Shown here: one piece after another, positions 1-35,883 of the stretch
How positions within the stretch are numbered: position 1 is the stretch's first letter
Layout of the letters: each line of letters begins with the position of its first letter
DNA from: a virus
IMG/VR virus record: IMGVR_UViG_3300032249_000985
Location: 1 to 35,883 of that record
Reading direction: 5' to 3' (one strand)
Length of the DNA: 35,883 nucleotides
Position numbers and translations under genes: made by a program
The notes under the pieces: model-generated
Told to the model about the DNA's origin: nothing
What the model saw: only the letters and a program-made list of their open reading frames with translations
Databases searched by the model: none

Positions 1-189
1 CTCTTGGAACGGATACATTCTAAAAGGTTGTAGTCCGTGGTCAAGAGTAACAATTTTAATATAATTCCGTGCAAAATATACGGGGTCTTCCTTACACTTT
101 AAGAATTCATAGATTTGTTCTTCCGTAAACTCAATTTGGGTATTTGCCCGTTTTAGATTGGGATTACCTAAGTAGATATTATCAGACAT
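1..189 (-). CDS. 17: Terminase large subunit gp17, N-terminal fragment
   Basis: Only the first 63 codons are present; the gene runs off the left edge. Read directly, the fragment begins MSDNIYLGNPNLKRAN and contains DPVYFARNYIKIVTLDHG followed by MYPFQE. The pattern of a short leader, then YxxxYxKIxxLDxGL and a YPFQ motif just ahead of the ATPase, is that of the T4 gp17 family in cyanophages. gp17 is the ATPase/nuclease that pumps DNA into the prohead through the portal. The ATPase Walker motifs and nuclease domain lie outside the window. The ATG is preceded by an AGGT element about nine bases upstream, inside the end of the preceding gene, which stops five bases before it. In T4 this gene directly follows gp16; here three genes intervene. 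The identification rests on the N-terminus only. Confidence 0.88.
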   Translation of the reverse strand, partial: MSDNIYLGNPNLKRANTQIEFTEEQIYEFLKCKEDPVYFARNYIKIVTLDHGLQPFRMYPFQE

Positions 190-194
190 AAGTG

Positions 195-2099
195 TTACCT
201 ACTAATCTCTTCCCAGTCCAAAGAAGCAACAACAGTATCATTACTAGTATCAGAAGCAACCACAAGTGTAAGTTCATAAGGAGTTGAAGTTAATCCATTT
301 CTTTCTAACTGAAACTTAAATAATGCTTCTTTCAGAATATCAACTTGACTTGCTCCTTGATTTGATGCGTTAAAAAATCCACTTGCTAGTATTCTTCCCC
401 CAGCAGCAGAAGTTCCAGTAATATTATATTCAACAGCACTATCAACTCCAGCACTTACCCAAGCACCACCAGTAGTAGTTTCAGATGCTATAACTTGCCA
501 ATTAAAATTACCAGTGCTAATTGGCATTATAGAAAGTGCTGTGAGAATTACAATAGCATCCAAACGATTTGGTGATGCTTTGAGACGCAAAGATATTACA
601 GGATAAAATGTTCCCGCAGTTCCTAATGTTCTTGGAGAATTGATTGGTATACCAACTGCCTGCTGTATTCCACGAAGTTCATAACCACCTTCTGAAATTA
701 CACTAGAACAAACTTGTTTCAGTGTGCTTGAACTTGTTGTAATTCCAGTATTAGAAATCTCATATCTCAAAGGTAATGATGCTGTTGTGATATAAGTTGA
801 AGTGATTAAGTTTGCGTGATGAAATGAATGGCAGTGAATAAACTTCCCATCAACCACAAAACCCAATCTAACTGTTCCAAGTCCTAACCATTCAATATCC
901 ATCCACAAAATTTGTGCTTTGGAAATATCTAATGTAACACCAGATGGATTGAGATGCCCTGCACCAAGCATCGTATCAACATTCCAATCCGACTGTGCAA
1001 CTCTTGTTGTTGTTCCAGTAGATAAACTTCTTTCCGCAAAATATAAAGTGCTTCCATCAAGTTCCAGATACATTCCATTATCTGCACCAAAGTATCCTAC
1101 TCTTTGACGAAGATTTGCTTTTGCTGGGTTCATTATAAATGTATTCAATACCTGTAATGATTTTCCTGGTTGATAAGAGAATACTTTTGTGGTTTCCCTA
1201 ATCACAGAACATCCAGCAGTAGTTCCTATACCAATATTGACTAAACCTTGTGCTGTTACAAATCCAACTGTTGAACCAGTTCCTACAACTAAACCATTCC
1301 AAAGATTATTGTCCCTGTATCTGTGGGAACTATCAAAAAGTGTAAGTGGAGTTGAAGTTCTTAAACGACCAAATGCATCGGTTGCTATTGGTGGAAATGT
1401 AACAGATGCTGATGATGTTGTAGAAATTGATACTGTTCCTATAACTGGTAGAGGATTACTGGAACTTACAGGAGCACTATTGAGGTTGAGTGATACTTGC
1501 CCTGTGGTTCCAATACCTACTGTTCCTTGAACTGTAACAGTAGAACCAATACCTGATACTGCGACTGTTGTGACTGGATTGGTTATGTAGAATGAAGTAT
1601 TAGAAATAGAAACTGTATTAGCAATTGATACTGTTCCACCAACAGTTACTGTTGTTACTGGATTTAAGACATAAAAAGAAGTATTGGATATAGAAACTGT
1701 ATTTGCAATAGAAACAGTTCCACCAACAGTCACAGAAGTAACTGGATTTAGAACATAAAAGGAAGTATTAGAGATTGATACCGTATTCAGTAATGAAGAA
1801 ATGCCAACTGGAAGATATGAAAGATTTAGATTTTGTGCAGTTCCAATACCGATAGGCATATATGGAATACCTTCGTCTTCTAAAAGACCACTTGAACCAA
1901 TTTGAGTAATATGAGTATGAACTGGATTTGCAGGAGAACTTGCAACACTTATAGTTGTTGGAATTGTAATGCTTCCATTAATTGTAATACTTGAACTTCC
2001 AAGAGATACTGGAAATGGATTAGCATAAGTAACTAATGATGTTCCAGCACCTGTAAGAACTACGGATTGTGCTGGTTGGGGAAGAGGATTATAAGACAT
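195..2099 (-). CDS. Virion surface/fibre-type structural protein with 28-residue repeats
   Basis: A 634-residue protein. Residues 105-183 hold three copies of a 28-residue unit (NTVSISNTSFYVLNPVT, then a VTVGGTVSIA-like tail), the third diverging at its end. Residues from about 240 onward form a long domain marked by DAFGRLR, FDSSHRYRDN, YQPGKSL, LRQRVGYFG, DISKAQI and EWLGLGTVRLGF. I recognise this as a domain recurring in structural proteins of marine phages and some large DNA viruses; its function is not established to my knowledge. The composition (Thr, Ser, Val, Gly; few charged residues) suits a beta-rich virion or fibre protein. No signal peptide or membrane segment is seen. It sits between gp16 and gp17, one base after the 290-residue gene, so it is probably made late with the other structural genes. 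A role in host contact is inference. Confidence 0.72.
   Translation of the reverse strand: MSYNPLPQPAQSVVLTGAGTSLVTYANPFPVSLGSSSITINGSITIPTTISVASSPANPVHTHITQIGSSGLLEDEGIPYMPIGIGTAQNLNLSYLPVGISSLLNTVSISNTSFYVLNPVTSVTVGGTVSIANTVSISNTSFYVLNPVTTVTVGGTVSIANTVSISNTSFYITNPVTTVAVSGIGSTVTVQGTVGIGTTGQVSLNLNSAPVSSSNPLPVIGTVSISTTSSASVTFPPIATDAFGRLRTSTPLTLFDSSHRYRDNNLWNGLVVGTGSTVGFVTAQGLVNIGIGTTAGCSVIRETTKVFSYQPGKSLQVLNTFIMNPAKANLRQRVGYFGADNGMYLELDGSTLYFAERSLSTGTTTRVAQSDWNVDTMLGAGHLNPSGVTLDISKAQILWMDIEWLGLGTVRLGFVVDGKFIHCHSFHHANLITSTYITTASLPLRYEISNTGITTSSSTLKQVCSSVISEGGYELRGIQQAVGIPINSPRTLGTAGTFYPVISLRLKASPNRLDAIVILTALSIMPISTGNFNWQVIASETTTGGAWVSAGVDSAVEYNITGTSAAGGRILASGFFNASNQGASQVDILKEALFKFQLERNGLTSTPYELTLVVASDTSNDTVVASLDWEEISR
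1551..1787 (-). repeat. Three tandem 84-bp coding repeats
   Basis: In-frame tandem units of 84 bases encode 28 residues each. Copies one and two are nearly identical at protein level; copy three diverges after about 17 residues. Third-base differences between copies show they are not very recent duplications. The unit VSISNTSFY / NPVT / VTVGGTV looks like a beta-strand repeat of a fibre shaft. The array could expand or contract by recombination. Confidence 0.8.
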
Positions 2100-2100
2100 A

Positions 2101-2973
2101 TTAGATTAAGAACCAATTAGAACCATTGTAAAAATAAGTAAAACTTTGATGATTGATAGTCATAATAACTGAACTATCATTCTCTACACTTGTTCCAGCA
2201 CCTGCCTGGACTGTTATATTGTATGTAGCAATTTTATTTCCCTCGTCTTTTACGATTAACTTCTTACCATAAGAAGGAATTTGTGGTAATACAATTGTCA
2301 CCGGAACATTTGCATTTACACCAATATAATCGTCAACATTTGATGCCTGATAGTAAGTGGTAATACCAGAGATATTTACAATTGTTGTGCCACCAACATC
2401 ATTTGGATCAACAAACTCTGCTTGATTTGTTGTGGAATTCCATTGGAGAAATTTACTATCATAAGCACCAGAATTAGTTGCGATGCCTACAATATCATCC
2501 AAGTATCTCAAACGAGTTTCACCACCTCCACCTAATGTGGAAAGTTGTTGTTGAATACGAGAAAGGAAAGTGCTGTAATGTTTATGTAAATCATCAAGTG
2601 TTGCGAACTTTTGGTCTAATGGAGTAATTGGGTCTTGCTGAACTTTAATATTTGATGGCTCAGCAAGAAGACCTAAAGATTTTTCAATTAATGTTGGTTC
2701 TTTAAGTTCTTCCTGAAGTTGTTCTACTACTTCAAAAATTTCTTCAATTTTTTCTTCAATATTTGGTTCCATCTTTTTGGAAGACAACAAGTCCTCAAAT
2801 ACTTTGAGTGCCTTATCACCTTTTTTATTTTTTATTTTATTTTTAGTTTTAAGAATAGAAACCTCTTCAAATACGGAATCTAATCCTAAGTTACCAACTA
2901 AAGATTCAAATTCTTCTTTTTTTTGTTTTTTTTCTTGTGCTACTAATTTAAAAAGTTCTGATAGTTCGTTCAT
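2101..2973 (-). CDS. Virion structural protein, coiled-coil N-terminus and fibre-type C-terminal domain
   Basis: A 290-residue protein with two parts. Residues 1-115 are rich in Lys and Glu with heptad-like spacing (EIFEVVEQLQEELKEP), consistent with a coiled coil. Residues 120-165 read as a helical linker (KFATLDDLHKHYSTFLSRIQ). Residues 205-290 form a compact beta domain with YYQASNVDDYIGVN, VTIVLP, KLIVKDEGN, NITVQAG and a terminal aromatic FTYFYNGSNWFLI, a module I recognise from the C-termini of cyanophage virion proteins. The coiled coil could trimerise or anchor it and leave the C-terminal module exposed; that is inference. It starts seven bases after the 564-residue gene stops and ends one base before the 634-residue gene, so the three appear co-transcribed. 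The precise function is unknown. Confidence 0.65.
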   Translation of the reverse strand: MNELSELFKLVAQEKKQKKEEFESLVGNLGLDSVFEEVSILKTKNKIKNKKGDKALKVFEDLLSSKKMEPNIEEKIEEIFEVVEQLQEELKEPTLIEKSLGLLAEPSNIKVQQDPITPLDQKFATLDDLHKHYSTFLSRIQQQLSTLGGGGETRLRYLDDIVGIATNSGAYDSKFLQWNSTTNQAEFVDPNDVGGTTIVNISGITTYYQASNVDDYIGVNANVPVTIVLPQIPSYGKKLIVKDEGNKIATYNITVQAGAGTSVENDSSVIMTINHQSFTYFYNGSNWFLI

Positions 2974-2980
2974 TTAATTT

Positions 2981-4675
2981 TTACCATTTCACTTTATTTG
3001 CCCAATATGCTGCAGACATTTTTCCTTTAGCAATATTCTTTGCGTGTCTGGTTTGAAATCTATTACGACGACTTGCATACTCCTTTGACTCACCTTCTTT
3101 CTTTGGAGAACCTTTTACACCTCTTTGACCGAAACGAATGAGTTTTTCTTTTCCATTCTCACATGCTTTAACTACGTGCGACTTTCCCGTGAGTGAATCA
3201 CCCACGGGTTCTGACTTTGGGGAGTTGCACTTCATCTCTGATTTCTTTGCTTCAATCATAAATTGATCAAATGTTTTTGGAGTATATGAGTTTGCAAGTG
3301 GAAGTGATGGTCCGGAGAGTTTTCCTAAAGCAACCTTTTTTTCATTAGGATTGCTAGTTCCTGTAGCAAGATTTCTAATTTTTGCTTGCTTCTGTGCTGC
3401 TTTATGTCCACCACCAATTTCAAAACTTAATTGTTCTGGAACGCAATTTGGAACAATTTTTTTACCTTTTTTCTTCACACCCACTTGCTTATAACCATCC
3501 CAGCAATCTTCCGATTTTGTACCCCAATTTGCAGCACCAACTTTACGACACCTAACAAGTGCTCCAGACGCATATGCACTAGGCCATACATCATATCTTG
3601 ATTTCACTTTATTATAGCAAGCATCTTTTTTACCACTACCTTTTCCTGCTTTGTCCTTTACCTCTTGGATATTAATTTCTTCGGTCCTTACATTCGTTGG
3701 TTTTGAAGCACCAGATTTTTGTGGTTGATTTGGATCTAATTTATTTTTTCTTCTTCTTGCTTTTTCTTCTTCTTCGGGTGAAAGATTTGCTGCCATTTTT
3801 GAACTACCACACTTTGGTGTAGAAGTTTGTCCTTCTTGACGGGCACAAGGTTCTCCTGCAAATTTTCCACCAAGTTGAACCCACCCTTTTTTTCCTGTAG
3901 ATGATTTTGATTTACCAAACCAGTCATGAAGACCCTGATCTCCAGATTTAGATCCTTCTTTTACAAGACGGTCTGCTTTAATGATGTCAATAATTCGAAC
4001 AAAAGTATTGCCGTTTGCATCCTCAATTGTTACATCTTCATTAACTTTACTTTCTCCACTATCAATATAATCTGCCGCAGTATCAATATAGTCTGCTGCC
4101 TTTGTAATCTTTGATTGGACCCAGGCTTCAATATTACCTTCACCTTTCATTTTTTTCTTAAGTCTTCTAGCAGCATTCATAACAGCACTAAGTTCCGAAC
4201 GAGCCATAGAATACTCGTGGTCCTTCTCCTCATTTGCCGGATGTGGCATTGTTATATTATAATCTTTTTTTGAACTAATTAACTCCGCCGGTAAAGAAAA
4301 CATATCCCAATATCTTGGACCATATTTGCATTGACTTCTTGTCTCAAGTTTTTCACATTTTGGACAATATCTATCTGCTCTTTCACGAACTGGAGTATGC
4401 CAATCATAATCAAGTGCATTGGTATTTTCGGACACATCCTTGAATTTTTTATGTTCTTTCTTCGCAGATGCTTCCATTTTTTTTAAACGAGTATAATAAT
4501 CTGGTATTTCATCTAAATGCTGTAATGCAATTTCAACGGCAAGTTTTTGATTATTTGTGTGCTCATGTTCAATAGGAGCACCCATATCAAGTTGCTTCTG
4601 AATATCCGAAACATCCATACGATGTTTTTTCGCAATCTGCTCTACGGTTTTATATGATTTCAGTTGCTCGTTCAT
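2981..4675 (-). CDS. Multi-domain hypothetical protein (DUF5661-like head, Cys-rich basic modules) between gp16 and gp17
   Basis: 564 residues, very rich in Lys, apparently a string of small modules that I know as separate domains in marine phages. Residues 1-75: a helical DUF5661-like module (HEHTNNQKLAVEIALQHLDE, then DYYTRLKKME). Residues 104-116: CPKC and a later Cys, a possible half zinc site. Residues 145-205: a helical segment (SMARSELS, GEGNIEAWVQSKITKAADYI) common in cyanophage structural proteins. Residues 243-300: a DUF5872-like basic module (GLHDWFGKSKS, GWVQLGGKFAGEPCARQ). Residues 348-395: DACYNKVKSRY, WPSAYASGALVRCRKVGAANWG. Residues 478-564: KCNSPK, VVKACENGKEKLIRFGQ, ending in SRRNRFQTRHAKN and SAAYWANKVKW. 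DUF names are from memory. A virion-associated or nucleic-acid-binding internal protein would fit the charge, but no function is demonstrated. It starts 12 bases after gp16 stops. Confidence 0.65.
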   Translation of the reverse strand: MNEQLKSYKTVEQIAKKHRMDVSDIQKQLDMGAPIEHEHTNNQKLAVEIALQHLDEIPDYYTRLKKMEASAKKEHKKFKDVSENTNALDYDWHTPVRERADRYCPKCEKLETRSQCKYGPRYWDMFSLPAELISSKKDYNITMPHPANEEKDHEYSMARSELSAVMNAARRLKKKMKGEGNIEAWVQSKITKAADYIDTAADYIDSGESKVNEDVTIEDANGNTFVRIIDIIKADRLVKEGSKSGDQGLHDWFGKSKSSTGKKGWVQLGGKFAGEPCARQEGQTSTPKCGSSKMAANLSPEEEEKARRRKNKLDPNQPQKSGASKPTNVRTEEINIQEVKDKAGKGSGKKDACYNKVKSRYDVWPSAYASGALVRCRKVGAANWGTKSEDCWDGYKQVGVKKKGKKIVPNCVPEQLSFEIGGGHKAAQKQAKIRNLATGTSNPNEKKVALGKLSGPSLPLANSYTPKTFDQFMIEAKKSEMKCNSPKSEPVGDSLTGKSHVVKACENGKEKLIRFGQRGVKGSPKKEGESKEYASRRNRFQTRHAKNIAKGKMSAAYWANKVKW

Positions 4676-4687
4676 TACTGGTAAAGA

Positions 4688-5110
4688 CTAATCTTTAGTA
4701 TTTAGAAAACCTTGCTTAAGTATTTTTGAAAGTTCTGATGTTGATCCAACAAAAAGAGCATTATTGGTTACACTACTTGGTGATTTTACAGTATCTTCTT
4801 CAACATCTTTCAGTTTCTTCTGCAAATCAATTAACTTATCAGTTGTATCGGCAACACTCTTAATTAATTGCCCCGCAACCTCATATGCTCTAGGACTTCC
4901 ACCTTCACCAGCAAGTTCCATAATCCCATTAATTGCCTCTTGACCCTTTTCAATTAATGAATAAAGATTTGCACGAGTATATTCATAATCTTTCCTAATA
5001 TCATCAGGTTTTGATGATACAATATCAATTTTTTCTATAGGTCTTTCTGCCTCAACTATACTGCTCTCGATATTGAGTGCCTTATCAATATCCCCATAAT
5101 TATTTGTCAT
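4688..5110 (-). CDS. 16: Terminase small subunit gp16
   Basis: 140 residues, close to the T4-family size (T4 gp16 is 164). The central helical hairpin carries the family pattern: DYEYTRANLYSLIEKGQEAI, then IMELAGEGGSPRAYEVAG and QLIKSVADTTDKLIDLQKK. gp16 forms a ring that regulates and stimulates gp17 during headful DNA packaging. Gene order supports the call: gp13, gp14, gp15 and gp16 lie consecutively as in T4, and this gene starts six bases after gp15 ends. The unusual point is downstream: gp17 does not follow directly, because about 4.5 kb of structural-type genes intervene. The C-terminal tail (NNALFVGSTSELSKILKQ) resembles the conserved end seen in cyanophage homologues. Confidence 0.93.
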   Translation of the reverse strand: MTNNYGDIDKALNIESSIVEAERPIEKIDIVSSKPDDIRKDYEYTRANLYSLIEKGQEAINGIMELAGEGGSPRAYEVAGQLIKSVADTTDKLIDLQKKLKDVEEDTVKSPSSVTNNALFVGSTSELSKILKQGFLNTKD

Positions 5111-5116
5111 AAGTTA

Positions 5117-5914
5117 TCAAATGTCAGCCTGTTGTGTTGGACTATAAGACTTGGAATCATTAAAGAACTCCCAATTCTCATTAAATCCAAAGTCATCGTC
5201 TGGTCCAGCATCAATAGGGTCTGGAGTTACTGTATATCTCATTTCACGTTTAGCAGTTGTTTGGTCACTACCAGCATACATATCGACCTGAACCTTACGG
5301 ATAAGACCGTCTGTACTGTCAGCAATAGGACCAAACAGATATGTCTTTGCCGTAAATTGTAAAGTATATATTAAAGATCTTCTTGTGGAAAAATCTCCTT
5401 CATAATCATCTTGGAATAATACCGAGTCTAAAACAATTGGAATATCTCTTTTTTCCCCAATAGAATCAATCAAATCTACCGTTAGATTAAATGATGGTTG
5501 AAAGTATGGAAGAATTTGCTCAACAATTTGTAAAGCATCATCATTTAATTTTGTTAAGATGTTAAGTTCAAATCCAATATTATATGGAACAGGCATAAAA
5601 ACTTTCTTTAGGTTTGTGCCATCTGATGCCTTAAAGGTTTGAGTAACGCCTGCCTTTCTTGTTGAATCATATTGAATAGAATTCATTTCAAATGACATTC
5701 TGGGCAAACTCATTGCAACTGGTTTATTTAAATCTGGTTGTTGCTCAATTCTTGCCAAAAACTTTTGCATCGGACCATATGCCAATGGAACTCTGAGTTC
5801 ATTATAAGGATCACCATCTTTATCTTTGTGTTTAATGTATATCTCATTAAATAATGTTCCGAAAGAAATAATTGTCTTTCTAATTATTTGATGATAATAG
5901 TAAGTTCCTAGCAT
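5117..5914 (-). CDS. 15: Tail completion and sheath stabiliser gp15
   Basis: 265 residues against 272 in T4. Recognisable segments are the start MLGTYYYHQIIRKTIISFGTLFN, then RVPLAYGPMQKFLAR, LPRMSFEM, YDSTRKAGVTQT, VPYNIGFELNIL and IPIVLDSVLFQDDYEGDF, all hallmarks of the gp15 family in cyanophages. gp15 forms a hexamer that caps the tail tube and sheath and joins the tail to the neck proteins gp13/gp14. The start codon overlaps the stop codon of gp14 by one base (TAATG), implying coupled translation, and gp16 follows six bases later. Length and content are normal; nothing truncated or inserted. Confidence 0.95.
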   Translation of the reverse strand: MLGTYYYHQIIRKTIISFGTLFNEIYIKHKDKDGDPYNELRVPLAYGPMQKFLARIEQQPDLNKPVAMSLPRMSFEMNSIQYDSTRKAGVTQTFKASDGTNLKKVFMPVPYNIGFELNILTKLNDDALQIVEQILPYFQPSFNLTVDLIDSIGEKRDIPIVLDSVLFQDDYEGDFSTRRSLIYTLQFTAKTYLFGPIADSTDGLIRKVQVDMYAGSDQTTAKREMRYTVTPDPIDAGPDDDFGFNENWEFFNDSKSYSPTQQADI

Positions 5915-7311
5915 TAATAATTACCGAATGGATTTGATTCTGAAAAATCAACTATGAAATCTGCTTCCTGTTCAATCTCATCATTTTGTTCATATTTATC
6001 TTGAAACTCTCCTTGAGATACATTTCTAACACTATATCTAGCAGATGATGCAGATCCTACAATAATATCTCCAGGAACAAAATCTCCATCAGTTGTTCCA
6101 ACTTTAAGAATATTTTCTTCTTTATTCCAAGTTTTAACTCTTGCGGTTGCTCCCGAAATTGATCCAGTAACAATTTCATTCGATAAAAATGTTCCTATTC
6201 CTGTAGTAATTGGAGGTGGATCTATTGTTACCACAGGATTCATAGTGTATCCAATTCCTGCATCAGAAATTAATATTTGTGTTATACTGCCTGTAGTACT
6301 TATGGATGCAGTCCCTCGTGCAGTGACTGCTAATCCTGCAGAAGGAGTACTGAACCTCACACTTGGTGCTACTGGATATCCACTTCCAAAAGTTTGTATC
6401 CCTACAGTAGATATACCGGAGTAATTTGTTACAATTTCACAAGTTGCTAGAGCTCCTGCACCATTTCCTCCAGTGATTGTAACCGTAGGTGCTAATGTGT
6501 AACCAAAACCAGGATTTGTTAATAAGATGCTTTCTACTGAAAATACTCCACCTTTTTGTCTAATAGATGCAACTGCTGTTGCATTCGTACCTCCTGAAGG
6601 TGCTGATGAAATAGCAACATTTGGTACAGATGTATAATCATAACCATCATTACTTAAAATAACTCTCCTAACATATCCTGATGCAGTAGTTGCAGTTCCT
6701 GTAGCAGTTTGTCCAAATGAGAATAGTTCAAGAGAAGTCATATAACCTTGATTTACTAATACACTATCAATTTCTTCTACTGTCGTATTAGTATTATTCC
6801 ATCCACCAAGTTCATCTTCATATTCAAATAGTTCACACTTTAACTCATAAACATAAGTTTTACCCAACTGATAAAATGGTTGCTCGTGCTCAACAAATTT
6901 AATTTCAAATAATCTTTTCCCCAAAGGAAAATACACAATATCACCTTCTCTTGGTCGAGATGATAATACAATTTCATCATCATTCATTGCTTCTAAAAAT
7001 GGTGAGATGAAGTCTTCAAATCTTTCCTTTGAAATAATTAAAGTGAGTTCATCCTTCAAGTTCATTCCAAATTTTGTTAAAATATCTCCAGCACCACTAT
7101 ATCCCTCATAGTTTTGCACATAAGCTTCAAGAGCAAAATTATCATCAAACTTTGATGATGTTACTTCTCTTATAATTGTTTCCTTCCTTACAAATTTTCT
7201 TGGAATATATGTAACTTCAACTCCATATATCTTCAATTGCTCATTTATGAGTTCTTGAATTAATCTTTGTTCATTTGCAGAACCTTGTAGAAAAAAGGGA
7301 TTAAGTGCCAT
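5914..7311 (-). CDS. 14: Neck protein gp14 with inserted G-x-G-Y repeat region
   Basis: 465 residues, far longer than T4 gp14 (256). Residues 1-185 are the family core: MALNPFFLQG, EQRLIQELINEQLKIYGVEV, YIPRKFV, FGMNLKDELTLIISKERF, RPREGDIVYFPLGKRLFEI and YQLGKTYVYELKCELFEYEDE. Residues 213-366 are an insertion with four repeats, each a beta segment, a G-x-G-Y or D-Y-D-Y turn, and P-x-V-x-I (for example NPGFGYTLAPTVTI). Residues 370-430 add a small beta domain (GSISGATARVKTW, VGTTDGDFVPGDIIVG). The end, FQDKYEQNDEIEQEADFIVDFSESNPFGNY, returns to the conserved family C-terminus. gp14 forms the head-tail joint with gp13. It starts two bases after gp13 and overlaps gp15 by one base. The insertion likely projects from the neck as a decoration; that is inference. 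Confidence 0.94.
   Translation of the reverse strand: MALNPFFLQGSANEQRLIQELINEQLKIYGVEVTYIPRKFVRKETIIREVTSSKFDDNFALEAYVQNYEGYSGAGDILTKFGMNLKDELTLIISKERFEDFISPFLEAMNDDEIVLSSRPREGDIVYFPLGKRLFEIKFVEHEQPFYQLGKTYVYELKCELFEYEDELGGWNNTNTTVEEIDSVLVNQGYMTSLELFSFGQTATGTATTASGYVRRVILSNDGYDYTSVPNVAISSAPSGGTNATAVASIRQKGGVFSVESILLTNPGFGYTLAPTVTITGGNGAGALATCEIVTNYSGISTVGIQTFGSGYPVAPSVRFSTPSAGLAVTARGTASISTTGSITQILISDAGIGYTMNPVVTIDPPPITTGIGTFLSNEIVTGSISGATARVKTWNKEENILKVGTTDGDFVPGDIIVGSASSARYSVRNVSQGEFQDKYEQNDEIEQEADFIVDFSESNPFGNY
6214..6675 (-). repeat. Four divergent G-x-G-Y / P-x-V-x-I repeats inside gp14
   Basis: The insertion codes for four units at residues about 214-236, 259-281, 300-322 and 344-366. 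The shared frame is a hydrophobic strand, a turn with DGYDY, GFGY, GSGY or GIGY, then P-N-V, P-T-V, P-S-V or P-V-V. Copies are too diverged for DNA identity and are recognised only at protein level. The same unit appears in gp8, in the gp7-position giant and, less clearly, in the 2381-residue protein. Confidence 0.75.
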
Positions 7312-7313
7312 AA

Positions 7314-8156
7314 TTAACCAATAAAATCATAGGGAGGAAGTTCATATTCAAGTACCATTCTTTGCTTAATATCTTCCAATTCTCTTTCAGCATCTTCATA
7401 TATTTCCCTACCATTTAATTCCACTCCACCAGGCAGTTTAACTCCTTTAAATTTGATTAAATTTTGCCCCCATTGTTTTTTAATTAATATTGTAAGATAT
7501 TTTTTAATAAAACTATCATTATAAACATTAGTAAATGTATTTGGATCAAGTATTCTATAACAATCAATCACAATATATTGGTCTGCAGTTTGTGATGCCC
7601 AGTCAAGATCTAAATATAGTCTATTTTGTCTTTTATTAAATCTAAGTTGCTTGTCTGTTGTCAATAGAAAATCAATATCTTCCAAATATGATTTGACCAT
7701 AGCATATTGTAAAAGTTCAACGGAATTAAAATAGTATAAATCATTTAAAAATAATTGATACTTGATACTAAACATTCCACCAGAAATGGAACTGGTATCA
7801 AATTTAAAGATTTTTTCAATACCTATAACAGAATCTGGTATTTGAATATAATTTGAAGTTTCATAAAAATTATACGATACGGATCCAATTCCAGTAACAT
7901 TTGATGTTGCTGTAGTCGTAGTTACTCCAACTCCATTAGCATTTCTACCCCTACCTCGGTCAAGATCTGCTTGCGTAATTTTATATTTGAGATACATTCT
8001 TTCGACACCATCAAAGTGCCTTTCCTGGAAGTACTGTAGGGCATCGTCAACTAAGTCATCTATTTGGTCATCATCGACGTTAATTTCTAATACAGGAGCA
8101 CCTAGACGCCTTAAACAATACTCTATAAGTTGTTGCCTACTTGCTGGTTTTGCCAT
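7314..8156 (-). CDS. 13: Neck protein gp13
   Basis: 280 residues (T4 gp13 is 309). The N-terminus MAKPASRQQLIEYCLRRLGAPVLEINVDDDQIDDLVDDALQ is written here in parts as the gp13 signature: RQQLIEYCLRRLGAPV, then NVDDDQIDDLVDDAL and YFQERHFDGVERMYL. Further markers are IGIEKIFKF, QYAMVKSYLEDIDFLL, RFNKRQNRLYLDLDW, YIVIDCYRILDP and the C-terminal KKQWGQNLIKFKGVKLPGG. gp13 joins the portal side of the head to gp14 and the tail. Start choice is supported by a strong Shine-Dalgarno (GGAGGAG) seven bases before an ATG that overlaps the upstream stop codon by one base (TAATG). gp14 follows after two bases. Confidence 0.95.
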   Translation of the reverse strand: MAKPASRQQLIEYCLRRLGAPVLEINVDDDQIDDLVDDALQYFQERHFDGVERMYLKYKITQADLDRGRGRNANGVGVTTTTATSNVTGIGSVSYNFYETSNYIQIPDSVIGIEKIFKFDTSSISGGMFSIKYQLFLNDLYYFNSVELLQYAMVKSYLEDIDFLLTTDKQLRFNKRQNRLYLDLDWASQTADQYIVIDCYRILDPNTFTNVYNDSFIKKYLTILIKKQWGQNLIKFKGVKLPGGVELNGREIYEDAERELEDIKQRMVLEYELPPYDFIG

Positions 8157-8617
8157 TAGTATTCTCCTCCATCTATTGTGCTTGACCAGGTAGTAATTCC
8201 AACATTATCTGTTGTAAGTATATAGTTAGTATAATTAATTGCACTGCTGGTAGAACCAGTAGAGACCATACGACCGGTAGAGTCAAAATATGCAACTCCT
8301 CCAGTATTGTATTGTCCATAATAAAAAGCAGTTGAAACAGTTGCAATTCCAGTTATATTTGCGTTTCTGGCAGTAAATTCATCGAATCTTAAATCATCTC
8401 TTACATAAAGATCTCCACCAATATAAACATCACCAACAAAAGTTGCTACACCAACAAAAGTTGATACTCCAATAACATTTAATTGTGTAACTGATGCTAT
8501 TCCACCAATTACATTAACGGCAATTCTGGCATTTTCAGAAAATGCCGATCCACCAGAAACACTGGATAGTACCTTTATTGAATTTTGTTGACCAACTCTT
8601 ACTATTATGTCGGACAT
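8156..8617 (-). CDS. Small virion structural protein, beta-rich
   Basis: 153 residues rich in Val, Gly, Ser and Thr. The middle reads as short strand repeats (VTQLNVIGVSTFVGVATFVGDVYIGGDLYVRD), quoted here in part, VIGVSTFVGVATF, and resembles the N-terminal or shaft segments of cyanophage fibre proteins, where STxxGxATF units recur. The C-terminal third ends ILTTDNVGITTWSSTIDGG. No enzyme motif, signal peptide or membrane helix is seen. It overlaps the upstream 114-residue gene by one base (TAATG) behind a GAGGGAG ribosome site, and overlaps gp13 by one base downstream, so the three are translationally linked. A tail or neck accessory role is inference from composition and position. Confidence 0.68.
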   Translation of the reverse strand: MSDIIVRVGQQNSIKVLSSVSGGSAFSENARIAVNVIGGIASVTQLNVIGVSTFVGVATFVGDVYIGGDLYVRDDLRFDEFTARNANITGIATVSTAFYYGQYNTGGVAYFDSTGRMVSTGSTSSAINYTNYILTTDNVGITTWSSTIDGGEY

Positions 8618-8961
8618 TATCGAGTAACTCCCTCCCTCACAAGAACCATTCCTTCAATTACTCTAGTCCTAATATCATATTGATCAGTCAATAATACATC
8701 ATATACATACCTTCCTGGTTTTATGGATTCTGTATCTAGTGAAGACAACTCCAAAAATAACTGACCTAGAGATGGTGGGTTAACTATAGTAGTAAGAAAA
8801 CTTATAGCAGTTGAACTACCTGACCATTTTCTAAGTTGTGCGTTAACTTCATATCCAGTTAAATTTAATGGAGATTCTGAATCTGTACTTTGCAGATTGA
8901 AAGATTGTTTAAAGTCTGTACCAGAATTTATTACTAGATTAGTGACATATACTGCTGCCAT
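8617..8961 (-). CDS. Small virion protein, Ig-like/baseplate upper-type domain
   Basis: 114 residues forming one apparent beta-sandwich. The pattern GTDFKQSFNLQ, then LNLTGYEVNAQLRKW, LELSSLDTESIKPGRYVYDVLL and a C-terminal RVIEGMVLVREGVTR is that of the widespread phage module in which a first strand is followed by LTGY, R-K-W, and G-x-Y-x-Y-D-V-L, found in baseplate upper-protein N-termini and small cyanophage structural proteins. It is the first gene after a TATAAATA late promoter 26 bases upstream and so opens the neck gene cluster. Which virion part it occupies cannot be told from sequence. Confidence 0.7.
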   Translation of the reverse strand: MAAVYVTNLVINSGTDFKQSFNLQSTDSESPLNLTGYEVNAQLRKWSGSSTAISFLTTIVNPPSLGQLFLELSSLDTESIKPGRYVYDVLLTDQYDIRTRVIEGMVLVREGVTR

Positions 8962-8986
8962 TTAACCAATTTCTACATCTACTTAT

Positions 8987-8994
8987 TATTTATA
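8987..8994 (-). promoter_or_regulatory. T4-type late promoter ahead of the neck cluster
   Basis: Minus-strand TATAAATA, a perfect match to the T4 late box recognised by phage sigma gp55, lies 25 bases before the ATG of the 114-residue gene and directly after the stop codon of the 56-residue gene. Position between two genes supports function; AT-rich sequence makes isolated matches inside genes meaningless, and those were not listed. Confidence 0.75.
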
Positions 8995-8995
8995 T

Positions 8996-9166
8996 CTACA
9001 GAGAAGTAAGAGTGGACACTACTTCTTGCTGTTTTAGATATAATTTGCAGTATAATTTTGCAAATATCCTTAATTCATCTTGATTTAATTGATCTATTAC
9101 TCTGGCATGTTTTTCATATTCAAATAATTTATTAATACTTTCCAATTCGATATTATTTGGATCCAT
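8996..9166 (-). CDS. 56-residue helical protein, distant NblA-like pattern
   Basis: A short gene read by hand: 56 residues from MDPNNIELESINKLFEYEK to the end VVSTLTSL. It is predicted to be two helices: FEYEKHARVIDQL, a break at NQDE, and LRIFAKLYCKLYLKQQEVV. The start is secure: a strong Shine-Dalgarno (AAGGAGTT) precedes the ATG, which overlaps the end of the 66-residue gene by 14 bases. Conserved small cyanophage proteins of this shape exist, ending in KLYLKQQE. The second helix also resembles NblA, the phycobilisome degradation adaptor (LVxLYxxMxVKDN). The overall match is weak, so function stays unassigned. It ends right before the late promoter at 8987-8994. Confidence 0.75.
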   Translation of the reverse strand: MDPNNIELESINKLFEYEKHARVIDQLNQDELRIFAKLYCKLYLKQQEVVSTLTSL

Positions 9167-9353
9167 TTAATAACTCCTTAAGAAGGTTCTTAATTTCATC
9201 AATATCATTTCTCATTTCGTCCAACTCTCTTTTTTGAGAATCTCTTATTGATAATGAGTTTAAATATTGATTATATGCGGCAGAATCGCAATTTACTATT
9301 GCACCACTTTTTTCATCTCTATAAAGATTTTGATGCCCGTCTACCCTTATCAT
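9153..9353 (-). CDS. 66-residue coiled-coil protein
   Basis: A small protein beginning MIRVDGHQNLYRDEKSGAIV, a short beta start, followed by a charged helix (SQKRELDEMRNDIDEIKNLL) with heptad spacing typical of a coiled coil. I recognise the layout from small conserved cyanomyovirus proteins in the tail cluster, but no function is known to me. Its ATG overlaps the stop of the 2381-residue gene (ATGA), and its own end overlaps the next small gene by 14 bases, so the run is likely one translationally coupled late unit. It could be a chaperone or assembly factor; that is a guess. Confidence 0.75.
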   Translation of the reverse strand: MIRVDGHQNLYRDEKSGAIVNCDSAAYNQYLNSLSIRDSQKRELDEMRNDIDEIKNLLKELLNGSK

Positions 9354-12300
9354 CTTATTGCAAGTGTTCTAAGTTCTTTGATTCTTGGTGGATATGCTTG
9401 ATTGGTTCCAGACATTACAATCTTAATTGTATATCCAGTAAATAAATCAAGATTATCTGCAGTGAACTGATATTCAATGAATTGGTTATCCAAACTTGGG
9501 CTTACAAATGTATCGGACCTTCCACTATTTTTGGATGAATCAACAACAGAATATCCATCTGCAGTAGTATATGCCAAATTATCGTATCCTGGAAATAACT
9601 CAAATTCTTGAGAAACTTCACTCGAATCTGCCCTAATTAAACTATAAAGAACTCTAAAGTCTGCAGAAGCATGTCTATATGCCGAAAGAATTACCTTTAA
9701 TGATTTTGCGGGATTAGTCAAATTTACTGTGTTTGATACATATGTGGCAGCATGTGGGTCATATATTAATGAATTAACTCTATTATCGGAAGCATAATCT
9801 GAAATTGGATTATTTAAACGACTTGTTCTAAATTCTGTAAATGCAGTATCAGTATAGATTATTGGTGATAAATTAACATCTGTTGTATTCAGTGTTACTC
9901 CAGTAGTGAATGATTTATTTCTTGGTAAATTTGTCAAATAAGTAGTTTCATTTTGCTTGGAGCATACAATTCTGGTTGAATTTAAAAGATTTAATTTATT
10001 TAATTCAACAGATTCAAATCCACTATCTAAGAACGAAGTTTCATTTCCACCAACACTAGTTCCAGTCACTGTTCTAATTGTTGCAGTTGCCGAAGTTGCA
10101 TTGCCTGGGGTAATTATATTATAATTTGGAGTTAATGCACTATACTGAATATTTTCTGTTGCTCTAACATTAGAACCACCTAAAGATGCTTGACTTGAAA
10201 ACGACAATTCTGGAGCATTTGCTAAAGATCCGTCAGAACTTCTATTAGTATTAGATCCATTTGTAGACCTATCAATTTGTAAATAATATCCATCAATGCC
10301 AATATCTAAATCACTAATGTCGTAAGTAGTATTGATTCTTCTTAAAGAAACTCCATTTAATTCATACTTATAAACTGCAGTATTAGCATCATATTTTAAA
10401 GTGCGAGTTGAATCAATTCCTCTTCCACTAGCAGCAATTGATAATGTACCACTACCAATAGATGTATATGAAATAATTTCATTCTCAATCTTCACATATC
10501 CTGGATTGTTGGAATCTACAACAACTCCTTCAAAGGTTCCAAAATTTGAAGTATCACCAATACTGATTATTGATACCTCTTCCGCAGTTAAAGTTGCTGA
10601 GAGAGTAGTTGGTGCTACGTTAGATTCAGTATCACTAATAGTAACTTTATTTGTGTTTCCATACATCCCATGATCAAAATGACTTACTCTAATATAATTT
10701 CCATAATACTGATTATTACTATTAGGTTGTGAAAAACTTCTAATAGTAGTACTAGCAAGTGATACTATTATTCCGGCATCATTATAGTAACTTACCCCGA
10801 TTCCAGTAGTAAATGTACTTCCCTGAACCCCAGAAAGATACAAAGTATCGACACTATTATTATTTCCAGTTATTGTAATTCTTGCATCAAATCCAGTTTG
10901 GGAAGAAACGTCTGAGGTTACAATACCAACAACATCTCCAACAGCATATCCGTTTCCTGGAGATACGATTGTTGGGGTTCCAGTAATTACACCATTAGTG
11001 GCAGAAATATTCAACACCAATCCAGAACCATTTCCAACAATGTTATATGTGCCCACACTAGAATCAGTCACATAACTTTTTCCACCAGTAGTAAGTCCTA
11101 CTGTTGATACGGAACTTCCTGTACCAACTACATACCCATAAACATAAGATTGTGAACCAGCAATCTTTCTACCATTTGATAATATACTAATCAATGATGT
11201 ATTAGTAGTTGTAGTAATTCCAAGAGTGGCAGTTTTTGGTAATGTTACTAATGGATTATTATTTAATTTTTGAACATATCCATTGCTTTCATCGAGAGTT
11301 GGATTATAGAAGAATGCAGTTCCTGTTGATGAAGTAAATTGTGCCTTATAAAGTTTAAACTTCAGGTCTTGATACTGATTTGCTGTCCATATGGATCCAT
11401 TTTGTGATTTGAATAGACTTCCAAGTGCAAATTGTTTAGTATATCTGACACTTTCTGCATCTGGCAGAGATTGTGTGTTTACGGTCTTCTCACCCATTTG
11501 TGCGGTCCATAATTCATATTGATCACTTGCTTCGGAGACAATTACAATTGCATATTCATTGCCTGGAGCTAAGTAGATTGGATAATCAAATGTAACTTTA
11601 GTTGCAATTTCTCCAGTTGTTGAGGTTGTTACATTATCTGGTCGTAATGTTACTGGATTTCCAATAACTACTCTTGTAGGAGTACCCAATTCAACAGTTC
11701 TTATTTCAATTCTTACTGGATTATTGTTAGAATCTTTATTTGCAAAGAAAAGGTCAACCGCAGTTAAGAATGCCCCATTTTCATCGTCATTTGTACCAAT
11801 TGGTGACGGTGCCTCAATATTTCCACCAACACTAAATGATTGTGCAAGTGGATCAACATACCTTTGAATGGTAGTTGTCGTAGATACTAGTTGTTTTACC
11901 TCAAATACTCCCTCAGATTTATATGAAGTTTCTGCCGAGGATATTAGGTTACTTCCTGGAAGTGGGGTAGCATTTGTTGAACTATTAGTAACTTTGAATG
12001 TTTTAGTTCCTGTTGAAATTTTTACAGTTGGTGTAGGAACGGTATTAGGATCTCTTAGGAAGAATGATCCAATTAAATCTCCATAATTATCTGAAATTAA
12101 TCTAAGATTTTTAACGTAGGCAACAGCACCACTTTGTTGACCTACAAGTTTCATACCTGTTACTAGGTATCCAGAATATTTTCCTTGTGCTTCTTGTGAT
12201 AGTGAGTAGGTGTCAACATTAAGAACTTTTGAAGATGCACTATATGCTGATGCAAGATTTTCGGTTTTGATATATGGGTTTATATTAAATGTAGTTGATG

Positions 12301-15300
12301 GTGAATTATATTGCCCATACTTATGATTTGCAGTAGCAACTCTAAAATTAATTAAATTATTTCCACCATAGGAACCAATAACCGTTTCTCCTGCAATAAA
12401 CGCATTGGAAGAACCATAATTTTGCAATGTAGAGTCGTTTGCAATTTCTACTAATTTTGGAATAAAATCAACAGAACCATTACCATCAAAAAATTGGTAG
12501 AATTCAGTTAATGGTTTGATATTTGTCACTGAAAACTCAGTATTTCTAGAACGCATCCAAAGTTCATTTCCACTATCAACTAAAATATCGTTAGATGTTA
12601 CCTCTGTAATTGTATCAACATAACGTGCCCATCCACCACCAAGTGATATACTCCTAGTTCCACCATTTATATTTTTATCTGGAAGTCTAATAGTTCTAAT
12701 CCAACTATCACTAGCAGGTGACAATTTAACACTTCCGGTATAAACTACCACATGGAATGGATTAACATTTTCTACTCTAGTTGCAAGTGGTTGTTCAATC
12801 CATCCAATTGAATCATACTTCAGAGTTACAACTTCACCAGTTTTTTGTACATTTGGATCTAATAATTGGAAATTAGTTGAAAGATCTAATTCTTCATCAA
12901 TTATGCTTGTTGCTGGGGCAAGTTGACTCTTAAGTGCATTTTTACTAATAATAGGTATTAATTCTTGTACTTCAGAATCAATTTGTATGGAAGAAAAGTC
13001 TGAATTTATTAATGATGTATTCCTAAAGTCATCTACAAAAAATCCACTCTTAAATCTATTCCTTCCATCTGCATCTTGAATTTGTAAAGTCTGAGTGTTT
13101 ACTTCAAGTAGTGATAGTGAAGTAACTCTTTCTAAATTTTCAACTCTATCCTCAATTAATCCAATGTCCCTCATTGTATATCTTTTATTATCTACCAAAG
13201 ATATTTCTATATCTGCTGGATCATAAAGATATGGTGGTAATGTAATAGTTGCAATTTCCATTACATTATCATTATTTGTTGGGGATTTTGGTATGATTGA
13301 AGATATACCCTTCTGCACAATCAATGCTCCAAACTTATCAAGATACAATTTATCAATTCTACCTAAGTAATATTCGTATCCAACTAAAGAACTTTCATTT
13401 GGTGATAAGAGTAAACTTGGAACCGCATTAAAGGTTCTTGAGGTAAAGTCAAATGGTGAAGATGATGCTCCAGCAACAGTAAAAACAGGTACTCTTGGTC
13501 TAAAATCTAAAGTATCTGAGGCCCTTACTCTTCTAGGACCAATATATGGAATATCTTCTGAGAATCTTTCTTTATCGTAACTTAATATGGTAAAGACATC
13601 TCCATTATCGGATGAAGGTATTGTATAGTGGTCAAATACTACCAATAATCTTTTAGATGGTGCCGAAAAATTATTATTTCTAACAATTCTTGAGTAATCA
13701 TAATATTGATCTTTCTGACCCTTATCTAAATTATAGAAATTTGTAATGTCTCTATATTTTCCTAAAGTAATTGATTGAATATCTGTGGTTATATTTGATT
13801 CTTCAAATAGTACAGATTCACCTTCCAAAAATCTATCTGTATTTAAATATACGATTCCTAAAACATTTGTTACACCAGGTGTAACAACTCTAGCAATTGC
13901 TTTAGACGTATTACCAATTATATTTTCTCCAATTATTGCATTTGTTGTGACATTTGCAGTTGAAGTAAACTCAACTTCGTCTAAAACTGGATCGGATGTA
14001 TCCAAGGATTCGTAAACTGCCAGAACTTTTACTACATCTGGATAGTTTAGTGATATTTCTTCATCCTGAACTCTTAGTCCATAATATTGATTATATGCAA
14101 GTCCATCATTAATTGATGAAGTAATACCACTTCCGGACTGAGAATACTTTGATAGGTTTACATTAATAGTCCGACTTCTACTATATTGTTTTAATTTACT
14201 CTGAATGCCATTTTTAATTAGGGTAGCATTAACAACAGCATTATTTCCAGTAGTCAAACCTCTGAAAGTAACTTCGTTTGTACCTGCATTGAGTGAGAAT
14301 GAATCTGAAGTTACTGTGCCAATTCCACCTCCAGTATAATGTATAGAATATCTTTCTTCATCAAATGCTGCAAAAAATGCACTTGAAATTCCAGTAAATT
14401 CTGAAGTATTAATGGTCAATGAAGTTGCTGCTATGTTCTTACCAGTTAATTGAGCAGAAACATTTAATAAAGAATTTGAAAGATTTACTGAGGAAATATT
14501 TGAGTTTGGCAATTCTGCATACAAATATCCAGAATCTTGATTTCTTATAATTGGAGCACCTATTGTGATTGGAATATTTGTTCCATTTACAACAGATCCA
14601 ACATAAACACCAGAAACATCTGGAGTAATTGCAGCAATAGTTAAAGTTCTTCCATCAGTAGAAACCTCAGTTACTCTATTATAGGTTTCAGTAGTAACAC
14701 CAGAGGTTATCGTGTTATATCTAATAATTGTATCAGTTTTTATTCCAGTAAATACTTTACCTGGACTTACTAATGTATTTCCACCAGTAATATTTGCAAT
14801 GACTACTCCGTTTGGCAATGAGAATTTCTCAAGCACACAATTTGCGGTAAATGTTGGGTATCCACTTATTCCTGTTTGCTTAACTGATTTAATCTCTTGA
14901 GTTCCAAAAGATTTTACTGTGGTAATTGTTCTTGGAAAATCAATACCATTAATAATTAATTGCTCACCAACAGAAAATGTACCTGAAGTTTGACTTAAAC
15001 TGATTGTAGCAGATCCGCCACCAGCAGAAACTGCATATCCACTAGCACCACTACTCTTACCTTTTACAAATGATGTTGCTGGGAGTTCTGTATTTGATAG
15101 TGCAGAATTTAACCCAAGTGATGTATATGTTTGTATATCATAAAGATATAAATCCCAATTAGTAGATGCTCCAGTATACGCAGCATCTGTTAAATTAAAA
15201 GTATATACTCTAGCAGCACCAATTGTGGTCCCTGCACCGGCAAATTGGGAGTGCAATTGTACTGCATATCTCTGTGCTGGGGCACCAGACACATTATTAA

Positions 15301-16495
15301 CTCTCAAATTATTTCCCATTTCAAAGGGGATGTTTACATTTGATACTGATTGAGTATCTCTTGGTTTTTCTACATCCAAAATTGTTGTTGAAATATTTTC
15401 TATATCATATCCCCTTACATATGCTTTTCCAGGAGATACCTTTACACACATTAAATCGTCAGAAGGTGTATTTCCTTGGTCTGTCTTTTCGTTATCTAAA
15501 AATAATCCATTATTACCCAATCTATTATTTAATGAATTATGTACTGATGGATTAAATGGTTCTACAGCATAATCTCCAGACTCATCATAAGTTCTTTCCG
15601 CCAAATAATCACGAATTAAATTGTAAGTTGTTTTTGTATCAATTTTTTTAATTTTACCATCTTGAACTCTTAGTAGTTCAACAAAATCTGTATCATTAGT
15701 ATCTGATAATAATTTTTTAGTTAAAGTTAAATTGATTTTAAATCTATCTGCACCGGGGGCAGCATAATTTGTAAATCCTTTAGCATTATCATATAATGAA
15801 TTGTCATCCTTTGCACTGATTATCAATTCACTAATTTTTAACCCAACCCTATATGATGGTGTATTTGTATAGTTATCTAAAACTAAAGTTTGCTTGGAAA
15901 CATTTACAAAATAACCTCTAATAAAGTATACACCATCTCCAATAAATGCCGCAGAACCTATGGATGTTGCATTTGATGAAATTAGTGATGCAAATGGAGT
16001 CCCTGCATTGATTGTAGTGTTGCCATAGGTCACATTCTCTTCAGAAATTAAGGATTCTCCATCTACAAATGGATTAAATTTAAAATTATTATCTGAGTCT
16101 AAGTATTTTACATATATTGTCAAATATTCTACATTAATGTCATCTGGAAAAACAATATATTGAATTGTTGCTGTTGTTCCTGATATTTGCCCAACTATTT
16201 TTTTACCAATAAAATTATTAATATAAAGTGAAATGTCAACCCCAAAAGTAGTTGAATTGAGTTTTACAGAATAAAACTGTCCATCATATGCAATGTTTCC
16301 TGGGATCACCATTGATCCTTCTTTAAATATATGACTTCCGAAAGATTCTACTTGATTTTGTAAAATAGATTGTAAAGTTGTCAGTTCTCTTGCTTGAACT
16401 GGACGCCCAGGATTAAATAAGACTTTATAAAAATTCTTTTCAGAATCAAAATCATCATAGTATGGACTAATGTTTAAATCTGCTTTTTGTGCCAT
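9350..16495 (-). CDS. Large baseplate/tail structural protein, DUF4815-type N-terminus
   Basis: 2381 residues. The N-terminus, MAQKADLNISPYYDDFD followed by KNFYKVLFNPGRPVQARELT and LQSILQNQVESFG...FKEGSMVIPG, is the DUF4815 signature of phage tail proteins. Residues about 300-365 (YLAERTYDESGDYAVEPF, CVKVSPGKAYVRGYDIE) continue that domain. A middle region carries PFDFTSRTFNAVPSLL, DIGLIEDRVENLERV and a TLDFRPRVP segment. Near residues 1800-1865 there is a G-x-G-Y-like pair, and near 2000-2025 a KIENEIISYTSIG...SGRG unit that also occurs in the gp7-position protein. The C-terminus (SADFRVLYSLIRADSSEV, FTGYTIKIVMSGTNQAYPPRIKELRTLAIR in part) is a conserved cyanophage ending. It follows gp8 by five bases. 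In T4 this slot holds gp9-gp12; a baseplate or tail-fibre attachment role is inferred from position. Confidence 0.8.
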   Translation of the reverse strand: MAQKADLNISPYYDDFDSEKNFYKVLFNPGRPVQARELTTLQSILQNQVESFGSHIFKEGSMVIPGNIAYDGQFYSVKLNSTTFGVDISLYINNFIGKKIVGQISGTTATIQYIVFPDDINVEYLTIYVKYLDSDNNFKFNPFVDGESLISEENVTYGNTTINAGTPFASLISSNATSIGSAAFIGDGVYFIRGYFVNVSKQTLVLDNYTNTPSYRVGLKISELIISAKDDNSLYDNAKGFTNYAAPGADRFKINLTLTKKLLSDTNDTDFVELLRVQDGKIKKIDTKTTYNLIRDYLAERTYDESGDYAVEPFNPSVHNSLNNRLGNNGLFLDNEKTDQGNTPSDDLMCVKVSPGKAYVRGYDIENISTTILDVEKPRDTQSVSNVNIPFEMGNNLRVNNVSGAPAQRYAVQLHSQFAGAGTTIGAARVYTFNLTDAAYTGASTNWDLYLYDIQTYTSLGLNSALSNTELPATSFVKGKSSGASGYAVSAGGGSATISLSQTSGTFSVGEQLIINGIDFPRTITTVKSFGTQEIKSVKQTGISGYPTFTANCVLEKFSLPNGVVIANITGGNTLVSPGKVFTGIKTDTIIRYNTITSGVTTETYNRVTEVSTDGRTLTIAAITPDVSGVYVGSVVNGTNIPITIGAPIIRNQDSGYLYAELPNSNISSVNLSNSLLNVSAQLTGKNIAATSLTINTSEFTGISSAFFAAFDEERYSIHYTGGGIGTVTSDSFSLNAGTNEVTFRGLTTGNNAVVNATLIKNGIQSKLKQYSRSRTINVNLSKYSQSGSGITSSINDGLAYNQYYGLRVQDEEISLNYPDVVKVLAVYESLDTSDPVLDEVEFTSTANVTTNAIIGENIIGNTSKAIARVVTPGVTNVLGIVYLNTDRFLEGESVLFEESNITTDIQSITLGKYRDITNFYNLDKGQKDQYYDYSRIVRNNNFSAPSKRLLVVFDHYTIPSSDNGDVFTILSYDKERFSEDIPYIGPRRVRASDTLDFRPRVPVFTVAGASSSPFDFTSRTFNAVPSLLLSPNESSLVGYEYYLGRIDKLYLDKFGALIVQKGISSIIPKSPTNNDNVMEIATITLPPYLYDPADIEISLVDNKRYTMRDIGLIEDRVENLERVTSLSLLEVNTQTLQIQDADGRNRFKSGFFVDDFRNTSLINSDFSSIQIDSEVQELIPIISKNALKSQLAPATSIIDEELDLSTNFQLLDPNVQKTGEVVTLKYDSIGWIEQPLATRVENVNPFHVVVYTGSVKLSPASDSWIRTIRLPDKNINGGTRSISLGGGWARYVDTITEVTSNDILVDSGNELWMRSRNTEFSVTNIKPLTEFYQFFDGNGSVDFIPKLVEIANDSTLQNYGSSNAFIAGETVIGSYGGNNLINFRVATANHKYGQYNSPSTTFNINPYIKTENLASAYSASSKVLNVDTYSLSQEAQGKYSGYLVTGMKLVGQQSGAVAYVKNLRLISDNYGDLIGSFFLRDPNTVPTPTVKISTGTKTFKVTNSSTNATPLPGSNLISSAETSYKSEGVFEVKQLVSTTTTIQRYVDPLAQSFSVGGNIEAPSPIGTNDDENGAFLTAVDLFFANKDSNNNPVRIEIRTVELGTPTRVVIGNPVTLRPDNVTTSTTGEIATKVTFDYPIYLAPGNEYAIVIVSEASDQYELWTAQMGEKTVNTQSLPDAESVRYTKQFALGSLFKSQNGSIWTANQYQDLKFKLYKAQFTSSTGTAFFYNPTLDESNGYVQKLNNNPLVTLPKTATLGITTTTNTSLISILSNGRKIAGSQSYVYGYVVGTGSSVSTVGLTTGGKSYVTDSSVGTYNIVGNGSGLVLNISATNGVITGTPTIVSPGNGYAVGDVVGIVTSDVSSQTGFDARITITGNNNSVDTLYLSGVQGSTFTTGIGVSYYNDAGIIVSLASTTIRSFSQPNSNNQYYGNYIRVSHFDHGMYGNTNKVTISDTESNVAPTTLSATLTAEEVSIISIGDTSNFGTFEGVVVDSNNPGYVKIENEIISYTSIGSGTLSIAASGRGIDSTRTLKYDANTAVYKYELNGVSLRRINTTYDISDLDIGIDGYYLQIDRSTNGSNTNRSSDGSLANAPELSFSSQASLGGSNVRATENIQYSALTPNYNIITPGNATSATATIRTVTGTSVGGNETSFLDSGFESVELNKLNLLNSTRIVCSKQNETTYLTNLPRNKSFTTGVTLNTTDVNLSPIIYTDTAFTEFRTSRLNNPISDYASDNRVNSLIYDPHAATYVSNTVNLTNPAKSLKVILSAYRHASADFRVLYSLIRADSSEVSQEFELFPGYDNLAYTTADGYSVVDSSKNSGRSDTFVSPSLDNQFIEYQFTADNLDLFTGYTIKIVMSGTNQAYPPRIKELRTLAIR

Positions 16496-16500
16496 TTTTG

Positions 16501-18066
16501 TTAGAATTCCAGAATAATTTTAACGTCTTCTTTTTGTCTAATATCTCTTTCTACCAGGGGTCTATTATCAATATAAATTATATCTCCCGTCTTTTTATTT
16601 ATCTCTGGATTTGCGAGACCATTTGTAAAAGTTACTCCTAAGTCTATAACTTTACCACCAATTGTAACTTTATTTGTATTGGTAACTGATGTGTCAATAG
16701 ATGCCGTAAAATCTCCATTCACACTTACAATACTTCCACCATTAGATTGAAAATCATATACATCAGGGTTACGATTGCTGTCCCTATAATCAGTTTCATC
16801 ATACTTTGTGGGATGATAATATAAAGATCTATCCCTAGAATATTTTAATACTCTTGTTTCACTATCATATGATGCCACATATCCTTTTGCAATTTTTCCA
16901 TCTGCTCTCGTTTGTTTAATTTCCTCCCCAACAACTGGAGTTCCACTAATTGATGTAGTAATTCCTGCATAGAGTGATGAATATTGATTTTCTGTAAAAA
17001 TTGTATTGGAAGTAAAGGTAGTTGGATTTTTTATAATTCCAACTTGAGCAAATTGAGTATCTGTTGGGAAATCTTTAGTAGAATCATCAAATCTGGCATA
17101 TATCAATACTTTATCAGTACCTAATTCTGAATAGATATCATACCCGTGTCCCTTAGATGGTGGAATAATTGGTATTAATTTTGCTGGATTAGAAATACTT
17201 CCAACTGGTTGAAAACTTCCCAAATCAACCATTCCCCAAGTATATCCACTGCCACCAGAAACGATAACAGTAGAAGTTATTACACCACCAGTAGTAGTAA
17301 CTGAGACTCTACCACCAGTACCATCACCAAGAATATTAAATTCAGTAGTACCACTAGTGCCAGAATTATATCCTCCTCCTCCATTTTCAATGTATACTTT
17401 TTTAATTTGATTTAAATTTATATCAGAATTTCCTGCTTCCCTAACAGAAACAATTTGAGAATCATTTGATGTTGCCCAATCATTAGGAACTGCAACATAT
17501 TCAGTCGAATCAAACTTTATAATATCACTTGGAGAAACTGAAAAAAGATATTTCCAAATATATCCATCTCCACTCACTCCTGCCGCAGATGGTTCTAAAT
17601 CTGTAAAAGTGGGCTCATCTTGTGATTTATTTCCTTTTGGGGTTTGTCCAGAAGAACCATTATCTATACAAATATAGACTCTATAATCACTATTAATTAC
17701 ATAATAATTTGAATCATACAATCTGCTTGAATTTGAATTTGGTGTTGGATTTGAAATACTATAATCATGCCTGTACATATCATAAGAAGTATTAGAAGTC
17801 CAAGTAACCTTTCTTATAAGTCTTCTAATATTACTACTAGTTATTTTTTTACCAAATAATGTAGTATCTTTATAATGTCCAGAATATTGAAGGTTATCGG
17901 TTGGGCTTGGTATATTAGAATTCCAATTAGTAGTTCTTCCAAATCCAACTGCTGTGGGATTATCTAGACCCAAAAAGACATAGTATGAATTATTGTTGGA
18001 CACTACAGATTCTACGAAATTGCTCGCATTCACTATTCTAAATTGGTCTGTTACGACTGCTGCCAT
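16501..18066 (-). CDS. 8: Baseplate wedge subunit gp8, enlarged
   Basis: 521 residues (T4 gp8 is 334). The family pattern is clear in residues 1-200: DQFRIVNASNFVESV, YYVFLGLDNPTAVGFG, NIRRLIRKVTW, YDSNYYVINSDYRVYICIDN, then SGDGYIWKYLFSVSPSDIIKF and EYVAVPNDW. Residues about 220-285 add a Gly-rich insertion with YIENGGGGYN and VSGGSGYTWG, the same G-x-G-Y module as in gp14. The rest returns to gp8-like sequence, with GHGYDIYSELGTDKVLI and LYYHPTKYDETDY, ending KTGDIIYIDNRPLVERDIRQ. gp8 dimers are part of each baseplate wedge together with gp6, gp7, gp10, gp11 and gp53. It has its own late promoter and starts 20 bases after the giant gene ends. Confidence 0.92.
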   Translation of the reverse strand: MAAVVTDQFRIVNASNFVESVVSNNNSYYVFLGLDNPTAVGFGRTTNWNSNIPSPTDNLQYSGHYKDTTLFGKKITSSNIRRLIRKVTWTSNTSYDMYRHDYSISNPTPNSNSSRLYDSNYYVINSDYRVYICIDNGSSGQTPKGNKSQDEPTFTDLEPSAAGVSGDGYIWKYLFSVSPSDIIKFDSTEYVAVPNDWATSNDSQIVSVREAGNSDINLNQIKKVYIENGGGGYNSGTSGTTEFNILGDGTGGRVSVTTTGGVITSTVIVSGGSGYTWGMVDLGSFQPVGSISNPAKLIPIIPPSKGHGYDIYSELGTDKVLIYARFDDSTKDFPTDTQFAQVGIIKNPTTFTSNTIFTENQYSSLYAGITTSISGTPVVGEEIKQTRADGKIAKGYVASYDSETRVLKYSRDRSLYYHPTKYDETDYRDSNRNPDVYDFQSNGGSIVSVNGDFTASIDTSVTNTNKVTIGGKVIDLGVTFTNGLANPEINKKTGDIIYIDNRPLVERDIRQKEDVKIILEF

Positions 18067-18083
18067 ATTAATAGTTTTTTAGA

Positions 18084-18091
18084 TATTTATA
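18084..18091 (-). promoter_or_regulatory. T4-type late promoter ahead of gp8
   Basis: Minus-strand TATAAATA lies 17 bases before the ATG of gp8 and overlaps the last bases of the giant upstream gene. It would allow gp8 and the genes after it to be transcribed without the 12.3-kb upstream gene, which makes sense for stoichiometry. Confidence 0.72.
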
Positions 18092-21000
18092 ATAGTTTGG
18101 AGAGTGCCCCAGTATCCCTTATACCTGTACCTCTTCTTTGAATTGTTGGGAATGTTGATAATCCAACATCCACAGTATTACCAGAAACTCCTATTGAAAT
18201 TGGAGAACCTGATCTAGTAAAATTGGACAACCTACCCCAAGAGAATTTACCTACGGGATTTGATACACTACCTGTAGATGCAAGTCCAACTATAGATGTA
18301 TTCGATTTTATGTTGCAGGTAATAATTCCAATATTACCACTTGAAGAGAGTTGGTGAATATAGTAAATGTTATCCAAGAATGTGGAACCAATTCCAACCA
18401 CAGATGAATCGGAGTTGTCAATAGAAGTTACTCCCCTTCCAACACGTGTATCAAAGATATAAATTGGATATCCAGTTTGCAATCCAACATAAGATGATGC
18501 ATTTAAGTGGAATCTCAATGCCAATGGATTTCCACCACTACCGGTTGTAGTTGTAATTCCAGTAATAATTCCAGAAAATCCATTCACTAAACCAATATTG
18601 GAAATATTTTCATATGTTGGATCTGGAAGGGGGACGATAACTCTTGGTGGTATACCAATACTATATCCCAATCCAGGATTTGTAATGGTAATAGGATTTG
18701 TTAAAGTTCCCGCAGCAGAAACTGCAATAGTTGCTGCTGCGATAGTTCCTATACCAATACCCACTTCTAATGGAGCAGCAATTTTAACAGTAACTGATGG
18801 ACCAACATATCCACTTCCAGGATTAGTAATTGATAATGATTGAATAGTTCCTGCAGCAGAAACTATTGCAGTAACTGCTGCAGATACTGGATCGGCAGTA
18901 CCAGAAAAAATTAACGCATCAAAATTTGTATTTACGTCATACTCAAACAAATTGGTTTGTCCAATCCCTGGACCATAATCGATAAAGATTTCATCGGAAG
19001 TAGTAGAAAAATCTTTAATAATCTTTGCGGTTGGATATATTAAAGATTCAATAGAATCTCTCGTTTTATAAACATCCTCACCATTAATTTTTCTATCAAC
19101 TTTTTGTTTAATCCAACTTAATGGTTTATTATTTTGGGTATCTACTCCTTGCTCAGAATATAAATTAGTTTCAAACTTATCCGAGAATGATAAATCAAAT
19201 ATTGTTCTCTTATTTTGTGAAATTGTTCCAGAAATACTATTATTTTTAAGTACTTGCACAGAATCCCCTCTTTTTAGAGTTTCATTGATATCTGTAATCA
19301 ATGTGCTATCATCACCTGCTGTTCCTCTGTAAAAGAAAATTGCAACATTATCTTCTGCTTTTGGTGCAGTTGTAAATACAAAAGATGTTCCACCATCAAA
19401 CTCATATGCCACTCCAGGATCTTGAATTACACCATTAATAACAATTAGTAATGCATTCGCAAGATTTACCTGAGAGCCCTCTTGAACTTCAAAACTCAAT
19501 AGTTCATTATTATAATATAGTGGAAATCTGTTCCTAATCCCATCTTGATAATTTTTGATAGAATCGATATAATCAAATTCACCAAATTGCCAAGCAGCAA
19601 ATGAATCTGTAAATGTATCAATAACAGTTAGATTAAATTCTGATAATGGAGATCCTAATCTTGAATCAGTAACTAGACCAACTGGTTTAAATACATCTCC
19701 ACGTTGAAAATTATATCCTTGTCTAGAAATATTAAATCTAGTTACTTCAAAATATGTTGAACCTATTCCGGTAGTTGAACTTGCTCCAACCTCAACATTT
19801 AAAAGTAGTCCTATTCCAGTAGATGTTGTTGTACCAATACCTAATCTGGATATACCAGTTACTCCAAGATTTTCATAAGAAGGTTCTGAAACAAATATCT
19901 TGGGATTACTATATCCAGTACCACCACCGATAATATTGAATGATAAGGTTCCTCCTGCACCAACAGATGCTGTTATAGTTGCTGCTGCTCCAGTATGCAC
20001 ACTTTGATATACTGATACTCCAATAGAGACAATACCATTGTATCCAGAACCAAGATTATCAGTAGTTCCTAGACCAACTGATACAATGCTACCACCTGCT
20101 CCCACTACAGCAGTTACTGCTGCTCCAACAAGAGGTGCATATCCCAATCCAGTAGATGACCCTAAGGAAATAATTATTCCACCTCTAGGAGTTTGATTTT
20201 GATTAACATCAAATTGAGAAGTGAAGATATCTAAAGTATTTGCTGATGTAATACCAGAAAATACTACACTACTTATTCCTGCAATAGAATTTTCAATAAT
20301 TCTAAAGTTATTTCCTGGATTATTATTGGTTGTTGGTGTTTGAAAAACACTGTTTATGAATAAAATACCATTCCCACCAGTAGATCCTAACCCAACAGTA
20401 TTTGCTCCACCAACGGTCAATGTAAAAGTTCTTCCAATACCTGTAAATTTGGCAGAAATATCATCATATATCTGATTAGTTGTATAATTATTTCTTAAAA
20501 ATACTCTACCAGTAAAATCGGATGTTTCAAATCTTAAATTTCCAGAAGTTCTTTCTATTTGTGGATTTCCTCTTGGGGATTCAGTAAAGAAAATGTTGTT
20601 ATCAGCAATATTATAAGAACCTTTATAAATTCTTGCTGCTGTAGAGTCCGTATGGGATGATGCCGATGAACCTACGAATCCCCTAACAACTTCCACCAAA
20701 GATATTATTCCACTATTTGTAATTGGTCCAATATTGGTTGTCCCTAAACCAACATTGACAATACCCATATATTCATTATCAATTTTGAGAATATCTTTTG
20801 GAGAAATTGTAGATATACCACTCAAAGCAAATATTGAAGATGCAGCATTAATTTGTCCACCATTTCCAAATAAATTATATGATATTGGTGTATATATCAA
20901 TGGATATTGAACTAAGTTATCAATAGTAATAATTGCTTTTTCATTTTTTTTATACATTTCAATTTGATGTGCATTTCCCTGACCATTAGAAATAAATGTA

Positions 21001-24000
21001 ACTCCTATACCTAATGCAGCATAATCTTGTCTTGTTGATAATTTAAACCTATCATTTGATATCTTAATAGCATAAACCTCAGATGGTAATAATGTAGTTA
21101 CAACACCAACAGAGTTTAGTGTTGAACCAATCCCAACAGATACTGATCCTATTCCAATAAATGTAGATTTTGGTGTATATACAAGTCTTTCACCATTACT
21201 AAAGAAGTGATTTGGTATTGTAAATACTCCAGTGCTTTTATTCAGTACAGAGGTGTTAGAAGGATCAAATGTTTTTGCAAAAATTGGATATCCATCAGAA
21301 GTTAAATTAAACTTAGTTCTGTTAACTCTATCCCCATTAATTGCATTATAAAAACTAACATTGACAGATTCTGTTATTTTTCCATATTCAAGATTTGGGG
21401 CAATATTTACATCATCTAAAATTGTGTATAAGCACTGGTTAAATGATAAAATATCAATTTTTGATGTTATTGATGAATCTGGATAGAATTTTAATATAAA
21501 ATTATTTCCCGAATATTCTGCTCCAAAAGTTCCAATTCCGTTGCTATCAAAAATACTAGTTCCGGTAGTACTTCCAATAGCAAGAAATGGTGACTGTTGG
21601 ACATATGCATTAGTAGTGTCCTGCACCATCATAATTTGATGTAAGGCACTTGTAGATCCAAAACTAACTTTAACTAAAGATTTAACTGCATTAAAATTGA
21701 ATTTATTTAGTGATATTACTGTTGTTGATGCTGCAGAAACTGATGAGGAATAATTTGATTGATATATTGCAGTTCTTTCAAATTCATCTATCTGTCCAGG
21801 TAATTTAAATCGATATGTTCCAACACCAACTGCTGTTGTACCAAATCCAACAATTTTTGATCTAATATCAACATCATTAGAGGAATCATTTGTATAATTC
21901 AAAGACAATATACCAGAGGAAATATTTGCAGCAAATGATCCTATGAAATTTCCCGAATAATTACTAGTCTGATATTCAGAATCAAAATAATATTGTGAAG
22001 TGTAAGTATTTGTACCATCATGTGTTACATATAATTCAACAAAATTCATATCATTTGTTAAAGTATCAATAACTTGACTATTCACATGTAGTGAAGTAAA
22101 TTTATTTGAGTTTACGGATATAATCGAAGTTGTTATTCCTGATGTTGCAATTCCGTTAGAACCTGTTAGATCAATGAATCCAATAGAAGTTGTTCCAATA
22201 CCAGGTAAAGTAGAATTGAATTCATTTTTGATCAATTTTAAATCATAGTCTACGTTATATGGATCAGTAGGTGTAAATTGTAGAGAAGTTTCATCAAATT
22301 CATTTGTAATTATTGAGAATGATCCAATTTCTTCTCCAGAAATATGTGTAAGTCCTGTCCCAACATTGACTATACTTCCTTTTTCTAATAAAAATCTATC
22401 TGCTCCATTATTTAATAGTACCAATTCTGTGAATTGAATTTGAGAATTATCTGAAGCAGAAACTCTGAGTAATAAATTACTATAAGATGCTCCAGAATTT
22501 AAATCAAGAATATTTAAAAACTCACTTGGTTCCCCATTCAAATTGGAAAATTGTCTGCTTATATCATCTACTCTTAAAACTACATTAGTTTTACATTCAG
22601 TATAATCTGTTAATTTTTTATTTTTTAATTTTAAAAATTTAGAAGAACTTCCAACAATATCAATATCTTTTACTAAATCAAAATCATAAATTGTATCTAC
22701 TCTATTTTCTTCAATTATGTCATAAATTATAGTTGTTGCATTTGAAATATTTGAAATTCCAAAATTTGTAGTTGATGTAATTCCAGTATCTGCAAAATTC
22801 TTCAATCCACTAGTATGGAGTAAGTTATTAACTGGAGTTCTTAGATTTTGATATGTAATAGGACTCTTTACTGTATATGATAGATTTTGATAGTAATCAT
22901 TATCTGCAATTACTTGGTTGTCTTCATTCAATTTTCCAATATTATTTGTCCACCCAAGATCCTTTCTAATAGAATAATCAACATCAAATCTTCCAGAATT
23001 AACTTTAATTGAATCTATAGTTGCTATGTTACCAGATTCTTTACCATTTATCACTTCTTCAACGGATAAATCATAAGATCCGTATACTTTAATGGATGTT
23101 TTATCATAATTGGTAACAATTAAATCTCTTTCAACATTGTTGGAGATAATTGTTTCTCCAATAATAAATGGTGATAATTTTTGCACAACTTCAAATGATG
23201 GGTAATCAGTACTCTTTATAATATTTCCAACCGAATCTTGAATTGTTTTTGCGATCCCAGTATTTGTTGTTAACCCAACGTTAAGTACGACCTTATCAAG
23301 AATACCCGTATTATCATAACCACTAACGGTAAAGAACTGATATCCATAGTTTTCAGAATTAAATCCAGAACCATCAGTACTAATTTTTTGAACACCTTCT
23401 ACAAATACTTTATCGCCAATATTAAATGGATTGGTTGAGAATCCAAGTACTGGTGTTGTTATAAAGCATGTAAAAATTCCACTAGAAGATGACTGCACCT
23501 GTTGGATACTAATTCCATTTGTATTATTAGATGCGAATAATCTTACTGCTGTTTCTGGAAGACCTTTAGGTTCTTGTACTATATTTACTGCAGAAATAGA
23601 ATTTCCAGTTATTACTGCCTCCAATATTCCACTATCAATTCTTTCTCCAGTTGTAGAGTCTATAATTACAATTGATGGAGCATTTGTATACCCTGTTCCA
23701 CCATCAATGACTGTAATAGTATCAATCGTATTTGAATTTTTAATTATAATTGATGGTGATATGTATGCATTGGGTTGTAAAGTTTTATCAGAAGAATATT
23801 CAAATCCTTCATTAACAATTCTTACTTCTTTTATATTTCCTACAGTTGATGATTTTGCAATAATGTAAGCATCTTGGCCATCAATAGAATCAGATCCTGT
23901 AAATACTGGCAATTTCTTATACCCTACTCCACCAGAAACAATGTTAATTTTATCAATAGAACCTTTTGCAGATACGGAATTTGTAGCATATGATAAAGTA

Positions 24001-27000
24001 TCACATTCATTTTGAGAATATGTTAGTTTTTCAGGAACTTTGTTCAAAGAAATGTTAAACGTAGTAGATCCAATCCCAGAAATGTTATAGTTTGAATTAT
24101 ATGCACTATCTACAAATAATATTTCCGAATAATTATTTACTTCAATATCTGGAGCAGAGATGTCTCCAGATTTTTCTAGATTGTAATACAATTTAGTTGG
24201 CAAATTACTATCATAATTAATAGTAAATGTAGCAGTAGTTGAAACTCCAACCGTTCCTACACCCGATAAATTGAATCCAGAAGTAGATGCGGTAGAAACA
24301 AATTCATTCTTAAATTGCTGATCATAATAAACTTTAAAATTATATCCAGATAAAGAAGAATCTGATAAATTAAATACCAGATTATTATTTTTGATTGATT
24401 GAATTTGGGGATTGATCGGGGCAAAATTTGCAGTTGTAAATGAAAAATTATTAACTGTAATAGGTGGGTTTGAAATTGAATCAATATAAGTCTCACAAAT
24501 ATTAATTTTATTTCTATCAATTTTATATGCAAAATATTCTTTATTAGAATTTAATACATAATCTAAGAAAACTTTATCACCAGTTTTTAATCCATGATTT
24601 TCGAGGTATAGTATATTACCATAATTTTTAACTGCTGGTGCTACATTAAATCCTAAATCTCCGGGAGAAATGTCTTCTGGAGCCGATCCGAATCTTGCAA
24701 GTAAAATACCATCGCTAAGAGGAGTTATTGTTGCACTACCATCAACATTAAAAAAAGAACTGACTATACCACATCTTGCAAAACATGTTGCATGAGTTGT
24801 CCTAGTTGCATTTTGGGGAAATGTGATTCCAGTTACAATGTTTGGAAAGGGTCCTGTTCCAAATAAATATCGAGTAATTATAAGACCATCATTATAACTT
24901 ACAACTCCATCGCCATCAATATCAAACTGATCATAATTATCCCACATATAATCATAAATTTGTTGAGCATTTCTAGTTGCCGTAGGAGCAACAGCACCAG
25001 TAGTCCATGCAATCCCAACAGCAGTATCTAAAGTTACAACTCTGGTGGGTTTGGTATAACTGAAATTCGAACTGTTACCAACTCCCATCACATTATCTCC
25101 TGTAAGAGATAATGGATTAATTAATAATTTATTATACGTTTGCTCATATTTTACCCTTATATTAGTGGAAGTTCCAATGCCAACTGAAAGATTTGGTTGA
25201 ACATTGAGGTTGATAATATCTCCAGCAGTTAATTCATGATATGTTGAAACCGAAACTGTAGATTTAATTTTTTCAACTCTTCCAGTTAATTGTGAATATA
25301 CACTTTCAAAGGAATATTCATCTGCATCACTACCATTTCCACGGAAGAATACTTCAGAGGAGTTTAGTGTAGTTTTAATTCCAATGACATTTTTATTCTT
25401 GTTAGTAACATATACATTTTGTGGCAAATCAAATTGACTTCCAGTTGGTGAAGTTGAGATTGCAATCGGATTGCCATTGCTTACAAACACAACTTGCTGA
25501 TTGTTTGTAAATGGATGGTTTTTAATATAAATTCCTTGTGTTGGAATATTTCTTGTAATAGTAGAATCACCAAATTGTGAAGTTATAGTATTTGTAATTC
25601 CTACAGTAGTTCCGACACCAACAGATTCTTTTGGGTTAAAGAATACTTTGTCATTGACTTTTGACTCAAAATAATCAATATTTTCAGAAATTGTAAATGA
25701 ATCGGGAATAAAATTTATTTGTGTAGTTGCAGTATGAGATACTCCTGTAGATCCTCTCTTTACTTTAAGTATGTTGAGATTTCTGAATACTTCTAGTACT
25801 TGTAATGTTTCTGTTCCTATTGCAATACTGCTTCCAACAGATACAGATGTTGGAAGTTGTGTAACATATACTTCTGTCGTTAATCCTACGGTTGATGTGG
25901 TGGGAATGTTCTTCAGAACATTAGAATAATAAGAAGATACTCCTATTTGGTAAGAATTATTTAATTTACTTAAATTAGTTGAGAAACCGGAAATTACAAC
26001 ATAATCATTATCAGATAAATTGTGGTAAGGTAAAATTGAAACCTTTACTTCCCCTTCATTGTTCCAAGTAAAAATTGCACCTTCATAAGTTTGCACAGAA
26101 GTATTTAATTCTACAATGTTCTTTCCTTCTATAGATGATACTCTTGATATTAATCCACCACCTTCTGTATTAGTGTTATCAAAAGTTAAGGTATCATTTA
26201 CCTTATAATTTGAACCAGAATTTATAATATCAAAATTATTTACATTTCCAACAGTTACTGACTCAACAATAGATCTTTGTCTTTTAATCTCATTAGTTTC
26301 AATTATAAAATCATTACCTGCATAGTCATCAGATACCTTGTATGGTAAAGTATTCCTAAGTAGATTAGAATTATTGAAATCAAATGATTGATCTAGTGTT
26401 AAATTCTCTTCTAAAGTATTGGACCTATAAGAATTTCCGACAAAATATGGAAATTGGGGTTCCAAGGTTCCAACTTTAATTGGAGCAAAATACGCATAGA
26501 TACCATTTGGAAATTCTGGAGTTTTTCCAAATCTTCCATTATTTTCATCCAAATCTCCGGAATTGGTGTACTCATAATCTTCAACAAAAAATCCAGCAGA
26601 AATTTCTACAGGTCTATCAATAATATTGGATGTATTTAATGTATATCCAGAAGTTAAAAGTTTTGGGGGGGAATTTGTATCTTCTGAATCCGAATATCCG
26701 TATGCACCATATATTGGGTTTCCATCATATGCCCACCCAATTATATTGGAAACACTGGTGCCAGTATCACCAAATGATTCCCTTAATGTATTAAAATATC
26801 CACAAACTGAATATTGTAACTTATTTTCAGTTTCTATTAAGAGTTCGTTTCCAAATCTGAAATTATTATTGACCGTTAGGGATCTAATACTGGATCTAAG
26901 TACTGCATTAGAACCTGATGGTTTAACTTGAATTGTAGTTGATGTATTTGAATACCCAATTCCGGTGTTTATAACTTTAACATCAGTTATTTTTCCATTT

Positions 27001-30000
27001 GTAATAACAGGTCTTAATTCTGCTCCCGATCCTTGTCCTGTTGAATCAGTTACAATTAAATCTGGAATTGAATAGTATTCTAATCCACCATACTGAATAT
27101 TTACTGAATTGACAGTGCCATTGATAATAATTGGTTTTAGTTGTGCTTCTTTACCATTTTTTATGGACACTGAAGGACTTCTTTCAAAGTTTAGAATAGT
27201 TGTCCCATAACCAGTTCCAGTTTCATATAAGTATGCATTTATAATACTACCTCTAACTTTAGGATCTGCTATCAGTGTTTGATATGCTTGAGATGTTGTA
27301 CCAAAACCAACAGAAGTGTACTGTATGGAAACTGAGATATCTGGATAATTAAAGTACTGATATCCAGATCCAATAGAAGAAAATATAATATGATTTTTTC
27401 TATTATAATTTGAAGTATTTGTTCCACCAACTCCAGCATCACACAACCTAAAAGAATTCTCATCGTTCTTTAAAATATAATATTGCGATAATGTAGAAAT
27501 TCCTATTGTGGATGATTCATAATTATATGTTACTAACTCCCCACTATTAAAACCATGATTTTCAAAATTAATAGTGTGATTGGATGTAGATATTCCCGTT
27601 GGTTTGACAATTAATTTTCTATTGGTATAACCACTACCCCCATTAATGATTTTAATTTCTGATATTGTATTCTTATTTGAAGTAGTTCTAAATTTATGAA
27701 TTCCTGAGTTATTATATGTACTAAATCCTACAGTATTAATACCAGTTGAATAATCGGAAATAGATGGGTACAATTTAACAGTTGTATTATTATCAATTTT
27801 TACATAATATGTTCCGTTATTAACCAAGGTTGAAGTTGCATACCCAACACCAATTGCAGCATTTCCATTGGAATTATAAATTACTGCTTCACCATTGACT
27901 AAATTGTGATCGGTTAAAAATGTAAGTTGTTTTGTAGTTGTACTAATACCGCCAGAATTTGTAGTTGCCCGGCCATCAAAAAATACTTCTCTTACTCTTT
28001 TTGTAAGAATTGGATTGAGAACAGCTCCAGAACCATTGCCACCACTTACACTAATTGATACGATAGAATCAATATCATAATCTTGTGCATCTATATAAAC
28101 TTCGGTAATGCTGCCACTAATTACTGGTTGTACTAAAGCAGTTGTTCCTATTCCAGATGAAATTGTTAGTAATGGTGGGTTAATAACGTCATAGTTGGTT
28201 CCACCATTCAATACATCGATAGATTCCAATGGACCATAATAAATTTTATCGTTTGATTTATAATTACTAATCTCTACACCATTAACTAGCATTCCAGTTG
28301 GACCTGGAATTGTTACTTGTTCAGTTCCATTTTCAGTATTTGTGGTTAGTGGAAATTTTTTAAGTACCTTTTGAGCACCAATTTGCCCAGATTTTTGAGA
28401 GTATAGTGTAAACGTATGGGCACCACTTGAAACCCCAACTGTTAAATAATTTTCTCCACCAATAAATGATCTGGAAGAGAATAATTTAATTTTTTTCTTA
28501 TCTACTGATTGAATCTGAACATAATAACTACCGGTTTCTAACCCAACCAAAGGTCTCAGTGTCGGTTGGTAATAAATTCTATCACCATTAATAAAATTAA
28601 CTGGAGTGTCAAATGCTATGGTTGAATAAGTGCCGTCACCAACAGCATCTGTTAAAATTCCAACTGTACCATTAGAAATTGATACTGTATTAATATTTTT
28701 TGTTATTTCGTAAGAAGGTAGTGAATTAGAAGCAGAATATGCATAATCTTGATCCGTATATAAATTCAATATATCCGATAAAATAGAATTATTTCCAAAT
28801 TCGATTGGAACTATTGAACTACTTGCTGTATTAATTTTCCTTCTTAAATCATATTCTATTCCAGATTCTGGAGTAAATGATAGATTGTTTAAAATGACTT
28901 TATTTTCTCCACTAATAATATTAGAAATATATGCAATATTTGTAGTAGAAGATGCTATATTATTTGTACCTCTTTCAATAATTTCAACTCTATCTCCAAT
29001 TTTTAAACTGGATTTATCAATTGGACTGGTTAAAATAAAATTGCCAATATCTTCTATTTGATATCTTGAACTAGTATTGTATATCCAAGAATTTGCAAAA
29101 ATTTGCTTATAATTTTTATTCTGTTCTGGATTTTGAATTAAATCTCCAAGATTTTTAACCGAAATAATATCACTTTCACTAACACCTAAATTATCTGATA
29201 CTTGTACAAATTGAGATGATACTCCAGTAAATCTTAATTCAACTTTCTTAGTGAGGTCTCCATCTTCATATCCATAATAAATTTCATCAGATCTTATATC
29301 ATCTGTAGAAGAAATTGTGGATGTAATACCAATACATCCAAAAAACTGATTGATACTCTTACTTGTGTAAGTGATGGTATTAATGCCAGATATGATTGTT
29401 CCAATTTCAGCAAATCCAATTGTGGAATCTACGGAAATTACCGAAGACCCAACAGAAATATTTTCAAGGCATTTTGTATTTGGTGTAATTGTAAAATTAC
29501 CGGCAACTGCAGAAATATCACTATATCCAACAAAGAGTGAAATTTTAAAATATTGCCTATTATTTCTAGTAAACGGTTCTACTTCAGAGATTGATGCACT
29601 TGTAATATCATCGGTTGATTTTTTAATAGTTTGACCAACCAGTTTAGAAGGATCTCCAGAGATTCTTTCTGCTATTACAACTTCTCTTCTAATAAATTCT
29701 GCAGAAGAGGGTTTAATTAAAAATTCTTCTAAGTTTACAACTCTGGGAGTTACTCCATATAGAATATTAAATAAAATTCGAAATGATTCATCTGTTCCCT
29801 TTGCCTGATAGAAGGATCTTGCTTCTTTTATAAAGTTGCCAACATTCAAATCGGAAACAAAATCAATATCCTCCAAACCTGGAGTTAGAGTATATTTTAG
29901 TTTTTTATAAAATTCTTTTAAAAATAATGAACTGAGATTTTGTACAGAAGAATCTGTAGAATGAGTTTTTGCAGTTGATTCTGAAAATATCAGTTCTTCC

Positions 30001-30410
30001 TGATTTAAATTTGCATGATAACTTGTGATACCACTAAATCCACGAATACAACCAGTGAATGTATTAGTAGTTATTCCAGTATATGTTATAATCTCGTCAT
30101 CAATTTTTAATAGTCCATAACTTTGTGGAAATCCTTTGGTACTTGTTACTGTAATGACTCCAACAGTAGAGCTAATATTTGTACTAAGTCCAACATTGCC
30201 GACAATAACTTCTGGAGTAAGATTGTCAAGTTTTAAATATTGATCCAGATTTTCTGCAATATCAATTGGACCACCTTGATATTCTTGAGAAATATAATAT
30301 TGCTTTAAAAACTCTGCGGCATTAGGACTTTCATCCAAAATAAAATTTGGAAGTTGACTTTCAATAACTTGTTGAACCTTAACTCTAGACTCAAATCCAG
30401 TCTGTATCAT
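18087..30410 (-). CDS. Giant baseplate-wedge-region protein in the gp7 position
   Basis: An uninterrupted 4107-codon gene, about four times T4 gp7 (1032). The N-terminus (MIQTGFESRVKVQQVIESQ, PNFILDESPNAAEFLKQYY, then LFLKEFYKKLKYTLTPGLED, FIKEARSFYQAKGTDESFRI) matches the start of the large cyanophage protein between gp6 and gp8. The rest is a mosaic: KIDDEIITYTG...IRGFSG units near residues 82-130, 1537 and 3207-3245; 'H-x-F/L-x-x-G-D/E-x-V' units near 860, 940, 1935 and 3050; G-x-G-Y units near 740, 923, 1065, 1108, 1150, 1398, 2160-2236, 3456-3498 and 3865-3915; a YHYH-like domain at 1225-1310; and a dockerin-like EF-hand pair at about 1808-1905. No signal or membrane segment is seen. It starts one base after gp6. 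A wedge-core role rests on gene order and the N-terminus; the rest is probably surface decoration. It may not be homologous to gp7 throughout. Confidence 0.8.
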   Translation of the reverse strand: MIQTGFESRVKVQQVIESQLPNFILDESPNAAEFLKQYYISQEYQGGPIDIAENLDQYLKLDNLTPEVIVGNVGLSTNISSTVGVITVTSTKGFPQSYGLLKIDDEIITYTGITTNTFTGCIRGFSGITSYHANLNQEELIFSESTAKTHSTDSSVQNLSSLFLKEFYKKLKYTLTPGLEDIDFVSDLNVGNFIKEARSFYQAKGTDESFRILFNILYGVTPRVVNLEEFLIKPSSAEFIRREVVIAERISGDPSKLVGQTIKKSTDDITSASISEVEPFTRNNRQYFKISLFVGYSDISAVAGNFTITPNTKCLENISVGSSVISVDSTIGFAEIGTIISGINTITYTSKSINQFFGCIGITSTISSTDDIRSDEIYYGYEDGDLTKKVELRFTGVSSQFVQVSDNLGVSESDIISVKNLGDLIQNPEQNKNYKQIFANSWIYNTSSRYQIEDIGNFILTSPIDKSSLKIGDRVEIIERGTNNIASSTTNIAYISNIISGENKVILNNLSFTPESGIEYDLRRKINTASSSIVPIEFGNNSILSDILNLYTDQDYAYSASNSLPSYEITKNINTVSISNGTVGILTDAVGDGTYSTIAFDTPVNFINGDRIYYQPTLRPLVGLETGSYYVQIQSVDKKKIKLFSSRSFIGGENYLTVGVSSGAHTFTLYSQKSGQIGAQKVLKKFPLTTNTENGTEQVTIPGPTGMLVNGVEISNYKSNDKIYYGPLESIDVLNGGTNYDVINPPLLTISSGIGTTALVQPVISGSITEVYIDAQDYDIDSIVSISVSGGNGSGAVLNPILTKRVREVFFDGRATTNSGGISTTTKQLTFLTDHNLVNGEAVIYNSNGNAAIGVGYATSTLVNNGTYYVKIDNNTTVKLYPSISDYSTGINTVGFSTYNNSGIHKFRTTSNKNTISEIKIINGGSGYTNRKLIVKPTGISTSNHTINFENHGFNSGELVTYNYESSTIGISTLSQYYILKNDENSFRLCDAGVGGTNTSNYNRKNHIIFSSIGSGYQYFNYPDISVSIQYTSVGFGTTSQAYQTLIADPKVRGSIINAYLYETGTGYGTTILNFERSPSVSIKNGKEAQLKPIIINGTVNSVNIQYGGLEYYSIPDLIVTDSTGQGSGAELRPVITNGKITDVKVINTGIGYSNTSTTIQVKPSGSNAVLRSSIRSLTVNNNFRFGNELLIETENKLQYSVCGYFNTLRESFGDTGTSVSNIIGWAYDGNPIYGAYGYSDSEDTNSPPKLLTSGYTLNTSNIIDRPVEISAGFFVEDYEYTNSGDLDENNGRFGKTPEFPNGIYAYFAPIKVGTLEPQFPYFVGNSYRSNTLEENLTLDQSFDFNNSNLLRNTLPYKVSDDYAGNDFIIETNEIKRQRSIVESVTVGNVNNFDIINSGSNYKVNDTLTFDNTNTEGGGLISRVSSIEGKNIVELNTSVQTYEGAIFTWNNEGEVKVSILPYHNLSDNDYVVISGFSTNLSKLNNSYQIGVSSYYSNVLKNIPTTSTVGLTTEVYVTQLPTSVSVGSSIAIGTETLQVLEVFRNLNILKVKRGSTGVSHTATTQINFIPDSFTISENIDYFESKVNDKVFFNPKESVGVGTTVGITNTITSQFGDSTITRNIPTQGIYIKNHPFTNNQQVVFVSNGNPIAISTSPTGSQFDLPQNVYVTNKNKNVIGIKTTLNSSEVFFRGNGSDADEYSFESVYSQLTGRVEKIKSTVSVSTYHELTAGDIINLNVQPNLSVGIGTSTNIRVKYEQTYNKLLINPLSLTGDNVMGVGNSSNFSYTKPTRVVTLDTAVGIAWTTGAVAPTATRNAQQIYDYMWDNYDQFDIDGDGVVSYNDGLIITRYLFGTGPFPNIVTGITFPQNATRTTHATCFARCGIVSSFFNVDGSATITPLSDGILLARFGSAPEDISPGDLGFNVAPAVKNYGNILYLENHGLKTGDKVFLDYVLNSNKEYFAYKIDRNKINICETYIDSISNPPITVNNFSFTTANFAPINPQIQSIKNNNLVFNLSDSSLSGYNFKVYYDQQFKNEFVSTASTSGFNLSGVGTVGVSTTATFTINYDSNLPTKLYYNLEKSGDISAPDIEVNNYSEILFVDSAYNSNYNISGIGSTTFNISLNKVPEKLTYSQNECDTLSYATNSVSAKGSIDKINIVSGGVGYKKLPVFTGSDSIDGQDAYIIAKSSTVGNIKEVRIVNEGFEYSSDKTLQPNAYISPSIIIKNSNTIDTITVIDGGTGYTNAPSIVIIDSTTGERIDSGILEAVITGNSISAVNIVQEPKGLPETAVRLFASNNTNGISIQQVQSSSSGIFTCFITTPVLGFSTNPFNIGDKVFVEGVQKISTDGSGFNSENYGYQFFTVSGYDNTGILDKVVLNVGLTTNTGIAKTIQDSVGNIIKSTDYPSFEVVQKLSPFIIGETIISNNVERDLIVTNYDKTSIKVYGSYDLSVEEVINGKESGNIATIDSIKVNSGRFDVDYSIRKDLGWTNNIGKLNEDNQVIADNDYYQNLSYTVKSPITYQNLRTPVNNLLHTSGLKNFADTGITSTTNFGISNISNATTIIYDIIEENRVDTIYDFDLVKDIDIVGSSSKFLKLKNKKLTDYTECKTNVVLRVDDISRQFSNLNGEPSEFLNILDLNSGASYSNLLLRVSASDNSQIQFTELVLLNNGADRFLLEKGSIVNVGTGLTHISGEEIGSFSIITNEFDETSLQFTPTDPYNVDYDLKLIKNEFNSTLPGIGTTSIGFIDLTGSNGIATSGITTSIISVNSNKFTSLHVNSQVIDTLTNDMNFVELYVTHDGTNTYTSQYYFDSEYQTSNYSGNFIGSFAANISSGILSLNYTNDSSNDVDIRSKIVGFGTTAVGVGTYRFKLPGQIDEFERTAIYQSNYSSSVSAASTTVISLNKFNFNAVKSLVKVSFGSTSALHQIMMVQDTTNAYVQQSPFLAIGSTTGTSIFDSNGIGTFGAEYSGNNFILKFYPDSSITSKIDILSFNQCLYTILDDVNIAPNLEYGKITESVNVSFYNAINGDRVNRTKFNLTSDGYPIFAKTFDPSNTSVLNKSTGVFTIPNHFFSNGERLVYTPKSTFIGIGSVSVGIGSTLNSVGVVTTLLPSEVYAIKISNDRFKLSTRQDYAALGIGVTFISNGQGNAHQIEMYKKNEKAIITIDNLVQYPLIYTPISYNLFGNGGQINAASSIFALSGISTISPKDILKIDNEYMGIVNVGLGTTNIGPITNSGIISLVEVVRGFVGSSASSHTDSTAARIYKGSYNIADNNIFFTESPRGNPQIERTSGNLRFETSDFTGRVFLRNNYTTNQIYDDISAKFTGIGRTFTLTVGGANTVGLGSTGGNGILFINSVFQTPTTNNNPGNNFRIIENSIAGISSVVFSGITSANTLDIFTSQFDVNQNQTPRGGIIISLGSSTGLGYAPLVGAAVTAVVGAGGSIVSVGLGTTDNLGSGYNGIVSIGVSVYQSVHTGAAATITASVGAGGTLSFNIIGGGTGYSNPKIFVSEPSYENLGVTGISRLGIGTTTSTGIGLLLNVEVGASSTTGIGSTYFEVTRFNISRQGYNFQRGDVFKPVGLVTDSRLGSPLSEFNLTVIDTFTDSFAAWQFGEFDYIDSIKNYQDGIRNRFPLYYNNELLSFEVQEGSQVNLANALLIVINGVIQDPGVAYEFDGGTSFVFTTAPKAEDNVAIFFYRGTAGDDSTLITDINETLKRGDSVQVLKNNSISGTISQNKRTIFDLSFSDKFETNLYSEQGVDTQNNKPLSWIKQKVDRKINGEDVYKTRDSIESLIYPTAKIIKDFSTTSDEIFIDYGPGIGQTNLFEYDVNTNFDALIFSGTADPVSAAVTAIVSAAGTIQSLSITNPGSGYVGPSVTVKIAAPLEVGIGIGTIAAATIAVSAAGTLTNPITITNPGLGYSIGIPPRVIVPLPDPTYENISNIGLVNGFSGIITGITTTTGSGGNPLALRFHLNASSYVGLQTGYPIYIFDTRVGRGVTSIDNSDSSVVGIGSTFLDNIYYIHQLSSSGNIGIITCNIKSNTSIVGLASTGSVSNPVGKFSWGRLSNFTRSGSPISIGVSGNTVDVGLSTFPTIQRRGTGIRDTGALSKLL
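24696..24989 (-). other. Dockerin-like paired EF-hand region within the giant protein
   Basis: Residues about 1808-1905. The first loop is FDIDGDGVVSYNDG followed by LIITRYLFG, giving Asp at loop positions 1, 3, 5 and 12. The second is FFNVDGSATITPLSDG followed by ILLARFG, with Asn, Asp and Ser at 1, 3, 5 and Asp at 13. The linker has NATRTTHA. This pairing, with the R-Y-L-F-G helix after each loop, is the layout of dockerin-type calcium-binding repeats in bacterial extracellular proteins. Confidence 0.75.
26481..26738 (-). other. YHYH-like domain within the giant protein
   Basis: Residues about 1225-1310 carry GWAYDGNPIYGAYGY, then SGDLDENNGRFG, FPNGIYAYFAP and PQFPYFVGNSY. The G-x-A-x-D-G-x-P-I-Y-G start, the L-D-x-x-N-G-R centre and the Y-A-Y near the end follow the YHYH family known from marine bacterial and viral proteins. 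Its namesake Y-H-Y-H is degenerate here (YAYF), so any metal or catalytic role is doubtful. Confidence 0.7.
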
Positions 30411-30411
30411 A

Positions 30412-32322
30412 TTACTTTCTTATTAAATTCCCGTTTGAATAACTTGATGTATAGTAATCTCTGGAAAATACCGTTCCCGATATTTCATCACCAGAGGCAA
30501 TTACATCTCTTACCATATTTATTGTGCTTTCTGAAATGCTAAAATTTAAATATAAATCCTTTAATCCTACCACATCATTTGATTCTGGAAATGCCTGTAT
30601 CTGAATAGCATCATCTTCTAATGATGTTGACGTAATATTTACTGTTCCCAGTCTAATCTCACCTTTTGAATAATCGACTGTTCCCGCAGATTTTACAACA
30701 ATTCTTGTAGTTCCATCACTAATAGGTTTTACTATGGAAAGAATTCCCATCCCACTACCATCTAAATCTCCAGAAGAAGTTTTATTTGGCACATCTGTTA
30801 GATATACCGTATCTGGTTCACTCGAAATTTTAAACCCAGTAGATTTAATATTATATCCATCAAAATTAATATGGAATTTATTTCCAAAACATAGTTCATA
30901 TTGTGCAAATTGATTCGTCAGAGCCTTCAAATCTCTTCGAATTATTACCTTAGTGATATTGGAAGTTATAGCAGTGTCGGTATTATCAATAACTTGGGCA
31001 ATTTTACTATACTTAAATCTTCCACCAAATTTATTAAGATCCAAAGAATTTGAATAATTTGTCAGTGAATTAACTACCTTTGTCTTTAAAGATTCAACTG
31101 CCGAGACTTGAGAGTAATTATAGTAAATTGATGCATCAATTTCTACGTACAATATCTTAAGATCGATTATTTTCTGATTAATACCAGAAATACTGTATTG
31201 TTTTAATTGTGATAAAATTCTGGATTTTGAAAAGTCAGAAACATAAGTTCCATTTTTTGGTTTAATGCTTATAGATACTGTTCCAAATTCTGGTGGAACC
31301 AATTCTTCCCCCCCAACAACAGCAACGGATTCGGTTTCTGGATAAATCTTTTTGATAATTGCTTCGTAGTCACGTGCTGTTACTGCTCTATATTGGGATG
31401 AATAAATTCTTGGTGCAAAATACTTAATTGAATCCACTGACTCAATATCAGAACCATTTTGGGATGATTGATTTGTTGCAATTGTTATATTACCCAAACT
31501 AGGAAATCCACCATTTGCACTCTTAATACTTCCAGAGAATGAAAATGAAGATGCACCATTACCTTCTTTACCATCGGTGACAATATAAGTGACTGTAATT
31601 ACCGCATTATTTTCCAATTTCTTACCAATTAATCCATCACCAAAAAGTAATTCGTATTTTTCATCCTGAACTTCTTGTATAAGATAAATTCGTGAAGAAG
31701 AATCTACATTAAGAATATTATCAACTAAAGAGTACTCTACTCCAAGCCCTGTGTCATTAATTCCCTTCACATAAACTGAAATTGTGGAGGTATCAACATA
31801 TGAATTATTAATTATAAATCTTTGGTCCAAAGAACCATCAACTGTAAATTGCTTTGTTAAAAATGTTCCTTGATAGACATCAATATTATTGAAAGATGCA
31901 GTACCGTTAATAACACTTGTTGAGATATTATCCGGAATTGAAAAAGTATATGATGAGTTATCAACGTCCCCCACGCACACTAGACCTGCCTGTAAGGTCA
32001 CTATTGGAGTGTCTGTACTAATTGGTACGTTAAATGATATTTGTGCCTTTGCTGCCGTTCTAGAACGGGGTACGTAACCAATATTTCTTGCTAATGAAAC
32101 TACATTTTCACGAAGAGTCGCAGAATCCAAGAAGGATTCGTTAACGATCATATTTGAGTTGAATGCGGTAATATATGTGTTATATGCTAACGTATCAATT
32201 AATACTGAAAAATTAGACCCCTCAAAGTCAAAATCCGTGAACGTGGAATTGGCACGGAGATAATCCTTGATAGAAGTCTTTATCTGATCAAAATCTAGAT
32301 TTGTAAATTTAGTAAAAGGCAT
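30412..32322 (-). CDS. 6: Baseplate wedge subunit gp6
   Basis: 636 residues, close to T4 gp6 (660). The N-terminus MPFTKFTNLDFDQIKTSI, then FTDFDFEGSNFSVLIDTLAYNT, NESFLDSATLRENVVSLAR and IGYVPRSRTAAKA is the gp6 signature. Residues 222-246 show the Baseplate_J-like centre (KYELLFGDGLIGKKL followed by ITVTYIVTDG). Later segments include ARDYEAIIKKIYPETESVAVVGGEE and a C-terminal domain. gp6 forms the dimeric ring backbone that ties wedges together. It follows gp25 by one base and precedes the giant gene by one base, as in the T4-like baseplate operon. An AGAGG element lies somewhat far (about 14 bases) upstream of the ATG. No insertions are evident. Confidence 0.95.
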   Translation of the reverse strand: MPFTKFTNLDFDQIKTSIKDYLRANSTFTDFDFEGSNFSVLIDTLAYNTYITAFNSNMIVNESFLDSATLRENVVSLARNIGYVPRSRTAAKAQISFNVPISTDTPIVTLQAGLVCVGDVDNSSYTFSIPDNISTSVINGTASFNNIDVYQGTFLTKQFTVDGSLDQRFIINNSYVDTSTISVYVKGINDTGLGVEYSLVDNILNVDSSSRIYLIQEVQDEKYELLFGDGLIGKKLENNAVITVTYIVTDGKEGNGASSFSFSGSIKSANGGFPSLGNITIATNQSSQNGSDIESVDSIKYFAPRIYSSQYRAVTARDYEAIIKKIYPETESVAVVGGEELVPPEFGTVSISIKPKNGTYVSDFSKSRILSQLKQYSISGINQKIIDLKILYVEIDASIYYNYSQVSAVESLKTKVVNSLTNYSNSLDLNKFGGRFKYSKIAQVIDNTDTAITSNITKVIIRRDLKALTNQFAQYELCFGNKFHINFDGYNIKSTGFKISSEPDTVYLTDVPNKTSSGDLDGSGMGILSIVKPISDGTTRIVVKSAGTVDYSKGEIRLGTVNITSTSLEDDAIQIQAFPESNDVVGLKDLYLNFSISESTINMVRDVIASGDEISGTVFSRDYYTSSYSNGNLIRK

Positions 32323-32323
32323 T

Positions 32324-32725
32324 TTATCTTGTTGCCTCTAATAGGAACGAATATTCTTGAGTTGGAAACTCTTGTCCAATAATATCAAAAATTACATTTA
32401 CATTAAATGTATTTTGATCGGGAATAGGATCTACTTCAACTCTTACATTATTAACTCTTGGTTCGAAGTTATTAATTGAAATTTCAATTTGATTCTGAAT
32501 TACTGATGCAGTACCAAAATCAACAAATTCAAATAAACTTCTTTCAATATCAGATCCCAATAATGAATTAAAGAATCTTTCAGTTGGAATAGTTTCTACA
32601 ATATTTCTTACAGATCTGCGAATTGCATTCTCATTCTTTAATATTGGTAGATCCTTTGTCACAGGATGTGGTTCAAAGGATAAACTGATATCTTTAAATG
32701 ATCTGGATATCCTTTGAATTGCCAT
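32324..32725 (-). CDS. 25: Baseplate wedge subunit gp25 (gpW/gp25 family)
   Basis: 133 residues against 132 in T4. The order SFKDISLSFEPHPVTKDLPI, NENAIRRSVRNIVETIPTER, FFNSLLGSDIERSLFEF and the terminal Y-S-F-L-L-E is the family pattern, including the conserved basic patch and the G-x-x-I/L-x-x-x-L-F-E element. gp25 nucleates wedge assembly with gp6 and gp53 and helps start the sheath; despite the old 'lysozyme-like' label, no catalytic site is seen. It is the first gene behind a TATAAATA late promoter whose box ends 18 bases before the ATG, so the leader is very short and no Shine-Dalgarno is evident. Confidence 0.95.
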   Translation of the reverse strand: MAIQRISRSFKDISLSFEPHPVTKDLPILKNENAIRRSVRNIVETIPTERFFNSLLGSDIERSLFEFVDFGTASVIQNQIEISINNFEPRVNNVRVEVDPIPDQNTFNVNVIFDIIGQEFPTQEYSFLLEATR

Positions 32726-32743
32726 CTAATAAAGTTTTTTATT

Positions 32744-32751
32744 TATTTATA
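32744..32751 (-). promoter_or_regulatory. T4-type late promoter ahead of the gp25 baseplate operon
   Basis: Minus-strand TATAAATA, one base after the stop codon of the 58-residue gene and 18 bases before the gp25 ATG. It is followed by another ATAAATA-like run, so the exact start is uncertain. It is the most convincing of the late boxes because it sits exactly between two units. Confidence 0.8.
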
Positions 32752-32752
32752 T

Positions 32753-32929
32753 CTACTTCCATGAAGAACCATAAACCGGTTCAGTGCCATATTGCCAATC
32801 ATCATAGTCCTCATCGTTACGAATTTTTTCATGCAATTCAGTTTGTTTTTTAAGATTATGCTTCGGTGCATAATCATGCATGACTTCTTGAATTATTCTT
32901 TTTTGAGAATCTTCGGATTCGAATAACAT
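32753..32929 (-). CDS. 58-residue conserved-looking phage protein
   Basis: Read by hand: 58 residues, MLFESEDSQKRIIQEVM at the start, then HDYAPKHNLKKQTELHEKI and a Tyr/Asp/Trp-rich end (DYDDWQYGTEPVYGSSWK). It has a helical N-terminal half and an acidic aromatic tail; no family with known function is recognised. The start is well supported by AGGAG five bases before the ATG. It lies between speD and the gp25 late promoter, in the same direction. A perfect 8-bp hairpin directly abuts its ribosome site (see the regulatory entry), suggesting control at translation or mRNA processing. Confidence 0.78.
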   Translation of the reverse strand: MLFESEDSQKRIIQEVMHDYAPKHNLKKQTELHEKIRNDEDYDDWQYGTEPVYGSSWK

Positions 32930-32937
32930 TTTAGCTC

Positions 32938-32958
32938 CTGTTTTAATGAATAAAACAG
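32938..32958 (-). promoter_or_regulatory. Hairpin abutting the ribosome binding site of the 58-residue gene
   Basis: On the minus strand CTGTTTTA and TAAAACAG form a perfect 8-bp stem around a TTCAT loop. The last two bases of the 3' arm are the first two of the AGGAG Shine-Dalgarno. The stem could limit ribosome access or mark an RNA processing point. There is no T-run after it, so it is not a terminator. Confidence 0.55.
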
Positions 32959-32969
32959 AACTTTTATGA

Positions 32970-32987
32970 AGGAGGTTGCTATCTCCT
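32970..32987 (-). promoter_or_regulatory. Weak inverted repeat downstream of speD
   Basis: Minus-strand AGGAG and CTCCT are separated by eight bases, starting nine bases after the speD stop codon. Five pairs and no uridine tract make it a poor terminator. It might stabilise the 3' end of the speD message or fold with the next hairpin. Confidence 0.3.
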
Positions 32988-32995
32988 ATTTCTAT

Positions 32996-33322
32996 TTAAC
33001 GACATACTTCCCGAAGAGAATAATTATCTGAATTTAAATATTTTAACAACTCTATTGCAATTAGTTTTGGATTTCCTTCACCACAAGTATAAACATCTAT
33101 TGCCAAGCAACCTTCCTCTGGCCACGTATGACACGATACATGACTCTCAGAGAGTGCAATGACTATCGTACACCCCTGAGGTATAAAGCAATGCTTGAAG
33201 ACGTTTAGAATGGTCATTCCTGCTCGTTGAATGCCATTTACCATTACCTTTTCAATTGCCACAGCATCATTAATGAGATCGTATTTAACATTATACACCT
33301 CTAGTAATAGGTGCCTGCCCAT
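32996..33322 (-). CDS. speD: S-adenosylmethionine decarboxylase (SpeD), class 1 prokaryotic type
   Basis: 108 residues from ATG. The active-site segment is LSESHVSCHTWPEEG (from residue 57) followed by CLAIDVYTCG. By comparison with the Thermotoga enzyme, Ser60 would become the pyruvoyl group after self-cleavage between Glu59 and Ser60, His65 is the processing residue and Cys80 the catalytic acid; all are present, so it should be active. SpeD makes decarboxylated AdoMet, the aminopropyl donor for spermidine. It is a common auxiliary metabolic gene of cyanomyoviruses, where polyamines may condense phage DNA or support host photosystems. The chosen ATG has GGA upstream; an in-frame TTG five codons earlier (33337) lacks a ribosome site. 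The gene has its own late-type promoter right after a terminator, making it an independent unit. Confidence 0.94.
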   Translation of the reverse strand: MGRHLLLEVYNVKYDLINDAVAIEKVMVNGIQRAGMTILNVFKHCFIPQGCTIVIALSESHVSCHTWPEEGCLAIDVYTCGEGNPKLIAIELLKYLNSDNYSLREVCR

Positions 33323-33363
33323 TGAAAACTTTTCCAATTCGATAATAGTTTAAATAAAAAAAA

Positions 33364-33371
33364 TATTTATT
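33364..33371 (-). promoter_or_regulatory. Late-type promoter ahead of speD
   Basis: Minus-strand AATAAATA matches the N-ATAAATA late box used by cyanophages. It lies three bases after the T-tract of the terminator closing the previous unit and about 41 bases before the speD ATG. The first base differs from the T4 consensus and the surroundings are very AT-rich, so confidence is moderate. Confidence 0.55.
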
Positions 33372-33373
33372 AC

Positions 33374-33403
33374 ATAAAAAAAGTGGGCACATGACCCACT
33401 TGA
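33374..33403 (-). terminator. Rho-independent terminator after the 46-residue gene
   Basis: On the minus strand AAGTGGG and CCCACTT form a 7-bp stem around a 7-base loop, followed directly by a run of T residues. It begins a few bases after the stop codon at 33407. It is the cleanest intrinsic terminator in the window and separates the glycosyltransferase unit from speD. Confidence 0.88.
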
Positions 33404-33406
33404 TGA

Positions 33407-33547
33407 TTACCTTCCTTGCCCTCTATACCTTTTACGAGCTGAGTTACGAGAACTCGCAGCATACTTAGTATGGGCACCAGTCCCTTGCCGAGACTTTTTA
33501 GGTTTTGCTTCAATAATGTTGCCGGATAGTGTGGGACGTTTAGCCAT
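33407..33547 (-). CDS. 46-residue very basic protein
   Basis: Read by hand: MAKRPTLSGNIIEAKPKKSR, then QGTGAHTKYAASSRNSARK and RYRGQGR. It has about a dozen Lys/Arg and almost no acidic residues, which suggests nucleic-acid or polyanion binding. I recognise the layout (PTLSG, then QGTGxHTKYAA, ending in RYRGQGR) from small conserved cyanomyovirus proteins of unknown function. The ATG overlaps the end of the previous gene (ATGGCTAA), indicating translational coupling. A terminator follows four bases after the stop. It could be a minor virion or DNA-binding protein; that is inference. Confidence 0.78.
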   Translation of the reverse strand: MAKRPTLSGNIIEAKPKKSRQGTGAHTKYAASSRNSARKRYRGQGR

Positions 33548-33701
33548 TTTCAATTACCTCAGTTTCAATTTCATTTGGATTTGGAGAACCTATCTGATAG
33601 AATTTTAATGATAGATCCTCCATTACATTGAAATATTCTTCTTCTGTGAGATGTGAATAAATTCTTCTCCCTCTACAAAGAATATTGTATGCTTCTGCCA
33701 T
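33540..33701 (-). CDS. 53-residue conserved-looking phage protein
   Basis: Read by hand: MAEAYNILCRGRRIYSHLT, then EEEYFNVMEDLSLKFYQIG and SPNPNEIETEVIENG. The middle is a predicted helix with the pattern EEEYxxxMEDLxxxFYQxGxP, which I associate with a small conserved protein of T4-like cyanophages; no function is known. It starts four bases after the glycosyltransferase stop codon and overlaps the basic 46-residue gene by eight bases, so the three form one transcript ending at the terminator at 33374-33403. Confidence 0.75.
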   Translation of the reverse strand: MAEAYNILCRGRRIYSHLTEEEYFNVMEDLSLKFYQIGSPNPNEIETEVIENG

Positions 33702-33705
33702 TAAA

Positions 33706-34464
33706 TCAGATCACTCTTGTTTTTTCGTGACCAACTCTGATACGAGGGTCGCACCAAATTTCAAAACCTGCTGCGATAGCATCTAGGCAGAATGATACAT
33801 CTTCTCCACACATATCCTGAACATCTCCAGAATCAAAGACTTGCATCTTTGGTGCAAACCAAGGATACTTGATTCCATCATCCTCAAATACACCGTGCTT
33901 AATCAATACCCATCCAAATCCAGTATAATCTACAGTGAATGGTTTACGACGTTTCGAGATACTATCAACGGTTTCGTGATTCATGACTCCACCATTATTG
34001 CGGAAGTCATCTTCTTCTAACCAATGTGCTACAGAAGTCGTGTGCCCATCCTCAGTAGCATACCAACCAGCAGCAATGTCTTTTTCCATCAGAACCAATT
34101 GCCAAAACTTTTCAGTATTAAAAACAATGTCCGAGTCAATCCAAAGTTGCCAATCATATTTTAGTTTTCCATCCCAGGGAATCTGATCAGGTCCACGTAG
34201 TACATTCGCACCTAAACATTTGCATCTAGCAAAGTTTACCATTGATGAATAGTCCTGCGAGATTTGAATGCTTGCTCCAGACTGTACTAAGTCAAAACAA
34301 AGTTGTACAAAACTCTTCAGGTAGGTATAAGAAACTCCCCTACCAGGAAGACAAAAGACAATTGATTTGCCCCTTACTATTTCTTTTGCTTTATCATAGT
34401 CCCATTCGGGTACTGTTGAAGACGCTTCGGGCGCCTTTGCCTTTACGGTAAATCCTTTAGCCAT
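33706..34464 (-). CDS. Glycosyltransferase, GT-A fold
   Basis: 252 residues. Residues 33-46 (KSIVFCLPGRGVSY) form the first strand and nucleotide-sugar loop. Residues 104-115 (DWQLWIDSDIVF) carry the D-x-D motif (Asp110, Asp112) that binds the metal and sugar-nucleotide phosphate. Residues 180-193 (YTGFGWVLIKHGVF) and 219-226 (CGEDVSFC) supply the acceptor region with a candidate catalytic acid in GED, and VGHEKT at 244-249 gives a metal-binding His. It resembles glycosyltransferases common in cyanophages. The target is unknown: virion proteins, phage DNA or host surface sugars are all possible. There is no signal peptide, so it acts in the cytoplasm. It has a sigma70-type promoter with a palindrome at the expected start site, so it is probably expressed before or apart from late genes. 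Confidence 0.85.
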   Translation of the reverse strand: MAKGFTVKAKAPEASSTVPEWDYDKAKEIVRGKSIVFCLPGRGVSYTYLKSFVQLCFDLVQSGASIQISQDYSSMVNFARCKCLGANVLRGPDQIPWDGKLKYDWQLWIDSDIVFNTEKFWQLVLMEKDIAAGWYATEDGHTTSVAHWLEEDDFRNNGGVMNHETVDSISKRRKPFTVDYTGFGWVLIKHGVFEDDGIKYPWFAPKMQVFDSGDVQDMCGEDVSFCLDAIAAGFEIWCDPRIRVGHEKTRVI

Positions 34465-34470
34465 AATTTC

Positions 34471-34482
34471 AAGTAATTACTT
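34471..34482 (-). promoter_or_regulatory. 12-bp perfect palindrome at the glycosyltransferase transcription start
   Basis: AAGTAATTACTT is perfectly self-complementary. It lies four bases downstream of the -10 box and ends seven bases before the ATG, so it covers the expected transcription start. This is a typical operator position. The AbrB-like protein encoded just upstream is one candidate binder. Confidence 0.5.
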
Positions 34483-34486
34483 AAGT

Positions 34487-34515
34487 ATCATACATCATTA
34501 TCTATACTCTGTCAA
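34487..34515 (-). promoter_or_regulatory. Sigma70-type promoter for the glycosyltransferase
   Basis: Minus-strand TTGACA (34515-34510), a 17-base spacer and TATGAT (34492-34487) give a near-perfect host-type promoter. The -35 box overlaps the TGA stop codon of the AbrB-like gene. The predicted leader is only about 15-17 bases with a weak ribosome site. Confidence 0.75.
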
Positions 34516-34688
34516 TCTTCTTTTTTTTCGGTTAATACTAAGTCTGTTCCCTCTAGAGAAAAGTTTATCTCACTATCCTCATACCAAGAAAGTTCATTCA
34601 CAATCCATTCGGGTATTACAACATAATACTCACCAGTAATCGGATCGACTTGTAGAGACTCAAAATTTTTGCCGGAATTTTTTTTCAT
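34512..34688 (-). CDS. AbrB/MazE-fold small protein, putative transcription regulator
   Basis: Read by hand: 58 residues, MKKNSGKNFESLQVDPITG, then EYYVVIPEWIVNELSWYED, SEINFSLEGTDLVLTEKKED. The order of a short strand, G-E-Y-Y-V-V-I-P, a helix (EWIVNELSWYE), G/S-x-E-I-N-F-S and a final strand D-L-V-L-T-E is the swapped-hairpin AbrB/SpoVT/MazE fold; these act as dimeric DNA-binding regulators or antitoxins. No toxin gene is adjacent, so a regulator is more likely. It has a late promoter set in a 6-bp inverted repeat, and the downstream glycosyltransferase promoter overlaps its stop codon. The ATG has no clear Shine-Dalgarno. Autoregulation is an attractive inference. Confidence 0.78.
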   Translation of the reverse strand: MKKNSGKNFESLQVDPITGEYYVVIPEWIVNELSWYEDSEINFSLEGTDLVLTEKKED

Positions 34689-34697
34689 TTTAAGTAT

Positions 34698-34723
34698 TAT
34701 AATTTACCTTTTTCAAAATTATA
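34698..34723 (-). repeat. AT-rich inverted repeat in the AbrB-like gene leader
   Basis: On the minus strand TATAATTT and AAATTATA are perfect 8-base arms around a 10-base spacer that contains AAAAAGG. The stem would be weak because it is all A-T, and such repeats arise by chance in AT-rich sequence. It lies between the late promoter and the ATG. Confidence 0.35.
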
Positions 34724-34746
34724 TAGTCTCGGCAATTTTTTGAGTG

Positions 34747-34768
34747 AATCGATATTTATAGGTCGATT
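34747..34768 (-). promoter_or_regulatory. Late promoter framed by an inverted repeat, ahead of the AbrB-like gene
   Basis: Minus-strand CTATAAATA contains a perfect late box at 34760-34753. It is flanked by AATCGA and TCGATT, exact 6-bp inverted arms ten bases apart, so the box sits inside a symmetrical site. The leader to the ATG is about 65 bases. The arrangement looks like an operator over a promoter. Confidence 0.65.
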
Positions 34769-34884
34769 TGGGTCAGTTGTAGGTTAGGGTAGTGATGGGT
34801 TTTTAAACACGGGGGCACGGGGGGGCAACGACCGCACCGGGGGCACTGCTGATTCACGAACGAATAGGGTGCCCATAGCACGAA

Positions 34885-34908
34885 CCCCCCACCCCGAAGG
34901 GCAGGGGG
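34885..34908 (-). terminator. GC-rich hairpin after the 88-residue gene
   Basis: Minus strand: CCCCC, TG, CCC, a TTCG loop, GGG, T, then GGGGGG followed by TT. The UUCG tetraloop and uninterrupted G-C pairs make it very stable. It starts 11 bases after the stop codon. It shares its plan with the hairpin at 35544-35567. There is no long T-run, so termination is likely but unproven. Confidence 0.6.
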
Positions 34909-34919
34909 CAGGGAGTGCA

Positions 34920-35186
34920 TCATGCCGGGCAGGAGATCCGACCTGCCTCTGGGTTGCAATAGTAACGGTGACCGGGACCGACCCACCCCTGCCATGAGGT
35001 GTGCAGGTCTGCCAACTCAGCAGCAGGCAGACCATCATCCTGCCATCCACGGGTATGGGTGTTTGCCTGACCTTTGCCCGGTTCCACCAATTCGGTTCCG
35101 TTCCATTTGGGAAGGTTGCTCACCTTGGTTCCGATCCATACGGTCTGACGGGTCACGAGGTCTGATGCTTGATTGTAGAGTGCCAT
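34920..35186 (-). CDS. 88-residue hypothetical phage protein in the GC-rich stretch
   Basis: 88 residues beginning MALYNQASDLVTRQTVWIG, then NLPKWNGTELVEPGKGQANTH in part, TRGWQDDGLPAAELADLH and ending GHRYYCNPEAGRISCPA. The balanced composition, with Trp in regular spacing and no low complexity, argues for a real gene rather than a GC-rich shadow; I cannot name a family. I chose the ATG at 35186 over an in-frame GTG at 35222 because a conserved leader (GAACCAAACGACC) and a -10 box (TACAAT) lie between the two and would otherwise be coding. There is no Shine-Dalgarno. Codon use is GC-rich, unlike the structural genes downstream. Confidence 0.65.
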   Translation of the reverse strand: MALYNQASDLVTRQTVWIGTKVSNLPKWNGTELVEPGKGQANTHTRGWQDDGLPAAELADLHTSWQGWVGPGHRYYCNPEAGRISCPA

Positions 35187-35193
35187 GAGGTGG

Positions 35194-35218
35194 GGTCGTT
35201 TGGTTCGGTTTAATTGTA
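35194..35218 (-). promoter_or_regulatory. Promoter plus shared leader, 88-residue gene
   Basis: Minus-strand TGC-TACAAT (an extended -10) at 35218-35213, six bases, then GAACCAAACGACC at 35206-35194, seven bases before the ATG. The 13-base leader is identical to that of the 87-residue gene, and the spacing to the -10-like box is the same. No -35 box is visible, as allowed for extended -10 promoters. Confidence 0.5.
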
Positions 35219-35226
35219 GCACGGTG

Positions 35227-35241
35227 AGGGGGCAACCCCCT
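35227..35241 (-). terminator. GC-rich hairpin overlapping the stop of the 87-residue gene
   Basis: Minus-strand AGGGGG, a TTG loop and CCCCCT form a 6-bp stem that begins in the last two bases of the TAG stop codon. It ends nine bases before the next -10 box. It lacks a T-run. The GGGGGTTGCC portion is shared with the hairpin region upstream of the 87-residue gene. Confidence 0.45.
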
Positions 35242-35503
35242 AGAGGTCTGCCATCATCTCAACCATCTCTGCCTCATCGATTGCGGGGTCGTTCCACTTC
35301 ACCCCGTCGCGGGTCTGACCCAGCATCCGTCCGATCTGCCCATCCGTCATGCAACGGACGAATTTTGCCCATGGGGTCTCATTGGTGCCGCAGTACTCAA
35401 CACATGCCTTAGCAGTATTGTAGAGAAACTCATCGTTGCCAATCCAGAGGGCAGCATTCCAGGTCTGGTAATTTGCCCAACCGTTGTAGGTGTTGCTGGT
35501 CAT
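35240..35503 (-). CDS. 87-residue phage protein, N-G-W-x-N-Y-x-T-W type
   Basis: 87 residues. The N-terminus MTSNTYNGWANYQTWNAALW, then IGNDEFLYNTAKACVEY, belongs to a family of short phage proteins whose signature is Y-N-G-W-x-N-Y-x-T-W, common in marine cyanophages and other phages; function unknown. The middle and end (TPWAKFVRCMTDGQIGRML, TRDGVKWNDPAIDEAEM) keep the W-D-P-like motif seen in cyanophage relatives. No Shine-Dalgarno precedes the ATG; instead there is a C-run and the shared GAACCAAACGACC leader. The gene is GC-rich in contrast with the structural operon. Confidence 0.82.
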   Translation of the reverse strand: MTSNTYNGWANYQTWNAALWIGNDEFLYNTAKACVEYCGTNETPWAKFVRCMTDGQIGRMLGQTRDGVKWNDPAIDEAEMVEMMADL

Positions 35504-35511
35504 GGGGGGGA

Positions 35512-35536
35512 GGTCGTTTGGTTCTTACGTATCCTA
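35512..35536 (-). promoter_or_regulatory. Promoter-like box plus shared leader, 87-residue gene
   Basis: Minus-strand TAGGAT at 35536-35531, six bases, then GAACCAAACGACC at 35524-35512, eight bases before the ATG. Same order and spacing as at 35194-35218. The hexamer is a poorer -10 match; the case rests on the repetition. Confidence 0.42.
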
Positions 35537-35543
35537 CAGGCAA

Positions 35544-35567
35544 CCCCCCACCGAATCCGGCAGGGGG
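35544..35567 (-). terminator. GC-rich hairpin after the 38-residue gene
   Basis: Minus strand: CCCCC, TG, CCG, a GATT loop, CGG, T, GGGGGG then TT. The layout, including the TG/T internal bulge, matches the hairpin at 34885-34908 with a different loop. It begins 11 bases after the stop codon at 35579, the same distance as the other copy. Confidence 0.6.
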
Positions 35568-35578
35568 TGGACACTTGC

Positions 35579-35695
35579 TCAACTGTCCTGATCTGCCCCC
35601 TGTTGGTCATCAGATGCGATAGACTCCAGGATGCTCAGCAATTCATTACCATTGCTGGCACGATTGAGCAGGGCAGATGCAATTTCAAAGGTCAT
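35579..35695 (-). CDS. 38-residue small phage protein
   Basis: Read by hand: MTFEIASALLNRASNGNEL, then LSILESIASDDQQGADQDS. It is a single predicted helical unit, ALLNRAxxGNELLxILxxI, followed by an acidic tail. I associate MTFExAxALLNRAxxGxELLxIL with tiny conserved cyanophage proteins of unknown role. No Shine-Dalgarno is clear before the ATG. Its stop is followed 11 bases later by a stable hairpin, consistent with an independent gene. The shortness keeps confidence moderate. Confidence 0.6.
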   Translation of the reverse strand: MTFEIASALLNRASNGNELLSILESIASDDQQGADQDS

Positions 35696-35761
35696 GAGTT
35701 AGTGTTAGATAGTGTGGTTTGAGTGAGGGTGTCTTTAGAGCGCATCCCATTCTCTTTGATG

Positions 35762-35881
35762 TTATGCCAGACGCATGGAGGAGAAGAAGGGAACAGTTGC
35801 AATACCGTTGCCAGTCTTAAGATTAACAAACCAAGTCCACTGCTTTTGGAATACACATTCACCGGGCAATCCGTGCCCCTG
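35762..35881 (-). CDS. C-terminal end of a hypothetical phage protein (partial)
   Basis: The last 39 residues of a gene that enters from the right edge: QGHGLPGECVFQKQWTWF, then VNLKTGNGIATVPFFSSMR and LA before the TAA. The reading frame was chosen because of the three available minus-strand frames this one gives balanced, aromatic-rich sequence and a stop in a sensible place; a second frame is closed early. Family and function cannot be judged from the tail alone. The 65 bases between its stop and the next ATG hold no obvious terminator. Confidence 0.5.
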   Translation of the reverse strand, partial: QGHGLPGECVFQKQWTWFVNLKTGNGIATVPFFSSMRLA

Positions 35882-35883
35882 AA

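Follow-up and report, generated by a model that had tools for sequence, protein, structure and literature searches.

A gp7-type baseplate wedge protein carries an inserted domain

The window (by which we mean the whole stretch of DNA analysed, 35,883 nucleotides) is the virus record IMGVR_UViG_3300032249_000985, a 35.9-kb record of an uncultured marine cyanophage with T4-like tail genes. These encode gp25-like, gp6-like and gp8-like proteins, a gp7-type protein of 4107 aa and a DUF4815 protein; as judged by the tail genes, the nearest named phages are those of Synechococcus and Prochlorococcus, with S-SKS1 at the top. The gp7-type protein is assigned as a wedge subunit both by its match to the phrog_2885 profile and by the position of its gene between the gp6-like and gp8-like genes. 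The gp7 of P-SSM2 is among its matches, and its pieces, searched against the PDB, gave no useful match. The features referred to below are the following:

18087-30410, minus strand: gp7-type baseplate wedge protein, 4107 aa (phrog_2885 baseplate wedge subunit, E=0)
30412-32322: gp6-like gene, adjoining the gp7-type gene
16501-18066: gp8-like gene, adjoining the gp7-type gene (Phage-Gp8 match)
24615-25070, minus strand: inserted segment, gp7 residues about 1781-1932
about 24675-25049, minus strand: conserved two-unit dockerin-like domain, gp7 residues ~1788-1912, delimited by alignments and internal duplication
24933-24980, minus strand: putative entry helix of unit 1, ATRNAQQIYDYMWDNY, residues 1811-1826, kept in all site-A copies
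24888-24923, minus strand: predicted calcium loop 1, DIDGDGVVSYND, residues 1830-1841
24858-24890, minus strand: putative exit helix of unit 1, DGLIITRYLFG, residues 1841-1851, aligning with DGLLISRYLFG of the bacterial repeat L104
24768-24812, minus strand: putative entry helix of unit 2, NATRTTHATCFARCG, starting NATRT, residues 1867-1881
24711-24749, minus strand: predicted calcium loop 2, NVDGSATITPLSD, residues 1888-1900 (13 residues)
24687-24713, minus strand: putative exit helix of unit 2, DGILLARFG, residues 1900-1908

The gp7 proteins of cyanophages are very large, and most of their sequence lacks an explanation; a domain with empty sites, an occurrence in several loops of the one protein and a bacterial counterpart offers a handle on how gp7 grows and which of its loops are exposed. 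Elsewhere in the same protein, residues 1215-1311 (window 26478-26768) match a YHYH domain (PF14240, E 1.6e-25) that is possibly also borrowed.

The domain is built of two duplicated units

The earlier note had described two duplicated Asp-rich loops with helix ends; these are real (gp7 residues 1830-1841 and 1888-1900), and the domain that holds them extends beyond the 24696-24989 (gp7 residues 1808-1905) that it was given. Loop 1 has Asp at positions 1, 3, 5 and 12 and Ser at position 9, that is, the full dockerin/EF-hand ligand pattern, and D43, D45, G46, D47 and G48 are invariant in an alignment of 11 sequences. Loop 2 is degenerate in the window copy (N1, D3, S5, A6) and one residue longer than loop 1; in phage relatives it reads DVDGSGLVQPLGD and similar, and its bacterial counterpart, DVDGDGETKALSD, likewise has 13 residues. 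Each loop is preceded by an ATR-headed, helix-like stretch (PTATRNAQQIYDYMWDNY and QNATRTTHATCFARCGIV) and followed by a stretch of the DGLLIxRYLFG type. The helices of each unit are putative; the entry stretch of unit 1 is modelled as a helix in a low-confidence model. The motif NATRT had been taken for a linker, a reading that we rule out: it is the start of the unit 2 entry helix, which aligns with TATRNAQQIYDYM of unit 1 and with bacterial GATRTTATAIETYL, and unit 1 has TATRN as its counterpart. In three phages (the window, L002 and L004) this second entry helix contains a C-x3-C motif.

As judged by alignment, the two halves of the domain are duplicates of one another. When the two units are aligned with each other as profiles, hhalign gives a probability of 96% and an E of 1.5e-9, which indicates a tandem duplication of loop plus helix, and the halves of the window domain score far above shuffled versions (z = 7.1, 0 of 1000 as high). 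A loop-catching pattern has only these two matches in the 4107-aa protein, compared with an average of 0.005 in 2000 shuffles, which never gave a pair within 75 aa; since the pattern was written after the loops had been seen, this is a rough control only. The loops are also conserved across independent phage contigs. Internal duplication, the shuffle control and conservation among the phage copies rule out a chance motif.

The domain resembles dockerins and differs from them in spacing

Dockerin_1 (PF00404) is the top Pfam match of the stretch, located at 24843-24926 in the window, although the window copy scores 15.7-16.8 bits against a cutoff of 22.9. Relatives exceed this cutoff both at the same site (L092, 28.1 bits; L096, 23.5 bits) and at other sites (L128, 30.2 bits; L134, 25.4 bits; L099, 35.2 bits); L002, L004, L033, L093 and L094 fall below it. 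When a profile of the phage domain was searched against the PDB, dockerin-type repeats (8x39/8x3a, 4uyq, 2y3n, 4uyp and 1ohz, cellulosomal dockerins included) ranked before calmodulins, at modest E-values of 2e-4 to 0.01. An NCBIfam search of the domain gave no match, and a search for Cohesin (PF00963) in nine phage records, of which several are fragmentary, was negative.

The likeness to type I dockerins consists of two calcium loops, the first with the Asp pattern given above, a helix-like stretch after each loop, internal duplication, and several phage relatives past the Pfam cutoff. The phage unit is longer (58 aa as compared to 33-36) and has an additional putative ATR entry helix: the loop starts lie 58 residues apart in the window and, as read from the profile alignments, 36 in 4uyq and 33 in 2y3n. 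It differs further in its 13-residue second loop and its location inside a baseplate protein. With EF-hands (PF00036, PF13202, PF13405) the domain shares the DxDGDG loop and predicted entry and exit helices, while it stays below all cutoffs and has Asp, not Glu, at position 12. We do not file it as a cohesin-binding dockerin because its spacing and the window's Pfam score fall outside the dockerin range and no cohesin was found in the records searched. Of the dockerin-type claim, then, the duplicated dockerin-like calcium-loop architecture stands, and the dockerin spacing and, for the window copy, the profile score do not; on sequence grounds, the domain is a dockerin-like EF-hand repeat. In the open literature searched, the coverage of which is incomplete, no relevant paper connected dockerin-like domains with cyanophages or phage baseplates.

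Related repeats occur in gammaproteobacterial proteins

Among cellular sequences, the nearest to the domain are repeats of 57-58 residues found in proteins of gammaproteobacteria, and sequence similarity over whole units indicates that the phage domain is homologous to them. A search of genome contigs with the single protein had no match; an alignment as query found Leucothrix. A Phycisphaerales protein found by the alignment query was set aside, as its sequence has the look of ordinary EF-hand repeats. The Leucothrix mucor MAG (L104) has a 711-aa open frame with a two-unit repeat close to the N-terminus; the units of this repeat are collinear with those of the phage domain, with a period of 57 as compared to 58 in the window, and BLASTP gave E 4e-12 against the window (two-sequence comparison) and 6e-15 against L092 (single comparison). 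The repeat is held by 24 of the 63 genomes of Leucothrix's order, in several protein architectures.

Gammaproteobacterial copies (L104, L145, L147, L148) share FxGxALI..ATRTTA..I..YL..FDxDGDG..LSDGLLIxRYLFG with the phage copies and belong to proteins that start with a signal-like sequence or have other modules of an apparently extracellular kind. The phage copies, unlike the bacterial ones, have a leader of their own, VGIAxTSKAIS, and are located in gp7. A tblastn search with three domain variants and the bacterial repeat found none among 50,697 phage records (cultured phages), and a search of plasmids for the domain also found none.

Most relatives lack the domain at the window's site

With the upstream flank as the sole query, 77 viral loci were found, 72 of which span the site. 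At 70 of these 72 there is only a short linker (e.g. TGINTTSSTITINSH); the domain is present in L033, while L064 combines a short linker with a propeller-like insert ~25 residues downstream. The proportion of empty to filled depends on the sampling of relatives, and in most of them the site is empty all the same. P-SSM2, S-SRM01 and Sf-CH8 have an empty site too. The comparison of relatives with and without the domain that the earlier note had proposed is available at one and the same site and, together with the bacterial relatives, it bears out the view that the domain is an insertion in gp7. The empty sites rule out that it is an ordinary part of gp7.

Searches with the domain as query showed L002-L006 and L092-L097 to be filled at the same site as the window, L003, L005 and L095 being near-copies of, or the same contig as, L002, L004 and L033, respectively. 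On the flank tree the filled state takes two changes, with the window, L002 and L004 forming one clade; one origin of the filled site, followed by a loss, may instead account for it.

S-SKS1 (L084 6001-8435) and L064 carry a propeller-like insert with repeats such as SLRFKPDGTKMYALGSSADEVNEYALSTPW and a weak SGL match. It lies ~25 aa downstream of the window's site, in the loop where L128 has its dockerin-like domain; a different insert being found nearby, the region tolerates insertions. The gp7 region of S-SKS1 (NC_020851.1; L084 1486-8483) has no annotated gene across 7 kb and is broken up into overlapping open frames (1478-3607, 3541-8343 and 8331-11669), a pattern suggestive of frameshifts, real or sequencing-derived.

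The domain occupies four gp7 sites in different phages

Four gp7 sites in all carry the domain in different phages: the window's site, a position ~25 residues beyond it (L128, in the loop where S-SKS1 has its insert), one near window residue 1520 (L132, L134, L136-L139) and one near the gp7 C-terminal repeats (L099). The leader and first unit are still recognisable in site-B and site-C copies (L136: VGTAITSKAL..TR..VYDYIWDNYDEFDVDGDGVVS), and the eight phage records searched for further copies have a single one apiece. The domain tree groups the sites only partly, fitting both repeated capture and movement within gp7, and it fits either direction of transfer. Its distribution suggests that the domain is a movable accessory unit, with kin in a family of bacterial repeats. 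The accessory domains known from structural proteins of tailed phages are likewise optional, patchy and variable in position; from Ig-like and other such domains this one differs in being a predicted helical calcium-loop repeat rather than a beta-sandwich.

In L136 (~5001-5700) a further stretch (GSDPDNVVRGKVSIGQSVNSTFVAAGTTVTAIG...) parts the two units, an apparent insert within the insert. Another, unassigned phage protein (L140 3-5447, L143 3-5375) combines an FG-GAP match with a Dockerin_1 match near its C-terminus (FDIDGDGIVSANDARLLVRYFMGR..ATRFKPSDIENYL). We rejected L100-L103 as relatives: their DxDGDG matches belong to another phage protein and seem to be unrelated.

Pairwise comparison of the filled copies gives a domain dN/dS of 0.15-0.69, always below 1 and similar to the flanks; the window paired with its two nearest gives 0.15 and 0.27. 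These values are rough because many of the pairs have diverged strongly at synonymous sites. The calcium-loop residues are invariant although the copies diverge to about 50%. In the dN/dS analysis, window/L002 and L093/L095 resemble each other more closely in the domain than in its flanks at both kinds of site, a pattern that would fit exchange of the domain between lineages.

A putative calcium-stabilised contact module on the baseplate

Both AlphaFold2 models are of low confidence (mean pLDDT 41.5 and 50.2); in one of them the right-hand flank is predicted to be beta-rich, with a block pLDDT of 71-86, while the prediction for the insert is not confident. Because most phages lack the domain and the others have it at one of four gp7 sites, it does not form part of the core wedge; its optional presence and variable position argue against a role in core assembly and for an external contact. 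We consider it probable that it is an accessory domain: a calcium-stabilised, surface-exposed baseplate module making contacts outside the core. On this reading, two EF-hand-like units sit in a loop of the giant gp7 that joins two beta-rich modules. Each unit comprises a putative entry helix headed by ATR, a calcium loop of the DxDGDG type and a putative DGLLIxRYLFG exit helix, with a period of ~58 residues. In calcium-rich seawater at least loop 1 would bind Ca2+ and keep the module folded, and the two units may pack against one another. The module would then project from the baseplate surface via the gp7 loop and could contact a fibre, an adjacent protein of the baseplate or the envelope of the host. 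The helices, calcium binding, exposure and contact function are inferred. A precedent, likened by role and not by homology, is the wedge protein of cyanophage A-1(L), which has an insertion domain that, in one copy, reaches out and holds the long tail fibre (PMC10966104). If it does bind calcium and a surface, the module would be a testable accessory contact on the baseplate rather than on the fibres.

Two other readings we regard as unlikely. The domain could act as a calcium-dependent structural lock, fastening gp7 to an adjacent protein within the baseplate and thereby adjusting stability or the trigger for contraction; its location in the baseplate and the conservation of loop 1 are compatible with this, but most relatives build their baseplate without it, and the differing sites across phages do not fit one specific internal contact. 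It is similarly unlikely that the domain is a neutral or selfish passenger, spreading by recombination into tolerant loops and doing little. Its patchy distribution over several sites, and the pairs in which it is more alike than its flanks, are what such a passenger would leave; against this stand the dN/dS below 1 in every pair, the invariant calcium-loop residues and the stable presence within two clades.

Our preferred reading, an external contact module, has a bolder extension that we hold to be quite improbable: a mobile calcium-responsive module from the bacterial surface-repeat family, moving between wedge loops and coupling extracellular Ca2+ to adsorption or baseplate triggering. That the domain is a true dockerin docking to a cohesin on phage or host, as the earlier note had proposed, is very hard to credit, since, for all its duplicated dockerin-type loops and the relatives above the Dockerin_1 cutoff, the nine phage records (several fragmentary) have no Cohesin match, the spacing is 58 as compared to 33-36, and the window copy scores below the cutoff.

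Other features of the window

Beside the baseplate genes lies an S-adenosylmethionine decarboxylase gene (window 32996-33337; PF02675, E 1.3e-29). Towards the window end (34600-35883) the G+C climbs from ~0.31 to 0.50-0.60; the open reading frame at 35240-35503, within this high-G+C end, is nevertheless a common cyanophage gene.
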